NCBI GenBank assembly: GCA_003167275.1
Contig: PMTT01000502.1
Span: 1-57,490 of the forward strand
From: Bryobacterales bacterium
Lineage (GTDB): Bacteria; Acidobacteriota; Terriglobia; Bryobacterales; Bryobacteraceae
Length of the DNA: 57,490 nucleotides
Reading direction: 5' to 3'
Position 1 is the first letter of the stretch. Each line of letters begins with the position of its first letter. The position numbers and the translations under genes are program-made. A model generated the notes under the pieces. That model worked only from the letters and a program-made list of their open reading frames with translations. It had not been told where the DNA came from and did no database searches. Of the stretch, positions 1 to 57,490 are shown one piece after another.

Positions 1-1089
1 CCAACTGCCGCTCCGCCTGCGTTCTCTCCGGCGGACTACACTCCCCCTGGCTTTACGCCGCCACAGCCAGCGTCTCAACCCACGCCGGTTTACACGCAAC
101 AGTTCGTTCCTCCACAGCAGCCCTACCCGCCTCAGGCTTACCCGCCGCAGCAGGGCTATCCTCCGTATCCGCCTCAGCCGCGTTACCCTCCGCCGCAGCA
201 GGGCTATCCACCGCAACCAGGCTATCCCCCGCAGGCCTACCCGCCGCAACCAGGCTATCCTCCGCAGCAGGGCTATCCTCCCCAGGGCTATCCGCCGCCG
301 CAACAGGCCTATCCGCCGCAGCCGGGATACCCCCCTCCGCAGCCAGGCTATCCTCCGCAGCAGGCTTATCCGCCCCCTCAGCCAGCGTATCCTCCCGCGC
401 CAGAGCAGCCGCCCGCGGAGCATCCACCTCCGGAGCAGTCGCGACGTCCGGGTCCTGCGCCCTCTTTTCTGGGGCTATCGGGTGGAGGACCGATCTCCAC
501 GGCTCCGACGCCACCGATTGATTTCGCCTCCCAGCCTCGTCCCGCGCCGGCCTCGTCGTTTCTGGGCACTATATCCGATGTACCGTCCGCGTTCTCCGAG
601 ACGCCGGCTCCCACGCGCCGCGGCTTGCCGACCTGGCTCCTGACCTTCATCTTCATCGTCGTGCTGCTTGGGGTGGTGGGTGGCGCCTACTGGCTCGTGA
701 ACTCCTCTCATGGAACCGCGACAGGTGGGCCCTCCACCATGGTGGAAAGCCCTGCGGCCAAGCCGGGGGCCAACCCGTACCAGAAATACATCGAGATTAC
801 GGGCGTACGCTTTGTTGGGGATGACAAGAAGGGACTATCCGTGAAGTTTGTCATCGTCAACCATTCGGAGGGGACCTTTGACGACCTCGCGGGCAACGTG
901 ACCGTCCGGGCCCGCACGGGGACCTCGGAAGTGCAAACGGGAACTTTCACCTTCAAGACCAACCTGAAGGCCGACGAATCGAAAGAACTCACTGCGCCGC
1001 TCACTACCAAGCTGAAGGCGGTTGAACTGCCGGACTGGCAACTGGTGACCACGGACCTTCGGCTCACCTCGCCAGGTTCTGGAGGTTAA
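1..1089 (+). CDS. Proline-rich membrane-anchored protein, 5' end missing
   Basis: The frame is open from the first base of the window with no start codon, so the N terminus lies outside. About 150 residues of near-perfect PPQxGYPP-type repeats make a disordered Pro/Tyr/Gln arm, followed by a Ser/Pro-rich linker. One transmembrane helix starts at LPTWLLTFIFIVVLLGVVGG (about codons 209-234), and a roughly 110-residue beta-rich C-terminal domain follows (ITGVRFVGDDKKGLSVKFVI onward), probably extracytoplasmic. The layout resembles acidobacterial proteins with a cytoplasmic zinc ribbon, a Pro-rich linker and an FxLYD-like domain, but the zinc ribbon would be upstream and cannot be seen. The 3' end overlaps the convergent TPR gene by 26 bp. 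Function unknown. Confidence 0.8.
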   Translation, partial: PTAAPPAFSPADYTPPGFTPPQPASQPTPVYTQQFVPPQQPYPPQAYPPQQGYPPYPPQPRYPPPQQGYPPQPGYPPQAYPPQPGYPPQQGYPPQGYPPPQQAYPPQPGYPPPQPGYPPQQAYPPPQPAYPPAPEQPPAEHPPPEQSRRPGPAPSFLGLSGGGPISTAPTPPIDFASQPRPAPASSFLGTISDVPSAFSETPAPTRRGLPTWLLTFIFIVVLLGVVGGAYWLVNSSHGTATGGPSTMVESPAAKPGANPYQKYIEITGVRFVGDDKKGLSVKFVIVNHSEGTFDDLAGNVTVRARTGTSEVQTGTFTFKTNLKADESKELTAPLTTKLKAVELPDWQLVTTDLRLTSPGSGG

Positions 1090-2527
1090 TCCGCGCTTCG
1101 GTAAGGCTGGGGTCCATCCGTAGGGCGCGCTCGAAATCCGCGCGGGCCGCTTCGGTCTGGCCGATGGCCTCAAGCGCAACGCCGCGATTGTTGAGGTTGC
1201 GCGCATCCCGCGGGTCGAGTGCGAGGGCCCGGCCAAACTCCTGCAGCGCGGCTGCGGGCTGTCCTTCCGAGAGCAGCGTCTTTCCCGTTTCGGCGGCCAC
1301 GGCCGGGTCGTATGGCGCGAGGTTGCGAGCCTCGGCCAGCACCTCCAGGGCAGGCGCTGCGGGTAGTGCTCGCGCCAGTTGAATGCGCGGACGAACCTTC
1401 TCCGGCGCGCGGTCGACGGCCTCCCGCCAGAGCGACTCTTCGGTCATCCACACCTGGGTACGCGCCACGCTCACCAGGGTCAGCGCCACCACGGCGCCGG
1501 CGGCGATGGCCTGCGGTTTCACGCGCTCTAAGAGCAGTCCGGCCGCGGCCGCAAATGCCAGCAGGGGAAGGTACATCCGCCGATCGGCTGCCAGATCGGC
1601 GGCGGGGAATAGGGACGAACTGGGGATCAGCAGAATGAAGCCGGCCAGGAGCCAGAAGGACCAGGAACCTCGCCACCTGAGGGCGAGGACGATCCCTCCC
1701 AGAATCGCAAGCCAAGCGGCCAGCCCCAGCCATGCCGCCGGCACGCGGATATCGGGATCGACGGTGAATCCGTAAGGGATCACCAGAAGGCGTAGGTATC
1801 GGAGGATCACCGGCCCCTGGGCCAGCAGGTAATGCCACGGCGTGATTCCGGCCTGCACTCCCGCGGGGGCGCCCGGCGTCACGGCAGTCGCGTAGATCAC
1901 GCGTGCCCCGGCCGCAAGGGAAAGCAGGAGCATCGATGATAAGGTGGCATACGCATTCTTGGCGGTGTTGGTTTTTCCTGTCCTGGAAAAAAACACAGGC
2001 AAGAATGCCCGTGCTACGAGCAGCACCAGCGGGAAGGCGGCGACTTCCTCTTTGGCCAACAGGGCCGCCGCAAACCACGCCACAGCCACCCAGCGGCGGT
2101 CCGTGATCCAGGCGTGGAGCGAGGCGAGCGTCAGCAGCGTGGCCAGAACAATGCTCCGTCCCCAAACGTAATTCACCGCTTCCGCCTGAATCGGGTGAAC
2201 GGCGAAAATCGCCGCCGCGATCAGCGCCGCACGCTCCGGCACCAGCCTTCGTAAGCACTCGTACGCGAGGATCACCGCGCCCAGGTGGAGCGCCAGGTTC
2301 AGCAGATGGTATCCGAGAGGATCGCGCCCACCCACCTGGTAGTTCAACCAGAAGGTGAGATAAGTCAGGGGCCGGGTCTGCCGCCAGGTCCAGATATTCA
2401 GCCAGCCCCCCAGTGAGGTAAGGGCCGGGTCGGAGAAAATGGCATAATCGTCAAAGTGAAAGCCCGAACCGAGCGAAGCGCCAAAGGCAACCAACGCAGC
2501 GGCGAGCAGAAGAAGGCGAGCCCGCAT
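1064..2527 (-). CDS. TMTC-like multi-pass membrane protein with C-terminal TPRs
   Basis: A 487-aa protein with a short luminal FHFDDY motif after the first helix (residues about 23-28), roughly ten hydrophobic helices, then tetratricopeptide repeats (e.g. AALQEFGRALALDPRDARNL, near 425-485). This architecture is that of TMTC/GT-C family proteins (O-mannosyltransferase-like), which are common in Acidobacteria and Planctomycetes. The acidic pair after helix 1 is the usual catalytic site in GT-C enzymes, so glycosyl transfer from a lipid-linked sugar is plausible but not shown. Residues about 173-191 (FLPVFFSRTGKTNTAKN region) come from an inserted hairpin repeat and are probably absent from relatives. 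Divergent from the endonuclease III gene. Confidence 0.8.
   Translation of the reverse strand: MRARLLLLAAALVAFGASLGSGFHFDDYAIFSDPALTSLGGWLNIWTWRQTRPLTYLTFWLNYQVGGRDPLGYHLLNLALHLGAVILAYECLRRLVPERAALIAAAIFAVHPIQAEAVNYVWGRSIVLATLLTLASLHAWITDRRWVAVAWFAAALLAKEEVAAFPLVLLVARAFLPVFFSRTGKTNTAKNAYATLSSMLLLSLAAGARVIYATAVTPGAPAGVQAGITPWHYLLAQGPVILRYLRLLVIPYGFTVDPDIRVPAAWLGLAAWLAILGGIVLALRWRGSWSFWLLAGFILLIPSSSLFPAADLAADRRMYLPLLAFAAAAGLLLERVKPQAIAAGAVVALTLVSVARTQVWMTEESLWREAVDRAPEKVRPRIQLARALPAAPALEVLAEARNLAPYDPAVAAETGKTLLSEGQPAAALQEFGRALALDPRDARNLNNRGVALEAIGQTEAARADFERALRMDPSLTEARINLQNLAR
1953..2008. repeat. Intragenic hairpin repeat inside the TMTC-like gene
   Basis: Outer arms GCATTCTTG and CAAGAATGC pair perfectly. 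Inner arms TTTTTCC and GGAAAAA flank a short loop, giving an imperfect 56-bp stem-loop inside an otherwise GC-rich coding region. It keeps the frame open. It looks like a REP/MITE-type insertion. Confidence 0.6.
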
Positions 2528-2545
2528 GATCTATTACGAGCTTAC

Positions 2546-3205
2546 GTGAAACGTCCGAAGAACGCAGCCGAGCGAAAAGAGCGCGTGGCCGAAATTCTCC
2601 GCCGCCTGGACGAGATGCACCCTGGGGCTACCTGCGCCCTGCTGCACCACAACCCGTGGGAACTGCTGGTGGCGACGATCCTCTCCGCGCAGTGCACGGA
2701 CAAGCGCGTGAATGAAGTGACACCCGGCCTCTTTGCCAAGTATCCGACCCCAGCGGACTTCGCCGCCGTTCGCCCGGAGGTGCTGGCCAACGACATCCGC
2801 AGCACCGGGTTCTTCAACAACAAGGCCAAGTCGATTGCCGGCGCGGCCCGGAAAGTGATGGCTGAGTTCGGCGGCAAGGTTCCCAAGACTATGGAGGAGA
2901 TGCTGTCGATTCCCGGAGCTGCGCGCAAGACGGCCAACGTGGTGCTGGGAACGGCCTACGGGATCGCCTCCGGGATCGTGGTGGATACCCACGTACAGCG
3001 GATCGCAGCGCGGCTCGACCTGACGAAGCAGACCGACCCGGTGAAGATCGAGAACGACCTCACCAAGATCATCCCCAAGGAGAAGTGGATTCTCTTCTCC
3101 CACCAGATCATCCTGCATGGCCGCGCCTTGTGCCAGGCGCGCAGTCCGAAATGCGCGGAGTGCGCCCTGAATTCCCTCTGCTACGCCAGAGACAAGACGG
3201 CGTAA
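2546..3205 (+). CDS. nth: Endonuclease III (DNA glycosylase/AP lyase)
   Basis: About 219 aa, close to the 211 aa of E. coli Nth. It has the N-terminal helical region with LLVATILSAQCTDKRVN, the helix-hairpin-helix IPGAARKTANVVLG with the catalytic Lys, the catalytic Asp in VDTHV, and a C-terminal 4Fe-4S loop C-x6-C-x2-C-x5-C (CQARSPKCAECALNSLC). It excises oxidised pyrimidines and cleaves the abasic site in base excision repair. The HhH reads PGAARK instead of the usual PGVGRK. The start is uncertain: GTG at 2546 fits the family length, while an in-frame GTG at 2456 would overlap the divergent gene by 72 bp. Confidence 0.93.
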   Translation: MKRPKNAAERKERVAEILRRLDEMHPGATCALLHHNPWELLVATILSAQCTDKRVNEVTPGLFAKYPTPADFAAVRPEVLANDIRSTGFFNNKAKSIAGAARKVMAEFGGKVPKTMEEMLSIPGAARKTANVVLGTAYGIASGIVVDTHVQRIAARLDLTKQTDPVKIENDLTKIIPKEKWILFSHQIILHGRALCQARSPKCAECALNSLCYARDKTA

Positions 3206-3227
3206 ACCCGGGTCCGCCGGGAGTGCC

Positions 3228-3593
3228 CTAATTGGCCGTTGGGGTCTTGGACGCGCCATCGACGACTAGTCCATCGACCGGCACTTTGCGCGATTCCAGT
3301 TTGAGCCCCAGTTTCTCGATGGCTTGTGCAACGCGGGGATGCCCCAACTGGATTACTTGGTAGGGCTCACTGAAGTCGTCAGCGCCAAGCCCAAGGGATC
3401 CGAAACCGAACTTCCGAATTGCGCCTTCGAGCCGATTGGCGTTATCCGCCGACGGCCGGATCAGAATGTCCAAGTCGCCGGTGTATCGGGGTGATCCATG
3501 ATACGCGAGCGCGTGTGCACCCACGATGAGGTATTCAACCCGGTGGAAGTTTAACGATTCGATAAACTCGCGCAAGTCCTTGCCGAGTCGCAT
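3228..3593 (-). CDS. Nucleotidyltransferase-like protein, possibly truncated
   Basis: A 121-aa protein with EYLIVGAHALAYHGSPRYTG followed by DLDILI, the G(A/G)xA...TxDxDxxI core of MNT/AbiEii-type nucleotidyltransferases (DUF6036-like). Relatives usually continue past this core with a conserved IDLLT segment after the VIQLG strand. Here the tail (HPRVAQAIEKLGLKLESRK onward) does not look like that and ends early, so the gene may be 3'-degraded. It overlaps the small upstream gene by 59 bp, as in toxin-antitoxin-like pairs. A role as a toxin is inferred from family and pairing only. Confidence 0.6.
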   Translation of the reverse strand: MRLGKDLREFIESLNFHRVEYLIVGAHALAYHGSPRYTGDLDILIRPSADNANRLEGAIRKFGFGSLGLGADDFSEPYQVIQLGHPRVAQAIEKLGLKLESRKVPVDGLVVDGASKTPTAN

Positions 3594-3729
3594 CGCCGGT
3601 CGCCTGGGCGCGCTCAACGAGTTCGAGTAGAATCTCGATTCGTTGGGCTGGGGTGAGGCTGCGGTAGTACTCCATCGTGGCACGGTCTGCCGACTGGAAA
3701 TCCGCGAACCTCTGCACCGTGCGCTCCAT
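3535..3729 (-). CDS. Small partner protein of the nucleotidyltransferase
   Basis: 64 aa beginning MERTVQRFADFQSADRATM, with a helical YYRSLTPAQRIEILLELVER segment. Short proteins of this kind commonly lie just upstream of DUF6036-like nucleotidyltransferases in Acidobacteria and overlap them, as here. I infer an antitoxin-like or accessory role. No DNA-binding motif is obvious. Confidence 0.6.
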   Translation of the reverse strand: MERTVQRFADFQSADRATMEYYRSLTPAQRIEILLELVERAQATGDATRQGLARVYRIVKLPPG

Positions 3730-3901
3730 GATTTCAGTGTAACCGAACTCAGCCTCAGATACCGTCTGCCAGCGACCGTAGGGCGGGGATCCAGAAGACT
3801 GGTGCTTGCGCTGCGCTGCTCCCCCTTTACCAATCTTTTACGAATCTTGTAAAACCGATTGGCCTGCCATCTCGTTCTAATGAACAGAAGGAGATAAGAA
3901 A

Positions 3902-4465
3902 ATGAAATCAACCAACCTGAGCGGATATCTGATGGCGGCCGTGCTCCTGGGTGCGGGAATCGCCGGTGCAGCTACGAAGGACGGCGGCAACCTGCCGTCT
4001 GGCGATGAGCAGATCGCCAAGGCCATCCGGCACGAAGTCGTGTCGTACGTCTACTACAGCATCTACGACGATATCAGCTACCGCGTCGCCAATGGCCAGG
4101 TGGAGTTGATCGGAGCGGTAAATCAACCCTTCAAGAAGAAAGACATCGAACGGCTGGTCTTCAAGATCCCAGGAGTCAACGGCGTCACCAATGGCCTGAA
4201 AGTGCTGCCTACTTCCATTGAAGACGACCGCTTGCGCCTCCAGATCGCGCGGGCGATCTACCGCGATCCGGCCTTGACGCGCTACGCTATTCAGCCGGTT
4301 CCGCCGATCCACATCATCGTGGACAACGGCCACGTGACGCTCACCGGCGTGGTCAACAACGACCTGGAAAAGACTGTCGCCGGTGTGCGCGCCTCCAGTT
4401 TTCTGAGTTTCGGTCCTGTCGTCAACAACCTCGTAGTGGAACACCCCGCCCCCAAGAAAGGGTAG
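3902..4465 (+). CDS. Exported protein with two BON domains
   Basis: 187 aa with a signal peptide (YLMAAVLLGAGIAGA) and two BON repeats: residues about 35-95 (IAKAIRHEVVSYV ... GQVELIGAVN) and about 110-180 (LRLQIARAIYRD ... GHVTLTGVVNN). BON domains are membrane- or lipid-associated periplasmic modules, as in OsmY. The start is well supported by the strong Shine-Dalgarno sequence aaggagataagaaa directly before the ATG. Monocistronic in appearance. Confidence 0.88.
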   Translation: MKSTNLSGYLMAAVLLGAGIAGAATKDGGNLPSGDEQIAKAIRHEVVSYVYYSIYDDISYRVANGQVELIGAVNQPFKKKDIERLVFKIPGVNGVTNGLKVLPTSIEDDRLRLQIARAIYRDPALTRYAIQPVPPIHIIVDNGHVTLTGVVNNDLEKTVAGVRASSFLSFGPVVNNLVVEHPAPKKG

Positions 4466-4756
4466 CCCGCCAAATCCCTACCAAATTCGGGCGGCCGAGG
4501 ATGGCAGTCGATGCCAACCCGGCCGCTCTTGCCATTTCATGTCAGAGTCAGACACGGTTGTCTGTCTGGACTGGTGACAACAGCGACTAAAACCTAAGAA
4601 CACTAGACGGACATCTGTATGACAAGACAACAGAAAGCTGCGAAAAGTACTATTTCGAACTGTGGTACGGTCATTACGGGCTAGGACGAATGATGGGTCA
4701 AGTTACGAGACCTCAGGGCCGCTTTTATGCGTTAATTCAGTTGGGGGTTGTTTTTA
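4466..4756. other. Intergenic region with two hairpins
   Basis: No convincing gene. It contains a hairpin element (4491-4545) that is repeated at 6115-6167, and a second hairpin with arms CAGACA and TGTCTG just after it (about 4552-4567). The rest is unremarkable. Confidence 0.5.
4491..4545 (+). repeat. Hairpin element, copy 1
   Basis: Arms GCGGCCG and CGGCCGC form a 7-bp stem, followed by ctcttgccatttca. A related element with a different stem but the same trailing ctcttgcNatttca occurs upstream of the PEP-CTERM gene. It lies 25 bp after the BON gene stop, so it could be a 3' or 5' RNA element or a small interspersed repeat. Confidence 0.45.
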
Positions 4757-4890
4757 TGATTCGCCTGTTCGCTTTTTGCTTGACCGTCGTCTTGGTCAGC
4801 TTTGTATTGGTTGACGTTTGCGGCGTCCGCCCCTCGGACATCACGGCCAGTGGGTTGGCAATGCAGATTCGATCATTGGTTAGGCATTAA
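4757..4890 (+). CDS. Possible small membrane protein
   Basis: 44 aa from the ATG preceded by a G-rich stretch. One hydrophobic helix (FAFCLTVVLVSFVLV) is followed by a short polar tail. An upstream ATG at 4690 would give 66 aa. No family recognised; the main support is the coherent hydrophobic segment, so this is tentative. Confidence 0.3.
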
Positions 4891-5026
4891 TGAACTTGAT
4901 TTCCATTGATCCCGCTTGATTGATGGAGGAGAGTTGCCCGACCTCCTTCATCGGCTTGTCCTGTAAGGCGGTTCCAGCCGAGGCTTCGCCCCCGGCATTT
5001 GCCATGTCGTGATACACTCCCTCTGA

Positions 5027-6013
5027 ATGACTGTCGCGCGATTGGCAGCAGTGAGCCTGATTGCGGTGGTACTGCCGTCAGGCGCCAACGATACCTTGGC
5101 GACGCTCGGCGCAGGCGGGTTGGCTCCGCTGAAGTCCTCCACGATTGTGATGGAGTCGGAGGATCTGGAGATCTCCGTTCACAAGATTTCGGTACGCTAC
5201 ATATTCCGCAATACCAGCGACCGCGATATCGACGTGATTGTGGCCTTCCCTCTACCCGAACTCTCGGGCGGGCTCCTGGCGAACTCCCCGGTAAAGATTC
5301 CGTCGACAGACCCTCTGAACTTCGTAGATTTTCAAGTGCTGGTCGACGGCAAGAGCGTCGCCCCCAAGATCGAAACCCGGGCGTTCGTGGAAACCCGCGC
5401 CGTCAACACCGAAATCACGGCCGATCTCGGTTCGATGAGAGTTCCGGCCTCTCCCCTGGACGAGAGCATCACCGCCGCCTTCCGCAAGGCGCCGCCAGCG
5501 CAGCAGGCTCGCTTCGAAAAGAATGGCTGGATCGATTGCAAGCTAACGAACGACGGCAAATGCTGGCCCATGTGGACAGTACGGGTTCAGTTCTATTGGA
5601 CGCAACGCTTCCCAGCTCGATCCGCGGTCGAAGTCCGGCACAGCTACAGTCCCATCGTCGGCGGCAGTTACATCACACCCAACAACGACGGCTCCTCGGA
5701 GTTGAAGCCCTACTGTGGCGGCGCCGATGCGCTCGAGAAAATCAAGAAACAGAAGACGCTCCATCCTGCTAAGAATAGTGAAAGCCCTGCATTGTTGGAA
5801 CGCCGCATCCAGTATATCCTGACGACGGCGAACAACTGGAGCGGGCCGATCCGTAATTTTCGATTGTCCGTCATCCCGGATGCGCCCGACGACATTGTCG
5901 TCACCTGCCTGCCGGGCCTCAAGCCCATTTCGCCGGCACGATACGAATTGGTCCGGTCGAACTTCCGCCCCGACAAAGAGCTTGACGTGCTAATCCTGCA
6001 ACGCGCCAATTAG
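5027..6013 (+). CDS. DUF4424-family exported protein
   Basis: 328 aa with a hydrophobic leader (LAAVSLIAVVLPSG) and the family-typical start after it: NDTLATLGAGGL, then MESEDLEISVHKISVRYIFR and IVAFPLPEL. DUF4424 proteins are periplasmic, of unknown biochemical role, and made mainly of beta strands. The C terminus (FRLSVIPDAPDDIVVTCLPG) matches the conserved second half. No Shine-Dalgarno stands out before the ATG, so the start could be slightly different. No obvious operon partner. Confidence 0.8.
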   Translation: MTVARLAAVSLIAVVLPSGANDTLATLGAGGLAPLKSSTIVMESEDLEISVHKISVRYIFRNTSDRDIDVIVAFPLPELSGGLLANSPVKIPSTDPLNFVDFQVLVDGKSVAPKIETRAFVETRAVNTEITADLGSMRVPASPLDESITAAFRKAPPAQQARFEKNGWIDCKLTNDGKCWPMWTVRVQFYWTQRFPARSAVEVRHSYSPIVGGSYITPNNDGSSELKPYCGGADALEKIKKQKTLHPAKNSESPALLERRIQYILTTANNWSGPIRNFRLSVIPDAPDDIVVTCLPGLKPISPARYELVRSNFRPDKELDVLILQRAN

Positions 6014-6114
6014 TTTAGGGGCCTCTTCGGGGGCAGGGCAGGTCGAGGACGTTGAGGACCTGCCCTGCGCTTTGTCACACCCCGCACCCCGGAAAGTTTA
6101 GTCCGCGAAACTCG

Positions 6115-6167
6115 GCCGGCCGAGGAAGTAGATTCCGACCTCGGTCCGCTCTTGCGATTTCAGGCAC
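6115..6167 (+). repeat. Hairpin element, copy 2
   Basis: Arms CCGAGG and CCTCGG flank a 13-nt loop and are followed by tccgctcttgcgatttca, matching copy 1 at about 4491 in layout and trailing sequence. It lies about 95 bp upstream of the PEP-CTERM gene. Confidence 0.45.
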
Positions 6168-6260
6168 GCAGGTTGGTGCAAAACGAATGTCGGTTTAGCC
6201 CACATTGACGGGAGGCGGCAACCACGGTACACTCCGAAACGGACTAACCATTACTCCCCT

Positions 6261-6914
6261 ATGAGATTCTCTACTGTAATTGCGGCATCGATCGTGCTGT
6301 CGCTGGGTGGTGCCGTAGCGCGCGGCGCAAACGTTTACCTGGTGGGCGCGCAGGTGTATGCGAGCGGTGCTAGCGGCCAGAATGTGGGCGCCTACTCGGG
6401 CACACCGTACCAGTTTTCCACCAATAGCAATACGGCCCACGACAGTCTGGACGTGAATGGCACGTCGTTAACGATCAGCTTCGCGCTCTCCGATGGTCCC
6501 AACGTCTTCACGTTCACGCCGGGTACTACCGGCTTCCCGATCAACACGATCGGACTGAATCTCTTCTTCGATGGCGACGGGACCTCGTACAATCCGGCTT
6601 ACACGGCGGGCGGCGGGATACCCGGCGATTTGTCGGCTTTTGTGGCCGCAGGCAGCTCCGCTTTCGCGATTCCGGCGGCCGGAATCAACGTGCAGTCGTA
6701 CAACACAGACGACCTCAAGGTGAATTCTACGTCGTACAGTGGAGCGACGAGCTTTGAGGTAGGAAACAGTCTGGTCACGCTTACCGCGTTTTCGGCGACG
6801 GTTGATCCGGCTGGGTCGTTTACTCTTACGGTTAGCGAGGTTCCGGAGCCCGGAACGATCGCCCTCCTCGGGATTGGGTTGGGATTGGTCGCTTTGTTTC
6901 GGCGCCGGACTTAG
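6261..6914 (+). CDS. PEP-CTERM sorting-domain protein
   Basis: 217 aa. It has a signal peptide (TVIAASIVLSLGGAVARGA), a beta-rich Ser/Thr/Gly/Asn body with no recognised enzymatic motif, and a C-terminal sorting signal VPEPGTIALLGIGLGL followed by an arginine cluster (FRRRT). PEP-CTERM proteins are processed by an exosortase at the inner membrane and usually go to the surface or extracellular matrix. No exosortase is in this window. The function of the body is unknown. Confidence 0.9.
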   Translation: MRFSTVIAASIVLSLGGAVARGANVYLVGAQVYASGASGQNVGAYSGTPYQFSTNSNTAHDSLDVNGTSLTISFALSDGPNVFTFTPGTTGFPINTIGLNLFFDGDGTSYNPAYTAGGGIPGDLSAFVAAGSSAFAIPAAGINVQSYNTDDLKVNSTSYSGATSFEVGNSLVTLTAFSATVDPAGSFTLTVSEVPEPGTIALLGIGLGLVALFRRRT

Positions 6915-6945
6915 GGATTCCCGGCGATCACCGCCTTTGACGCTC

Positions 6946-9390
6946 TTACTCGTCTCGTAACGCTGACGAGGGGTCGATGCGCGTCGCGCGCAGGGCCGGT
7001 ACCCAGCAGGCCAGGATCGCGACCAGCGTCAGGAGGGACGGCACCAGCACGAAGGTCGCCGCGTCGCGGGCGCTGATCACGAAGAGCATGCTCTGGATGA
7101 CTCGCGAGACCCCCACCGCGATCGTCATGCCCACCAGCACGCCTATGGCGACGAGGCGAATGCCGTCCCGCATGATCATGATCTGAACGTCACCGGCGGT
7201 GGCCCCCAACGCCATTCGCACTCCGATCTCCCGCACACGCTGCGAGACGGAATAGGAGACCACGCCGTAGATCCCGATGGTGGAGAGCAGCAGGGCCAAT
7301 CCTCCGAACACCGTCAGCAGCCCGGCGCACAGGCGCTGCGCCCATAGCGATTCGCGGATCGTGAAGCTGATGCTCTCGGACTGCAGCAGCAGGTTGCGAT
7401 CGAGCGGTTGCATGGCGTGGCGAACCGCCAGCGACACCGCCTCCGGTTCGCCATCCGTGCGGATGTACATCGCGGCCGCGGGGAAGTAATATTGCTGAAG
7501 CGAAAGATAGATGAACGCTTGAGGTTCTTCCGCGATGGCCTGGTAGTTGGCATTGCGCGCCACGCCCACCACCTCCGCCGGGGCATTGTCGCCCAGGAAA
7601 TGGAGGCGCTTGCCGACGGGATCCTGCCCAGGCCAGAAGTGCGCGGCGGCCGCCTCGTTGATAATCGCCACATGGGGGTTGGTGTTGGTGTCGAGGGCGC
7701 TAAGGTCCCGGCCGCGCAGCAGGGGAATTCCCACGGTCCGAAAATAGCCGGGCCCTACGGCGGTGGTCAGGATGTAACGGCCCGTGCCGGACGCGGTGTT
7801 CTCCTGACCATCCAGGAGCACGGTGCGGGCGCCCGAGACCCGGAAGGGAGTATCCTTGGAAAGCGCCGCCCCGGACACGCCGGGAATCGTCGAGGCCAGT
7901 TCCAAAGCGCGCTTCTGGTACTCGCGGCCGCGTGCTTCACTGTAGCCCTGGTCGCCCACGTTGAAGACCACGATCCCCAGATGGGCGGCGTCAAAACCGG
8001 GGTCAATCTGGCCGGCATTTCGGATGCTCCGCACGAACAGGCTGGCACCGAGCAGGGTGATGAGCGAGAAGGCCACCTGGGAGATCACCAGCACGGATCG
8101 GGGGTTCCAGGCACCCGGCCTGCGGGAGACGGGCTGTGTGGAGCGCTCCTTGAGATCGGTGGCCAGGTCGCCCCGCGTAGCGCCGAGCGCCGGGGTGAGG
8201 CCGAACAGAATCCCGGTGAGTATCGAAACCAGCAGGCTGTAAGACAGGACCCGCCCGTCGAGGTCCAGATGCAGGCCGGCATGGGCAAACATCGGCGGAC
8301 GCAGCCACCAAACCAGGTCCCGCCCCCATCTTGCGAATAGCAGACCGGCGCCGCCGCCTAACATCGCCAGCAGGATACTCTCTGTAAGGAGTTGCCGGAC
8401 GAGACGCCAACGGCTCGCTCCCATCGCCAGCCGAACGGTGATCTCCTTGCTCCGGCCGGCGGCTCGGGCCAACAGAAGATTGGCCACATTCGCGCAGGCG
8501 ATCAATAGCACCAGCCCCGACATCATGAGGAGCACCACGCTGACATTGGTGACGAGGGTGCGGGTCTTGGGAGCCAATGCCGCTTGGGAAATCGAGGTGA
8601 GCCTGACGCTCCGTCCGGCGTTGTCCTTGGGATATTGCCGCTCCAGTTCCCGGGCGATGCTCTCGATCCCCGCCTCGGCCTGGGGCAGGCTGACCCCTGG
8701 TTTCAGACGGCCCGCGACGTTGAACATCAGAGCGCGCCGCTGATCGACCATTGCCGGGTTGGGATATACCTGTGGGTACATCATCATCGGCACCCATACG
8801 TCGGCGGCAAACATTTCATTGAGGCCCTGGAACTCGGCCGGGGCGACTCCGACGATGTCGAAGGGACGGCCGTTGAGGCTGATGGTGCGGGAGGTTACCT
8901 GCGGGTCGCGCCCGAACTGGCGCGTCCAAAGTCCATAACTGATGACTGCCACCGGGTAGGCGCCTGGGGTGGCGTCCTCTTCCCGTCGAAAGGCCCGGCC
9001 GATCAGGGGCTGGACTCCCAGGGTGGAGAAGTAGTTGCCGGAGACCAGTTGCGCCATGAGCAACTGCGGGTCGCCGTGACCCGTCAGGTTAATGGTCACG
9101 ATGGTGTAAAGGAGCAGGGAAGAGAAGGCGGCGTTCTGGTCCCGAAAGTCCTGGTAATTGGGGTAGGAACAGAGCAGGAGGCCGGGATTGTGCGAATCGA
9201 CGGTGGAGACGGCAGCCAGGGTCGAAGGATCGTCGACCGGCAGCGGACGCAGAAGGACGGCGTTGACCAGAGTGAAGATCGTGGTGTTGGCGCCTATTCC
9301 CAGCGCCAGAGACAGCACGGCGACAACGGCCACCGCCCGGTTCTTGGCCAAGGCACGAAGGCCATAGCGCAGGTCCTCAAAGATCCCCAT
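6946..9390 (-). CDS. ADOP-type ABC transporter permease (MacB/FtsX family)
   Basis: 814 aa starting MGIFEDLRYGLRALAKNRAV, the signature opening of acidobacterial duplicated orphan permeases. It has a TM helix near residue 25, a MacB-type periplasmic domain, a block of three helices (residues about 275-400), a linker, a second periplasmic domain and a second FtsX block ending near the C terminus (GIYGVVSYSVSQRVREIGVR). No ATPase gene is adjacent, as is usual for this orphan family. A role in export or signalling is inferred only from the MacB/FtsX relationship. Confidence 0.9.
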   Translation of the reverse strand: MGIFEDLRYGLRALAKNRAVAVVAVLSLALGIGANTTIFTLVNAVLLRPLPVDDPSTLAAVSTVDSHNPGLLLCSYPNYQDFRDQNAAFSSLLLYTIVTINLTGHGDPQLLMAQLVSGNYFSTLGVQPLIGRAFRREEDATPGAYPVAVISYGLWTRQFGRDPQVTSRTISLNGRPFDIVGVAPAEFQGLNEMFAADVWVPMMMYPQVYPNPAMVDQRRALMFNVAGRLKPGVSLPQAEAGIESIARELERQYPKDNAGRSVRLTSISQAALAPKTRTLVTNVSVVLLMMSGLVLLIACANVANLLLARAAGRSKEITVRLAMGASRWRLVRQLLTESILLAMLGGGAGLLFARWGRDLVWWLRPPMFAHAGLHLDLDGRVLSYSLLVSILTGILFGLTPALGATRGDLATDLKERSTQPVSRRPGAWNPRSVLVISQVAFSLITLLGASLFVRSIRNAGQIDPGFDAAHLGIVVFNVGDQGYSEARGREYQKRALELASTIPGVSGAALSKDTPFRVSGARTVLLDGQENTASGTGRYILTTAVGPGYFRTVGIPLLRGRDLSALDTNTNPHVAIINEAAAAHFWPGQDPVGKRLHFLGDNAPAEVVGVARNANYQAIAEEPQAFIYLSLQQYYFPAAAMYIRTDGEPEAVSLAVRHAMQPLDRNLLLQSESISFTIRESLWAQRLCAGLLTVFGGLALLLSTIGIYGVVSYSVSQRVREIGVRMALGATAGDVQIMIMRDGIRLVAIGVLVGMTIAVGVSRVIQSMLFVISARDAATFVLVPSLLTLVAILACWVPALRATRIDPSSALRDE

Positions 9391-9824
9391 TTCTGCGAAA
9401 CGACAGTTCAGTATATAACGTTTCGCGATTAAGCCGGCGTTGCCGGCCTGAGGGGCCTGAGGGTGAGAGAGCTGCTGAGATCGACGACATTCGGCAGAAA
9501 CGGCCGGCTTGTAACAGGTGTTTTACAGTATTTTGATGCACGTAAAGTTTTAGATCATATAATATTATTTAAATAATTGATTTCAGGATAGTTGAAGTTC
9601 GTATTAAGATACGGTCAACCGCGAGATCGCGTCCCTGCTGCCGCGGAGTGGGTCCTTTTAGTAACCACGGGGTCGCGCCGGTCAGAGGCCTGATGGAACG
9701 CGGCCATGGTGGTGGTTTTCGGCCACCAATGGGGAGCCGGCACACAAGCTAAATGGTTGATTTTAAATGAATTTTAATTTGGCCCGTACATTGCTGTTAT
9801 GGCGGCGTAGTTCGGAGATCAGCC
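9391..9824. other. AT-rich intergenic region upstream of the FecR gene
   Basis: 434 bp between divergent genes. The centre (about 9520-9610) is strikingly AT-rich for this genome (atataatattatttaaataattga), suggesting an upstream activator or bending region. A sigma-54 type promoter sits at its right end. No gene seen. Confidence 0.5.
9779..9795 (+). promoter_or_regulatory. Candidate sigma-54 promoter
   Basis: TTGGCCCGTACATTGCT matches the -24/-12 consensus TTGGCACG-N4-TTGC at all fixed positions except one, with the required 10 bp between GG and GC. It lies 30 bp before the FecR-DUF6600 start codon. An AT-rich tract upstream could host an activator. Not tested. Confidence 0.6.
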
Positions 9825-11729
9825 ATGAGACGCTTGTCACAGTTCCGATTCTTCGCCTCGACGGGCGTAGTTCTTCTGGCGGTTGCTGTGTGCGCTCCAG
9901 TTCGCGCTCAAGATCCCGATGATATGCAGCGTGGAGTGGCCCGCATCAGTATGATGAACGGCGAGGTTTCGGTGCGCCGTGGTGATTCGGGGGAATGGGT
10001 AGCGGGTGTGATCAACGCACCGTTGCTCTCGGACGACCGCATTTCGACCGGTCCGAACTCCCGCGCCGAAGTGGAGTTCGACTCCGCCAACATTCTGCGC
10101 ATCGGAGGCAACGCGGAAGTGCGGTTGACCCAACTGGAAGCCACTCGATACCAGATGGAGCTAGCTCATGGTACCGTAACCTTCCGGGTTCTCAGGCCAT
10201 CCAACGCCAATGTTGAAGTGGATACTCCGAGTGTTTCGCTAAGACCATCGAAACAAGGGATTTACCGTATCACCGTGAATGATGCCGGAGAATCCGAAGT
10301 AACCAGTCGCGCAGGCGAGGTGGAGGTCTTCACGCCGCGCGGTTCGCAATGGATTAACGCCGGCCAGACCCTGATGGCGCGCGGAACCGCCGCGGAACCC
10401 GAGTTTCAGGTCCAGGACGAAATCCCGGTTGACGATTGGGATCGCTGGAATGAGAGTCGCGACCAGTTCTTGACCCAGTCGACCAGCTATCAAAATGTGG
10501 GGCCGGGTGTATACGGCGTTGAGGATTTGGACGCCGCCGGCGTCTGGAGCGAAGTCCCTCCATATGGACGCGTGTGGCGGCCGACGGTCGGAGTTGGCGC
10601 GGACTGGGCGCCCTATCGAAATGGCCGTTGGGTTTGGGAAGATTGGTATGGTTGGACGTGGGTGAGCTCCGACCCTTGGGGCTGGGCTCCATACCATTAC
10701 GGCCGATGGTTTAACCAGCCTGGCTTTGGGTGGTGTTGGTACCCAGGAGGACTTGGCGTGCGGCATTATTGGTCGCCGGCGCTGGTCTCATTCTTCGGGT
10801 ACGGGGCGGGCTTCGGCATCGGCTTTGGTTTTGGCAATATCGGCTGGGTGCCGCTGGCGCCTTATGAAGTGTTCCACCCGTGGTGGGGCCGTGGGTTCTA
10901 CGGACGCGGAGCGTTCGGGGGAAATCTAGCGAGCGTCAACATTGCCGCCGTCTATAGGAACGCCCGCTTCAACGGAATCTCCGGAGTAAGCGCCAACGAC
11001 TTCCGCAGCGGTCGGTTCACCGGCGTGTCGCGGGTGTCGGGCGAACAGGTTCGGGAAGCCGGGTTGGTTCGGGGCCAGATGCCCATAAGCCCCACTGGCG
11101 CCAACACTCGCTTTTCGGATCGGGCGGCGACGCACATCCCGCAGGGCAATTCGAGTACGCGCTTCTTTACCCATCAACAACCTAACCCGGCCGCACGTAT
11201 ACCTTTCTCTCAGCAGGCGGGGCAAGGTACTCGCGGTGGGACAGAGGCTCAAAATCGAGGCGTGAACAGTCCGGCATCGGGCGCATCGCAGGGCAATCTC
11301 CGCGGCCAGCAATCACCACAGGCGCCAAGGGCTGGCGGGTCGCAGGCTCCAGCGGGTTCCGGCTCTGCCGGCTGGCGCCGCTTCGGCGAACCGGCAGGCC
11401 AGACCACCTCGGTCCGAGGTTCAGCCACGGGAGGCGAGAGCAATAGTCGTACGCCGGCGGGCGCCAACGGTATTCAGCGCTTCGGTCAGCCCGGCGGCGC
11501 GTCGCGGCCGCAAACCTCGCAGTATGGAGGTAACAGCGGTTCGGGGGGCAGCGCACCGCGCTACAGCGCGCCGACCAATTCGCAGCCGAGCAACAGCGCA
11601 CCGCGCAGCACCCCGAGTTATAGCGCTCCGCGTTCGAGCGGCGGGGGCGGCAGCAGCGCTCCGCGAAGTTCGGGTGGTGGTGGCGGCGGTCACTCGTCGG
11701 GTGGAGGCGGCAGCCGGGGCCACCGGTAA
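9825..11729 (+). CDS. Exported FecR-domain / DUF6600 protein
   Basis: 634 aa with a signal peptide (GVVLLAVAVCAPVRAQ) and a FecR-like domain (residues about 40-190: GEVSVRRGDSGEWVAGV, then DDRISTGPNSRAEVEFDSAN). A Trp/Tyr/Gly-rich DUF6600 region follows (about 225-370: RNGRWVWEDWYGWTWVSSDP and WAPYHYGRW), then a long low-complexity Gly/Ser/Pro/Gln tail. These acidobacterial proteins are thought to be cell-envelope or surface proteins; the role is unknown. A sigma-54-like promoter lies upstream and a strong terminator downstream, so it is probably a single-gene unit. The prophage inserted just beyond that terminator. Confidence 0.88.
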   Translation: MRRLSQFRFFASTGVVLLAVAVCAPVRAQDPDDMQRGVARISMMNGEVSVRRGDSGEWVAGVINAPLLSDDRISTGPNSRAEVEFDSANILRIGGNAEVRLTQLEATRYQMELAHGTVTFRVLRPSNANVEVDTPSVSLRPSKQGIYRITVNDAGESEVTSRAGEVEVFTPRGSQWINAGQTLMARGTAAEPEFQVQDEIPVDDWDRWNESRDQFLTQSTSYQNVGPGVYGVEDLDAAGVWSEVPPYGRVWRPTVGVGADWAPYRNGRWVWEDWYGWTWVSSDPWGWAPYHYGRWFNQPGFGWCWYPGGLGVRHYWSPALVSFFGYGAGFGIGFGFGNIGWVPLAPYEVFHPWWGRGFYGRGAFGGNLASVNIAAVYRNARFNGISGVSANDFRSGRFTGVSRVSGEQVREAGLVRGQMPISPTGANTRFSDRAATHIPQGNSSTRFFTHQQPNPAARIPFSQQAGQGTRGGTEAQNRGVNSPASGASQGNLRGQQSPQAPRAGGSQAPAGSGSAGWRRFGEPAGQTTSVRGSATGGESNSRTPAGANGIQRFGQPGGASRPQTSQYGGNSGSGGSAPRYSAPTNSQPSNSAPRSTPSYSAPRSSGGGGSSAPRSSGGGGGGHSSGGGGSRGHR

Positions 11730-11764
11730 AGTTCTTTTCTGGAAAGCGTCAGTTTCTTCCCATG

Positions 11765-11802
11765 GGCCCGATCCCGTTCAGCGGGGATTGGGCCTCTTTT
11801 TT
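11765..11802 (+). terminator. Rho-independent terminator of the FecR-DUF6600 gene
   Basis: GGCCCGATCCCG and CGGGGATTGGGCC pair around the loop TTCAG, with one G:T wobble and one bulge, followed by a T-rich run (tctttttt). It begins 35 bp after the stop codon and ends 11 bp before attL. Confidence 0.9.
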
Positions 11803-11813
11803 GGCCTGGCCTA

Positions 11814-11832
11814 AAAGTTGACATAATATTCG
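11814..11832. other. attL: attL core (19-bp repeat)
   Basis: aaagttgacataatattcg, identical to the copy at the right end of the prophage, located 11 bp after the host terminator. It defines the left prophage boundary. Confidence 0.8.
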
Positions 11833-11861
11833 ATACCTTCCGATTTTCGGAAGCTGGTATC
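11832..11861. repeat. Stem-loop abutting attL
   Basis: gatac and gtatc form the outer arms, CTTCCGA and TCGGAAG the inner arms, around a 3-nt loop. It occupies the space between attL and the stop codon of the leftward HTH gene. No T-run follows on either strand, so it may be a recombinase or accessory-protein arm of attP rather than a terminator. Confidence 0.55.
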
Positions 11862-12090
11862 ACCCCACCTCCCGCAACTCGTACCCGGCGGCCTTGACGC
11901 GCTCGATGGCCATGGCAAGCTTTCGCTGCCGACTGGCCTCGCGCAGGACCTCGGGCGTCGCATTGAGCAGGGTGTAGATGTAAGGCTGGGCCAGCTTGTA
12001 CTTCTTCGCCAACTCTGCCGCTGACATTTTGGCGCGGTCTGCTCGAATCGCTTCGTTGCGGCGTTGGAGCTTCGCTTGTCGGACGGTCAT
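11860..12090 (-). CDS. Small helix-turn-helix protein, leftward
   Basis: 76 aa, MTVRQAKLQRRNEAI onward. The segment MSAAELAKKYKLAQPYIYTLL has the pattern of a helix-turn-helix (AELAKKYKLAQPYIYTLL), and the rest is basic and helical. It is the first leftward gene and points at attL; in the excised circle it would lead into the early operon across attP. Candidate roles are Cro/repressor-like regulator or recombination directionality factor. No strong Shine-Dalgarno was seen, and a TTG at 12129 is an alternative start. A 10-bp palindrome ACTCGCGAGT lies just upstream. Confidence 0.6.
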   Translation of the reverse strand: MTVRQAKLQRRNEAIRADRAKMSAAELAKKYKLAQPYIYTLLNATPEVLREASRQRKLAMAIERVKAAGYELREVG

Positions 12091-12509
12091 GTTGCATACC
12101 ATGGTACTCGCGAGTGACCAGGAGCACAAGCGAAAAAAATACCTACATAAATAGCAAGAGCTGGCGGACTTTGTACAGACCCTTTTCCGTTTCGTACGAG
12201 TCTCGAAACCAGGTTGTACAAGTCACGGTTGCGCGGTGTACAGACCTTCCAGCGGCGGCGCATCATTAGTGTGTTAAGAGAGAAGAGAGAAGAGAGAAGA
12301 ATACGGTACGCTCTTCCATCGTCGTCGTCTTCCCAGCCGGGTTACTGGCGATTCCACCGGTCAGCACCGACGACGACGAGGGTCTACCCCCTTCGGCATA
12401 CCCCCAAAGCGCACTAGCGCCCGCCTGCCCATCCCACGTACTCTGATTGGTCACGCCGAACCTCCCCTGTACGTGCCCCCAGAATCGGCGCACGTATTCC
12501 CACGTCAGG
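12091..12509. promoter_or_regulatory. Left-end regulatory region
   Basis: 419 bp without a supported gene but dense in motifs. There is the palindrome ACTCGCGAGT (12106-12115) and three TGTACA sites within about 70 bp (near 12173, 12214 and 12237), one of them the palindrome TTGTACAA. A 7-bp tandem repeat AAGAGAG occurs 3.6 times (12276-12300). An 11-bp inverted repeat, TCGTCGTCGTC at 12319-12329 and its complement at 12369-12379, has a 39-bp loop. This looks like a phage operator/promoter or origin-type region. Confidence 0.5.
12276..12300. repeat. AAGAGAG tandem repeat
   Basis: Three full and one partial copy of the heptamer AAGAGAG, in the gene-free region next to the left prophage end. 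Possible iteron-like or purine-tract element. Confidence 0.7.
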
Positions 12510-12965
12510 ATGTTGACCCGAGTCGATCCGCACGCCTGGAACGCGGCGGGGTTCGATGGCCCTCTCTACCGGCCTGGAGCCAAAGTCACCGATGCGGAGC
12601 TGGGAGAGGCCCCGGTCGCGCTGGAGTGTGCCGGACCACAGGGCAACTGGCATCGGGGGAAGGATCGTCGTACGCTGTGGATCTTGTGGCGTTATGACCG
12701 GGGTGAGAGTTCCTGGGTGGAGATCGCGCGTGCGCTGTCGCTCAGTTGGGACTGGGCGGTGATTCTACGGGAGCCGGCCATCCTCGCATTATCACGGGCT
12801 ATTTCTGCGGATGGCGTGGTGGACCTGGCGAAGCGGGGCAGGGAAGTGGCGGAGGAACTCTTGCGCGCGATCGACTCCACGCTGTTATCCGAGCCCGCGG
12901 CGGTCCGGACCATGGCGCTGACATCGATCTATGACCAGGTGGCCGGTAGGATTGTGCTGGCGTGA
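12510..12965 (+). CDS. Phage protein with HTH-like segment
   Basis: 151 aa from the ATG at 12510; longer starts enter the regulatory region. The segment SWVEIARALSLSWDWAVILR looks like a helix-turn-helix, and the C-terminal third is helical (ALTSIYDQVAGRIVLA). Similar layouts occur in small regulatory or terminase-associated phage proteins, but I do not recognise the family. First rightward gene of the prophage, convergent with the LuxR-type HTH gene. Confidence 0.6.
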   Translation: MLTRVDPHAWNAAGFDGPLYRPGAKVTDAELGEAPVALECAGPQGNWHRGKDRRTLWILWRYDRGESSWVEIARALSLSWDWAVILREPAILALSRAISADGVVDLAKRGREVAEELLRAIDSTLLSEPAAVRTMALTSIYDQVAGRIVLA

Positions 12966-12972
12966 GGAAAAC

Positions 12973-13212
12973 TCAGGCGACCTTATCGCGTTTCTCGCGT
13001 TCGGCCATCTCTTCGTAGATTCCCCAGAGGGCCAATTCCGCGCGGGAGTGAATGCCTAGCTTGGCGTACAGATCCGCAAGATATTGAGAAACAGTGTTTC
13101 CGGTGAGGTGTAGTTCTGCGGCGATTTCTTTGATCGGCCTGGCGTTGATGATCATGTGCACGATCTGTTGTTCGCGGGGACTGAGGTGCGGGGTACGGCG
13201 TTTTCGATGCAT
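12973..13212 (-). CDS. LuxR/GerE-type HTH regulator
   Basis: 79 aa consisting almost only of a LuxR-type DNA-binding domain: LSPREQQIVHMIINARPIKE, IAAELHLTGNTVSQYLADLY and AKLGIHSRAELALWG carry the conserved LSxRE, VxxxxxxIYxKL-like and R.E.....G landmarks. There is no receiver or autoinducer-binding domain, so it is a stand-alone transcription regulator. It lies divergently next to the phage sigma factor and probably controls it or the lysogeny decision. Confidence 0.82.
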   Translation of the reverse strand: MHRKRRTPHLSPREQQIVHMIINARPIKEIAAELHLTGNTVSQYLADLYAKLGIHSRAELALWGIYEEMAEREKRDKVA

Positions 13213-13417
13213 GGCCTGACCGACTGAGACCCGGCCGGGCCGCCGGAAAGGAAAGGGGCTCCCCTCTGAATGCGGATCGAATACCCCTATTTGGATACTA
13301 CAACATATGAGGATTGTAAGAAAAGGCGGTTGGTTTTACTATGAATTCCAGAAGCTTCCGCTGGGAGCCTTCCAACAGGCCCCCTGGCATGAGGGCAACT
13401 TTTCAAGAGGGGGTCAG

Positions 13418-13999
13418 ATGTCAGTACTCTTGCAGATGCCCAGTCCGCTGCAGATGCCCAGTCCGCCGCGGCCGAAAGGGCCGGCTCCAGTAGCGCATCC
13501 AAGACGGGATGAGTATGTGGAGGCCAACCTTCAACTGGTGACGACGATCGCCAGGCGCGTGCAGCGCACCCACCGGCAGTTGGATATCGAAGATCTGAGA
13601 GGGGCGGGGTACGTCGGCCTGGTGCAGGCGGCCGAGCGGTATACACGGGAGCACAATGCCGCGTTCCAGACCTTCGCCTATTCGCGGATCCAGGGAGAGA
13701 TGCTGGAGCTAGCCAGGCGCAGACAGTTACGGGAGAACTCGGGGGATCCGTTGCCGGCCACCGAAATACGGGACCAGGCGGCGGGCGGGGCGGTGGAAGC
13801 GATCGAGGTCCGGCAGCGGGTGGCGGCGATCCTCGGCAGGTTGACCGACAAAGAGCGCGGGGTGCTGATCAGCTATTTCCTGCAGAACGGGACGCTGAAG
13901 GCGCTGGGAGAGAAACTGGGGTGCTCGACGTCGCAGGCGGGGCGGATCCTCAGGGAGACGATCGGGCGGGCCCGGCGGGTGGAAGCGCGGGCGGCGTAG
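13418..13999 (+). CDS. Phage sigma-28 (FliA/WhiG)-like sigma factor
   Basis: 193 aa from ATG 13418, chosen for its Shine-Dalgarno (aagagggggt). Region 2 is clear: NLQLVTTIARRVQRTHRQLD, then DIEDLRGAGYVGLVQAAERY and AAFQTFAYSRIQGEMLELAR, the last matching the FETYASPRIRGAMLD block typical of FliA/WhiG. Region 4 has LTDKERGVLISYF and an HTH (ALGEKLGCSTSQAGRILRET). Region 3 is short. It should direct host RNA polymerase to specific promoters; two GCCGATGA-containing elements before the late operons are the natural targets (inference). Confidence 0.87.
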   Translation: MSVLLQMPSPLQMPSPPRPKGPAPVAHPRRDEYVEANLQLVTTIARRVQRTHRQLDIEDLRGAGYVGLVQAAERYTREHNAAFQTFAYSRIQGEMLELARRRQLRENSGDPLPATEIRDQAAGGAVEAIEVRQRVAAILGRLTDKERGVLISYFLQNGTLKALGEKLGCSTSQAGRILRETIGRARRVEARAA

Positions 14000-14000
14000 G

Positions 14001-14165
14001 GTGCGAAAAAAGCTTTGCATGCATTGCGGCAAGCGGCGCCATCTGCGGACGCTGGCGATCGAGCGGTTCGATCAAGTGCGGAAGTTGGAGCTGTGCCGGC
14101 CATGCCGCCAGGCGGCCGAGGAATTCTTTCAGCGGGCCGTGCTCCGCCGGAGGGCCGCGGCATAG
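14001..14165 (+). CDS. Small zinc-finger protein
   Basis: 54 aa from a GTG one base after the sigma factor stop. Two CxxC pairs (CMHCGKRRH and LCRPCRQA) spaced about 23 residues apart form a probable zinc-binding site; the rest is basic and helical. The tight spacing implies translational coupling with the sigma gene, and a role as its accessory or antagonist is possible. Unknown family. Confidence 0.6.
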   Translation: MRKKLCMHCGKRRHLRTLAIERFDQVRKLELCRPCRQAAEEFFQRAVLRRRAAA

Positions 14166-14212
14166 GCCTTCACTCGAGTAAGCGCAAAACGGGCGGAAAA
14201 GGGGCCAAAGAA

Positions 14213-14803
14213 CTACGCGGCTGCCATGGTATAGACCTTCCAAACCTTGCGTTCCGGGACGGCCTGGATCGCGGGAGTGGATGTCGGGGCCTTATCCCCC
14301 AGCGCGGGTGGGGTGAAATACTCATCCAGCGGCCACAGGGAATACGGTTCCAGCTCGCCGTACATTCGGCCGAGTTTCTGCTCCACGATGTAGACCGTGT
14401 GGAAAAACGTGCCTCGGTCGATCCGCAATTGCTGGCAGCAAATTTTCCAATCCGCGCGAGCCAGGAAGTGCAAGGCGAAGACTCCCCACTCAAGCGGGTC
14501 CGTCAAAACCCGTTTGGCGATCAGATAAAAGTCCGCCATGAATTCGGTGTTTTTGAAGCCATAGCCGGCATGCGGTCTCCCTGACTGACGGCAATAGTGC
14601 TGGATCTTGCCCGTCAGACCTGGACTCCCCTGCACCGCCGCACACGCTTTATACCGGCCGTAGCAGGCCCGGAAGATGGCGCGGAAGGCACACCCGCAAT
14701 TCACTTCCCGGCCATGGCGGACGATGCGTGTTCCGGTGCCGTGGCAGAAAGTGCAACTCACCAGGGCGTTGGCGATGCCGTTAGAGCGGTCCCGATCTTT
14801 CAT
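14213..14803 (-). CDS. Zinc-binding phage regulator-like protein
   Basis: 196 aa. The N-terminal cysteine cluster is CTFCHGTGTRIV, CGCAF, then two more Cys, with a DnaJ-like CxxCxGxG. The C-terminal half has a helical segment (LARADWKICCQQLRIDRGTF followed by TVYIVEQKLGRMY) resembling sigma region 4 or antitermination-type HTH proteins. It is divergent from the first late operon and shares its promoter-containing gap. A role in late-gene control or antitermination is inferred from position and layout only. Confidence 0.6.
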   Translation of the reverse strand: MKDRDRSNGIANALVSCTFCHGTGTRIVRHGREVNCGCAFRAIFRACYGRYKACAAVQGSPGLTGKIQHYCRQSGRPHAGYGFKNTEFMADFYLIAKRVLTDPLEWGVFALHFLARADWKICCQQLRIDRGTFFHTVYIVEQKLGRMYGELEPYSLWPLDEYFTPPALGDKAPTSTPAIQAVPERKVWKVYTMAAA

Positions 14804-14814
14804 ACCAGGATTTT

Positions 14815-14848
14815 CGGCAGGTTCCCTCTCGATTTGCCGATGAATCAG
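14815..14848 (+). promoter_or_regulatory. Late promoter element, copy 1
   Basis: A 34-bp sequence matching the copy at 18097-18130 in 27 of 34 positions, including the 13 bases gccgatgaatcag. It contains GCCGATGA, one base off the sigma-28 -10 consensus GCCGATAA, and arms CGGCA and TGCCG 15 bp apart. It lies immediately before the GTG of the first late gene, so the transcript may be nearly leaderless. Confidence 0.65.
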
Positions 14849-14850
14849 AT

Positions 14851-15312
14851 GTGAGTAAAACGGCGGCCGAGAAGGCCGTTATAGACGAGTACGGCGAAGA
14901 GTTGCGCCTGGCGCGATTGTGGACACCTCCGGTCAATCCGCATTTGGCACGTGTAGCGGAGCTGGCGGCGATCATCGACGGCTGGTACGGCGACTTCCCG
15001 GCGGAGAAACCCGACACGCAAGAGGGGGTGAGCTACCGGCTGGAAGTGAAGCCGCGGCAGTTCGAGCGAACGATCACGGCCGAGGGATGGTCGAAGGCCT
15101 TCTATCGCTTGCGCCTGCTGAAAGTACTGGACGCCAAGGGGAAGCTTCAGCGGTTCGACCCGTTCACCGTGTTCCGCACTACCCAGGAAGTGATCACGAA
15201 GCATCTGGGAGAGGCCTTCCTGGACAGCATCGCGCCGAAGCAACGGACCGGGCGGCGGACCTTCGAGGTGATCGCGAAAGCGGCGCCGGCACTCACAAAG
15301 AAGGCGGCCTAA
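14851..15312 (+). CDS. Phage protein, first gene of the late packaging operon
   Basis: 153 aa, GTG start with no clear Shine-Dalgarno, consistent with a start right at the predicted transcription start. Mostly helical and charged; contains a conserved-looking RLEVKPRQFERTITAEGWSK segment and a basic Ala/Lys tail (AAPALTKKAA). No domain recognised. It precedes the KTSC, membrane and terminase genes in one tight run. Confidence 0.65.
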   Translation: MSKTAAEKAVIDEYGEELRLARLWTPPVNPHLARVAELAAIIDGWYGDFPAEKPDTQEGVSYRLEVKPRQFERTITAEGWSKAFYRLRLLKVLDAKGKLQRFDPFTVFRTTQEVITKHLGEAFLDSIAPKQRTGRRTFEVIAKAAPALTKKAA

Positions 15313-15528
15313 ATGGACATGCAACCGGTGAAGAGCTCAGCGATCAATGCGGTGGGATACGACCCGGAGACCCACACGATGCACGTGGAATTCCGGGACG
15401 GGGCGAAGTACGAATATGGCCCCGGCATAATGCCGGCGGATCATGAGGCCCTGGTTGGGGCGCCGAGCATCGGGCGGCATTTCCAGCGTCACGTTGCGAG
15501 GGTGCACGAAGCGAGGCGGGTCTTGTGA
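15313..15528 (+). CDS. KTSC-domain protein
   Basis: 71 aa matching the KTSC domain pattern: VKSSAINAVGYDPETHTMHV, FRDGAKYEYGPG, then a GRHFQRHV C-terminal element. KTSC domains are small beta-rich modules, frequent in phages, that resemble the C-terminal part of lysyl-tRNA synthetase; the function is unknown. It starts directly after the preceding stop. Confidence 0.8.
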   Translation: MDMQPVKSSAINAVGYDPETHTMHVEFRDGAKYEYGPGIMPADHEALVGAPSIGRHFQRHVARVHEARRVL

Positions 15529-15788
15529 TGGCGGGGGATGTGGTGGAGATCGACAAGGGCGGCCCGAAATCGTATTGCGGGGTGGCGCCTTACTGTTCGC
15601 AGGTCGGGATGCTGGCGAACCATGACGCGCGCGTGCGTTTGCTCGAAGAGGGGCGCGCGGAGAATACCAGGACGCTGCAGCGGATTGAAGATAAGCTGGA
15701 GGGCCTGGTCAAGTGGATGATGGGGGCGCTGCTCTCGAGCCTGGTGTGTCTGGCAGGATCGCTGCTGGCGTTCCTGTTGAAGAAATGA
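15528..15788 (+). CDS. Small coiled-coil membrane protein (XhlA/holin-accessory-like)
   Basis: 86 aa; the ATG overlaps the previous stop (ATGA). A polar N terminus is followed by a heptad-like helix (NTRTLQRIEDKLEGLVKWM) and a single C-terminal transmembrane helix (LLSSLVCLAGSLLAFLLKK). This is the layout of XhlA/haemolysin-type proteins that assist holins. Its position just before the terminase genes is unusual for lysis, so the role is tentative. Confidence 0.6.
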   Translation: MAGDVVEIDKGGPKSYCGVAPYCSQVGMLANHDARVRLLEEGRAENTRTLQRIEDKLEGLVKWMMGALLSSLVCLAGSLLAFLLKK

Positions 15789-16330
15789 AAGTGGAGCGAG
15801 TGACGGAAGCGACGCGGGCGGCGAAGCAACAGGCCGTGCTGGCGGCCTTCCGCACGCTGGCCAGTGTGTCGGGCGCCTGTGCCGCGGCCAAGGTAGCGCG
15901 GAGGCAACATTACACCTGGCTCGAAGAGGATCCGGAATACGCGGCCGCATTCGAAAGGGCCAAGGATGAAGCGGCCCAGCAACTGGAAGATGAGGCGGTG
16001 AGACGGGCCTACAAGGGCTTTTTGGAGCCGGTGGTGTTCCAGGGGCAGTTCACCTATCCGGCCCTGGTGGATCCGGAGACGAACGATTGGAAGCTGGACG
16101 AAGAAGGCCACCGGATCCAATCGACCGAACCTCTCTGCATCCGCCGGCATTCGGACTCTTTGCTGATGTTCCTGCTGAAGGCATGGAGACCGGTCAAATA
16201 CCGCGAGAACTGGAAGGGCGAGTTGACCGTACCGCCGGCGGTCGCACTCACCAAGGAACGGCTCGCCAGGCTGAACGATGAGCAACTTGCCACCCTCGCT
16301 GAGCTTGCCGGCGTCCTTACCGGCGCCTGA
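15785..16330 (+). CDS. Terminase small subunit
   Basis: 181 aa; ATG in an ATGA overlap with the preceding gene. The N-terminal HTH region (ASVSGACAAAKVARRQHYTW then LEEDPEYAAAFERAKDEA) is typical of small terminase proteins that bind the packaging site. The C-terminal LTKERLARLNDEQLATLAEL is also seen in this group. It overlaps the large subunit by 53 bp, supporting the assignment. Confidence 0.82.
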   Translation: MKVERVTEATRAAKQQAVLAAFRTLASVSGACAAAKVARRQHYTWLEEDPEYAAAFERAKDEAAQQLEDEAVRRAYKGFLEPVVFQGQFTYPALVDPETNDWKLDEEGHRIQSTEPLCIRRHSDSLLMFLLKAWRPVKYRENWKGELTVPPAVALTKERLARLNDEQLATLAELAGVLTGA

Positions 16331-17735
16331 ACTGATCGCCGAAGAGATCAAGCGCCGCGCCCGCAACCGCTGGGCCACCTATTTCCCGGACGAAGGTCCA
16401 CTTCGGCGAGAACTCTATTCCAAACACATCCAGTTTTTCGATGCCGGCGCCTTGTACCGCGAGCGGTGCTTCATGGCGGGGAACCGGGTCGGCAAGACGG
16501 AGGGTGGCTCGTACGAGACAGTGTGCCATCTCACCGGACGGTATCCGGACTGGTGGAAGGGCAAGCGGTTTAACCACCCCACCCGGGGATGGGCGGCGGG
16601 CGACACGGGCAAGACGGTCCGGGAAATCATCCAGATGAGCCTGCTAGGCCCGTGGCACGACAAGGGAACCGGCATGATCCCTGGGGAGCTGCTGGCGCAC
16701 GTGACGCCCAAGGCCGGCGTTCCCGAGGCGGCGGACGTGATCTACGTGAAGCACGCTTTAGGCGGGTTGTCGGCAGTGACGCTGAAATCGTACGACCAGC
16801 GGCGGGAGGCCTTCCAGGGGACCAGCCTCGATTTCATCTGGCTGGATGAAGAGTGCCCGCTGGACATCTACACGGAATGCCTGCTGCGCACTATGACCAC
16901 CGAAGGGGTCTTGTACCTGACCTTCACTCCGCTGGCAGGGTTGAGCGAAGTGGTGTTGTCGTTCATGCCGGGCGGGGATCCGGAGGCGGCGAACCGGGAG
17001 GGTGGGACCAAATACCTGGTGATGTGCACCTGGGACGAAGTCCCGCACCTCACGGAGAAAGCCAAGGCTGAGCTGTGGGCCTCGATCCCGGAATACCAGC
17101 GGGCGGCGCGGTCGAAGGGTGTCCCTGCGCTCGGTTCAGGAGCCATTTACCCGGTGGCGGAGTCGGACATCGTAATTCCGCGGATGGAGATCCCGGCGCA
17201 CTGGAAGCGCGGGTACGGGCTAGACGTAGGGTGGAACCGGACGGCCTGTGTGTGGGCCGCGCAGAATCCGGACTCCGGCCAGGTGGTGCTTTACGACGAG
17301 CACTACATGGGGAAGGAAGAGCCGGCGATCCATGCGGCGGCGATCCGCGGCCGGGGCGCCTGGATCCCGGGCGTGATCGACCCGGCGGCGCGCGGGCGGT
17401 CACAGATCGACGGGCAGCAGTTCCTGCAGAAGCTGCTCGAACAGGGCTTGCTTGTGACGCCGGCTGACAACGCGGTGGAGGCGGGCATCTATCAGTGCTG
17501 GCTGCTGATTTCGGGTGGAATGCTGAAGGTTTGCGAGCACCTGGCCAACTGGCGGCAGGAATACCGGCTGTACCGCAGAGACGAAAAAGGCCACGTGGTG
17601 AAGGCGAATGACCACCTGATGGACGCCACACGGTACCTGATTCTGTCCGGCCGGGAGCGGATGATCACGGAGCCGGCGCCGCCGCCGAGCTCGCGGCCGC
17701 CGCGGGTTCACGGGAAGCATTCCTGGATGGCGTGA
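16278..17735 (+). CDS. Terminase large subunit (packaging ATPase/nuclease)
   Basis: 485 aa. Walker A AGNRVGKT (residues about 67-74), Walker B FIWLDEE (about 190), and a coupling motif LTFTP (about 215). The nuclease domain has the first acidic residue in YGLDVGWNR, a second in IDPAA and a third in NDHLMDATRY. It hydrolyses ATP to pump DNA into the prohead and cuts the concatemer. Its partner is the upstream small subunit, and the portal follows 0.5 kb later. Confidence 0.95.
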   Translation: MSNLPPSLSLPASLPAPELIAEEIKRRARNRWATYFPDEGPLRRELYSKHIQFFDAGALYRERCFMAGNRVGKTEGGSYETVCHLTGRYPDWWKGKRFNHPTRGWAAGDTGKTVREIIQMSLLGPWHDKGTGMIPGELLAHVTPKAGVPEAADVIYVKHALGGLSAVTLKSYDQRREAFQGTSLDFIWLDEECPLDIYTECLLRTMTTEGVLYLTFTPLAGLSEVVLSFMPGGDPEAANREGGTKYLVMCTWDEVPHLTEKAKAELWASIPEYQRAARSKGVPALGSGAIYPVAESDIVIPRMEIPAHWKRGYGLDVGWNRTACVWAAQNPDSGQVVLYDEHYMGKEEPAIHAAAIRGRGAWIPGVIDPAARGRSQIDGQQFLQKLLEQGLLVTPADNAVEAGIYQCWLLISGGMLKVCEHLANWRQEYRLYRRDEKGHVVKANDHLMDATRYLILSGRERMITEPAPPPSSRPPRVHGKHSWMA

Positions 17736-17849
17736 CTGCCGGGATAGAGCACGGGCCATCATGGTCGTTTTCCAGGGTGCAGTGTTGCCTGAAGTCGAGA
17801 GAATAACCAAGGCAAAAAGCGCCGGAGCCGAACGCGGGATCTCTCGGGT

Positions 17850-18083
17850 TCATCCCTGGCATTTGGGACAGCCCTCGAAACATTGGTCGCAATGGCGGGG
17901 CCCCCTGAACCCTACCCACGGGGGTTGTGGTGCTAACTCCAGGGCCTCAACCTGCCTGCGAGTCATCTCCGCGAGAAGCATACGGGTTCTCGCCGCGGTT
18001 GTCGCCACGGCAAGCTGATCATCAAACTGCTGATCGGCTTCGGCCTTTCGGCGGCGCGCTTCAATCACGTCTGGGTCCAGCAT
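17850..18083 (-). CDS. Small phage protein with C-terminal Cys cluster
   Basis: 77 aa with a good Shine-Dalgarno (ctggggga) before the ATG. A charged helix (IEARRRKAEADQQFDDQLA) precedes a C-terminal zinc-type motif CDQCFEGCPKC. It lies opposite to the late genes between TerL and portal and is divergent from the portal unit, sharing a gap that holds the second late promoter element. Function unknown. Confidence 0.6.
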   Translation of the reverse strand: MLDPDVIEARRRKAEADQQFDDQLAVATTAARTRMLLAEMTRRQVEALELAPQPPWVGFRGPRHCDQCFEGCPKCQG

Positions 18084-18096
18084 TCCCCCAGTTTAG

Positions 18097-18130
18097 CGGC
18101 AATTCCCCTTTCTAACTGCCGATGAATCAG
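18097..18130 (+). promoter_or_regulatory. Late promoter element, copy 2
   Basis: Second copy of the 34-bp element (gccgatgaatcag core, CGGCA and TGCCG arms with the same 15-bp spacing), 108 bp before the portal start codon. See copy 1. Confidence 0.65.
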
Positions 18131-18237
18131 TAGCGAGTGTGCTGCCGGCTTCCTTCCTCCGGCCGGTGCAGCCGTCCTGGCTTGAGCGGGCTAGGGACGG
18201 ACCCTTTCCGGTGGGGGCCAAGACACCGGATGAAAAC

Positions 18238-20451
18238 ATGGCAGACGGGAAAAAGTTCCGGTCTCAAACCGTCACGGACGTGACGGAATTCATGCGCCTG
18301 GCGCGGGAACGGTACACGTACGCCCTGGCCGTCGACAAGATCGACCGGGATGAGGCCGCCGAAGACGTGCGGTTTGTTGCCGGCGACCAGTGGCACGAAG
18401 AGGCGCGGAAAGCGCGTGAGGCCGCGGACCGACCCGTTCTGACTGAGAATCGCCTGGGCATCTATACGGCCCAGGTGGTAAACGACGGCCGGCAGTCGAA
18501 GCCGGCGATCCGCCTGACTCCCATGGACGGCGGAACGAAAGAGACCGCCGAGATGCTCCAGGGGCGGATCCGGCACATCGAGTACGAGACGGACGCGGAC
18601 ATCGCCTACGACCAGGCCCGGGAGCACCAGGTCACTTCGGGGCGCGGGTTCATCCGGGTTACCACCCGCTACAAGAAGAAATCCCGGCAACAGGAGCTGC
18701 GGATCGAGCCCATCTCGAACCAGTTTTCCGTTCTCTGGGATCCCGACGCCAGGGAATACGACAAGTCGGACGCGGAGTGGTGGTTCGTTCTCACCGTCAA
18801 ATCGAAAGACAAATTCAAGCGCGACCATGGCGCTTCGGAGATTGTCGCCAACAACTTCTACACCGATATCGAGAACCCGGCGCCGGAATGGGTCGGGGTT
18901 GGGGCGAACGGTGGGAGCGTCCAGGTCGCCGAGTACTGGCTGAAGGAGCATAAGCAGCGGGAATGCTGCCAGCTCGCGACGGGCGCCACCGCTTGGGCAG
19001 ACGAGCTGAACGAAGCCGACCAGGCCTTCGTTACCGACCGGTGGCAGGAAGACGACGTCGCGGTGAGGCAGTACATCATCGACGGCGTGGAAATCCACGA
19101 CGAGACGAAGTGGATCGGGTCGACCATTCCGATCATTCCGCTGTGGGGCAAGGAACTGACGGTCGAAGGGAAGCGGCGGACGTATTCGCTGGTCCGCTTC
19201 GCCAAGGACCCGCAACGGCTGGTGAATCTGTACGTGAGCAACATCGCCGAGCAGATTGCCCAGATGCCCAAGAATCCGTACCTTGCGGCCGAAGGGCAGA
19301 CCACCAATCACGAGGAAGAGTGGGAGAACATCAACAACACGCCCACCCCTGTGGTGCATTACAGGCCGGTGGTGGTGACGGTGAACGGCCAGCAGGTGAT
19401 GGTGCCGATGCCTCACCGCGAGACCAACGAGCCGCCCATCCAGGCTCTGACGGTGGGTCTGAACCAGGCCATCGACGCGATGAAAGCGGCGATGGGAATC
19501 TTCGACGCGTCGTTGGGCAACCGGGGGAATGAGACGTCGGGCATTGCCATTCAGCGGAGGGCGAAGGAAGCCGACAACGCCAATTTCCATTTCCACGACA
19601 ACGAAGCGCGATCGCGCAAGGCGCTGGGGCGCGTGCTGTTGGAACTGATTCCGATTGTGGACGCCGGCGAAAAGACGGTGATGACCAGGTCGGAGGACGG
19701 GAAGACGAAGCCCGTCAAGGTGAACACTCCACTGCCGTACAGGGACGAAGAGAGCGGCGAGATGGTGCACCACCAGTTGAGCCAGGGCGAGTACGCGCCG
19801 GCGGTTTCGACTGGGCCTTCCTTCACGAGCCAGCGACAGGAGGCCTTCGACACCTACTCGCAGATTGCCAACTCCGACAAGAACTTCATGGGCGTGGCGG
19901 GCGATATTCTGTTCCGGAATCTGGACGCGCCTGGAAGCGACCAGATCGCCGATCGGTACGAGCAGGGGGTCATTCCTCCGCAGCTCCGGCCGCAGAAGCC
20001 CGGGCAACAGCAACCGCAGATTCCGCCGCAGGTACAGGCCCAGCTTCAAGGGTATGCACAGATGGTGGACCAGCTTACGAACACGGTTCACCAGCAGGCG
20101 CAGGTGATCGAGCAAAAGACGATCGACAGCCAAACGAAGAAGTGGATCGCGAGTTTAGGCGCGCAGGTCGAACTGACCAAGCTGCAAGCGACCCTCAACA
20201 GCAAGGGCGCGGAGACCATGCTGCAAGCCGAGATGGCGAAGATTGGCGACCAGCTCGCCGCTTCGCAGGCCGCCTTCTTGCAGCGAACCCAACAGGATCA
20301 TGAGGCCGGCCTCGCCTCGGCGGACCGACAGCACCAACAGACCATGCAAGCGGGCGATCAGCAACACCAAGTCGCCATGGCGCAGCAGTCACAGGACGCC
20401 CTACAGGCAGCCGTCCAACCAACGAATTCGACGGAGGAGCAACAACCATGA
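18238..20451 (+). CDS. Portal protein (P22 gp1-like)
   Basis: 737 aa from ATG 18238 (MADGKKFRSQTVTDVTEFM); an upstream GTG at 18139 would add 33 residues that do not look like portal sequence. The N-terminal half carries the P22-type portal pattern: AAEDVRFVAGDQWHEEARKA, RPVLTENRLGIYTAQVVND, YSLVRFAKDPQRLVNLYVSN. The C-terminal part is a Gln-rich helical barrel-like region. It forms the dodecameric DNA gate at one vertex, binds terminase and the gp4-like adaptors. Confidence 0.92.
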   Translation: MADGKKFRSQTVTDVTEFMRLARERYTYALAVDKIDRDEAAEDVRFVAGDQWHEEARKAREAADRPVLTENRLGIYTAQVVNDGRQSKPAIRLTPMDGGTKETAEMLQGRIRHIEYETDADIAYDQAREHQVTSGRGFIRVTTRYKKKSRQQELRIEPISNQFSVLWDPDAREYDKSDAEWWFVLTVKSKDKFKRDHGASEIVANNFYTDIENPAPEWVGVGANGGSVQVAEYWLKEHKQRECCQLATGATAWADELNEADQAFVTDRWQEDDVAVRQYIIDGVEIHDETKWIGSTIPIIPLWGKELTVEGKRRTYSLVRFAKDPQRLVNLYVSNIAEQIAQMPKNPYLAAEGQTTNHEEEWENINNTPTPVVHYRPVVVTVNGQQVMVPMPHRETNEPPIQALTVGLNQAIDAMKAAMGIFDASLGNRGNETSGIAIQRRAKEADNANFHFHDNEARSRKALGRVLLELIPIVDAGEKTVMTRSEDGKTKPVKVNTPLPYRDEESGEMVHHQLSQGEYAPAVSTGPSFTSQRQEAFDTYSQIANSDKNFMGVAGDILFRNLDAPGSDQIADRYEQGVIPPQLRPQKPGQQQPQIPPQVQAQLQGYAQMVDQLTNTVHQQAQVIEQKTIDSQTKKWIASLGAQVELTKLQATLNSKGAETMLQAEMAKIGDQLAASQAAFLQRTQQDHEAGLASADRQHQQTMQAGDQQHQVAMAQQSQDALQAAVQPTNSTEEQQP

Positions 20452-20467
20452 CACAGGGACGGGTGGC

Positions 20468-20557
20468 GTGCTCTGGCAAGCGAGCTACGATGCCTTCGCC
20501 GTGTGGCAGCAGGCCATCGTGGATTCGCAGCAGACCGGCGCGATCGAGCAGGTTTAA
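20468..20557 (+). CDS. Possible 29-aa phage protein
   Basis: GTG-started frame reading LWQASYDAFAVWQQAIVDSQ and ending 57 bp before the scaffold gene. The amphipathic, Trp/Gln-rich composition looks protein-like and differs from the other two frames. Very short, so tentative. Confidence 0.35.
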   Translation: MLWQASYDAFAVWQQAIVDSQQTGAIEQV

Positions 20558-20614
20558 CAGGATTCAGGATTTGGTGCCCAGCGGTGGGCCTGGTACGCCG
20601 CGCGAGGAAACTCA

Positions 20615-21535
20615 ATGGAAGCGATAGTGATTCCCCCGACGTCCGAGAAGACCGAGGCCGGTCCCACAGATCTGTCTATGGCAGACCTCCGGAAGATGGC
20701 GGAGAACAATTTTGAGCCGGTGGAAGCCAAGCCGGTAGAACCAAAAGTAGAAGCACCCGCGGCCGCGGCTGAGAAGCCGGCGGCCGAGACCACGCAACCG
20801 GCCTCGGAACCGGTGACCCAGGAGACGCACGAACCGGTACCGGCCGGCGTGCAGAAGCGGATCGACAAGGCCATCGCAAAACAGCGGGAAGCGGAACGGA
20901 AGCTCGCGGAAGCGGAAGCGAAACTGTCAGCCCAGGGAACGGCCCCTGCCAAAACAAACACCGAGACAGTGCAGCCTAAGGCCGAGGGAAAGCCCGACCC
21001 CACCAAGTTCACCGATTGGGACGCCTATCAGGAAGCGTTAATCGACTGGAAAGCCGATCAGCGGGATAGGACGCGCGCGCAAGAGGCGCAGCAACGCCAG
21101 CAGCAGGAACACGTCAAAACGATGACGGAATCCTGGCACGCCAGCGAAGCAACGGCCAAGCAGGCGCATCCCGATTACGTGGATCGCATGGCGGAGGTGA
21201 ACCATATCCAGGTGCCTCCGGCGCTGCAGCGAGCGATTCTGCTGTCCGACCATAAGGCGGAGCTGGCGTATGCGCTGGCGACGGCCCCGGCGGAACTGGA
21301 ACGCATCGTGGCGCTACCGCCCGAGAGAGCCATCTTGGAACTCGGCATGTTCGCCGGGAAGATGGCCGCCTCGAAAACCGAGTCTCCTAAACCCAAGACT
21401 TCTGCAGCAGCTCCACTTCCCAAGCCTCCGGCGAGTGTGGGCGGATCGGGCGCCGCGGCGCCGGCCGTCAACCTCGACACCTGCGATATGCGGACGTTTA
21501 AACGCGAGGCCAGGAAGTTGATCGAGCGCGATTAG
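20615..21535 (+). CDS. Probable scaffolding protein
   Basis: 306 aa, preceded by gaggaaactca. It has a low-complexity Ala/Pro/Glu N-terminal third, a long coiled-coil (VQKRIDKAIAKQREAERKLA onward), a helical middle part, and a basic C-terminal helix (FKREARKLIERD). Position between portal and coat, lack of globular motifs and the basic terminal helix match phage scaffolds, which template prohead assembly and then leave. Confidence 0.75.
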   Translation: MEAIVIPPTSEKTEAGPTDLSMADLRKMAENNFEPVEAKPVEPKVEAPAAAAEKPAAETTQPASEPVTQETHEPVPAGVQKRIDKAIAKQREAERKLAEAEAKLSAQGTAPAKTNTETVQPKAEGKPDPTKFTDWDAYQEALIDWKADQRDRTRAQEAQQRQQQEHVKTMTESWHASEATAKQAHPDYVDRMAEVNHIQVPPALQRAILLSDHKAELAYALATAPAELERIVALPPERAILELGMFAGKMAASKTESPKPKTSAAAPLPKPPASVGGSGAAAPAVNLDTCDMRTFKREARKLIERD

Positions 21536-21575
21536 AGAACGCGCCGGCAGCCGGCGCACGAAGGAAACGCAGCAA

Positions 21576-22817
21576 ATGCCGAACAACGCAGTCATTACCC
21601 CGCAGGTTTTCGCCAGACTCGTGCTGATGGACCTGGGCGGCGCCCTCAACGTGTGCCGCAATATGAGCAATGCCCTCTCTCCCGAATTCGGGAAGAAGAG
21701 CTTCAAGGTGGGCGCTTCGGTCGAAGTGCGCAAGCCGTACCGCTTCACGGTCAGCAAAGGGCTGAAGTACGATCCGCAGCCCCTCACCGACCAGGTGACA
21801 CCGATCAAGGTTAGCCAGGTGGCACAGGTTTCGTACGAATGGGACAGCGTCGAAAAGACGTTATCGATTCGCGAGGCGCGGGAGCTGTATGCCAAGCCTC
21901 TGGCTCTGGCGCTGGCTTCCACGATCAATTCGGAAGCCGCGCAATTCATCGCCCTGAACACCTGGAACCAGGCAGGCACACCGGGAACGACCCCCGCAGA
22001 CGAGCAGCCTTATCTGACCGCTGGAGACATCCTGATCGAGCAGGGACTTCCGGAAGAGGAGGAGCTGAACCTCATCATCAACCGGAAAATGTCGAGCACC
22101 TTCGTGCACGGCGTGAAAGCTCTGTATAACCCAGCCGGCGCCATTTCCAAGCAATGGAACCAGGGCAAGATGGTGGACTCGCTGGGCTACAACGTCTATC
22201 GCGATCAGACCATCTTCACCCGGACGGTGGGACCGTTGGGCGGAACTCCGCTGATCAATGGCGCGAACCAGACGGCAGACGGTGGCAACAACGGCACCAT
22301 GACTATCGCTTGCGATGGCTGGACCAGCGCCAACGCATCCCGGCTGAAGGCAGGCGACCGCTTCACGATCGCCGGCGTCTATTCGGTCCATCCGCAGACC
22401 CGCAAAACGACGGGCCGGCTGCAGTCCTTCGTCGTGCTGGCAGACACTTCGGACGCTTCGGGCGCCATGGCTGCCTTGCCGATCGCCCCGGCGATCACGC
22501 CCACCGGCCAGTACCAGAACGTGGATTCCGCTCCGGCCGATAATGCCGCCATGACGATCGACGGCGCCGCCAACGCGGTTTCGCCTCAAGGCCTGCTGAT
22601 CCACAAGAACGCTTTCGCCTTTGTCAGCGTGCCCCTGAGCGATCCGGAGCCTGGCATGGGCGCCCTGGTGACCAAGGAACGCGACGAAGAGACCGGCCTT
22701 TCGATTTCGATGATCCGGACCTTCGACGGCGTGTACCGCAAGGAAATCAACCGCGCCGACGTGCTGTACGACTTCGGCAAGCTATACGGGGAGATGGGCT
22801 GCGCGATCGAGGGCTAA
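21576..22817 (+). CDS. Major capsid protein (P22 coat-like)
   Basis: 413 aa with a strong Shine-Dalgarno (gaaggaaacg). It follows the P22 gp5 coat family: NAVITPQVFARLVLMDLGGA, SVEVRKPYRFTVSKG, SVEKTLSIREARELYAKPLA, and near the end FDGVYRKEINRADVLYDFGK. It has the HK97 fold with an inserted domain (WTSANASRLKAGDRFTIAGV region). Forms the icosahedral shell with the upstream scaffold. Confidence 0.93.
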   Translation: MPNNAVITPQVFARLVLMDLGGALNVCRNMSNALSPEFGKKSFKVGASVEVRKPYRFTVSKGLKYDPQPLTDQVTPIKVSQVAQVSYEWDSVEKTLSIREARELYAKPLALALASTINSEAAQFIALNTWNQAGTPGTTPADEQPYLTAGDILIEQGLPEEEELNLIINRKMSSTFVHGVKALYNPAGAISKQWNQGKMVDSLGYNVYRDQTIFTRTVGPLGGTPLINGANQTADGGNNGTMTIACDGWTSANASRLKAGDRFTIAGVYSVHPQTRKTTGRLQSFVVLADTSDASGAMAALPIAPAITPTGQYQNVDSAPADNAAMTIDGAANAVSPQGLLIHKNAFAFVSVPLSDPEPGMGALVTKERDEETGLSISMIRTFDGVYRKEINRADVLYDFGKLYGEMGCAIEG

Positions 22818-22871
22818 CGAGATCGGGGCCGTTTAGCGCGGCCCCACCCAATTTCAACAAGGAAAACTTCG

Positions 22872-23621
22872 ATGACAACTTTGAAAAACGTTTCTTTCGG
22901 CTTCCTGGCCATCGCTCTTGTGTGCGTTCCCGCCTTTGCGCAGACCCACACCCTCACGCAAACTTCGACCTCCGCCGCGGTCGCGGCAAACGACACCGTC
23001 ATTTCGGTCAGCTCGGCTACCAACATCCTGGCGCCGAATACCCTTAGCGGTGAACCGGGTTCCCTGCTCTTTGTGCAGGATGCCGGCAACGCCTCGGGCG
23101 AGAGCATGCGCGTGTTCTCCATCTCCGGTACCCGGATCACGGTCGCCCGGAACAGCGGCGGCAAGGCGACGGCACACGCCTCGGGCGCCATGGTGCTGGT
23201 GGGCGAGCCGAACTGGTTCTATGGCTCGGACCCATCCGGAAGCTGCGTGACGGCTTCTACGTTCGTGACACCGTATGTGAATACCGAGAACGGCCGTCAA
23301 TGGCTGTGCTCGACGGTCACTCTCACCTGGGTACCGGGATTCCAGAACACGAGCACCGCGGCGGGAGTGACCACGCTGGTGGCTTCGGCCGCCGGGGCGA
23401 TCCTGCCATCCGGCCCGTTGTTCCACGTCAACGGCACGGCCGCGATTACGGATTTCACCATCCCGGTGGGATTCAACGGCGGATCGTTCTGCATTATCGC
23501 CGATGCGGCGTACACCACCACGGCTACCAATAAGATCGCGTTCGCCTCGACAGGCGTGGCGGGCAAGGTGCAGTGCTGGGCCTACGACACGGCCGCGGCG
23601 AAGTTCTACGCATCGTACTAG
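22872..23621 (+). CDS. Phage protein with signal peptide, next to the coat gene
   Basis: 249 aa with a strong Shine-Dalgarno. The N terminus is a textbook signal peptide (LKNVSFGFLAIALVCVPAFA, then Gln), unusual for a gene in the head module. A beta-rich domain follows (TSAAVAANDTVISVSSATNI ... SISGTRITVARNSGGK), then a second domain with three cysteines. It could be an exported protein carried by the phage or a virion protein retaining a host-derived leader. The function is unknown. Confidence 0.7.
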   Translation: MTTLKNVSFGFLAIALVCVPAFAQTHTLTQTSTSAAVAANDTVISVSSATNILAPNTLSGEPGSLLFVQDAGNASGESMRVFSISGTRITVARNSGGKATAHASGAMVLVGEPNWFYGSDPSGSCVTASTFVTPYVNTENGRQWLCSTVTLTWVPGFQNTSTAAGVTTLVASAAGAILPSGPLFHVNGTAAITDFTIPVGFNGGSFCIIADAAYTTTATNKIAFASTGVAGKVQCWAYDTAAAKFYASY

Positions 23622-23680
23622 ACGGTTGTTTCTTCTGGGGCGCGGCTCCGAGTGCCGCGCCTCCATTTTCGAGGTGAATG

Positions 23681-23914
23681 ATGTACCCGAGTGTTCGTTA
23701 CCACGCAACTGAAGAGCCCCGCACCGTGAACAATCCGGAAGAGGACGAAGCGCTGGGTGAGGGCTGGGCGAGCTCGCCGGCGGATCATGGGATTGAGACC
23801 GCGCCTGGCGCGACACCGGATCCCGCGATCGCGGCGAACCGGCCGGCCGAACCGGAGCCTGTGGCCGAGCCGAAGCTTAGCGCCAAGGCACGGAAGATGC
23901 TGAGGCCGCAATGA
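23681..23914 (+). CDS. Small acidic phage protein
   Basis: 77 aa, Pro/Glu/Ala-rich, ending in the basic helix LSAKARKMLRPQ. The start is one of two adjacent ATGs after gaggtga. Short acidic proteins with a K-rich C-terminal helix often lie between coat and adaptor genes. No domain seen. Its stop overlaps the next start (ATGA). Confidence 0.6.
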   Translation: MYPSVRYHATEEPRTVNNPEEDEALGEGWASSPADHGIETAPGATPDPAIAANRPAEPEPVAEPKLSAKARKMLRPQ

Positions 23915-24618
23915 CGGTCCAGGATTTGATCGAGGCCTCCGCGCGGGAATGCGGGGCGCTCTTTGCAGGCCGGACACTGGCAACGGGCGAATACGCCAAC
24001 AGTATCATCGCTCTGAATGCGTTGCTGGGTCAGCTCTCGATTGAGGGATTGACGGTCTTTTCCATCGTGCGAGACGCACTGACTCTGACCGGCGCAACCG
24101 CCTACACGATCGGCACGGGCGCCACGTTCAACACGGCCAGGCCGGAGAAGATCCGGAGCGCGGCCGTAATCGTTTCAGGGGGCTCGATGCCCTGCCAGGT
24201 GGTCAGTCCGGAGAAGTTCAGCGAGATTATCGACCGCACGGTAACGGGCGCCTTCGCGGACTTCCTGTGTTGCGACTATGCCTTTCCCACTGCCAATATC
24301 TACCTCTGGCCGGCCCCGGCCTCGGGAACGCTGGAACTGTTCTCTGTGAAGCCGTTGGCCGCGGTGGCGAACCTGAGCGACACGATTTCTTTCCCGCCCG
24401 GGTACGAGACTGCCATCAAGTACAACTTGGCGGTGGTTCTCGCCACGGAGTTGCCGGGCGCGAAACTGACGGACGCCACGCTGAAGCTGGCGGAGACCAC
24501 GAAGGCGGCTGTGGGTGCAATGAACGCCGCGGCGCTGGGCGCTCCCGGTCCGCCGAGAGGCCCCGGTCCGCAACGGCCCTTGCAGGCGACTGACATCGAA
24601 CAGCAGGTGGCCAGATGA
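23911..24618 (+). CDS. gp4-like head-tail adaptor, paralogue 1 of 4
   Basis: 235 aa. It carries the shared motifs of this four-gene array: MTVQDLIEASARECG at the N terminus, TFNTARPEKI in the middle, CDYAFPTANIYLWP, and PPGYETAIKYNLAV. Family pattern and position after coat fit P22 gp4 (tail accessory factor), a helical adaptor that binds the portal after packaging. Coupled to both neighbours by ATGA overlaps. Confidence 0.75.
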   Translation: MTVQDLIEASARECGALFAGRTLATGEYANSIIALNALLGQLSIEGLTVFSIVRDALTLTGATAYTIGTGATFNTARPEKIRSAAVIVSGGSMPCQVVSPEKFSEIIDRTVTGAFADFLCCDYAFPTANIYLWPAPASGTLELFSVKPLAAVANLSDTISFPPGYETAIKYNLAVVLATELPGAKLTDATLKLAETTKAAVGAMNAAALGAPGPPRGPGPQRPLQATDIEQQVAR

Positions 24619-25262
24619 CGATCACGGCGCTGAATTTGATCACGGACGCGGCGCTGGCTCTTACGGCCATTCCTGCCGGTGGCACGCTGAACACCTCCGA
24701 GCAGAACGACGGCCTAGTTTCGCTCAACAAGATTTTCGACGCGTGGACAGATCTGATGCTGGTACAGCTCAGCGAAGTGACGGTCGCCACGGGCGGCGGC
24801 GGTCCTTTCACGACGGCCAGGCCGATCAAGATCGAAGCGGCCTATTGCTCCAGTACGAACCTGAGTTCGCCGGTGGAAGTCTGTTCGGCCGAACAGTGGG
24901 CGCAGATTGTGGATGAGTCGCGGAGCGGCACTTTCGCCACCAAGCTGTTTTGCGACTATGCCTTTCCGACCTCGAATATTTACGTTTGGCCCAAAGCGAC
25001 CGCGTCACTGACCCTATTGTGCTACCTGCCACTGACCCAGGTGGCCACGCTCTCGACCAGTCTGACGCTGCCTCCCGGCTATGCGCGCGCACTGACGTTC
25101 GCGCTGGCGCTCGACATGGCGCCGCAATATGGAAAGGCGATTGACCAGGCGCTGATGGTGCTGGCCGAGAAGGCCAAGCAGGACATCATGGCCACGAATC
25201 AGCGGATCTTCGGTGGCGCACCTCCGCCGCAACAGCCACTTCCGCAAATGGTGAAAGCATGA
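24615..25262 (+). CDS. gp4-like head-tail adaptor, paralogue 2 of 4
   Basis: 215 aa. Matches paralogue 1 at PFTTARPIKI, CDYAFPTSNIYVWP and PPGYARALTFALAL, and also in the C-terminal helix. ATGA overlap at both ends. The third motif is the least conserved of the four, so it may have a distinct partner or position in the adaptor. Confidence 0.75.
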   Translation: MTITALNLITDAALALTAIPAGGTLNTSEQNDGLVSLNKIFDAWTDLMLVQLSEVTVATGGGGPFTTARPIKIEAAYCSSTNLSSPVEVCSAEQWAQIVDESRSGTFATKLFCDYAFPTSNIYVWPKATASLTLLCYLPLTQVATLSTSLTLPPGYARALTFALALDMAPQYGKAIDQALMVLAEKAKQDIMATNQRIFGGAPPPQQPLPQMVKA

Positions 25263-25933
25263 CGGTACAAGACCTGGTAACGCGCGCATTGACGCTGGGT
25301 GGAGTCTGTGGGGCAGGCAGGACGCCGGGCCCGGAGCAGAGCAACCTGGCGCTGGCTTTGCTGCTGGCGATGCTGTCGAGCTGGGAGAACCAGCAGCTCT
25401 ACCTGTATTCGCTGGCGCGGAACAGCTATACGCTGGCGGCTAGTACGTCGCTCTATACGATCGGACCTTCGGGGGCGACGTTCACGGCCGCGCGGCCGGT
25501 GCGGATCGAAAGCGCCGGCGTTGCGATTCCGGCGGGGAGCGGAACGCTTTCCTTCCCGGTGAAGGTGTTGAACGCGGACGAATGGAACGATCTGCCCAAC
25601 AAGCTGGATACCAGCGCCCAGGTGAGGCACCTGTACGACGACTACGGCTTCCCGAATTCGTCTCTTTACGTGCACCCCGTGCCCTCGACGGTCTGCGCAC
25701 TGGAACTCTTCACCTGGCAGCCGCTGGCGACTTTCAGCTCTTTGGCGGATACGTTCGCAGGGTTTCCGGACGGGTACGAACGGGCAATCACCCATGGGTT
25801 GGCTGTCGAGTGCGCGCCGGCGTTTGGACGGCCGATCTCGAAGGAACTGGAGACCATCGCGCTGCAGGCGAAGGATAGTCTGCAGGCGAAGAACCGGATG
25901 CTGTTCCCGGCGCCTCCCGTGAAGGCGGCCTGA
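25259..25933 (+). CDS. gp4-like head-tail adaptor, paralogue 3 of 4
   Basis: 224 aa. Starts MTVQDLVTRALTLGG like paralogue 1, then TFTAARPVRI, DYGFPNSSLYVHP and PDGYERAITHGLAV, ending in a helical KDSLQAKNRMLF segment. ATGA overlap with paralogue 2. Confidence 0.75.
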   Translation: MTVQDLVTRALTLGGVCGAGRTPGPEQSNLALALLLAMLSSWENQQLYLYSLARNSYTLAASTSLYTIGPSGATFTAARPVRIESAGVAIPAGSGTLSFPVKVLNADEWNDLPNKLDTSAQVRHLYDDYGFPNSSLYVHPVPSTVCALELFTWQPLATFSSLADTFAGFPDGYERAITHGLAVECAPAFGRPISKELETIALQAKDSLQAKNRMLFPAPPVKAA

Positions 25934-25934
25934 G

Positions 25935-26924
25935 ATGGCGATCACGTTTGTCGACGAGGAGACGCCTACAGGGACGATCGACGGGGTGAACGCGGCGTTC
26001 AGCCTAGGGCACACGCCCGTGCCGGCGTTGAGCCTGCTCCTGGTGGCGAACGGTGTTACCCAGTCACAGGGCGTGGATTATACTCTGGCGGCGAACGTCA
26101 TCACCTTTCTCTCGGGTTCCATTCCTGGGATCGGCGAGACGCTGGAGGCCTGGTACCGATACGGGGATGGGGTTGTATCTTCGAGCCCGGGCGTGATGAC
26201 TGTGCAGGCCGCCATCATCGCGGCGTTGCGCATGAGCACGGTGATTTCCCCGGGTCAGGTTCCCAACGGGTCGGAGCTGCAGGAGGGGGCGGACACGCTC
26301 CGGAGGATGACGGACCTGTGGTCTACGGATCGCGGGAACATCTTCACGACGCGGATCGACCTGTACACCCTGACGCCTGGAAAGCAGACCTACACGATCG
26401 GGGTGGATCCAACGGGCTTTCAGACTCCGGACCTGGTGGGCGCGCGGCCGCTGCGGATTGTGCGGGCCAACGTGCTGTTCCAGACGACGCCCACGGTTCG
26501 CCGGCCGATGGTGCTGTTGAGCGAGCTGCAATGGGCGAACAAGCGCCTCCAGCAGGTGTCTACCATTCCGCTGCAGCTTTACAACGACGGGGCGAATCCG
26601 CTTTCGACGTTCTACTTTTACCCGATTCCGGACGCGGCCTATCAGATCGAGCTATACACCTGGCAGGCGCTGGCGGGGTGGGTGGGCTCGGGCGACAACG
26701 TAGTGGTGCCTCCGGGTTACGAGGAGGCGATTATTTCGAATCTGGCGGTCCGTTTGGCACTGGGGTTCGGCAAGCCGGTGGGCCAGGAGCTCGCCATGCT
26801 GGCCTCGCAGTCGAAGGCCTCCATTCAAAGCCTGAACACTCCGCGGTTGAGACTGCGGACGGACCCGGCGTTGCGCGGCCGGAGAAGCGGCCTCTACAAC
26901 TGGATGTCCGGAGAGGTGGAGTGA
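25935..26924 (+). CDS. gp4-like head-tail adaptor, paralogue 4, with extra N-terminal domain
   Basis: 329 aa. The first 85 residues are an added beta domain common in phage structural proteins (DEETPTGTIDGVNAAFSLGH, VANGVTQSQGVDYTLAANVI). The rest is the shared adaptor domain: VQAAIIAALR, VGARPLRI, FYFYPIP, PPGYEEAIISNLAV. The fusion suggests this copy sits at the distal end of the adaptor stack or contacts the tail. Confidence 0.75.
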   Translation: MAITFVDEETPTGTIDGVNAAFSLGHTPVPALSLLLVANGVTQSQGVDYTLAANVITFLSGSIPGIGETLEAWYRYGDGVVSSSPGVMTVQAAIIAALRMSTVISPGQVPNGSELQEGADTLRRMTDLWSTDRGNIFTTRIDLYTLTPGKQTYTIGVDPTGFQTPDLVGARPLRIVRANVLFQTTPTVRRPMVLLSELQWANKRLQQVSTIPLQLYNDGANPLSTFYFYPIPDAAYQIELYTWQALAGWVGSGDNVVVPPGYEEAIISNLAVRLALGFGKPVGQELAMLASQSKASIQSLNTPRLRLRTDPALRGRRSGLYNWMSGEVE

Positions 26925-26925
26925 G

Positions 26926-28581
26926 GTGGCGAAGTTTCCGGGGTTCATTGGCGGATCGTATCTCAGCGCGTCGGTAAACGCGGACTGCCAGCGGACCATC
27001 AACCTGTTCCCGGAAGTCATCGAGTCGGGCGACGGGGCGAATATCGGAATGCTCCGGGGGACGCCGGGGCTGGCGTTACTGCTGACTTTGCCAACCACAC
27101 CGGTGCGCGGATTGTGGGCGGGCGGGGCGCCTTTGTCGGGCGCCGCGCGGCTGTTCGCTGTGGGCGGGTCGAAGCTTTACGAAATATCGAGCGCCTGGGT
27201 GGCCACGCTGCTGGGCGACGTCGGTGACGACGCCGGCCACACGCCGGTTCAGATTTTCCCGGACGGAAACCAGCTTGGGATCGTCTCGGCCGGCAACTTC
27301 TATCTGGCGGACGGGATCTCGGTCTACCAGCCGAACTTCATCAGCGCGTCCGGATTCCTGAGCACGGCGGGCACGGCTGTGACCTGGTCGGAGGGGACTC
27401 TCTTCGATCCGAGCTGGGTGGGGCAGAACATCCGGATCGGCGGGGTGGGTGGGACGGTCTACACGATCGCGAGCGTGGCGGACCCGAACGACATGGTGCT
27501 GACCGCTACGGCCGGCGCCAACCTGGACGTGGAATTCACGATGTTCTACGGGAGCCCGGTAACCGCCAAGACGGGCGCCTTTCTGGATGGCTACTTCGTG
27601 GCGGCCACTCCGGATTCGAAGATGTACCAGCTTTCGGGGATCAACCTGTTCGAGGAATGGGATCCGCTGGATTCGGCGATCAAGCAAAGCTATCCGGATA
27701 ATATTGGTGCCGTTCTGGCGGACCATCAAGAGCTGTATCTCTTCGGCGAAAGTACTACCGAGGTGTGGCAGGACACGGGCGGAAGCACCACCAACACCTT
27801 CCCATTCCAACGGGACCCTGGGGCCTGCATGTCGATTGGCACGGGCGCGCCGTGGTCTTGCGTCTCGATGCGCGATGGGGTGGCCTGGATCAAGGCGGAC
27901 ACCCGCGGCGGGCCGGTGGCGTTCTACGCCAAGGGGTATCAGCCGGAGCGGGTTTCGACGCACGCGATCGAGCAGGCCTGGGCGGCGTATTCGACGGTGA
28001 TGGATGCGCAGTGCTTTGTGTACGAGCTGGATGGTCACGAGTGCTGGCAGATCAATTTCCCCACGGCGAACACCACTTGGGTGTATGACCGGACGACTTC
28101 CCTGCAAATGGGCAAGCCGATGTGGCACGAAAAGACCAGCTACAACGGAACTACCTTCGACCGTCACAGAGCGCGCTGCCACGCTTACGTGTGGGGGCAA
28201 CATGTCGTCGGGGACTTTGCGAACGGCAAGGTCTATGCGATGTCCACCTCGGCTTATGACGATGCGGGGACTCCGATCTACTGCATCCGGACCTGCCCGC
28301 ATATGAACCAGGACCGGCTGATGCAGTTCTTCAGCCGGCTGACGGTGAACCTGGAGACCACCACGAGCGCGACTACGGTGCTGACCCTGGACTGGTCGGA
28401 CGATGGCGGGCACACATGGCAGACAGCGATCAACCTGACGATTCCGGCGGTGTTCGACTTCCTGGCGTACTTCAACCGCCTGGGGAAATCGAGGGACCGG
28501 GTCTTTCGATTGACGTGGGTGGGGACGAATAAGAAGGCGCTGATCGATGTTTCCGTGGATCACACGGTGGGAGTGGCATAA
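26926..28581 (+). CDS. gp10-like packaged-DNA stabilisation / tail protein
   Basis: 551 aa, GTG start. The opening FPGFIGGSYLSASVNADCQR and TINLFPEVIESGDG, then GTPGLALL, are typical of the P22 gp10 / phage stabilisation family, which follows gp4 and forms the tail hub that plugs the portal. A long beta-rich body fits (propeller-like repeats such as DGNQLGIVSAGNFYLADG). Gene order supports it. Confidence 0.85.
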   Translation: MAKFPGFIGGSYLSASVNADCQRTINLFPEVIESGDGANIGMLRGTPGLALLLTLPTTPVRGLWAGGAPLSGAARLFAVGGSKLYEISSAWVATLLGDVGDDAGHTPVQIFPDGNQLGIVSAGNFYLADGISVYQPNFISASGFLSTAGTAVTWSEGTLFDPSWVGQNIRIGGVGGTVYTIASVADPNDMVLTATAGANLDVEFTMFYGSPVTAKTGAFLDGYFVAATPDSKMYQLSGINLFEEWDPLDSAIKQSYPDNIGAVLADHQELYLFGESTTEVWQDTGGSTTNTFPFQRDPGACMSIGTGAPWSCVSMRDGVAWIKADTRGGPVAFYAKGYQPERVSTHAIEQAWAAYSTVMDAQCFVYELDGHECWQINFPTANTTWVYDRTTSLQMGKPMWHEKTSYNGTTFDRHRARCHAYVWGQHVVGDFANGKVYAMSTSAYDDAGTPIYCIRTCPHMNQDRLMQFFSRLTVNLETTTSATTVLTLDWSDDGGHTWQTAINLTIPAVFDFLAYFNRLGKSRDRVFRLTWVGTNKKALIDVSVDHTVGVA

Positions 28582-28590
28582 GGAGAAACG

Positions 28591-28971
28591 ATGGAATTAT
28601 CTTTGATGGGATTCGCGGACAATCTGTACGCGCAGCAAGTGACGATCGGGAACGGGGTGAACGAGTCGGAAGCCGTCCTAACGCAAGGGCGGGCGCTGGT
28701 GGGGGTGATTCTGCCGGCGGCGTGGACCGCGGCGAACCTGGGACTGAAGGCGGGGTTTAGCGCGGGGACGCTGCAGGCGGCGTACGACAATGGCGGGAAC
28801 CTGCTGCAATCCGTGGTGGCTGCCAGCACGTTCGTGGCGCTGCCGACTGACAGCGTGGTCTACGCGCCGTGGATCTCGGTCACGTCGATCAACACGGATC
28901 GGACGGGCTCGGCGGTGAATCAAGGGGCGGCGCGGACGATCGTGCTGCTGTTCCGGAGGTACCTGAGCTAA
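28591..28971 (+). CDS. Phage structural protein of unknown role
   Basis: 126 aa with a good Shine-Dalgarno (aaggagaaacg). Beta-rich, with [20 protein letters not shown] and a C-terminal [20 protein letters not shown]. This pattern recurs in small structural proteins of short-tailed phages near the tail genes. The stop overlaps the next start (TAATG). Confidence 0.65.
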
Positions 28972-29849
28972 TGAAACGGGCTCTGTTGTTTCTCTGTTTT
29001 GCCGGGCTGGCTTTCGGGCAGTTTACGAACGCCACGAAACTGAGGGGGAAGCCTCTGTGCAGCCCGATCACCTACACCGACACTTGGGTCTTGACCTGGA
29101 ACGCGGCCGGTAGCTGCTACACGCTGGGCGCGCAGAGCGGAGCGACCGGACCCACAGGACCCACGGGGCCGACCGGGCCAACGGGAGCTACAGGCGCGAC
29201 GGGGACGACTGGTCCAACGGGGGCAACGGGGCCTGCCGGCACTCAGGCGACGGCGGTGTTCTCGGATACGGACGCGGTCTGCGCGGCATCGGGCGGTACC
29301 TGTCCAGCGGGGGCAGTGGTTGCGACGGCGAATGTGGAGGCGGGCTTCGCACATAACGTTTCCCTTGCGCAGAATACGCCAGGGACGAACAAGGCGGTGA
29401 GAATCACGTACGGATATCAGGCGAGTTCCATTGGCGCGCCTCCTCCAGTTGTGACTTTCACGCTGCGGGCGTGCTTAACGGCCAACTTCACCGCGGGGGC
29501 CTCGGTGGCGTGTTCTTCCGGTGGCGTGATCCTCTGGCAACTTGCGTCGAATTTCAGCGGACTGGGCGACACCTCGGGGACTTTCGTGGGGGACGGCTCC
29601 TTTACTTTCTTGGTGCAGGGCGGCGGCAGTGGGGTGCTGTATGTGACTCACAGCGGTATAGCAGGGGGTGCCTTCACGCAGTCTGGCGGTATTTGGACAA
29701 CGATGACTGTCGCACCCAAGATAACAAGCGTTCCCATGACGGCCGGCGCGTGGACCCTGTATATGACCGTGCTGTTCACTGGGGGAACCACCGACGTCAG
29801 CAATTGGGTGAGGCAGGTCAACGGCCCCATCGTGGAGACCCTCAACTGA
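28971..29849 (+). CDS. Collagen-like protein with signal peptide
   Basis: 292 aa. Signal peptide [13 protein letters not shown] followed by Gln, a short segment with two cysteines, then about eleven Gly-X-Thr/Ala triplets ([20 protein letters not shown] and onward), and a C-terminal beta domain of about 190 residues. Collagen-like Gly-X-Y runs in phages usually make trimeric fibres. The signal peptide is of host style (ends AFGQ). It may be a side fibre with an acquired leader or a secreted lysogenic-conversion product. Confidence 0.72.
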
Positions 29850-30565
29850 TGAAGAAGCTCATTCTGCTGGCAATCTCCTGTGCGGTCCTGCACGCCCAAT
29901 TTGTCGGCGTTGGCTCTCGCAAGATCATGACGCCTGCTCCACCCCCACCGCCTGGAGGTAAGGTTTTAATCTCTCATGCCTTCGCAGCGGGGACCGGCAC
30001 TGCAACCACGAGCGCCATTAACTGTGCTGGAGCCAACCTTGCCGTCATGGTCATATCGGACTACGGCATACTCGCCACGGCGGACACCCCGTCGAGTAGT
30101 CCGGCAAATACCTGGGTTGCTCTCGGAAACTCTCAGAACGGAGCAGGCAACGTAGCGATTTGGTATGCCAAAAACGCTACAGTCAACGGGTCGATGACGT
30201 TCCACACGCTGGGGAATTACCCCATGGCCATGGCGATGTGTTGGAGTAACGCTGACACCTCGGCTCCGTTTGATCAGCAGGCCCAGTCGGGAGCGGCTAC
30301 CGGTACCACCTGTCAAGCTGGAAGCATAACGCCAGGGGTGGACGGCGAGGTGATTATTGCTGGGTTTACGACTCTCCAGACGTCCCTTGGCACAGTATCA
30401 CTTGACAGCGGCTTTACCAAGCTGGACACCAACCCCTTTAACTCCGGCACCTCAATTGGAGGTGGGGATGGGTATCTTATACAGCCCACCGCGGGGGCGG
30501 TAAATCCACAGTGGACCGTCTCTACGGAGACTGGCTATGCCTGTACAATTGCATCCTTCAAATAG
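29849..30565 (+). CDS. Second exported protein of the tail-fibre cassette
   Basis: 238 aa, coupled to the preceding gene (TGATG). Signal peptide LILLAISCAVLHA followed by Gln, a polyproline stretch (TPAPPPPPGG), then a beta-sandwich-like domain (VLISHAFAAGTGTATTSAIN; AIWYAKNATVNGSMTFHTLG; APFDQQAQSG). The pattern is known from bacterial surface and phage appendage proteins. Function unknown. Confidence 0.68.
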   Translation: MKKLILLAISCAVLHAQFVGVGSRKIMTPAPPPPPGGKVLISHAFAAGTGTATTSAINCAGANLAVMVISDYGILATADTPSSSPANTWVALGNSQNGAGNVAIWYAKNATVNGSMTFHTLGNYPMAMAMCWSNADTSAPFDQQAQSGAATGTTCQAGSITPGVDGEVIIAGFTTLQTSLGTVSLDSGFTKLDTNPFNSGTSIGGGDGYLIQPTAGAVNPQWTVSTETGYACTIASFK

Positions 30566-30600
30566 GCGTTTGCGAGTCGAATAGCGCAGTGTGAGACGGA

Positions 30601-32502
30601 ATGGCATCCAATCAGACCAGCACCATCCCGGCAGTTCCGCGTTCGACGCCGATGTACGATTCCAACGGGAATCTGACGCGGACATGGATGCTGTTCTTCG
30701 AGCGGGCTTCTAAGAACAGCACGCCTGGGGTGACACCCACGGCGCCCTCGGAGCTGAAGTCGCCTTTGGATTTCAGCGGTGTAGGCGACGGACTGGCCGA
30801 CGACACCGCGCCGGTGGCTTCGGCGGCGGCGCTGGGATACCTGTGGCTTCCTCCCGGCTACACCTTCGTCACCACGCAACTGACGATCACGGCCTCTGAT
30901 TTCTGGGTGTTCGGCGGCGGCGCCCTGAAGCTGAAGGACGGGACGGGAACGGATCTGCTGGTGTTCGACGGCTCGGCCTTCACGGGGCAGCTTTATCCGG
31001 GCAACGGGATGTATGGGCACGTCTCGGGAGTGACGCTGATCGGGAACGCGGCGAACCAGCCGATCAACACCGGGGGCTGTTTGGTGTTGCGGAACGCGGC
31101 CTATACGACCGTAAACGACTGCCTGATTTATGGCGGGTCGGGGGACGGGATCCGGCTGGAGAACGCCAACGGGTGTTTCCAGGCGGATGAGTGCAATCTG
31201 ATCAACAACCGCATCTTCTCGAACGGCCGGCATGGGATCTATCTGCTGCCGACCTGTTTGACGGTCTCCACCACGATTGCGGCCTCGATCGCGGTGGGAA
31301 CCCAGACGGTTACGCCGGCGTCGATGGCCAACGTTGCCGTGGGATCCACGCAGGTTGTGGCCAACTCGGACGGCTCGCATTTGGAGTATGTGGTGGTTTC
31401 GGCCATCACGGCAACCACCTTCACGGGGATCTTCGCCTCGACCAAGACCGGGCCGGGAATTACGGTGGTCTCGACCTGGGGGCATGTGGGCGATCACGTA
31501 ATTGCATTCAACCACTGCAACTATAACGGGACCGCCGGCATCCGGGGAACGCGCCTCACCAGCACGATCATCAAGGCGAACAACGTCCTGACGAACGCCA
31601 TCGGCATCTATCTGGACGCGGCGGACCGCTGCTCGCTGTTGGGAAATGCGGTGCGGAACAACAAGGGGTCGGGAGTCATCATCGACCAGGACCAGAGCGG
31701 GAACGGCTTCGGCCGAGCGCTGCAGATTCTCATCCAGGGGAACCAACTGCACTACAACAACGTGCAGACGCCCTCCGGAGACGAGCTGGACGTCTTCCAC
31801 GCGGATGGGGTGGTGATCAAGGGCAACTACCTGGGCGACACGGACTTTACGGCAGTGGCGCTCTATGGCATCCAGCTTTCGGCCTGCACGGGCGTGGTGA
31901 TCGAGGGGAACACCTTCGGGCCGACGATCCACGGGCCTCTCCTGGCGCCACTTACGGCCGGGATTCAGCACCCGTACCGGAGCATGGGGAATATCGGGTT
32001 GTCGGATGGGATGCAGGCGACCCAGGCGACTCTTCCGACGCCGGCGGCGAACGATTACGGGCTTACCTGCTACGTGACCGACTACCAGCACGTGCTGTTG
32101 TGGATCGGCACTCAGTGGGTGTTTGCGCTGGGAGAGAACGGCTCCGGATGGATCGTCAATAGCGCGGGCGGGGTGCTGACCGCGGGCGCCTGGCATGCCT
32201 GCGATGGAACCAGCGCGACGATTCTGAATGGCGATGGGACTACCCAGGTGGTGGCCACACCCGGGGTGAACACCACGATCGCGGCCTCGATCGCCACGGG
32301 TTCGCAGACGGTGACGCCGGCCTCCATGGCGAATATCACCGTTGGGGAGGTCCTGACGGTGGTGAACGCGGACTTCACGCACTCGGAAAACCTGATCGTG
32401 ACGGCGGTAACTTCAACCACCTTCACGGCGGTTTTTGCGAGCACCAAGACGGGGCCGGGGATTATGGTGACGGCCGGGGCGGGCTACTACATGCGGCGCT
32501 AA
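30601..32502 (+). CDS. Tailspike-like right-handed beta-helix protein
   Basis: 633 aa. The N terminus (MASNQTSTIPAVPRSTPMYD) is a short virion-anchoring type. A pectate-lyase-like beta-helix (about residues 60-440) has ladder motifs such as NTGGCLVLRNAAYTTVNDCL, IIKANNVLTNAIGIYLDAA and GVVIEGNTFG. A 70-residue beta domain occurs twice, once inserted in the helix (about 220-285) and once at the C terminus (about 560-625). It likely binds or cleaves host surface polysaccharide, as P22 gp9 does. Catalytic residues cannot be assigned. Confidence 0.8.
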   Translation: MASNQTSTIPAVPRSTPMYDSNGNLTRTWMLFFERASKNSTPGVTPTAPSELKSPLDFSGVGDGLADDTAPVASAAALGYLWLPPGYTFVTTQLTITASDFWVFGGGALKLKDGTGTDLLVFDGSAFTGQLYPGNGMYGHVSGVTLIGNAANQPINTGGCLVLRNAAYTTVNDCLIYGGSGDGIRLENANGCFQADECNLINNRIFSNGRHGIYLLPTCLTVSTTIAASIAVGTQTVTPASMANVAVGSTQVVANSDGSHLEYVVVSAITATTFTGIFASTKTGPGITVVSTWGHVGDHVIAFNHCNYNGTAGIRGTRLTSTIIKANNVLTNAIGIYLDAADRCSLLGNAVRNNKGSGVIIDQDQSGNGFGRALQILIQGNQLHYNNVQTPSGDELDVFHADGVVIKGNYLGDTDFTAVALYGIQLSACTGVVIEGNTFGPTIHGPLLAPLTAGIQHPYRSMGNIGLSDGMQATQATLPTPAANDYGLTCYVTDYQHVLLWIGTQWVFALGENGSGWIVNSAGGVLTAGAWHACDGTSATILNGDGTTQVVATPGVNTTIAASIATGSQTVTPASMANITVGEVLTVVNADFTHSENLIVTAVTSTTFTAVFASTKTGPGIMVTAGAGYYMRR

Positions 32503-32529
32503 GGGCGGCGGGTTGCCGATACACCTGGT

Positions 32530-33018
32530 GTGACGTTCGAGCGAACCACGGATATGCGGCTGGTGAGGGAGATTGTGACGCATCCCCGTGTCTGGCCATG
32601 GGTGTCGGACGATTACTCGAGTCCACGGGAAGAATGGCGGCCGGCGGAGCATCCGGGGATCTGGTACGTGGCGGTGCGCGATGACTCGATGCCGTTTGGC
32701 GACTGCCAGCCGGCGGAGCTGCTCGGGCTGGTGACGTTCATCCCGCAGAACGGGGCGTGCTGGGAGTTCCACGCGTGCCTGCTGCCGAATGCCGGGACCA
32801 GGCGGGCGCACGCTGCCATTTTGGGCAGTATCCGGTGGATCTGGGAGCGGACGGAATGCCGGCGGGTGGTAACGAACGTTCCGGCGTTCAACCGGCAGGC
32901 GATGAGATGCGCGCGGGCGATCGGGCTGGAATCGATCGGAGTCAACAGGGTGAGCTACATGAAAGACGGAAAGTTGCATGACCAGGTGCTGTTTGGCCTG
33001 AGCCCGGAGGAAAAGTAG
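32530..33018 (+). CDS. P22 gp14-like GNAT-fold protein
   Basis: 162 aa, GTG start. Pattern of the DUF2824/gp14 family: VREIVTHPRVWPWVSDD, then a GNAT core (ELLGLVTFIPQNGACWEFHA, RRAHAAILGSIRWIW, VPAFNRQAMRCARAIGLESI). In P22 gene 14 lies at the same place, before the ejection proteins. Acetyltransferase activity is not established; the acetyl-CoA loop looks weak. Confidence 0.78.
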   Translation: MTFERTTDMRLVREIVTHPRVWPWVSDDYSSPREEWRPAEHPGIWYVAVRDDSMPFGDCQPAELLGLVTFIPQNGACWEFHACLLPNAGTRRAHAAILGSIRWIWERTECRRVVTNVPAFNRQAMRCARAIGLESIGVNRVSYMKDGKLHDQVLFGLSPEEK

Positions 33019-34122
33019 ATGCCACTGGCAGCGATCATTCCCGCGGCGATCGGGGGAGTGACTTCCATCATCGGCGGGATCCAGGGCGCCTCAGCGGCCA
33101 AGAACGCCGCGGCGGCGCAACAGGCGGCAGCCAACAAAGCGGCCGGCCTGGTGCAGGACACCGCGGCCACGGTCAATCCGTGGATCACCCAGGCGGCGGC
33201 AAACGCGGGCAGCGGGGTGAGCACGGCGGCGGCCGGGGCCGGGTCGGACGTATCGAAGGCGGCGGCACTGGGTCAGATCGGGACCATGCAGGGGCTGGGG
33301 ACGTCGCAGGACACATTGAATCCCTACATCGCCATGGGGCAAGGGACCGCGGGCACCCTGGCAACGGACCTGGCGCCGGGCGGATCGCTGACTCAGACGA
33401 TGAGCGCTTCGCAAATGGAAGCCAACGATCCGGGGTATGCGATGCGGATCAAGCAAGGGGCTTTGGCGCTGCAGAGAGCCCAGGCGGCCACGGGTGGCGG
33501 CGGCGGCGGCGGAGCTGCCAAGGCGTTGGTGGACTATTCGCAGAACGCGGCATCGAGCGAGTACTCGAACGCCTTCACGAGGTTCCAGCAGTCCCAACAG
33601 CAGCAATACAACATGCTGGCGGGGACGACGTCGCTGGGAATCAACCCGTCGATCGCCTCTTCCCAGCAGGACACCCAGGCGGGCGAATATGACGCCAGCC
33701 TCGGGATGACGGCCGCGCAGACGGGAGCCCAGTTGGGGATGACAGCGGCGGAATACGGCGGGAACGCGGAGCAAACGGCCGCACAGGAGACGGCCAATAA
33801 CACCATGGGGGCGGCTACCCAGGCCGGCAACTACTACACCCAGGCGGGGAACGCACAGGCGGCGGGTGATGTGGGTTCGGCGAATGCGTGGAACGGGATG
33901 CTATCGGGAATCGGCAAGGCGGCCAACACTTACGGGACGCTGAGCACGCTGGGGCAGATGGGGGCGCAAGATGTATTCGCACCGATCACGCCGTACAGCG
34001 GGCCATCGTCCTGGAATCCGTCTCCGGGAGTAGCGCCGCCGGTGACGTACAACCCAGGCACGATGCCATCGCTGCCTCCGTGGCTGAGCAACCCAGCTCC
34101 GGCGCCGGGGTGGAACCAATGA
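33019..34122 (+). CDS. DNA ejection protein, gp7 position
   Basis: 367 aa. N-terminal Gly/Ala/Ile hydrophobic segment (LAAIIPAAIGGVTSIIGGIQ) then a long Ala/Gln-rich helical region without Cys. This composition and its position (after gp14, first of three) match P22 gp7-type internal virion proteins that leave with the DNA and form a conduit across the envelope. Low-complexity sequence limits family assignment. Confidence 0.72.
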   Translation: MPLAAIIPAAIGGVTSIIGGIQGASAAKNAAAAQQAAANKAAGLVQDTAATVNPWITQAAANAGSGVSTAAAGAGSDVSKAAALGQIGTMQGLGTSQDTLNPYIAMGQGTAGTLATDLAPGGSLTQTMSASQMEANDPGYAMRIKQGALALQRAQAATGGGGGGGAAKALVDYSQNAASSEYSNAFTRFQQSQQQQYNMLAGTTSLGINPSIASSQQDTQAGEYDASLGMTAAQTGAQLGMTAAEYGGNAEQTAAQETANNTMGAATQAGNYYTQAGNAQAAGDVGSANAWNGMLSGIGKAANTYGTLSTLGQMGAQDVFAPITPYSGPSSWNPSPGVAPPVTYNPGTMPSLPPWLSNPAPAPGWNQ

Positions 34123-35948
34123 TCGACCCATCCATCGCATTGCAGGTGCGTCCTCCCGAGATTCCGGACATGAGCGAAGGAATCGTCCGCGGCATGCAGT
34201 TGAAGGGCATGCAGCAGCAGCAGCAGGCGGGCGCCCTCGATCTACAGCAAAAGCAGATCGAGATGCAAGACCAGGCGACGATGCGCCAGGCGTACATGGA
34301 TTCGGGCGGGGACATGGGGAAGTTCCAGCAGCTTCTGATGACCAGGGGAGTGAGTCCGAAGGCCATTACGCAGGTGCAACAGCAGATCCTGGCGACCCAG
34401 GAATCTCACGCGAAGCTGACCGACACGCAGTTGCAGAACCAGCAGAAGCAGGTGCAGGCGATCGGGAGCGTGGCACAGGGTTTGCTGAACCAACCGGATG
34501 AGCAGACGCGAGCGGGACAATGGGGATCCGCGCGCCAGGCGATGCTGCAGATTCCGGGAGTGACTCCGGACCAGGTGCCGACCCAGTATCCAGGGCAGCA
34601 GTGGGTGACAGACCACCGGAACGGGGCGATCACGGCCCAGCAGTACGCCGAGAACGAGCAGAAGAACCGGACCGTTGGGGCGGAAGAGACCACCGCGGCC
34701 GCGCGGGCACTGACTGCCAAGACCTCGGCCGACAAGCTGACGGCGGAGCTGCCCGGTGTTACGGCGGACGCGCAGGCGAAGGCGCGCCAGAACGTGATCG
34801 CGCAACTGACTACGGCGCCAACGCCGGCGGCGTATAACCAGATCCTGAACGATGCCAAAGTGCCTCACGGGGCGCTGCCCTCGGCCCAGCAGGTATTCGA
34901 CGCGACCGGCAAGCCGATTCCAACGGCGATGGCGAGCTTACGGCAGTTGGGAATGACTCCGGACCAGCAGGCTGTGACGGGCCAGGCGGCGGCGAATGCG
35001 GCTCAGACCGCGGCCCACAACAAGGTGGAAGAGCAGCAGGGCGCGGGGCGGTTGTCAGTCGAGCAGGGGCGGCTGGGGATCGAGAACAAGAAGTTCAACG
35101 CGACCATCGGCGCGGGACTGGATGCCAACGGGCAACCCGTGCAGCCGGTAATGGGACCGGATGGAAAGCCGGCGGTGAACCCCACGGCCGCGGCGATCGC
35201 CGGTTACCAGATTCCTCCACCGAGCCCGCGCACGCTGGCGAGTCCGGCGGGTCAGAACTTGTTGCGCCAGGTCCTGGCGGTGAATCCATCGTTCGATGCG
35301 ACCCAGTTTCCGAAGCGGAACAAGATCACGCAGGATTTCAGCGCTTCCGGCGCTTCGGGCAAGGCGATCACCTCGACCGATACGGCGCTGGCTCATCTCA
35401 ACACGATCAGCACGGCAGGGCAGGCGATGAAGAGCGGAGACGTGCAGATGCTCAACCGGCTGGCGAATTCGCTGGGGGCGCAAGTCGGGCAGAGTCCACA
35501 GATCACTTACGACGCGATCGTGCAGACTGTGGCTCCGGAGGTCTCGAAAGCGGTGATCGGGGGAACTGGGGGAGAAGCGGACCGGGCGAAGATGGCGGCG
35601 AACTTCTCATCGAACCTTTCCGATGCGCAGCGAGAGGGGGCCATTGGAGCGACTGCGCAGTTGCTGGGAGCGCGGTATCACAAGATGGCGCAGGGCTATG
35701 AAGCCGATATGGGCAAGCCGTTGGAGCGGCAACTCAGCCCCGAGTCACAGGGCGTGCTGGGCAGGTATTCGCCGGCGCCGGCGCGCGGGCCGGTGCAGCC
35801 TCTGCAGGGCGGGCAGGCGGGCGCGCTTCCCCAGGGCGGCGGCAAACTGATCGATAAGGCGACGGTACAGCAGTTCTACCAAGCGGCGGGCAACGATCCC
35901 GTGAAGGCGCGCGCGCTGGCCGTGCAGAACGGCTGGAAGGTGCAGTAA
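34119..35948 (+). CDS. DNA ejection protein, gp20 position
   Basis: 609 aa from an ATGA-coupled start (MIDPSIALQVRPPEIPDMSE). Highly helical, Gln/Ala-rich coiled-coil N-terminal half (QQQQQAGALDLQQKQIEMQD), with a more ordered C-terminal half (LAHLNTISTAGQAMKSGDVQ, then MAQGYEADMGKPLERQLSPE). Fits the second P22-type ejection protein by size class, composition and order. Confidence 0.72.
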   Translation: MIDPSIALQVRPPEIPDMSEGIVRGMQLKGMQQQQQAGALDLQQKQIEMQDQATMRQAYMDSGGDMGKFQQLLMTRGVSPKAITQVQQQILATQESHAKLTDTQLQNQQKQVQAIGSVAQGLLNQPDEQTRAGQWGSARQAMLQIPGVTPDQVPTQYPGQQWVTDHRNGAITAQQYAENEQKNRTVGAEETTAAARALTAKTSADKLTAELPGVTADAQAKARQNVIAQLTTAPTPAAYNQILNDAKVPHGALPSAQQVFDATGKPIPTAMASLRQLGMTPDQQAVTGQAAANAAQTAAHNKVEEQQGAGRLSVEQGRLGIENKKFNATIGAGLDANGQPVQPVMGPDGKPAVNPTAAAIAGYQIPPPSPRTLASPAGQNLLRQVLAVNPSFDATQFPKRNKITQDFSASGASGKAITSTDTALAHLNTISTAGQAMKSGDVQMLNRLANSLGAQVGQSPQITYDAIVQTVAPEVSKAVIGGTGGEADRAKMAANFSSNLSDAQREGAIGATAQLLGARYHKMAQGYEADMGKPLERQLSPESQGVLGRYSPAPARGPVQPLQGGQAGALPQGGGKLIDKATVQQFYQAAGNDPVKARALAVQNGWKVQ

Positions 35949-38900
35949 TGGCCGATCTCTTCGACCAGGTACACCAGGAGGCATCGGCGCCCAAGGGCGA
36001 TCTGTTCGACCAGGTGCACGCGGAGGCCTCGGCGCCCAGTTCCACACCCGGCTTCTGGTCGCGGCTGTGGCAAGACGCGGTAGTCAACCCCGCTCACCAG
36101 GTGGCGTCCGGAGCGGTGGGTGCTGAGGCCTCTGCGAACAAACTGACGGCGAACACCTTCGATCTGCTGGATAAAGCGGCGGACTATATCGCCAAGACCA
36201 CCGGAACGAATAAGGGCGGAGGCTTCAAGGCGATCGCGGATTACGCGCGGCAGAGCCAGCAGCAGGAAGAGCAGACGGCGCAGCAGCTCTCCGGCGGCAA
36301 GCAGGACTTCATGAGCCAGGTGTACCGCGGCGGAACACAGGGCGCGCTAGAGATCCCTCAGTATGCGATAGGGGCACACGTGCTGGGTCCGGTTGCCGGC
36401 GTGGCGGCGGTCAGTGGATTGAGTGAGTCGGATAAGGGGTGGGAGACAGCGCTGCAGGCGGCCGCCACGGGCGGGGCGACGGGTGGGGCGCTGATGGTCA
36501 TGGGGCCGGCCTCCCGGATGATCCGATTGACGGGCGCGGGGGCGATGACCTACGCACAGGCGCGGCTGCAGGGCGCGGACAATGCTACTGCGCTGGCACA
36601 TGCCACCACGATGGGCGGGATGAGCGCGATGCCGGCGGGCGGGGTTGGCGTGAAGGATATGCTGCCGGAAGGGCCGGTGTTCAAGAGCACGTTGAACCCA
36701 GTGCAGCAATCGGCGGTGGATTTCCTGCAAGACAATGACGTGCCGTTGAACGCCGGCACTGTGACCGGCAACAAGTTTCTGAAGGGCGCGCAGGCGCTGG
36801 CGCAGACGCAACCGCTGGGAGCGACTACGGCGATGCGGGCGCAGCGGGCCACCGAGCAGGGACTGACCCGGCTGTCGGGCGAGCTGGCGGACCAGGCGCA
36901 TCCAACGCCAGTGACTCCGGAGTCAGCGGGGGAGGCGGTACCGGCGGCGCTGCAAGCCAAGATCGAGAATCTGGGACTGGCGGCCGACGCTTCGTATGCG
37001 AAGGCCTGGGAGGCGCGCAACGATCCGGCACACACCTACAACATGCCGGTGAGAACAGAGCAGACACCCGTTCTGGATACGGCCGGCAAACCCACGGGGC
37101 AGATGCAGGATGCCCCGACGATGAAACAGGTGAACATGCCTGTGGACGTGCGGGATATCAAAGCGGCGCTGAAACCGGTGTGGGACGAAATGCAGTGGAT
37201 GCCGGCCAGCGATCGCGCGAGCTCGGCGGGCTATACGGCCGTCAAAAACATCCTGGAGGGCGATGACTTCATTCCCGCGTGGCAAGCCGAGAAGGGCTTG
37301 GGCGGCCTGAAGAACATGGCCCGGGTGGACACCACCTCCGGAGTGAGGAACGCGAGCCAGGGAATCGGCGCGTCGATCATTCCGGACCTGCAAGACAACA
37401 TCGACGCCGCGGTGGCGAACACCGGGCCCGAAGCGCTCAAGGGATTGCAGCAGGGGCGCGCCTTCCACGCGAACAAGATGGAAGTGGCGGACGTGGCGGA
37501 CGATCTCCGCAAAGAGCCGGTGCAGGCGTTCAACCAACTCACCTGGAAGCAGGACACGGGGATAGACTTCCTGCGGAAGATCAACGAGCAAGCGCCGGAG
37601 ACGATGCCGCAGGTGGGGCGGGCGTTCGTGCAGCAGCTCTTCGATAAGGCGACGGCGGAGGGCGGCTTCGGGCGATCGCGGAATCTGCTGAACACGTGGG
37701 AGAATTTGGGACCGCAGACGAAAGCGCTGCTCTTTAAGAATCCCGGACTGCGCGACGGCCTGGATAACTTCTTCCAGGGCCAGGCCATGGTAGCGGAGAA
37801 TCCCAACCCGAGCGGCACAGCCGTGGTGGGCTCGCTGATTCCAGGAGCGGGGCTGATGATTGCGAGCCCGGCAGCCGGTGGTGCGTGGCTGCTCGGTGGG
37901 TATGCCGCATCGAAGCTGCTCTTCACTCCGCGCGGTGTGCAGATGTTGACCGAAGGGATGAAAACGCCGGCAACGGGCGCGCGGGGCATCGTGTTGGGGA
38001 ACGCCATTGCGAAGATGGCGAAGGATCAAGGGGGCGGTCCCGACGAGCCGCCAAACCCTGAGGGGCCGGCGCCGAGCTCGCCATCGACGCCGGCAGGACC
38101 TGAAGGCGGAGGGCCGAAGTTATCGCCGTTGGCACAGGCGGCGCGCGATCGGTTTGACGCGGCGCAGCGGGATACCGCCCCGGCGGTAACAAGCGCACCA
38201 AATGGCCACGCGGTGATTCACGTGACAGGACCGGACGGACAGCACCTGGTGTTGACCGCAAGCAAGAATTCGGCGGAGGGATACCAGGCCTTCGACCCGA
38301 CGCGGCCGGACAGGGCAGACCTCCACAACCTGCAGCCCGACAAACTGGATAGCGCGCTGGGCTCGCCGGCATGGCGGCAGGCGCTGGCCGAAGAAGGCTT
38401 TACGCCCGAGAACGTGACCGGGTTCACCTCTTTCTACCCGGGCAAGGGCGCGGTGCGGCCGGGAATGACGTACGTAGCGCCGGAGTTCCGCCGGCAAGGC
38501 CTCGCCACGGCGATGTATGACGCGGAAAAGGGGCAGTTACCCAAGGGCGCGACCATAGGGCCAGGCACTCAGAGACCGGACGGCAGGGCATTCCGCGCGG
38601 CGTATGACAGAGGTACCCCTTCGGGGGAATTGCCAGCCAGGCCACCGAGTGGTATAGGAGTAAGTGATGTCACAAACGCCGGAGTGGACGCCCGAACAAC
38701 TGGAGAAGGGAGCCCGGATCCAGAAGCGCTTCGACCAGGCTTCGGAACAAGCGAAGAAGCGCTTGCTCAAGCGGTCGGCGGCGCCGAAACCACCATCCGT
38801 GTCCCTGGGCAACCTCAGCGGTACCCCGCCCGTTACGAAGTCCGGGAACTAGCGGACATCCAGCCCTCGCATAGCGGTCGGACCTTCCAACCCAATTCGA

Positions 38901-39952
38901 AGTACACGATTCGCAACGATCGCGACTACACGCGCGCGGAGAACCAGGGCAAGATCGTCAACTGGAGCCTGCCTTCGGAATTCGACCCGGCGTACATGCT
39001 GACTGAGAGTCCCACGGCCTCGGATGGCGCGCCGGTGATTGACGACACGGGGAACGTGCTGGGCGGCAACGGCCGCAGCATGATCCTCGACCGGGTCTAC
39101 GGAAGCAACCCACAAGGCGCGGCGGCTTACAGGAAGCTGCTGGTGTCGAAGGCTTCCCAGTTCGGCATCGATCCCGCGCAGATCGAATCCATGAAACAGC
39201 CGGTGTTGGTGCGGCGGATCGCGGATCCGGATCTAGCTGGCGGCAAGCAGGGCGCCGTGACGGACTTCAACACGGTGGGTACCGCGTCCTTGCGTGGTGC
39301 CGAGAAAGCGATCGCCGATTCACGTCGGGTGTCGGATGGGACGCTGGATCATATCGCCGGCCGGTTGGAGGCGGGCGGACAGGATGCCACGCTCTCGCAG
39401 GTGTTGGAGGGCGGCGGCGGCAACGAGGTTCTGCAGCGGCTGATTGACGATGGTGTGATTGCTCCCCAGGAGATGGCGCAGTATGTGGACCGCGGGGCAC
39501 TAACTGCGGAGGGCAAGGCGCGAATCGGCAAGCTGATGCTGGGGCGGTTCTTCCGGGATCCCGCTCAGTTGGATTCGACGCCGGCGAGCATCCGGAACAA
39601 GCTGGAGCGGATCGCGGCGCCCTTGGCCAAGGTGGAAGGGCGCGGGGACTGGAGCCTGGCCGAACCCTTGCAGCGGGCCATGGACCTGCTGGAAGACGCG
39701 CGGGCGCACGGGGCGAAGAACCTGGACGATGCGGTGAGTCAGTCGGGGCTGTTCGGCGGGCAGACCTACACGCCCGAGACGGTGACACTGGCGAAGGCGC
39801 TGCAGGATGTGAACCCCAACGATCTGACGAAGGCGGTCCGGCAGTATGCGCAGGACGCGGCGGATGCGGAGCAGGGGCCTGGGCTGTTCGGTCCACCTCC
39901 CACCCGGGCGGAGGCCTTCGAGGCGGCATTCTCGCCGAAGGGGAAGAAATGA
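35948..39952 (+). CDS. Large ejection protein (gp16 position) with GNAT-like and DdrB/ParB-like domains
   Basis: 1334 aa, TAATG-coupled. The N terminus holds a duplicated DLFDQVHxEASAP motif. Hydrophobic segments follow (GAHVLGPVAGVAAVSGLSES; ATGGATGGALMVMGPASRM), then a long helical body. Residues about 755-890 are GNAT-like (GMTYVAPEFRRQGLATAMYD), and after a linker residues about 950-1090 match the DdrB-like ParB domain (ARYEVRELADIQPSHSGRTF, NDRDYTRAENQGKIVNW, VLGGNGRSMILDRVYGSN). A helical tail ends the protein. Domains of this kind are found in polyvalent proteins injected with phage or plasmid DNA to counter host defences. Position says it is injected; the counter-defence role is inference. 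Confidence 0.8.
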   Translation: MADLFDQVHQEASAPKGDLFDQVHAEASAPSSTPGFWSRLWQDAVVNPAHQVASGAVGAEASANKLTANTFDLLDKAADYIAKTTGTNKGGGFKAIADYARQSQQQEEQTAQQLSGGKQDFMSQVYRGGTQGALEIPQYAIGAHVLGPVAGVAAVSGLSESDKGWETALQAAATGGATGGALMVMGPASRMIRLTGAGAMTYAQARLQGADNATALAHATTMGGMSAMPAGGVGVKDMLPEGPVFKSTLNPVQQSAVDFLQDNDVPLNAGTVTGNKFLKGAQALAQTQPLGATTAMRAQRATEQGLTRLSGELADQAHPTPVTPESAGEAVPAALQAKIENLGLAADASYAKAWEARNDPAHTYNMPVRTEQTPVLDTAGKPTGQMQDAPTMKQVNMPVDVRDIKAALKPVWDEMQWMPASDRASSAGYTAVKNILEGDDFIPAWQAEKGLGGLKNMARVDTTSGVRNASQGIGASIIPDLQDNIDAAVANTGPEALKGLQQGRAFHANKMEVADVADDLRKEPVQAFNQLTWKQDTGIDFLRKINEQAPETMPQVGRAFVQQLFDKATAEGGFGRSRNLLNTWENLGPQTKALLFKNPGLRDGLDNFFQGQAMVAENPNPSGTAVVGSLIPGAGLMIASPAAGGAWLLGGYAASKLLFTPRGVQMLTEGMKTPATGARGIVLGNAIAKMAKDQGGGPDEPPNPEGPAPSSPSTPAGPEGGGPKLSPLAQAARDRFDAAQRDTAPAVTSAPNGHAVIHVTGPDGQHLVLTASKNSAEGYQAFDPTRPDRADLHNLQPDKLDSALGSPAWRQALAEEGFTPENVTGFTSFYPGKGAVRPGMTYVAPEFRRQGLATAMYDAEKGQLPKGATIGPGTQRPDGRAFRAAYDRGTPSGELPARPPSGIGVSDVTNAGVDARTTGEGSPDPEALRPGFGTSEEALAQAVGGAETTIRVPGQPQRYPARYEVRELADIQPSHSGRTFQPNSKYTIRNDRDYTRAENQGKIVNWSLPSEFDPAYMLTESPTASDGAPVIDDTGNVLGGNGRSMILDRVYGSNPQGAAAYRKLLVSKASQFGIDPAQIESMKQPVLVRRIADPDLAGGKQGAVTDFNTVGTASLRGAEKAIADSRRVSDGTLDHIAGRLEAGGQDATLSQVLEGGGGNEVLQRLIDDGVIAPQEMAQYVDRGALTAEGKARIGKLMLGRFFRDPAQLDSTPASIRNKLERIAAPLAKVEGRGDWSLAEPLQRAMDLLEDARAHGAKNLDDAVSQSGLFGGQTYTPETVTLAKALQDVNPNDLTKAVRQYAQDAADAEQGPGLFGPPPTRAEAFEAAFSPKGKK
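38667..38852 (+). CDS. Nested out-of-frame gene inside the large ejection gene
   Basis: 61 aa in another frame, starting at an ATG 6 nt after GGAG (tataggagtaagtg), one of the best Shine-Dalgarno sequences in the late region. The product begins MSQTPEWTPEQLEKGARIQK and is helical and charged, unlike a random shadow frame. It overlaps the linker between the GNAT-like and DdrB-like domains of the main protein, where constraint is low. Function unknown. Confidence 0.4.
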   Translation: MSQTPEWTPEQLEKGARIQKRFDQASEQAKKRLLKRSAAPKPPSVSLGNLSGTPPVTKSGN

Positions 39953-40152
39953 GCGACGTATCTGTGACGGTGAACGATCCAGCGAGCGCGGATGTGCAAG
40001 CCGTGTGCGGAACGCTCAAGGCGGCTTTTGAGTTCGGCTGCACCCCCCAGGGGCAGGCACTCATTGCGCAGGCGCTGGCGGATAGCGCGGCGTTCCGGAA
40101 GCTGCTGGCGGACGGCTGGTCTAATTTGCAGAAACTCTTTCCCAAAGGATGA
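39949..40152 (+). CDS. Small phage protein
   Basis: 67 aa, ATGA-coupled to the ejection gene. Amphipathic helices (GQALIAQALADSAAFRKLLA), two cysteines, no recognised domain. Lies just before a holin-like gene, so a lysis-related role is possible but unproven. Confidence 0.6.
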   Translation: MSDVSVTVNDPASADVQAVCGTLKAAFEFGCTPQGQALIAQALADSAAFRKLLADGWSNLQKLFPKG

Positions 40153-40155
40153 ACG

Positions 40156-40395
40156 ATGTTGACGTTTGTAAAAGCGGATTTCACGAAGGCGATGCTGTCA
40201 CACATCGCCGGCGACAATGACACGAAGACCACGCTGCTGGGCATAGCGGCCGGCGGGCTGCTGACCGCCAACCTGGATTGGGGAAAGCTCTTCCATGGGG
40301 ACTCTGCGGAGTGTGGGAAGGCGGCCGGGGCGGTGATTGCCGTGGCGATCGGGTACTACACGAATAAGCCGTCGAAGTCGAAAGCTTCATCTTGA
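40156..40395 (+). CDS. Holin-like two-helix membrane protein
   Basis: 79 aa. Two hydrophobic segments, TTLLGIAAGGLLTANLDW and CGKAAGAVIAVAIGYYTNK, separated by a short polar loop, with a charged Lys/Ser C terminus. Small size, topology and position at the end of the late operon fit a holin. No endolysin is adjacent. Confidence 0.55.
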   Translation: MLTFVKADFTKAMLSHIAGDNDTKTTLLGIAAGGLLTANLDWGKLFHGDSAECGKAAGAVIAVAIGYYTNKPSKSKASS

Positions 40396-40563
40396 TCGCG
40401 TGCCCGATTCGATTACGTGCAGGCTGTTTCGCATTTCATCGACGGCCAACCTGGTGTTGATCGCTTCATCGAGAATCTGTGACAGCGCCTTTCGGATGGC
40501 GTCGAGGCTATACATTACGACCATGGCCAACCCGATCAGAATCCAACCCTGAAGTTGCGTCAT
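40387..40563 (-). CDS. Small membrane protein, leftward
   Basis: 58 aa (MTQLQGWILIGLAMVVMYSL...). One N-terminal transmembrane helix, then an amphipathic helix (LSQILDEAINTRLAVDEMRN). Convergent with and overlapping the holin-like gene by 9 bp, and starting 4 bp into the upstream basic protein gene. Could be an antiholin or superinfection-exclusion protein; that is inference from topology and position. Confidence 0.55.
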   Translation of the reverse strand: MTQLQGWILIGLAMVVMYSLDAIRKALSQILDEAINTRLAVDEMRNSLHVIESGTRSR

Positions 40564-40787
40564 CTCGTGGCGTCCTTTCGCTTCTTGGCCGCGGCTTTCT
40601 TCTTTGGTCTTCCGCGTGGCTTGCCAGTCTTCCGCGAGGACGCGGGGCGTTTGGCCACATACCCTTCACCCCAACGGGCGCGGTTCATCATGCGCGCGTG
40701 TTCGCTTTTCTCTTTAGCCGAAACACCTTCCCATCTTCTCTCGCCCAGTTCTGAGGCGGCGGGATCAGCGTCTTCTTTGCGTGACAT
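40560..40787 (-). CDS. Basic DNA-binding-like protein with AT-hook motif
   Basis: 75 aa from ATG 40787 (MSRKEDADPAASELGERRWE). The C-terminal 25 residues are strongly basic and include an AT-hook-like core KPRGRPKKKAAAKKRK. A motif NRARWGEGYVAKRP lies before it. The repeated operator half-site tgacatccta overlaps the start codon, and a perfect palindrome lies just upstream, so it is probably regulated together with the divergent operon at 40846. Confidence 0.55.
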   Translation of the reverse strand: MSRKEDADPAASELGERRWEGVSAKEKSEHARMMNRARWGEGYVAKRPASSRKTGKPRGRPKKKAAAKKRKDATR

Positions 40788-40842
40788 CCTACCGCAAGTA
40801 TACATGCGTTTTTATCTTGACATCCTATCGCTAGGATGTCAA
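40782..40842. promoter_or_regulatory. Divergent operator region with perfect palindrome
   Basis: TTGACATCCTA at 40817-40827 and its exact complement at 40832-40842 flank TCGC: an 11-bp perfect inverted repeat. A further half-site, tgacatccta, lies at 40782-40791. The palindrome supplies TTGACA, a -35 hexamer, to both strands, so a bound repressor would shut two divergent promoters. Confidence 0.65.
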
Positions 40843-40845
40843 TAT

Positions 40846-41046
40846 ATGGATGTGAGCAACCTTCAACTACTCTCGGCCGATTTCGCAACGGCGTACCGCG
40901 AGCAGCAGGCCCGGATCGAGGCGGAACGCCTGACCCTGGCATTCCGGACTCCTTCAAATGCGCGTCTCGATACCGGCCGGCAACCCATCGAAGAAAGCCC
41001 CTTGTTTGGCGGCTCTCAACTGAATCTATTTGAGGAGGCGGAGTAA
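40846..41046 (+). CDS. Small phage protein, first gene of the 40.8-42.7 kb operon
   Basis: 66 aa (MDVSNLQLLSADFATAYREQ). The ATG is only 3 bp beyond the palindromic operator, so a leaderless or near-leaderless transcript is likely. The C terminus GGSQLNLFEEAE is reminiscent of short clamp- or helicase-binding tails but unproven. Coupled to the next gene (TAATG). Confidence 0.55.
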   Translation: MDVSNLQLLSADFATAYREQQARIEAERLTLAFRTPSNARLDTGRQPIEESPLFGGSQLNLFEEAE

Positions 41047-41396
41047 TGCAGAGCATCAAGTTGACGGCGAATGTCCCGGTGGACCTGGCGCTCCGGACCG
41101 TTCAGGGGATCGACGCGCGATCGCGTACTAAGGGCATGCAGCGGATGTTCCAGACCACGGACGGCCGGGCAGTCTATGTAAGCCAGCAGGAAGGGTATGA
41201 GATCGAGACGCGGATCGCCGAGCTGGGGATCCGGGCCGGGGAGCGGATCCTGCTGTACAAGGAGCGGGTGTACGGCGCCGGCGGGGTGCTGACCACGAAG
41301 ATGAACGTCTACCGGGCGGTGGTGAGGGTGGGCCAGCAGAGTGACGGCACGTTCATTGTGCCGCGGGGGCCGGGCGCCCTGGAGGGAAGTCGATGA
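41046..41396 (+). CDS. Phage protein of unknown function
   Basis: 116 aa, MQSIKLTANVPVDLALRTVQ onward. A compact alpha/beta protein with TDGRAVYVSQQEGYEIETRI and GIRAGERILLYKERV. I recall similar uncharacterised proteins in acidobacterial phages next to HNH-type genes, but no activity can be named. Coupled on both sides. Confidence 0.65.
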   Translation: MQSIKLTANVPVDLALRTVQGIDARSRTKGMQRMFQTTDGRAVYVSQQEGYEIETRIAELGIRAGERILLYKERVYGAGGVLTTKMNVYRAVVRVGQQSDGTFIVPRGPGALEGSR

Positions 41397-41716
41397 TGGC
41401 TTATCAGGTACAGGTGACTGTGACGTCTTACCGGCGCCGCAAGCCGATCAAATCCTCGGCGTATCTGCGCTTCGTGCGTTCGCTGCCATGCTGCGCATGT
41501 GGATCCACGCGATATGTGGAGGCGATGCACGTGGGACCGCGGGGGATGAGCCAGAAGGTAGACGACAAGGACGCCCTGCCGGGCTGCCGATTCTGCCACA
41601 AGGAGCTTCACCAGATCGGGCCGGTGGAATTCCAGCAGAAGTACTCGCTCGATTTCGAGACCGAGATCGAGAAGCTCAACACGTTTTACGAATCCAATTT
41701 ACGGGGGACGTATTAA
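41393..41716 (+). CDS. DUF968-like HNH-fold protein
   Basis: 107 aa with Shine-Dalgarno ggaggg. The core YLRFVRSLPCCACGST, EAMHVGPRGMSQKVDDKDA, LPGCRFCHKELHQIG matches the DUF968/HNH-like phage family: CxxC and CxxCH zinc ligands plus a His in the position of the first HNH histidine. Probably a nuclease or recombination accessory acting on DNA. Confidence 0.7.
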   Translation: MMAYQVQVTVTSYRRRKPIKSSAYLRFVRSLPCCACGSTRYVEAMHVGPRGMSQKVDDKDALPGCRFCHKELHQIGPVEFQQKYSLDFETEIEKLNTFYESNLRGTY

Positions 41717-41947
41717 ATGCTGACACTTTCCGTTTACGTGGCTTTCCTGGTACAGGAGGCCCAGCGCGCCGCCGAGCGCGCCCAACAGGCGCAGGAGATG
41801 GGGTACCGCGCGGCCGTCGAGCAGCGCGCCCAGCACCGCGAGATTGAACGGGTGCAGCCGGAGAGTCACTTATCGGCGGCGGAGGAAGCGGCGAACCGGA
41901 AGGCCGCGGCGGACCGGTTGGTGAAGCCGGCTCCAGAGGTGAAGTAG
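41717..41947 (+). CDS. Small coiled-coil protein
   Basis: 76 aa. Short hydrophobic start (MLTLSVYVAFLVQE), then a long Ala/Gln/Glu/Arg helix (AAERAQQAQEMGYRAAVEQR). No domain recognised. Begins directly after the preceding stop. Confidence 0.5.
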   Translation: MLTLSVYVAFLVQEAQRAAERAQQAQEMGYRAAVEQRAQHREIERVQPESHLSAAEEAANRKAAADRLVKPAPEVK

Positions 41948-42166
41948 ATGCGCAACCCATCCACGATGCACCCGCGAGCCGGCGAGCTGGCGGATTTGGC
42001 ATGCCTGGTCGAGGCGATCAAGTCGAGGGCCCGGGTGATTCGAGCCCAGCAGGTAGACCACCCCGGTTTCGCCGAGAAGCACCTGCGGGAGATGATGGAG
42101 ACGATGCACGCGATCGTTAATTCCGAGTTGCGGAAGCTGCAGCGGGAGATGGAGTTTCCGTCATGA
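41948..42166 (+). CDS. Small helical phage protein
   Basis: 72 aa, mostly helical (DLACLVEAIKSRARVIRAQQ; LREMMETMHAIVNSELRKLQ). No recognised family. The stop overlaps the next start (ATGA). Confidence 0.5.
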   Translation: MRNPSTMHPRAGELADLACLVEAIKSRARVIRAQQVDHPGFAEKHLREMMETMHAIVNSELRKLQREMEFPS

Positions 42167-42339
42167 GGCAGACCTGGGACGAGCAGGCGGACAGCCAGGC
42201 AGCGTACCTGCGCCACATCCGGCGCGACGAAGGGTACACACCTCATCGCGAGATGCGCAAGTGGCGGCGTCGCTGCCTGTGGTCTTTGGCTGTAAACGTG
42301 TTACTGCTGGTGTTGTGGCTGCGGAGGAGTTGCTCATGA
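42163..42339 (+). CDS. Small single-pass membrane protein
   Basis: 58 aa. Charged N-terminal half (QAAYLRHIRRDEGYTPHREM), a basic stretch, then a C-terminal membrane helix CLWSLAVNVLLLVLWL. ATGA overlaps on both sides indicate it is translated within the operon. Function unknown. Confidence 0.55.
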   Translation: MRQTWDEQADSQAAYLRHIRRDEGYTPHREMRKWRRRCLWSLAVNVLLLVLWLRRSCS

Positions 42340-42557
42340 GTGCGCTGGAATACGACCCCCTTGAGTTCGAGATCGAAATTCTGCTGGAGCGGATGCAGGA
42401 CGACACCTCGGAGGATCTCCGGCCGGAGGATCTGTGTCCGTGTCCTGATCCCCACTGCCGATCGTGCGGCTGCTGTGAGCTGAACCCGTGCGAAGACGGA
42501 TGTACGCGCGTCGAGCCCGACCTTTGCAGCCGGTGCGTGGCTGGGCAAGCGGCATGA
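42336..42557 (+). CDS. Cysteine-cluster phage protein, copy 1
   Basis: 73 aa. Acidic helical start (LEYDPLEFEIEILLERM), then a compact zinc-type cluster: CRSCGCCELNPCEDGC and LCSRCVAG. The CxxCGC...PC..GC...DLCS.C pattern also occurs in the two leftward proteins at 46132-46371 and 47139-47552. Such modules are frequent in phage proteins and are probably protein- or DNA-binding. Confidence 0.65.
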   Translation: MSALEYDPLEFEIEILLERMQDDTSEDLRPEDLCPCPDPHCRSCGCCELNPCEDGCTRVEPDLCSRCVAGQAA

Positions 42558-42730
42558 GCTACTCCCCACTTGCCACGTTCAAGAAGTTCTGGCGAAAGGA
42601 ACATGTTCGCTTCGGTCTGTGTGTGCGGACTCGGAAGTGCTGGTGGATCGTTAAGCGCCACAAGAAGGCGACCGACGCGACGATCATCCGATTTCAGCGG
42701 TCTTTGCCGCGAACGCGGAGAAGCTGGTGA
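42554..42730 (+). CDS. Small basic protein, last of the operon
   Basis: 58 aa, ATGA-coupled. Very basic (FKKFWRKEHVRF, RTRKCWWIVKRHKKATDATI), aromatic-rich. Plausible nucleic-acid binder. No family recognised. Confidence 0.45.
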   Translation: MSYSPLATFKKFWRKEHVRFGLCVRTRKCWWIVKRHKKATDATIIRFQRSLPRTRRSW

Positions 42731-42980
42731 GCGGGTCGCGCTGACATCGCGCGCCCCGTGTTTCCAGGCCTTTCCCCACCAAAGACCCTGCGTTTTTCCC
42801 CTTTTTCCGCCGATATCATGTACAGGCTCGAACATAGCTGTTACGCTCGTTTTGGCCCAGGTGCTTGTACAGGCACTTTTTAGGCGCCAGGGCGCACCGG
42901 GGCACCGGAAGCCGGCGGATTCCTGAGCGTCCGCCGGCAGCGCCCGCACAAAAACGCACACCGAAAGGCTGGTATACGGC
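42731..42980. promoter_or_regulatory. Regulatory gap before the serine recombinase
   Basis: 250 bp without a gene. Contains a TGTACA site (catgtacaggc, near 42823), a near-perfect 16-bp palindrome GTGCTTGTACAGGCAC (near 42861) followed by TTTTT, and a perfect 9-bp stem-loop (GCCGGCGGA at 42911-42919 with TCCGCCGGC at 42930-42938) just before the recombinase ribosome-binding region. Probably operator sites plus an RNA hairpin controlling recombinase expression. Confidence 0.5.
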
Positions 42981-43730
42981 ATGGCTGGAAGTCAAAACAC
43001 CCTCCGCAGGGCCAAGACGGGAGAAAACATTGGAGCGCGCGCAGTGGGGTACGTACGCGTCTCGACCAGCAAGCAGGCGATGAGTCCGGAGGCGCAGAAA
43101 GAGAAAATCCAGGCCCTTGCGCACCTGCAGGACCTCTCGCTGATCGAGGTGATCACGGATCGGGAGACGGCCAAAGAGGGCAGCATCCACAAGCGTGCCG
43201 GCGTGATGCGCGTGCTGGAGATGGCGAGGACTCACCAGGTGGAGCGGATCGTGATCGCCAAGCTGGACCGCTTGACGCGGTCGGTGGTGGACCTGGGGGA
43301 GATCCTGACGCTGCTGGACAAGCACGGGACGGCGCTGGTATCGGCCACGGAGAGTTGGATGGACACCGGCTCCGCGGCCGGCCGGATGATTCTCAACATC
43401 GTTACCTCAGTGGCGCAGTGGGAGCGGGAAGCTATCGCCGAGCGGACGTCTATGGTCCTGCAATACAAGAAAGCCCATCACCAGGTCTACAACGCGGAGC
43501 CCTACGGCTGGAAGGCGGTGGGAAAGGCGCGCTATGGGCGCAAGCTTGCCGGCAAGAAGCTCGAACCCATCGCGGCGGAGCAGGCCGTGCTGAAGCGGAT
43601 ACGTAAAATGCGCAACGGGGGTAAGGTGGCACTGCGCGCGATCGCGGAGAAGTTGAACCGGGAGAGAGTGCCGACGAAGAAGAAGGGCGGCCGCTGGTTC
43701 GCGTCGACAGTGGCGAACTGCTTGAAGTAG
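42981..43730 (+). CDS. Serine recombinase (probable phage integrase)
   Basis: 249 aa. Resolvase-type catalytic domain: GYVRVSTSKQ with the nucleophilic Ser (residue about 31), IAKLDRLTRSVVDLGEIL with the conserved Arg residues, and the E-helix region AAGRMILNIVTSVAQWEREA then IAERT. A short recombinase-like DNA-binding part follows (GKVALRAIAEKLNRERVPTK, FASTVANCLK). It lacks the zinc-ribbon/coiled-coil of large integrases, so it is compact. The only recombinase in the prophage and thus the likely integrase, acting on the 19-bp repeat sites. Confidence 0.87.
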   Translation: MAGSQNTLRRAKTGENIGARAVGYVRVSTSKQAMSPEAQKEKIQALAHLQDLSLIEVITDRETAKEGSIHKRAGVMRVLEMARTHQVERIVIAKLDRLTRSVVDLGEILTLLDKHGTALVSATESWMDTGSAAGRMILNIVTSVAQWEREAIAERTSMVLQYKKAHHQVYNAEPYGWKAVGKARYGRKLAGKKLEPIAAEQAVLKRIRKMRNGGKVALRAIAEKLNRERVPTKKKGGRWFASTVANCLK

Positions 43731-43746
43731 CGGCCACCCCTTCCGG

Positions 43747-43870
43747 CTAACTGGCGGCGGCCGCGGTCTTGGTCTTGCGCTTGTGGGACTTGGCGGCGGG
43801 TGAGGGCGCCGGCTGCTGCTGGCCAGTGGAAGCGGCAGCAGCGGGGCTCGAAGCGGATCCACTTACGCAT
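43747..43870 (-). pseudogene. Fragment of an MRKWIRF-type gene, frame broken
   Basis: The first 15 codons (MRKWIRFEPRCCRFH) duplicate the start of the 65-aa gene at 44307-44504, with about 45 bp conserved at DNA level. Downstream the frame departs from that gene. A -1 shift would give a sensible basic ending (AAKSHKRKTKTAAAS, stop), whereas the original frame runs antisense through the recombinase. Best read as a duplicated, frameshifted remnant. Confidence 0.45.
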
Positions 43871-43873
43871 CAC

Positions 43874-44122
43874 TCAAGCCCTCCCTTGTTTGACCGCTTT
43901 CGCGAACTCTTGCAGCTCCTGGTGAAGGTCGGTCATCATTTGCAGGTCTGCGTCGGTGGGCTCGGATTCCGGAGCGAATGCCTGGATCACCCGGAACAGG
44001 ATGGATTCAGCGCCCGCGTAGAACGCACGGCGCATCTCTCTTCGCTGGGTGGCACCGTGCGAATCGTTGAACACCATCCGGGAGAATTCATTCCACTGCT
44101 CTGCCATTAACTGTCGTTTCAT
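43874..44122 (-). CDS. Small helical phage protein
   Basis: 82 aa (MKRQLMAEQWNEFSRMVFND...). The segments QRREMRRAFYAGAESILFRV and DLQMMTDLHQELQEFAKAV recur in small early proteins of many temperate phages; function unknown. Its start overlaps the preceding gene's stop, in the leftward early operon. Confidence 0.65.
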   Translation of the reverse strand: MKRQLMAEQWNEFSRMVFNDSHGATQRREMRRAFYAGAESILFRVIQAFAPESEPTDADLQMMTDLHQELQEFAKAVKQGRA

Positions 44123-44224
44123 GCTTCCTCCCCGGTGGCCAGCATCTTTCCATCCCGAGCCAGTTTCTTTTCTGGGACCGGTGCAGGCTCGGCACGCTGG
44201 ACGATCATCCACCCGGTGCCGGCC
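44119..44224. repeat. 106-bp direct repeat, copy A
   Basis: Identical over 106 bp to 44697-44802 (578 bp away). Encodes the C-terminal 34 residues of one early protein and the start codon of the next. Perfect identity implies a recent duplication or ongoing gene conversion. Confidence 0.95.
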
Positions 44225-44310
44225 TGTACGAGCAGTCCCATGATTTCAGAGATGCTTTTCATGACGGGCACTTCGGTGCTTTCGGTGAAGATCGACTTGG
44301 GCTTGCTCAT
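44119..44310 (-). CDS. Small protein with duplicated GTGWMIVQRAEP tail (copy 2)
   Basis: 63 aa. A unique N-terminal half (MSKPKSIFTESTEVPVMKSI) is joined to a C-terminal module (AGTGWMIVQRAEPAPVPEKK ...) encoded by a 106-bp sequence identical to 44697-44802. Shows exon-like module reuse. Function unknown. Confidence 0.6.
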   Translation of the reverse strand: MSKPKSIFTESTEVPVMKSISEIMGLLVQAGTGWMIVQRAEPAPVPEKKLARDGKMLATGEEA

Positions 44311-44504
44311 GAAACTCCTGTGACTGCGAGGTAGGGGGTGCGGGTGAGACGGCGGCGACAGGCGGAGCACTGGGCGGGCGGATGGTCGGTGGTGTCGCGG
44401 ACATCGATGTCGGCATAGCGCAGGCCGCAGATGGTGATGTGGGCGCCTGCGGCCGAGACGTGGAAGCGACAGCAGCGCGGTTCGAAGCGGATCCATTTAC
44501 GCAT
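44307..44504 (-). CDS. Small Cys-containing protein, MRKWIRF type
   Basis: 65 aa: MRKWIRFEPRCCRFHVSAAG, then ICGLRYADIDV and CSACRRRL. Four to five cysteines in CC and CxxC arrangement suggest a zinc site. Starts within the end of the upstream gene (8-bp overlap). Its 5' end is duplicated at 43826-43870. Confidence 0.6.
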   Translation of the reverse strand: MRKWIRFEPRCCRFHVSAAGAHITICGLRYADIDVRDTTDHPPAQCSACRRRLTRTPYLAVTGVS

Positions 44505-44700
44505 GATCCCCTCCAACTCCACCCACGGTTGGCGGTTGCTTCCGCAATTCTTCCGGCTCCATGCCGAACACGTGCCGGTAGATCCTGCGCTCCATCGCTG
44601 AGAGTGTGCCAAGCTCCAGCTTTCGGGCAACTGCGATGAGATCAATGGTAGCGGTGAGGCCTCCGCCCTTGCGGCGGTAGACACGGATAGCGCGGCTCAT
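44497..44700 (-). CDS. Small phage protein
   Basis: 67 aa (MSRAIRVYRRKGGGLTATID). The helical part LIAVARKLELGTLSAMERRI then YRHVFGMEPEEL looks ordered. The start codon is the last element of the 106-bp repeat. No family recognised. Confidence 0.6.
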   Translation of the reverse strand: MSRAIRVYRRKGGGLTATIDLIAVARKLELGTLSAMERRIYRHVFGMEPEELRKQPPTVGGVGGDHA

Positions 44701-44802
44701 GCTTCCTCCCCGGTGGCCAGCATCTTTCCATCCCGAGCCAGTTTCTTTTCTGGGACCGGTGCAGGCTCGGCACGCTGGACGATCATCCACCCGGTGCCGG
44801 CC
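44697..44802. repeat. 106-bp direct repeat, copy B
   Basis: See copy A at 44119-44224; no mismatch in 106 bp. Confidence 0.95.
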
Positions 44803-44969
44803 CAGTCGATCCGTTCAGCGGTGCCCCTGTCGAGGTAGGGCACGGTATCTGACCAGCCGATATCGCGGCCGGATCCACGGGCGAAGGCCTCCAGCATGGC
44901 GGCGCCTTCTGCTGCGGACATGCCGTTCGCGACGACGCGGCGGAGGGCGAGTTCCAGGATGTCGGCCAT
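44697..44969 (-). CDS. Small protein with GTGWMIVQRAEP tail (copy 1)
   Basis: 90 aa. The N-terminal half (ADILELALRRVVANGMSAAE, GAAMLEAFARGSGRDIGW) is helical and unrelated to copy 2; the C-terminal 34 residues are identical to it. The fusion of different heads to the same tail suggests the tail is a functional module, for example a docking peptide. Confidence 0.6.
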   Translation of the reverse strand: MADILELALRRVVANGMSAAEGAAMLEAFARGSGRDIGWSDTVPYLDRGTAERIDWAGTGWMIVQRAEPAPVPEKKLARDGKMLATGEEA

Positions 44970-45202
44970 TAGCGGAACTCCGTGTATAACCTTGCAACCA
45001 TGGCCTCCGCTTCCTTCCACCGTCGCCGCAAACTGGCAACTAGCGGGGCGCGCTTGGGATCGCGCGCTCGATGTTCCCCGGGAAGGACCTCGCCATCGAT
45101 CCCGGATTCCAAGAAATTCTGGTAACCGCCGAGCATCCGGACCAGGCGCAACGCGTCTTGCCTGGTAATCCGGATCTCTTCGACGCGGGCGCGGCGGGCC
45201 AT
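44969..45202 (-). CDS. Small basic phage protein
   Basis: 77 aa (MARRARVEEIRITRQDALRL ... LVASLRRRWKEAEAMVARLY). Helical and basic; no recognised domain. Stop and next start share one base. Confidence 0.55.
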   Translation of the reverse strand: MARRARVEEIRITRQDALRLVRMLGGYQNFLESGIDGEVLPGEHRARDPKRAPLVASLRRRWKEAEAMVARLYTEFR

Positions 45203-45204
45203 CT

Positions 45205-45471
45205 TTACTTACCCCCGTTCCTGGGCGACACCAACCGTGGAACATCCCGGCCTTCGTCCGGCAGGTTGAAGAAGCCGGTACCGGGAGACGAGCCGTTGAT
45301 TGCCCTCACCATGGCGACCTCGACCCTTGCTGAATCGATGATCTGCCGCGATACGGCGCAGATCATCTTCTCCCGCTCCAGATCCAATGGCTTCTCCGGG
45401 TCCGGGTCCTTCAACCTTTCGAGAGCCTCAAACAGGTGGTTCCGAAGGTCCTCAATCTTGTTCCGTGCCAC
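45205..45471 (-). CDS. Small conserved-type phage protein
   Basis: 88 aa, GTG start. The pattern IEDLRNHLFEALERLKD, then REKMICAVSRQIIDSARVEV, is common among uncharacterised early proteins of temperate phages, where it lies near replication genes. Overlaps the HNH gene end by 20 bp. Confidence 0.68.
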   Translation of the reverse strand: MARNKIEDLRNHLFEALERLKDPDPEKPLDLEREKMICAVSRQIIDSARVEVAMVRAINGSSPGTGFFNLPDEGRDVPRLVSPRNGGK

Positions 45472-46141
45472 GCTGCCTCCTCTTAATCTGGCGCTTGAGC
45501 GCGCCGGTCAACATGATCACTTGCACCAGCTCTGGGGGGAGCCTGTTCCACATCGCGTTACGGCGGGCGTTGTCAGCCATGGACATGAGCTCCAAGTTCT
45601 CGATGGCGCAATTTGCCCGGTTGCGATCCTTAAACGCCACGATGTGCTTTGGCGGGATGGGTCCGTTGTGCTGCTCCCACACGTAGCGGTTGAGCAGCGG
45701 CCAGACCTTTGTATTGCCGAAGCCGGTCGCCTCCTTTCCGTGCACCGCTTCGCGGACCTTGATCCGGAGGAAGCCTTCCGAATCGGGCGTGATTGTGCCG
45801 ATCGCCTTCCAATTCTTCGCGGCCATTCCGGATCGGCATCCCGCTTTGAACTGCGTCTCCCGCATGCGCCCCGGAGCCCAGCCGGGCATCTTCACGCCCT
45901 TGTTCGCCGGCACCTGGCCCTTCTGGAATCGGGTCCGTTCGGATCCCGGCACCACATCGCCCTTGCGCAGCCAGCCGCAACCCTCCGGCGATCTCTTGAG
46001 TCCGTCTTTGAACGCCTGGCCGTTGATCGAGCAGACGCTTCGCCGAAAGATCCCGGCAACCACTGAGGTGGCAAACTTGGGATAGATCTCCCGCAGGTAA
46101 GAACGCTCCCAGTCGGCCCAAAGTTTCCTGGTCACACGCAC
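45452..46141 (-). CDS. HNH endonuclease
   Basis: 229 aa, GTG start. An N-terminal HTH-like region (ADWERSYLREIYPKFATSVV) and a linker (RTRFQKGQVPANKGVKMPG) are followed by the HNH nuclease core LNRYVWEQHNGPIPPKHIVA, FKDRNRANCAIENLELMSMA, DNARRN. The HNH core with the NRxxNxIENLELMS element is typical of free-standing phage HNH (homing-type) endonucleases. It sits inside the early operon and may be selfish or assist packaging or recombination. Confidence 0.87.
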   Translation of the reverse strand: MRVTRKLWADWERSYLREIYPKFATSVVAGIFRRSVCSINGQAFKDGLKRSPEGCGWLRKGDVVPGSERTRFQKGQVPANKGVKMPGWAPGRMRETQFKAGCRSGMAAKNWKAIGTITPDSEGFLRIKVREAVHGKEATGFGNTKVWPLLNRYVWEQHNGPIPPKHIVAFKDRNRANCAIENLELMSMADNARRNAMWNRLPPELVQVIMLTGALKRQIKRRQRGTEQD

Positions 46142-46371
46142 CTCGAACAGAGAGTGTCAGTTGCCCAGATACATCCGCCGGGGCAGGCCTGGGAGTTGGA
46201 GCATCCACAGACAGAGCAGCGCTGCTCGCCGGCGGATTGCGCGAATTGGTCCCTCGCCTCAATGGCCACTTCGGCCAGGCCGGCGACTACGATCGCCAGT
46301 TCGGATTGATTGAGACCGTAGCTTGAGCAGCCGTTTGCCCTTGGGCGTGACGGAGTAGGCGGACTGTTCAC
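46132..46371 (-). CDS. Cysteine-cluster phage protein, copy 2
   Basis: 79 aa, GTG start (uncertain, since it overlaps the upstream gene by 113 bp and no better start exists in frame). Helical middle (NQSELAIVVAGLAEVAIEAR) and a C-terminal zinc-type module CSVCGCSNSQACPGGCIW then LCSRC. Same module as in the genes at 42336 and 47139. Confidence 0.6.
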   Translation of the reverse strand: MNSPPTPSRPRANGCSSYGLNQSELAIVVAGLAEVAIEARDQFAQSAGEQRCSVCGCSNSQACPGGCIWATDTLCSRCV

Positions 46372-46462
46372 AGACGGAGTCGTAGTGCTCCTCGATCGCT
46401 CCCATGCGAACGAGTTCGTCCAGGACGGCCTTCACCTCAGTTATTTCCAGTGCTTCTTCCAT
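46259..46462 (-). CDS. Small winged-helix-like protein
   Basis: 67 aa with Shine-Dalgarno aaggaaagg. Sequence EVKAVLDELVRMGAIEEHYD, then SAYSVTPKGKRLLKL, has the shape of a winged-helix recognition helix plus beta wing. Possibly a small regulator of the early operon. Confidence 0.5.
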   Translation of the reverse strand: MEEALEITEVKAVLDELVRMGAIEEHYDSVCEQSAYSVTPKGKRLLKLRSQSIRTGDRSRRPGRSGH

Positions 46463-46502
46463 TTGAGTGTTCCTTTCCTTGGTCGATTCGGAATGCCGGA
46501 GG

Positions 46503-46643
46503 CTAGCTGCCACAGTGCCATGGGTCGATTTGCACATCCGGCGGTGTGCATACGATCGGAGTAATCCCCGTTGGCTTCACGGGTGAATGGGCCGACAGCA
46601 CCGTTAGCAGGGCTGCGGCAAACAGCAGCAAAAGCATTCTCAT
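46503..46643 (-). CDS. 46-aa exported small protein
   Basis: A short signal peptide or membrane anchor (MRMLLLLFAAALLTVLSAHS) is followed by a 26-residue tail with two cysteines (IVCTPPDVQIDPWHCGS). Strong Shine-Dalgarno (aaaggaaagtgaat) supports translation. Cys spacing could allow a disulfide in the periplasm. Rz1-like or superinfection-exclusion roles are possible, not shown. Confidence 0.6.
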   Translation of the reverse strand: MRMLLLLFAAALLTVLSAHSPVKPTGITPIVCTPPDVQIDPWHCGS

Positions 46644-46657
46644 ATTCACTTTCCTTT

Positions 46658-46696
46658 CGGGGGCTCGAGCAGGAAATGGGAGAACCCGAGCCCCCG
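46658..46696. repeat. 10-bp stem-loop upstream of the exported small protein
   Basis: CGGGGGCTCG and CGAGCCCCCG pair perfectly around a 19-nt loop. In the leftward transcript it lies directly before the Shine-Dalgarno of the 46-aa gene. No T-run follows, so not a classical terminator. Confidence 0.6.
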
Positions 46697-46804
46697 GCCT
46701 TGTTCGACTCGTGAGGGACCACGGGAATCGTCGGCTCCCGCTGCCTATCCGGCGTTGCCGCTGCCGGCCGCGTTCTCCCCTCGGCCACGAGGGAAAGCTT
46801 GGGC
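46697..46804. other. Short gap without a supported gene
   Basis: An open leftward frame crosses it but has no Shine-Dalgarno and low-complexity content. Nothing else seen. Confidence 0.4.
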
Positions 46805-46873
46805 CTAGCTGAATAGCCAGGCTAAAAACGCAATAACAGCGGGAAGGATGATGATGATCGGATCGCTGGACAT
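46805..46873 (-). CDS. 22-aa transmembrane microprotein
   Basis: MSSDPIIIILPAVIAFLAWL (plus FS): a single membrane helix spanning nearly the whole peptide. Preceded by a very good ribosome-binding site (aaaggagcaaccaaacg), which is the main evidence that it is expressed. The Shine-Dalgarno itself follows a 14-bp palindrome CCGGCTCGAGCCGG. Possible pinholin-like, regulatory or exclusion peptide. Confidence 0.55.
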   Translation of the reverse strand: MSSDPIIIILPAVIAFLAWLFS

Positions 46874-46894
46874 CGTTTGGTTGCTCCTTTCTTT

Positions 46895-46908
46895 CCGGCT
46901 CGAGCCGG
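46895..46908. repeat. 14-bp perfect palindrome
   Basis: CCGGCTCGAGCCGG, immediately upstream of the Shine-Dalgarno of the 22-aa gene on the leftward transcript. Shares GCTCGAGCC with the arm of the stem-loop before the 46-aa gene. Confidence 0.7.
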
Positions 46909-46923
46909 ATCACATAGGGAAAA

Positions 46924-47142
46924 TCAGGGGCGTCTTCTTCGCTGGAGGAACGCCGCGAATTCGGGCGATACGCTGTCCACACGGCGTTTGGCGGCGGACT
47001 GACGCACGATGCGGGCGAGCTCCTGGAGGGCCTCGACAGTCTTCGCGTCCGGGGGCTTGCCGAGCTGCACGCGCATGGATCCGCCGGCGCCGTCTGCGAT
47101 GTCGTAGCACTGCATGCGGACCCTTGGCTTGGGGCGGGTCAT
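46924..47142 (-). CDS. Small phage protein
   Basis: 72 aa (MTRPKPRVRMQCYDIADGAG). N-terminal beta strand part and a C-terminal helix (EALQELARIVRQSAAKRRVD), basic end. ATG overlaps the preceding stop (4 bp). Family not recognised. Confidence 0.6.
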   Translation of the reverse strand: MTRPKPRVRMQCYDIADGAGGSMRVQLGKPPDAKTVEALQELARIVRQSAAKRRVDSVSPEFAAFLQRRRRP

Positions 47143-47552
47143 GGCATGCTCCTGTACGCCTGCCCCTGTCTCGCCTGGCGTTGGTACTCGCGCATCAATG
47201 CGGACATGTTGGCGCGGAGTGCGGCTTCGGCCCATTCGACCAGCGCCGCTACGGCCGTGGCGCACGTGGTGCAGAGGTCTTCTTTGCCCATCCAGGCGCA
47301 CGGCGGGTTGCAGGGCTCGCGCTCCGTGCATCCGCAGACGCGGCAACGTGCCGTGGAGAGGCTGCGGTGCTTGGCCACGGCGTCTCGGATCTTGGTATCG
47401 GGATCGGCTGTTGCTGTTGCACCGGGGTGAGAGAGGGCCTCAAATCGGATGGCCTGCTCCAACACGTCCGTGGGCACGGTTTCCATGGCCTGGGCGATCT
47501 GCTCGGGAGTGAGCCGATTCATGCGGGCGGCGAATTCGGGGGTGAACTCCAT
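47139..47552 (-). CDS. Cysteine-cluster phage protein, copy 3
   Basis: 137 aa. Helical start (FAARMNRLTPEQIAQAMETV), central zinc-type module CRVCGCTEREPCNPPCAW followed by DLCTTC, and a C-terminal helix. The module is the same as in two other prophage proteins. Located directly after the replication gene, sharing one base with its stop. Confidence 0.65.
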   Translation of the reverse strand: MEFTPEFAARMNRLTPEQIAQAMETVPTDVLEQAIRFEALSHPGATATADPDTKIRDAVAKHRSLSTARCRVCGCTEREPCNPPCAWMGKEDLCTTCATAVAALVEWAEAALRANMSALMREYQRQARQGQAYRSMP

Positions 47553-48892
47553 CAGGCCACCTCCGTGATACCGAGAAGCTTCACCAGGTGCTCACGGGCG
47601 AATGAGCGGACGTCTTGCTCTTCGGCGTGTTCGTATTCCCTTAGTAGGGCGATCGCTTCCGCCCTGGGCATTGATGAAAAGCCGGGGAGGGTGACCATCT
47701 CGGAGTCCTGCCGTTGCACGCGCCACGCTTCAAAGCCGGGGGATTCGAAGTTCGGCGGCACACCTCTTAGCAGGAAGCCGATCCAGTTCTCTACGCGGTT
47801 GCGCTTGGCCTTGATGACGGTCTGGCGCACGAAATGCGCGACTTCTTCCGGCGTGCAGTCCGGAGCGAAGTCCCGGCAGTGGCCGAAGAGGAGGTTCACG
47901 TCGCGGGAGGCGGGGGAGCAGACCTGGCGCATGGCGGCGTCGATGGGGCCGAGCTGCTCGGCGGTCAATGCCCGGGGGCGGGGTTGGGAGACCAGTCCGG
48001 GGGGCGGGGCGGATTCAGCGCTGGTGCGGGGCGCCCGATCTGACGATTTCGCCCCTACACTCGCACCTGTCGGCATGGGGGGATGGGGATCGGCGGGCCT
48101 AGCGGACGGAGCAGTTGAGGGCGGCGCCGTGCCGTTGGGATTTAGGACCGCCGAAGACTGGGCGTGGCCGTTTACCCGTTGGCCATCGAATATCGCCAGT
48201 TTGGAGAGGTTGAGCAGCGGTTCGCCGAACAGTTCCAACTGGATGAACGTTTGAGTGTGCGGCTTCTTTTCCGCTCGCAGGACCGGGACCTTAAACGCTA
48301 CGTTGATGCGGTCCCCAACCGGCTCGGTTTTCTCGCGCACCAAGGCCACGGCTTCCGCCATCGCACGCTTGCGCCAGTCTTCAAACTCGACCCGGTTGGC
48401 GACATACTGCATCTGCTTGGCGCGGGGCATCGCGGCTACCGCCGTCTTCTGGTACGGCGGGAGGGTTTCGATGTAGGAGGCCACCGGATCTTTAGGCGGC
48501 GCCTCGGCGGGGCCGTCTTCGCTCAGGACAGGCCGGGCCACCGGGAAATCGGCGCACAGCCAGAATTTCCCTTCCGCTTTCCTCACCCACCCTTTCTTGA
48601 CGGCTCCCTCGATTGCCCTACGAGCCTTGCGCACCGTCCAGTGATAGTGCGCGGCCAGGTCCTTCGTTTCCAGTGCGCGCCCGAAAGCATCGCAGGCGTA
48701 TGGCGTCCGCGTGGGGATCGACTCCTCCATCGGGCTGCGGTACCGGATGGTGTTGAAGTAAACCCAAGCCATGGCCTGTTCGACCGGGTCTTTGGATTCC
48801 ATCAGCCGCATGTGCTGGCGCGGCGGGATGGGGTCATACCCCTCCTTGGAGCCAATTTCCTGCATCAACTGATCGTTGTTTGGGCTGCTCAT
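47552..48892 (-). CDS. Phage replication initiator-like protein
   Basis: 446 aa. A winged-helix DNA-binding region near residues 75-110 (LETKDLAAHYHWTVRKARRA, then IEGAVKKGWVRKAEGKFWL), a helical middle part, a long Pro/Ser-rich linker, and a C-terminal domain (FGHCRDFAPDCTPEEVAHFV, VENWIGFLLRGVPPNFESPG) resembling parts of phage O/replication proteins. No helicase motifs, so it probably recruits host DnaB. Largest gene of the early operon, preceded by a perfect 22-bp palindrome. Confidence 0.65.
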   Translation of the reverse strand: MSSPNNDQLMQEIGSKEGYDPIPPRQHMRLMESKDPVEQAMAWVYFNTIRYRSPMEESIPTRTPYACDAFGRALETKDLAAHYHWTVRKARRAIEGAVKKGWVRKAEGKFWLCADFPVARPVLSEDGPAEAPPKDPVASYIETLPPYQKTAVAAMPRAKQMQYVANRVEFEDWRKRAMAEAVALVREKTEPVGDRINVAFKVPVLRAEKKPHTQTFIQLELFGEPLLNLSKLAIFDGQRVNGHAQSSAVLNPNGTAPPSTAPSARPADPHPPMPTGASVGAKSSDRAPRTSAESAPPPGLVSQPRPRALTAEQLGPIDAAMRQVCSPASRDVNLLFGHCRDFAPDCTPEEVAHFVRQTVIKAKRNRVENWIGFLLRGVPPNFESPGFEAWRVQRQDSEMVTLPGFSSMPRAEAIALLREYEHAEEQDVRSFAREHLVKLLGITEVA

Positions 48893-48915
48893 ATTCAGAC
48901 CTTGCCGTCCTAACC

Positions 48916-48937
48916 AATGACCATGTACATGGTCATT
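48916..48937. promoter_or_regulatory. 22-bp perfect palindrome with TGTACA centre
   Basis: Half-site AATGACCATGT and its exact complement abut without spacer, giving the centre TGTACA seen at other prophage control regions. It lies 24 bp upstream of the replication gene start and overlaps the stop of the preceding gene. Operator is likeliest; an RNA hairpin is the alternative. Confidence 0.6.
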
Positions 48938-49184
48938 TTGAAAATAAGTGCTTTGTTTTGAATCCAGGCTCCATTAATAGGTTGCCGTTCGCTTTCCTTA
49001 AAGCCTCGAAGTCAGCCCATCCCTCGGCCGCGGCCAGTTCGCCGTCCTGGACGATGACTACCAGCCGTCTGATTTTGGGGTTTTCGAGTTGCTCGTCAAT
49101 CCGCGCCGGGTCGTTCAGGTTCAGCGCCATCGCCACAATTTCGCGAGCGGTTCGGACCTTGGGAACCAACTTGAGATCGGCCAT
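48933..49184 (-). CDS. Small phage protein, first gene of the early operon
   Basis: 83 aa (MADLKLVPKVRTAREIVAMA). Reads NPKIRRLVVIVQDGELAAAE then GWADFEALRKANGNLLM: an alpha/beta mini-protein similar to small proteins often beside phage replication genes. Shine-Dalgarno gaaaggtgg, preceded by a hairpin (about 49201-49223, arms built on GCGT and ACGC). Confidence 0.6.
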   Translation of the reverse strand: MADLKLVPKVRTAREIVAMALNLNDPARIDEQLENPKIRRLVVIVQDGELAAAEGWADFEALRKANGNLLMEPGFKTKHLFSK

Positions 49185-49193
49185 GCAAGCCAC

Positions 49194-49413
49194 CTTTCCG
49201 CCCTCGCGTAAAAACGCGGGCGTGCTATGAAATTGGGGATTGCGGTCGGGTGGGGTTTACGGCAGAATGGTACTGAAGCCGTGTCCCTTCCTACCGTGTG
49301 TCAACTCGTTGCTGCTCAGTCCCGCCAAGTTCCGGGCAGCGGTGAGGAACGCCAACGGAGGGGGTCTCTCGCGGCATTTTCCGATGACGATATTATGTCG
49401 GCCTTCCCTTGGG
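49194..49413. promoter_or_regulatory. Right-end prophage region adjoining attR
   Basis: Contains a GC hairpin just upstream of the first early gene and, near attR, cgatattatgtc (49388-49399), an inverted imperfect copy of the att core. A 55-codon leftward frame starts with an ATG inside the att core, but its reality is doubtful. No firm gene. Confidence 0.45.
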
Positions 49414-49432
49414 AAAGTTGACATAATATTCG
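49414..49432. other. attR: attR core (19-bp repeat)
   Basis: aaagttgacataatattcg, identical to attL. Sequence to the right has no phage-like genes. An inverted partial copy of the core lies 14 bp to the left. Confidence 0.8.
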
Positions 49433-49807
49433 TTATTGGAAGTAAAGTGGGCCAGAGCCGTAAACACGGGAAGCGATTCGCCGTACACGGCATGGGCGTT
49501 TCCTTCGAAGTAGGACCACGCGATGAGGTTGACGCGGTTCAGGCTGACCCGCTCCGCCATCCCGGCGCTCTCTTTCCACAGGTTCCGAGCCCTCTCCGCG
49601 CGGCGCGAAAGCTCGACTCCGCCCGTTCCACCGCGCAGTTAAATCCACACGCCGTCAAAATGCGCCGACTTCTCCTTAGGGTGCGAATGAACCAACCTTA
49701 AGGCGCCCGCCTAATTTACTCACAATCCTTCTGCCCTTAACTTAAAAGGGGGATGCCCTCTCAACAGCGGCTCACATGAGGAGACACCTTACGCAGGCAA
49801 GGACAAA
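49433..49807. other. Intergenic host DNA right of the prophage
   Basis: No supported gene; frames here are shadow-like and poor in codon pattern. In the uninfected chromosome this would follow directly on the terminator of the FecR-DUF6600 gene. Confidence 0.4.
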
Positions 49808-50296
49808 TTGCGCAAAACCCAACATAATCCGAGTTTCGTCAGCCGGTTTACCAACTTCTTGACCATGGGGGCACAGTTGGTTAACCGCGAGCAGTCGCCC
49901 CAGGAATTGTTTGCCGCCACCGGTCGCAAGCAGTACGTGAATACCGAGATGGTGGCAACCATCCCGCGTCGAGCCCCCGCGGGAGTGGCGGACAACCAGC
50001 CCTTGGTGTTTTTCGATCTCGACCTGTCCGAGCGAGGTGGCTGCAGTGACTCCGACCTCGAAGGGGAGTATGAGGCGCGCGGCTTGGTGGCGGACCCGTA
50101 CTATCAGTTCAACGTCAACCGCGAAAATCCGGAATTCGCCGATGAGTACCCAAACGCCTGCCACTGGAAAGACGCGGAGGGTAAGTGGTGTTTTGTCGCG
50201 TTCGGCCGAGGTGACGGCGAGCGGTGCATCCGTGTCGGCCGCAGCGGCAGCGGCTGGGGCGAGTCTTGGTGGTTCGCTGGCCGCCGCAAGTCCTAG
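49808..50296 (+). CDS. Uncharacterised host protein
   Basis: 162 aa from a TTG preceded by aaggac; an ATG at 49865 is an alternative. Contains a Trp-rich C terminus (CHWKDAEGKWCFVAFGRGDG, GWGESWWFAGRRKS) and an acidic middle part with two spaced cysteines. Looks globular and real, but no family is recognised. Confidence 0.5.
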   Translation: MRKTQHNPSFVSRFTNFLTMGAQLVNREQSPQELFAATGRKQYVNTEMVATIPRRAPAGVADNQPLVFFDLDLSERGGCSDSDLEGEYEARGLVADPYYQFNVNRENPEFADEYPNACHWKDAEGKWCFVAFGRGDGERCIRVGRSGSGWGESWWFAGRRKS

Positions 50297-50528
50297 GACT
50301 GTGGCGCTCCGCCACGCGGCTGGGGCTCAGGTCGGTGGCAGCGGCTATCCGCCGAATGGATAGTCCCGATTGATCGGCAGAGCTGATGGCCCAGGCGCGT
50401 TCGATTTGAGCATCGGCGAAATGGACTGCTGCAGTGTGGAGGCGGTCCATAAGTTGTCGTTCACGAGAAATGCCAATGCTAAGGTTAAGCATCACAAAGT
50501 TGACTGGCACCTGGTGATAGGCGTCCAA
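50115..50528 (-). pseudogene. HTH protein gene with degraded 3' half
   Basis: The first 80 codons look genuine: AAVHFADAQIERAWAISSAD then GLSIRRIAAATDLSPSRV, a sigma-region-4-like HTH of a type usually continuing to a dimerisation part. After that the frame becomes Arg/Thr-rich noise running antisense through the gene at 49808-50296. Probably a frameshifted or truncated remnant; the start (TTG at 50528 or a downstream ATG) is uncertain. Confidence 0.4.
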
Positions 50529-50637
50529 ATAACAAGCTAAGCCTTTGGTTTAAGAACTGCCACTTAATCCTATGATTTATATTGGAACAACCGATTTGAG
50601 GCGCGCTCGATCCAGGAGGTGGGAAGATCCTCCGTTT

Positions 50638-53100
50638 CTACACGGATTCCCGCTCAACGCCGTGATCGGGCGCCGTCAGGATTTCGCGGACCATGATTGC
50701 CAACTGGTCGGAGCTGAACGGCTTCTGGATTAATCGCGCAACATTCTGCAGAATCCCATGATGCATGACGGCGGCGTCCGCGTACCCCGACATGAACAGC
50801 ACTTTCACATTCGGCCAGTGTTTCGATAGCCAGTCCGCCAGTTCCTTACCGCTCAGGTTGGGCATCACCACGTCGGTCAAGACCAGGTCGATATGTTCCC
50901 CATCCCGATCACAGAGCTGCATTGCCTCGAAGGCGTTTTCGGCTTGGATTACGCGATATCCGGAGAGGCGCAGAACATCGGCCACATACTTCCGCACCTC
51001 CACCTGGTCCTCCACCACCAGGATCGTTCTGCCCTCGATTGGCCCAGCCGAGGCTGCGGTTACCTCGGGCCTCACCGCATTGGGGCGGGCGTCGATTCGC
51101 GGCAGGTAGATCTTGAAAGTCGTTCCTTTGCCGGGTTCGCTCGAAACCCGGATCCAGCCGCCGCTTTGCCGCACGATGCCATGTACAGCGGCCAGCCCGA
51201 GTCCGGTGCCTTTTCCCTTCTCCTTGGTGGTAAAAAACGGTTCGAATATGGATTGTAATGTGCCGGCCTCCATACCGGCCCCGCTATCGGTCACCGACAT
51301 CAAGACGTAGCGGCCCGGAACACCTTCGGCATGATCGCCACCGGAGCCCGGCTCGAATTCCACGTTCTGGGTTTCCACCAGCAACTTCCCGCTGTGAGGG
51401 ATGGCGTCGCGGGCGTTGGCGGCGAGATTCATGAGGACCTGATGCATCTGATCCGGATCCACGAAAACCGTTCCCAGCGAAGGGTCCAACACGGTTGTGA
51501 TGGAAATACTCTCCCCCATGATGACTTGCAGCATCTCAAGAGCCTCGCCGATGGTGGCGTTCAAATCGAGATTCCGGGGGGCGTTCACCTGCTTGCGGCT
51601 GAAGGTCAGCAACTGTTGGGTAAGTGTCGCGGCCCGTTCCCCTGCCCTGAGGATTTGAGTCAGTTTTTCGGCGGATGGGTCCGAGGGCGCGGCGCGCCGG
51701 ATCAGCATCCGGCTATAGCCGTTGATTACGGTTAGCAGGTTGTTGAAGTCGTGAGCGATGCCGCCCGCCAGCCTTCCGATCGCCTCCATCTTCTGCGCCT
51801 GCTGTAGTTGTTCCTGTAGACAGGCCTCCTCTGTGACGTCATGCCCGTTGATCAGCAGACTGGCAGGATCGCCGCTCTCGGGAAGGCGGCGGACGAATGC
51901 CTCGAAGGTGCGGTAGTTCTTCTGCCGGTGGAGCACACGGATGCGGATCCGCAAAGGGAGGCCGGCGGGCGAGGTGACGTCGGCGATGGCGGCTTGAAAA
52001 CTAGGGCGATCGTCCGAATGGAGCAGATCCTGGAGGTTCTTGTGCATCCAATCGCCACTCTGCCACCCGAGAACGTTTGGGCACGAAGGGCTGATATACG
52101 TGAGGAGACCGGCGCCATCGATCACCAGGATGAGGTCGGCCGCGTGCTCCAGGAGGGTGCGGAAGTGGGCTTCACTGGTTCTCAGCAATTCACTCGACTG
52201 CTCGACCAGGCGCCGGGCGGCGCGAATCCGGCCATTCTGCCCGATCATTAAGGCCAACGCCACGACCAGGCACGACGCGAGAATTTCCAGCCAGCGCGCC
52301 CGCTGCCGCGCCTGCGCGAGTTCGAAAGCCGCGGTCGCATCGTGAACCCCGCTGTTCGCATAGCGGGAGAGGTAAACCACCAGCGTCCCGTCGCGGGCCA
52401 TTTCCCCGATCTGCTCTCGTATCCGGTCCGCGGCGGCGGCCGCGTTTTTCGTGGAGCTCAGCGAAAACTGGACGAACACATCGGCTATCGGCGCAGCCTG
52501 TACGGAGCATGGGGGAGCCGGGCCCTCGGTGTCCGATAACCATCGCGAGACAGCGCGCTCCTCGAGAAAGGCGGCGTCGACTTCACCCTGGCACAAGCCT
52601 TGGACTAGGGCCTCCCGGCTTGGATAGGACTTGTCGGTGGCCTGTGGGTAGTGCTCGTGGAGCAGGCGGCCGTGCAAGGGCTGCGAGTAATGCCCGATGC
52701 GCCCGCGATAGTCGGGCATCGGACTTTCCTGCCCCGTGCGGTACAGAAACATATAGCGGGTCTGAAGCCAGGGGTCGGTAAAATGCAGGTTCTGCCGCCC
52801 TGGGAGGTCAGCCATCAACGGCCACATGTCGACAATCCCCTCCTGCAGCGGGCTCCCCCGACCCTCATATCGGATCCACTGCAGGCGGATGTTGGCCCGG
52901 CGTGCCGCTTCCAGGACGACCTCGATCGCCAGGCCGCCGGGCTCGCCGCCGGCGCCCACCGTCATGTTTGGCGGATTGTTTTCGTACCCCATCCGGTAGG
53001 TGGATTGCGGCAAGCGCTGTTTGTTCAGCCACAGCTTCAGGCCGAGGGTGGCAAGAGCCACCACTCCCACACAGACCAGTAAGGTGTATCGATGACGCAT
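50638..53100 (-). CDS. Hybrid histidine kinase with solute-binding sensor and receiver domain
   Basis: 820 aa from ATG 53100 (MRHRYTLLVCVGVVALATLG, first TM). A periplasmic SBP_bac_3-like domain (YRMGYENNPPNMTVGAGGEP onward, to about 270), a second TM (ILASCLVVALALMIGQ), a PAS domain (about 315-430: LILVIDGAGLLTYISPS), HisKA with GGIAHDFNNLLTVI (His about 460), HATPase motifs (NLAANARDAI, DSGAGM, GTGLGLAAVHGI), and a C-terminal receiver with the phospho-Asp in LVLTDVVMPN and KPF. Senses an external small molecule, perhaps an amino acid; output probably by phosphorelay. No partner regulator adjacent. Confidence 0.93.
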   Translation of the reverse strand: MRHRYTLLVCVGVVALATLGLKLWLNKQRLPQSTYRMGYENNPPNMTVGAGGEPGGLAIEVVLEAARRANIRLQWIRYEGRGSPLQEGIVDMWPLMADLPGRQNLHFTDPWLQTRYMFLYRTGQESPMPDYRGRIGHYSQPLHGRLLHEHYPQATDKSYPSREALVQGLCQGEVDAAFLEERAVSRWLSDTEGPAPPCSVQAAPIADVFVQFSLSSTKNAAAAADRIREQIGEMARDGTLVVYLSRYANSGVHDATAAFELAQARQRARWLEILASCLVVALALMIGQNGRIRAARRLVEQSSELLRTSEAHFRTLLEHAADLILVIDGAGLLTYISPSCPNVLGWQSGDWMHKNLQDLLHSDDRPSFQAAIADVTSPAGLPLRIRIRVLHRQKNYRTFEAFVRRLPESGDPASLLINGHDVTEEACLQEQLQQAQKMEAIGRLAGGIAHDFNNLLTVINGYSRMLIRRAAPSDPSAEKLTQILRAGERAATLTQQLLTFSRKQVNAPRNLDLNATIGEALEMLQVIMGESISITTVLDPSLGTVFVDPDQMHQVLMNLAANARDAIPHSGKLLVETQNVEFEPGSGGDHAEGVPGRYVLMSVTDSGAGMEAGTLQSIFEPFFTTKEKGKGTGLGLAAVHGIVRQSGGWIRVSSEPGKGTTFKIYLPRIDARPNAVRPEVTAASAGPIEGRTILVVEDQVEVRKYVADVLRLSGYRVIQAENAFEAMQLCDRDGEHIDLVLTDVVMPNLSGKELADWLSKHWPNVKVLFMSGYADAAVMHHGILQNVARLIQKPFSSDQLAIMVREILTAPDHGVERESV

Positions 53101-53454
53101 TCGGGCGGCTGCCTTAGGTGTTCGGCGCGTGTGCAACGTGCCCTGTCTACGCCCAGCATTTACGCGGATTGCGGACGCTGGCACTATTGTAGCTCCGATG
53201 GAGGCGTATCCGAAGAGCGTTTTCGAGCCGTGCGGCGTGCGTGACTGGTAAGTGCGGAGCGCAAGCGGGGCTGTGCTTCGCCTTTACTATCTGAAGAATG
53301 CTAAACCTCACTATCTGAAGATGACTAAAGTGTGGAGCGGGAACCGCCGATGGATTAGTTTGGAGGATTGAACGGATTTCGACGGGGCATTTTCGATGAA
53401 GCTTCGACGGTTGCTTCGCCCGGTTCCCTGCCCCGTGATATCTTGAGTTGTTCC
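53101..53454. other. Intergenic region with short direct repeat
   Basis: 354 bp between divergent kinase and cytochrome genes. Holds two direct copies of actatctgaaga (near 53285 and 53309, 24 bp apart), each followed closely by ctaaa. No gene seen; the repeat could be a binding site for a regulator. Confidence 0.45.
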
Positions 53455-54903
53455 ATGAAGACTCTCGCTCGATTCCTGGTCTTTTCGGCATTTGCGGCGG
53501 ACATTCCACGAGTCTGGGAGCGATCCGCCGTTGAGACGCTGGAACTGCCCTTAGCGGTCCGGGAATTCTCTCCTTCACATATCGATGAGACGGCCTATTA
53601 CAGCATTCCCGAGAGGGTGATTTACAAGTCTTACCCGATCTATGCGCCTGGACGGGGTCCGGAGGGCTATGCCGAGCGGCTCAGGACGGTCGAGCCGGAG
53701 GTGGCTTTCGATCCGTCTCGTCTGACAACCGGTGAGCAGTGGGTCGCAGCCGGAGAGATCGTCTTCAACGCGCCGACGTCCCTTCACCCGGTGTTCTTCA
53801 CCGCTGACGATCTCGGCGACCCGGACTTCTTCCGGCGGTCCGGAATGCCGGTCGCGAGGGACGGCAGCGTTCCGTTCGCGCGCTGGGTGGTGCGGCGCAA
53901 AGGCCTGGTCGAACTCGGCTCGATGGGTTGCAACACCTGTCACACGCGCGTACTCAAAGATGGAACGGTGGTTCCGGGAGCGCAGGGGAACAATCCGAAC
54001 GATCGCGAGGGCGCCCTCCTGCTGCGGAACTCGGCGAAAGTGGTCGCGCCGGAAAAGATACTGGCGCAGGTTCTCAGCTTCGCGCGGCAATTCGAAATGC
54101 CGTGGCTGCCGGACGACCTGAACCGATTGACAAGGTCGATGAACCTGGAGCAGTTGATCGCGGCCGGCGAGGCGATTCCCCCCGGAGTGACCGCGCGGGC
54201 CAATACCAGCATGCTGCTGCCTCCACAGATTCCCGACCTGATCGGTGTCCGTGACCGGCGGTATCTCGATCACACCGGGCTCGTCCGGCATCGCAGTATT
54301 GGCGATCTGATGCGCTACAGTTCGCTGGCCCAGGATGTGTTCTCGTCCGATCGGTACGGCGCCGCCGACGTGGAGAAGCTGTCGGTTCCCTCGTCCCGTT
54401 ACAGCGACGCTCAACTCTACGCGCTGTCCCTCTATCTGTACTCGCTCCGCCCGCCCGTGAATCCTAACGCTTTCGATTCTTCCGCCAGACGCGGCAGTCT
54501 TCTCTTCGCACGCGAGAGGTGCGGTGAATGTCATACACCGCCTCTCTACACCAACAACCAACTGATTGCCGCGGATGGTTTCTCGCCGCAGCCTGGCACG
54601 CCTGACGTCTCTCCCGTCCGCATCGGCGTCGATCCTCGGTATGCGCTTCAAACCCACAAAGGCACCGGTTATTACAAAGTGCCATCCCTCAAGGGAGTCT
54701 GGTATCGCGGACCCTTTGGCCATAACGGATCCGCCGCGACACTGGAGGATTGGTTTGACCCAGCCCGGCTTCATCCCGAATATGTTCCCACTGGTTTCAA
54801 AGGCTACGACGGAAAGACCCGTTCGATCCCTGGCCATCCTTTTGGCCTTCGATTGCCCCCGTCCAGCCGGAAAGACCTGATCGCCTTTTTAAAGACCCTG
54901 TAG
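53455..54903 (+). CDS. Exported di-haem cytochrome c
   Basis: 482 aa from ATG 53455, chosen because it opens a signal peptide (MKTLARFLVFSAFAA). Two c-type haem motifs: CNTCH (residue about 159) and CGECH (about 356), each followed by distal helices. The C-terminal domain has KGTGYYKVPSLKGVWYRGPF and GHNGSAATLEDWFD, similar to the MauG/cytochrome c peroxidase-like C-terminal domain. Periplasmic electron transfer or peroxidase-like role inferred. Confidence 0.85.
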   Translation: MKTLARFLVFSAFAADIPRVWERSAVETLELPLAVREFSPSHIDETAYYSIPERVIYKSYPIYAPGRGPEGYAERLRTVEPEVAFDPSRLTTGEQWVAAGEIVFNAPTSLHPVFFTADDLGDPDFFRRSGMPVARDGSVPFARWVVRRKGLVELGSMGCNTCHTRVLKDGTVVPGAQGNNPNDREGALLLRNSAKVVAPEKILAQVLSFARQFEMPWLPDDLNRLTRSMNLEQLIAAGEAIPPGVTARANTSMLLPPQIPDLIGVRDRRYLDHTGLVRHRSIGDLMRYSSLAQDVFSSDRYGAADVEKLSVPSSRYSDAQLYALSLYLYSLRPPVNPNAFDSSARRGSLLFARERCGECHTPPLYTNNQLIAADGFSPQPGTPDVSPVRIGVDPRYALQTHKGTGYYKVPSLKGVWYRGPFGHNGSAATLEDWFDPARLHPEYVPTGFKGYDGKTRSIPGHPFGLRLPPSSRKDLIAFLKTL

Positions 54904-54950
54904 CCGACAAGACCTCCGCTGACTGCACCATTTTGTGGGGCAGCCAATCC

Positions 54951-55078
54951 TGGTGGGGCGGACCCCCTGGTCCGCGCGGGTCCCCCCGGACCCGCTGGCG
55001 CCCATTCAATCAAATTCCGGCGCGATGCCAACAGGCCGACGGGGGCGTCGGCCGCGGACCAGGGGGTCCGCCCCACCA
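54951..55078. repeat. Interspersed inverted-repeat element with 26-bp perfect arms
   Basis: Positions 54951-54976 and 55053-55078 are exact reverse complements over 26 bp (TGGTGGGGCGGACCCCCTGG at the left edge). Each arm also contains the internal palindrome GGACC-CCCT-GGTCC. The 76-bp middle is GC-rich. It sits between the cytochrome gene and the PPC-domain gene, and a related copy begins at 57412. A MITE/REP-like mobile repeat of acidobacterial genomes. Confidence 0.85.
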
Positions 55079-55102
55079 AGATGTGTTATCAAGGGTGCCT
55101 TC

Positions 55103-57388
55103 TTGGCCTGGATCTTGGCACTCGCCGCCCTCCCCGCCGTAGCCCAGAACGTCCCCCATTTGGCCTACGTCCTCCCTGCTGGCGGTTGGCAGGGCGCGAC
55201 CGTCCAGGTGACCTTGGGCGGCCAATTCCTCCCCAACGTAACTGACGTCTTTATATCCGGTTCCGGCCTGGAATCTAAAGTAGCAAATTACATCAGGCCG
55301 ATGAACGCCAACCAGGCCACGGAGTTGCGCGACCGGATGCAGGAGCTTCAGAAGCTGCCGATCAACCCAGCGGTCTTCAAGGAAATGGTCGATATCCGGG
55401 GGAAGCTTCTCATCTTCAACAGCATGCGGTTGACCAGTCCGGTGCTTGCCGAAACCGTAACCCTTCAGGTGACGATCGCCCCCGACGCCGCTCCAGGCAA
55501 ACGTGAACTGCGAGTAGCAACCCCGCAAGGCCTCTCGAATCCGCTGGTCTTTTGCGTCGGCCAACTGCCGGAATTCACGAAGACGGAAGCCATCGAGGTC
55601 GTTCCCCCACCCGCCAATCAAACCCCCAGCCAGGCGGCGGTAAACCAGGTGCGGATCGCCCAGGCAGCCACCAACCTGGAGATCACGCTGCCGGCGACCG
55701 TCAATGGCCGCATTAAGCCCGGTCTGGGAAACGCTCAGCAGCAGGGGCGGCAAGGCCAGCCCTTCACGCCAGGCCAAGCGGACCGCTATCATTTCCAGGC
55801 GCGTCGCGGCCAGGAGTTGGTGATCGTCGCAAGCGCCCGCGAATTGATGCCGTATCTGGCCGATGCGGTTCCCGGCTGGTTTCAAGCGGTGCTGACGCTC
55901 TACGATGCCGCCGGCCGCGAGGTGGCGTACGACGACGACTACCGGTTTCATCCCGATCCGGTAATCCATTTCACGGTGCCCAAGGACGGCGAATACGCGG
56001 TCGAAATCAAGGATGCCCTCTATCGCGGGCGCGAGGATTTCGTGTATCGCATCGCTATCGGCGAACTGCCGTTCGTGACCAGCGCCTTCCCGCTGGGCGG
56101 CCGGGAGGGCGCCAAAACCAACATCGCGCTGACCGGCTGGAACCTCCCGATACATCAGATCGTCATGGACGCCCAAGCGAAGGCGCCGGGAATCTACCCG
56201 GTGGCCACCGGCCGCGACGGGCCGGTTTCCAACTCGCTGCCTTTCCTCGTGGACGACCTGCCGGAGGTTCTGGAGAAGGAGCCCAACCATTCGCCGGCCG
56301 CCGCGCAGCGCGTCCAACTTCCGGTCATCGTGAACGGACGCATCGATCGCCCCGGCGAATGGGATGTCTTTCGTTTTGACGGGCATGCCGGCCAGACGAT
56401 GGTGGCGGAGGTGTATGCCCGCAGGCTCGAATCCCCGCTCGATTCGGTCCTCCGGTTGACCGATGCCACGGGCAAACAACTGGCAATCAACGACGATTGC
56501 GACGACCCCGGAGAGGGCTTGGAGACCCACCACGCGGATTCCCGGATCATGGCAACCTTGCCTGCCAACGGGACCTACTATCTCTACCTGGGAGACATTC
56601 AGCAGAAGGGCGGACCGGAGTACGCTTACCGCCTGCGGATCAGCGCCCCGCGTCCCGATTTCGAGTTGCGGGTTACGCCGTCGGCCATCAACACCAATGG
56701 CGGCATGACGGTTCCCATCACTGTCCACGCCTTGCGGAAGGATGGGTTCTCGGGTGAAATTCGCCTGGCGTTACGCGATGTGCCGAAGGGATTTGTCCTG
56801 GCGGGCGGGGTGCTGCCGGCGGGCCAGGATCAGGTGCGGTTGACGCTGACGGCCCCTCTGCCGACTCAGCAGAAGCCCTTCACACTGAACCTGGAAGGGC
56901 GAGCCACCATCGAGGGACGCGAGGCCATTCGGCTGGCGGTTCCGGCAGAGGATATGATGCAGGCCTTCTTTTACCGGCATCTCGTTCCGGCGCAGGATTT
57001 GAAGGTGTTTGTCCGCAGAGGGGTCACCTTCCGCACCCCTATCAAGGTGACTGCCGAGGCGCCCCTGAGAATTCCCGTCGGCGGAACCATCCGGCTTCCG
57101 GTCGAGGTCTCCCTGCCGCCCAATAGCCTGATTGAGAAGGTCCAGTACGAACTCAGCGAGCCGCCCGACGGGGTCGAGTTGAAAGAAGTCCTGGCAGTTC
57201 CGGATGGAACCGGGCTGGTACTCCAGTGCGATGCCGCCAAGGCCAAGGCAGGACTGAGAGGAAACCTCATTGTGACCGTCTCGGGAGAACGAAACCCTCC
57301 CGCGGCAAATGGACGGCCACCCGGCAACCGGCAGCGCGTCCCCCTGGGGACGCTGCCCGCCGTGCCTTTCGAGATCGTGCGGCCATAG
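55103..57388 (+). CDS. Large secreted protein with PPC domains
   Basis: About 761 aa. The start is unclear: TTG at 55103 follows aagggtg at a good distance and gives a short leader (AWILALAALPAVAQ), while longer starts read into the repeat element. Domains: an IPT/TIG-like N-terminal part (PAGGWQGATVQVTLGGQFLP), a PPC domain (about residues 190-325: FTPGQADRYHFQARRGQELV), a second TIG-like part (FVTSAFPLGGREGAKTNIAL), a second PPC domain (about 400-510: GRIDRPGEWDVFRFDGHAGQ) and C-terminal beta domains. Such proteins are secreted in Acidobacteria and Planctomycetes, often near DUF1549/DUF1553 genes; their role is unknown. Confidence 0.8.
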   Translation: MAWILALAALPAVAQNVPHLAYVLPAGGWQGATVQVTLGGQFLPNVTDVFISGSGLESKVANYIRPMNANQATELRDRMQELQKLPINPAVFKEMVDIRGKLLIFNSMRLTSPVLAETVTLQVTIAPDAAPGKRELRVATPQGLSNPLVFCVGQLPEFTKTEAIEVVPPPANQTPSQAAVNQVRIAQAATNLEITLPATVNGRIKPGLGNAQQQGRQGQPFTPGQADRYHFQARRGQELVIVASARELMPYLADAVPGWFQAVLTLYDAAGREVAYDDDYRFHPDPVIHFTVPKDGEYAVEIKDALYRGREDFVYRIAIGELPFVTSAFPLGGREGAKTNIALTGWNLPIHQIVMDAQAKAPGIYPVATGRDGPVSNSLPFLVDDLPEVLEKEPNHSPAAAQRVQLPVIVNGRIDRPGEWDVFRFDGHAGQTMVAEVYARRLESPLDSVLRLTDATGKQLAINDDCDDPGEGLETHHADSRIMATLPANGTYYLYLGDIQQKGGPEYAYRLRISAPRPDFELRVTPSAINTNGGMTVPITVHALRKDGFSGEIRLALRDVPKGFVLAGGVLPAGQDQVRLTLTAPLPTQQKPFTLNLEGRATIEGREAIRLAVPAEDMMQAFFYRHLVPAQDLKVFVRRGVTFRTPIKVTAEAPLRIPVGGTIRLPVEVSLPPNSLIEKVQYELSEPPDGVELKEVLAVPDGTGLVLQCDAAKAKAGLRGNLIVTVSGERNPPAANGRPPGNRQRVPLGTLPAVPFEIVRP

Positions 57389-57411
57389 CTTTTCCCATCT
57401 TCGCAGCGATT

Positions 57412-57490
57412 TGGTGGAGCGGGCCCCCTGGCCCGCGGCCCGACCACCTGGTGCCTGCTCAGCCAAACGAAAAGCCGGACCAGGGGGTCC
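57412..57490. repeat. Second inverted-repeat element, cut by the window edge
   Basis: Begins tggtggagcgggccccctgg, a diverged left arm of the element at 54951. The right arm begins at about 57475 with cggaccagggggtcc and is truncated by the end of the window. Confidence 0.7.

Follow-up and report, generated by a model that had tools for sequence, protein, structure and literature searches.

A P22 gp16-type ejection protein of a Bryobacteraceae prophage as a probable delivery vehicle for GNAT-like and DdrB-ParB domains

What is a protein of 1334 residues, with GNAT-like and DdrB-like motifs in its C-terminal half, doing at the position of the last DNA ejection gene of a P22-type prophage? The window, by which we mean the whole stretch of 57,490 nucleotides that was analysed, holds a prophage in a genome of the Bryobacteraceae (Acidobacteriota), bordered on either side by host-type genes. 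Its main features are as follows:

6946–9390, MacB/FtsX permease, a host-type flanking gene
16278–28581, + strand, P22-type head and neck genes (PHROGs), comprising the next five entries
16278, + strand, terminase (PHROGs)
18139, + strand, portal (PHROGs)
20615, + strand, scaffold (PHROGs)
21576, + strand, coat (PHROGs)
26926, + strand, Hc3/gp10 (PHROGs)
32530–33018, + strand, gp14-like protein that also belongs to the GNAT family (PHROG 651, E 3.4e-11; PF13302 above cut-off)
33019–34122, + strand, gp7-like DNA ejection protein, 367 aa (PHROG 598, 'DNA ejection', E 6.4e-11)
34119–35948, + strand, gp20-position protein (ATGA overlap with gp7; relatives' alignment)
35948–39952, + strand, cargo-bearing ejection protein at the gp16 position, 1334 aa (ORF and translation)
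42981–43730, small serine recombinase, within the prophage window
50638–53184, hybrid histidine kinase, a host-type flanking gene

The order terminase, portal, scaffold, coat, Hc3, spike, gp14-like, gp7-like, gp20 position and gp16 position matches that of P22 genes 2-1-8-5-4-10-26-14-7-20-16. The gp7-like protein was identified through PHROG 598, a single-sequence hhalign comparison to P22 gp7 having given no match. The ORF at the gp20 position, as listed, extends to 33888; relatives align only from its residue 79, and the true start of the gene is likely to be 34119. An ETF_alpha match in the same protein (E 0.009) was taken as chance. The 1334-aa ORF, the largest in the window, is intact, with an ATG start that overlaps the stop codon of the upstream gene (TAATG at 35946–35950) and zero internal stops. 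Its coordinates and length had been given in the first-pass annotation exactly as our ORF call and translation have them, and both motifs quoted there, the GNAT-like and the DdrB-like, are found in the translation. A single-sequence search with the protein returned zero matches in genome contigs and one locus in viral contigs. Its named relatives lie in Acidobacteriota MAGs, mostly Bryobacterales, in genomes belonging to the window's own family. Within the protein, we distinguish the following parts:

35948–36667, + strand, variable N-terminal chassis segment, residues 1–240 (comparison with relatives)
36671–38080, + strand, conserved chassis, residues 242–711 (relatives' identity, HMM coordinates, hhalign to the P22 gp16 family)
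38195–38617, + strand, GNAT-like domain, about residues 750–890 (CoA motif VAPEFRRQGLATAMYD; transitive homology via locus L148)
38765–39946, + strand, whole DdrB module, residues 940–1333 (ParB domain and conserved helical C-terminal extension)
38816–39220, + strand, DdrB-like ParB domain PF18763, residues 957–1091 (Pfam E 1.2e-20; RD, GGNGR and AYR motifs)

Residues 242–711 show 53–67% identity to IMG/VR relatives and fall into two halves, c2 (residues 242–491) and c3 (491–711), which flank an internal cargo slot used in some of those relatives. When a chassis profile built from 12 relatives was compared with the P22 gp16 family, hhalign gave an E of 9.6e-7 and a probability of 91%, collinear over 380 columns; against the same family, 20 column-shuffled profiles gave E values of 0.12–0.88 and three unrelated profiles 0.03–0.65. 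Family alignments were required for this result, since a single-sequence hhalign comparison of the protein with P22 gp16 detected no homology. Profile comparison thus identifies residues 242–711 as a remote homologue of P22 gp16, and the assignment of the gene to the gp16 position is upheld by this homology together with the gene order 14-7-20-16, of which P22 gp16 is likewise the last member. P22 gp16 differs in being 609 aa long and in having neither a DdrB module nor a GNAT-like domain. The model of the chassis is of moderate quality (mean pLDDT 60); a Foldseek search with it retrieves phage proteins that are comparable in size, among them one named 'Injection protein' (E 3.6e-6). A search of the chassis for a conserved transmembrane anchor found none, a hydrophobic segment near residue 625 not being conserved. 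The segment formed by residues 1–240 shares 45% with its counterpart in L045, a protein with a different middle part, and has a visible likeness to L084; it is unrelated to the N-terminal segments of L032 to L034.

The DdrB-like ParB domain announced in the first-pass annotation is borne out by the profile search proposed there. PF18763 matches with 74.3 bits, against a curated cut-off of 27.6, and this is the single match in the entire 11.5-Mb genome; the profile matched in none of 14 control genomes. R992, G1040, N1041, R1043 and Y1061 are invariant among 12 aligned DdrB modules; the RD motif, GGNGR (with R1043) and Y1061 are all aligned and invariant or nearly so. The domain is part of a module of about 390 aa that moves as a single unit and was found in 32 distinct proteins. 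AlphaFold models it with a pLDDT mostly above 90; the best match of this confident model in a PDB fold search was not below E 1, and Foldseek with the cargo model against a viral library finds DdrB-like phage proteins, with E values down to 1.3e-21. P1 DdrB, whose partners are DarA, DarB, Hdf and Ulx, shares the ParB core, with 41% identity over residues 992–1090 of the 1334-aa protein. As far as we are aware, it carries no fusion to an ejection protein, and we know of no activity for any DdrB-ParB domain. RD, R1043 and Y1061 probably correspond to the pocket residues, an arginine, an acidic residue and an extra-helix tyrosine, named by Iyer et al. (2017; PMC5512222).

The GNAT-like domain is reached by a longer route. 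Acetyltransf_7 matches below threshold (E 0.0094 with the whole protein, 7e-4 with the excised region), and at 20.3 bits the region of residues 750–890 stays under the profile cut-off of 27. It does have the CoA motif R-x-x-G-x-A, as RRQGLA. A motif scan of every fetched locus found one other protein with such a stretch, the 2479-aa gp16-position protein of L148, which also bears SLT and DdrB-ParB domains. The GNAT-like region matches residues ~1475–1590 of this protein (phmmer E 1.1e-6), with more than 100 residues aligned and a score of 129, the maximum of 5000 shuffles being 67. Because the homologous region of L148 scores above threshold for Acetyltransf_1 (26.6 bits, the cut-off being 20.7), a GNAT-related domain at residues ~750–890 is supported, by homology rather than by fold, AlphaFold being of low confidence here (pLDDT roughly 30–70). 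Of the two domains claimed earlier, the GNAT-like one is the less well supported. The domain is absent from all other chassis relatives examined. The only match of the region in viral contigs, in L065, shares 26 residues and lacks the CoA motif, and was set down to chance.

HMMs of c2, c3 and the DdrB module, run against all loci, reveal that the cargo is both optional and movable. The chassis occurs without cargo in two close relatives, L032 (706 aa, stopping just past the linker) and L074 (612 aa), and so does not depend on it. A DdrB module is C-terminal to the chassis in the window protein, L033 (1090 aa), L035/L063 (1235 aa) and L115 (1235 aa), and lies between c2 and c3 in L038, L039 and L059 (about 1100–1290 aa). 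Since it precedes c3 in these three relatives, one fixed topology may not be assumed. Different C-terminal extensions follow the chassis in L084 (884 aa) and L135 (1433 aa); searches of the other cargos, those of L084, L135, L087, L118 and L176, gave no Pfam match. A segment of L038 with the letters HGTS, considered as an ADP-ribosyltransferase, matched ART-PolyVal with an E of only 0.14 and is not claimed as such. In L026 a zeta-toxin-like domain stands ahead of DdrB. The frequency of the module was estimated in viral contigs scanned with gp7 and gp14 alignments, a sample blind to DdrB, which gave 65 distinct gp16-position ORFs, 56 of them complete or already showing DdrB. The module is present in 15 of these 56 proteins, a fraction anchored on, and biased towards, relatives of the gp7 and gp14 of the prophage. 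Proteins without DdrB have a median length near 550 aa and those bearing it run from 976 aa upward. The DdrB tree is compatible with a single origin of the module on the chassis as well as with repeated gains.

The earlier proposal of a P22 gp16-type ejection protein fused to DdrB and GNAT-like domains thus holds, and related phages have the same chassis with and without the module. Taken as a whole, the data are best explained by a P22 gp16-type ejection protein that serves as a delivery vehicle for GNAT-like and DdrB-ParB cargo, a reading to which we give a probability of roughly 0.68. The GNAT-like domain and the DdrB-ParB module are joined behind the chassis through Pro/Gly-rich linkers. 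P22 gp16 is a virion protein that is ejected and becomes associated with the inner membrane at the point of DNA entry (PMC10883804, PMC8954989). From its ejection and its action at that membrane (PMC10883804), it is reasonable to suppose that the 1334-aa protein is delivered into the cell with the DNA. Like its P22 counterpart, it would be packaged in the head and ejected ahead of the DNA alongside gp7 and gp20, to finish the channel across the inner membrane. The C-terminal cargo would thereby come to lie where the DNA leaves the conduit on the cytoplasmic side. At this site the DdrB-ParB domain, whose conserved GGNGR pocket is intact, would most likely act immediately on incoming DNA or nucleotides, before the expression of any phage gene. 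Possibly, the GNAT-like domain modifies a host protein. The blocking of restriction would be one possible outcome of these events, not the established one.

That outcome was the one favoured by the first-pass annotation, which took the protein for a candidate injected counter-defence factor; the fusion on which this view was built is upheld, the counter-defence role being a hypothesis. In its specific form, the idea is that the DdrB module shields the entering DNA from type I restriction enzymes in the manner of the P1 Dar system, and we regard it as doubtful. P1 Ulx, DarB and DdrB have been linked to protection against EcoB and EcoK (PMC12810830), and the gp16-position proteins of related phages include one with DarB-like strawberry-notch helicase and methylase-like domains (L103) and another with 2H/Acb1-like, methylase and SNF2- or restriction-helicase-like domains (L165). 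P1 DdrB, however, is a head protein (39 peptides in the virion) listed as aiding the addition of DarB, a protein of 251 kDa, to the capsid (PMC9024508), and in contrast to the P1 system no DarB-type methylase-helicase partner was met with here, the window having no ORF of DarB size; the DdrB-ParB domain itself is free of methylase or helicase. A search of the lysogen genome for HsdR gave no match, although 36 of 101 genomes of the family encode it, a pattern that permits counter-restriction without supporting it. Since the prophage has no DarB-sized gene, a better guess is that the DdrB module acts by itself on DNA or nucleotides.

Such an activity could also consist in the handling of the phage genome, the ParB domain nicking, bridging or helping to circularise the entering DNA, or aiding the start of replication or integration. 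Nuclease and NTPase activities are present among ParB/Srx-related proteins, and for the DdrB-ParB domain Iyer et al. prefer a role in the sensing or degradation of NTPs (PMC5512222). The module is missing, however, from roughly three in four related phages, and we think a part in DNA handling rather improbable. Less probable still is a role confined to virion assembly, in which the module would dock or package the ejection protein or its partners into the head and do nothing in the infected cell. The help that P1 DdrB gives in adding DarB to the capsid would be a precedent for it, but the DarB partner is missing in this prophage, the ParB active-site motif is kept across 32 modules, and the chassis is complete without the module in L032 and L074, so that the module is unnecessary for packaging of the chassis. 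Finally, although the lysogen genome is a draft of 11.5 Mb in 957 contigs, the chance adjacency or artefactual joining of two genes has a negligible probability and is refuted by the recurrence of the two-part architecture in metagenome contigs and MAGs that are independent of one another (L033, L035, L063 and L115).

The proposed delivery of cargo by an ejection protein extends earlier work on polyvalent proteins. As in the proteins described by Iyer et al. (2017; PMC5512222), a late-gene multidomain phage protein here combines DdrB-ParB with unrelated activities, several in one chain and close to late genes. Injection of such proteins with the DNA was already proposed in 2017, as was an Acinetobacter prophage protein in which DdrB-ParB is joined to a lysozyme (SLT) domain described (PMC5512222); the words 'P22' and 'ejection' are absent from the main text of that paper. 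In contrast to the proteins described there, the partner in our case is a homologue of P22 gp16, and the chassis occurs with, without and with differently placed cargo. Among the papers searched, we found no P22 gp16 homologue as a carrier of DdrB, and no with/without or two-position pattern. Injected DdrB polyvalent proteins and SLT fusions are known from 2017, and the P22 gp16-type carrier with its optional and movable cargo appears to be new. Whereas injection was previously proposed mainly from domain architecture and gene neighbourhood, the cargo here shares a chain with a homologue of a protein whose ejection is established. Moreover, nature provides matched pairs, in which the chassis has or lacks cargo or has it in either of two positions, and these make both delivery and the function of DdrB-ParB directly testable, and, if a P22-type gp16 can carry cargo, the relatives indicate which fusion sites are tolerated. 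A broader view, for and against which we see even odds, is that short-tailed phages generally use their gp16-type ejection protein as a platform for delivery. It would have defined slots for cargo, one behind c3 and another separating c2 from c3, in which effectors that act early in infection (DdrB, GNAT-like, possibly ADP-ribosyltransferase and others) would be exchanged with the conduit function left intact.

Among cultured phages, Alcaligenes phage Piluca (gp47) and Acinetobacter phage TPWB-05 resemble the prophage in having a big gene in the internal-protein cassette of a podovirus with a DdrB module of ~390 aa on the C-terminal side. They differ in that the N-terminal part is of the SLT/epsilon15 type and not the chassis, and in giving no GNAT match. 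Epsilon15 gp16 has 634 aa and no DdrB; in Piluca and TPWB-05, SLT and DdrB are brought together in an epsilon15 gp16-like gene.

The gp16-position protein of the related locus L103 (8075-16396; 2773 aa) contains strawberry-notch-type helicase domains, AAA_34 and Helicase_C_4, and it is in these domains that it resembles DarB. Its counterpart in L165 (8902-15072; at least 2057 aa) carries restriction-helicase-like and SNF2-like stretches together with a 2H phosphoesterase-like domain, the latter also matching the anti-CBASS protein Acb1 below the cut-off (E 1.1e-4). In L026 (8866-10829), a zeta-toxin-like domain precedes the DdrB-ParB domain, and the DdrB module is spread across two overlapping frames, reflecting a frameshift or a sequencing error. 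The DdrB module of L038 is internal, and C-terminal to it lies a segment (10174-10686) whose LYHGTS motif recalls polyvalent ADP-ribosyltransferases, but the segment's match to ART-PolyVal reaches only E 0.14.

In L085 (12710-15088), pieces of c2 and of c3, the two halves of the part homologous to P22 gp16, are duplicated within the protein. The gp14-like GNAT domain, rather than having its own gene, lies at the C-terminal end of a longer ORF upstream in L034 (2863-5253), L035 (3525-5417) and L043 (3034-4731), an arrangement that may represent a true fusion.

Within the window, a sigma-factor-like protein (13307-13999; PHROG 351, E 8e-19) is encoded upstream of the terminase and is a possible late-gene regulator. 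Four adjoining genes (23911-26924; starts at 23911, 24615, 25259 and 25935) all match PHROG 12985 and are tandem paralogues at the P22 gp4 position; those starting at 25259 and 25935 have, in addition, a weak match to the head-tail adaptor Ad3. Two repeat pairs lie downstream of the small serine recombinase gene: a perfect 106-nt direct repeat (44119-44224 and 44697-44802; 578 nt from start to start) and a 72-nt pair, 79% identical, at 43799 and 44433.
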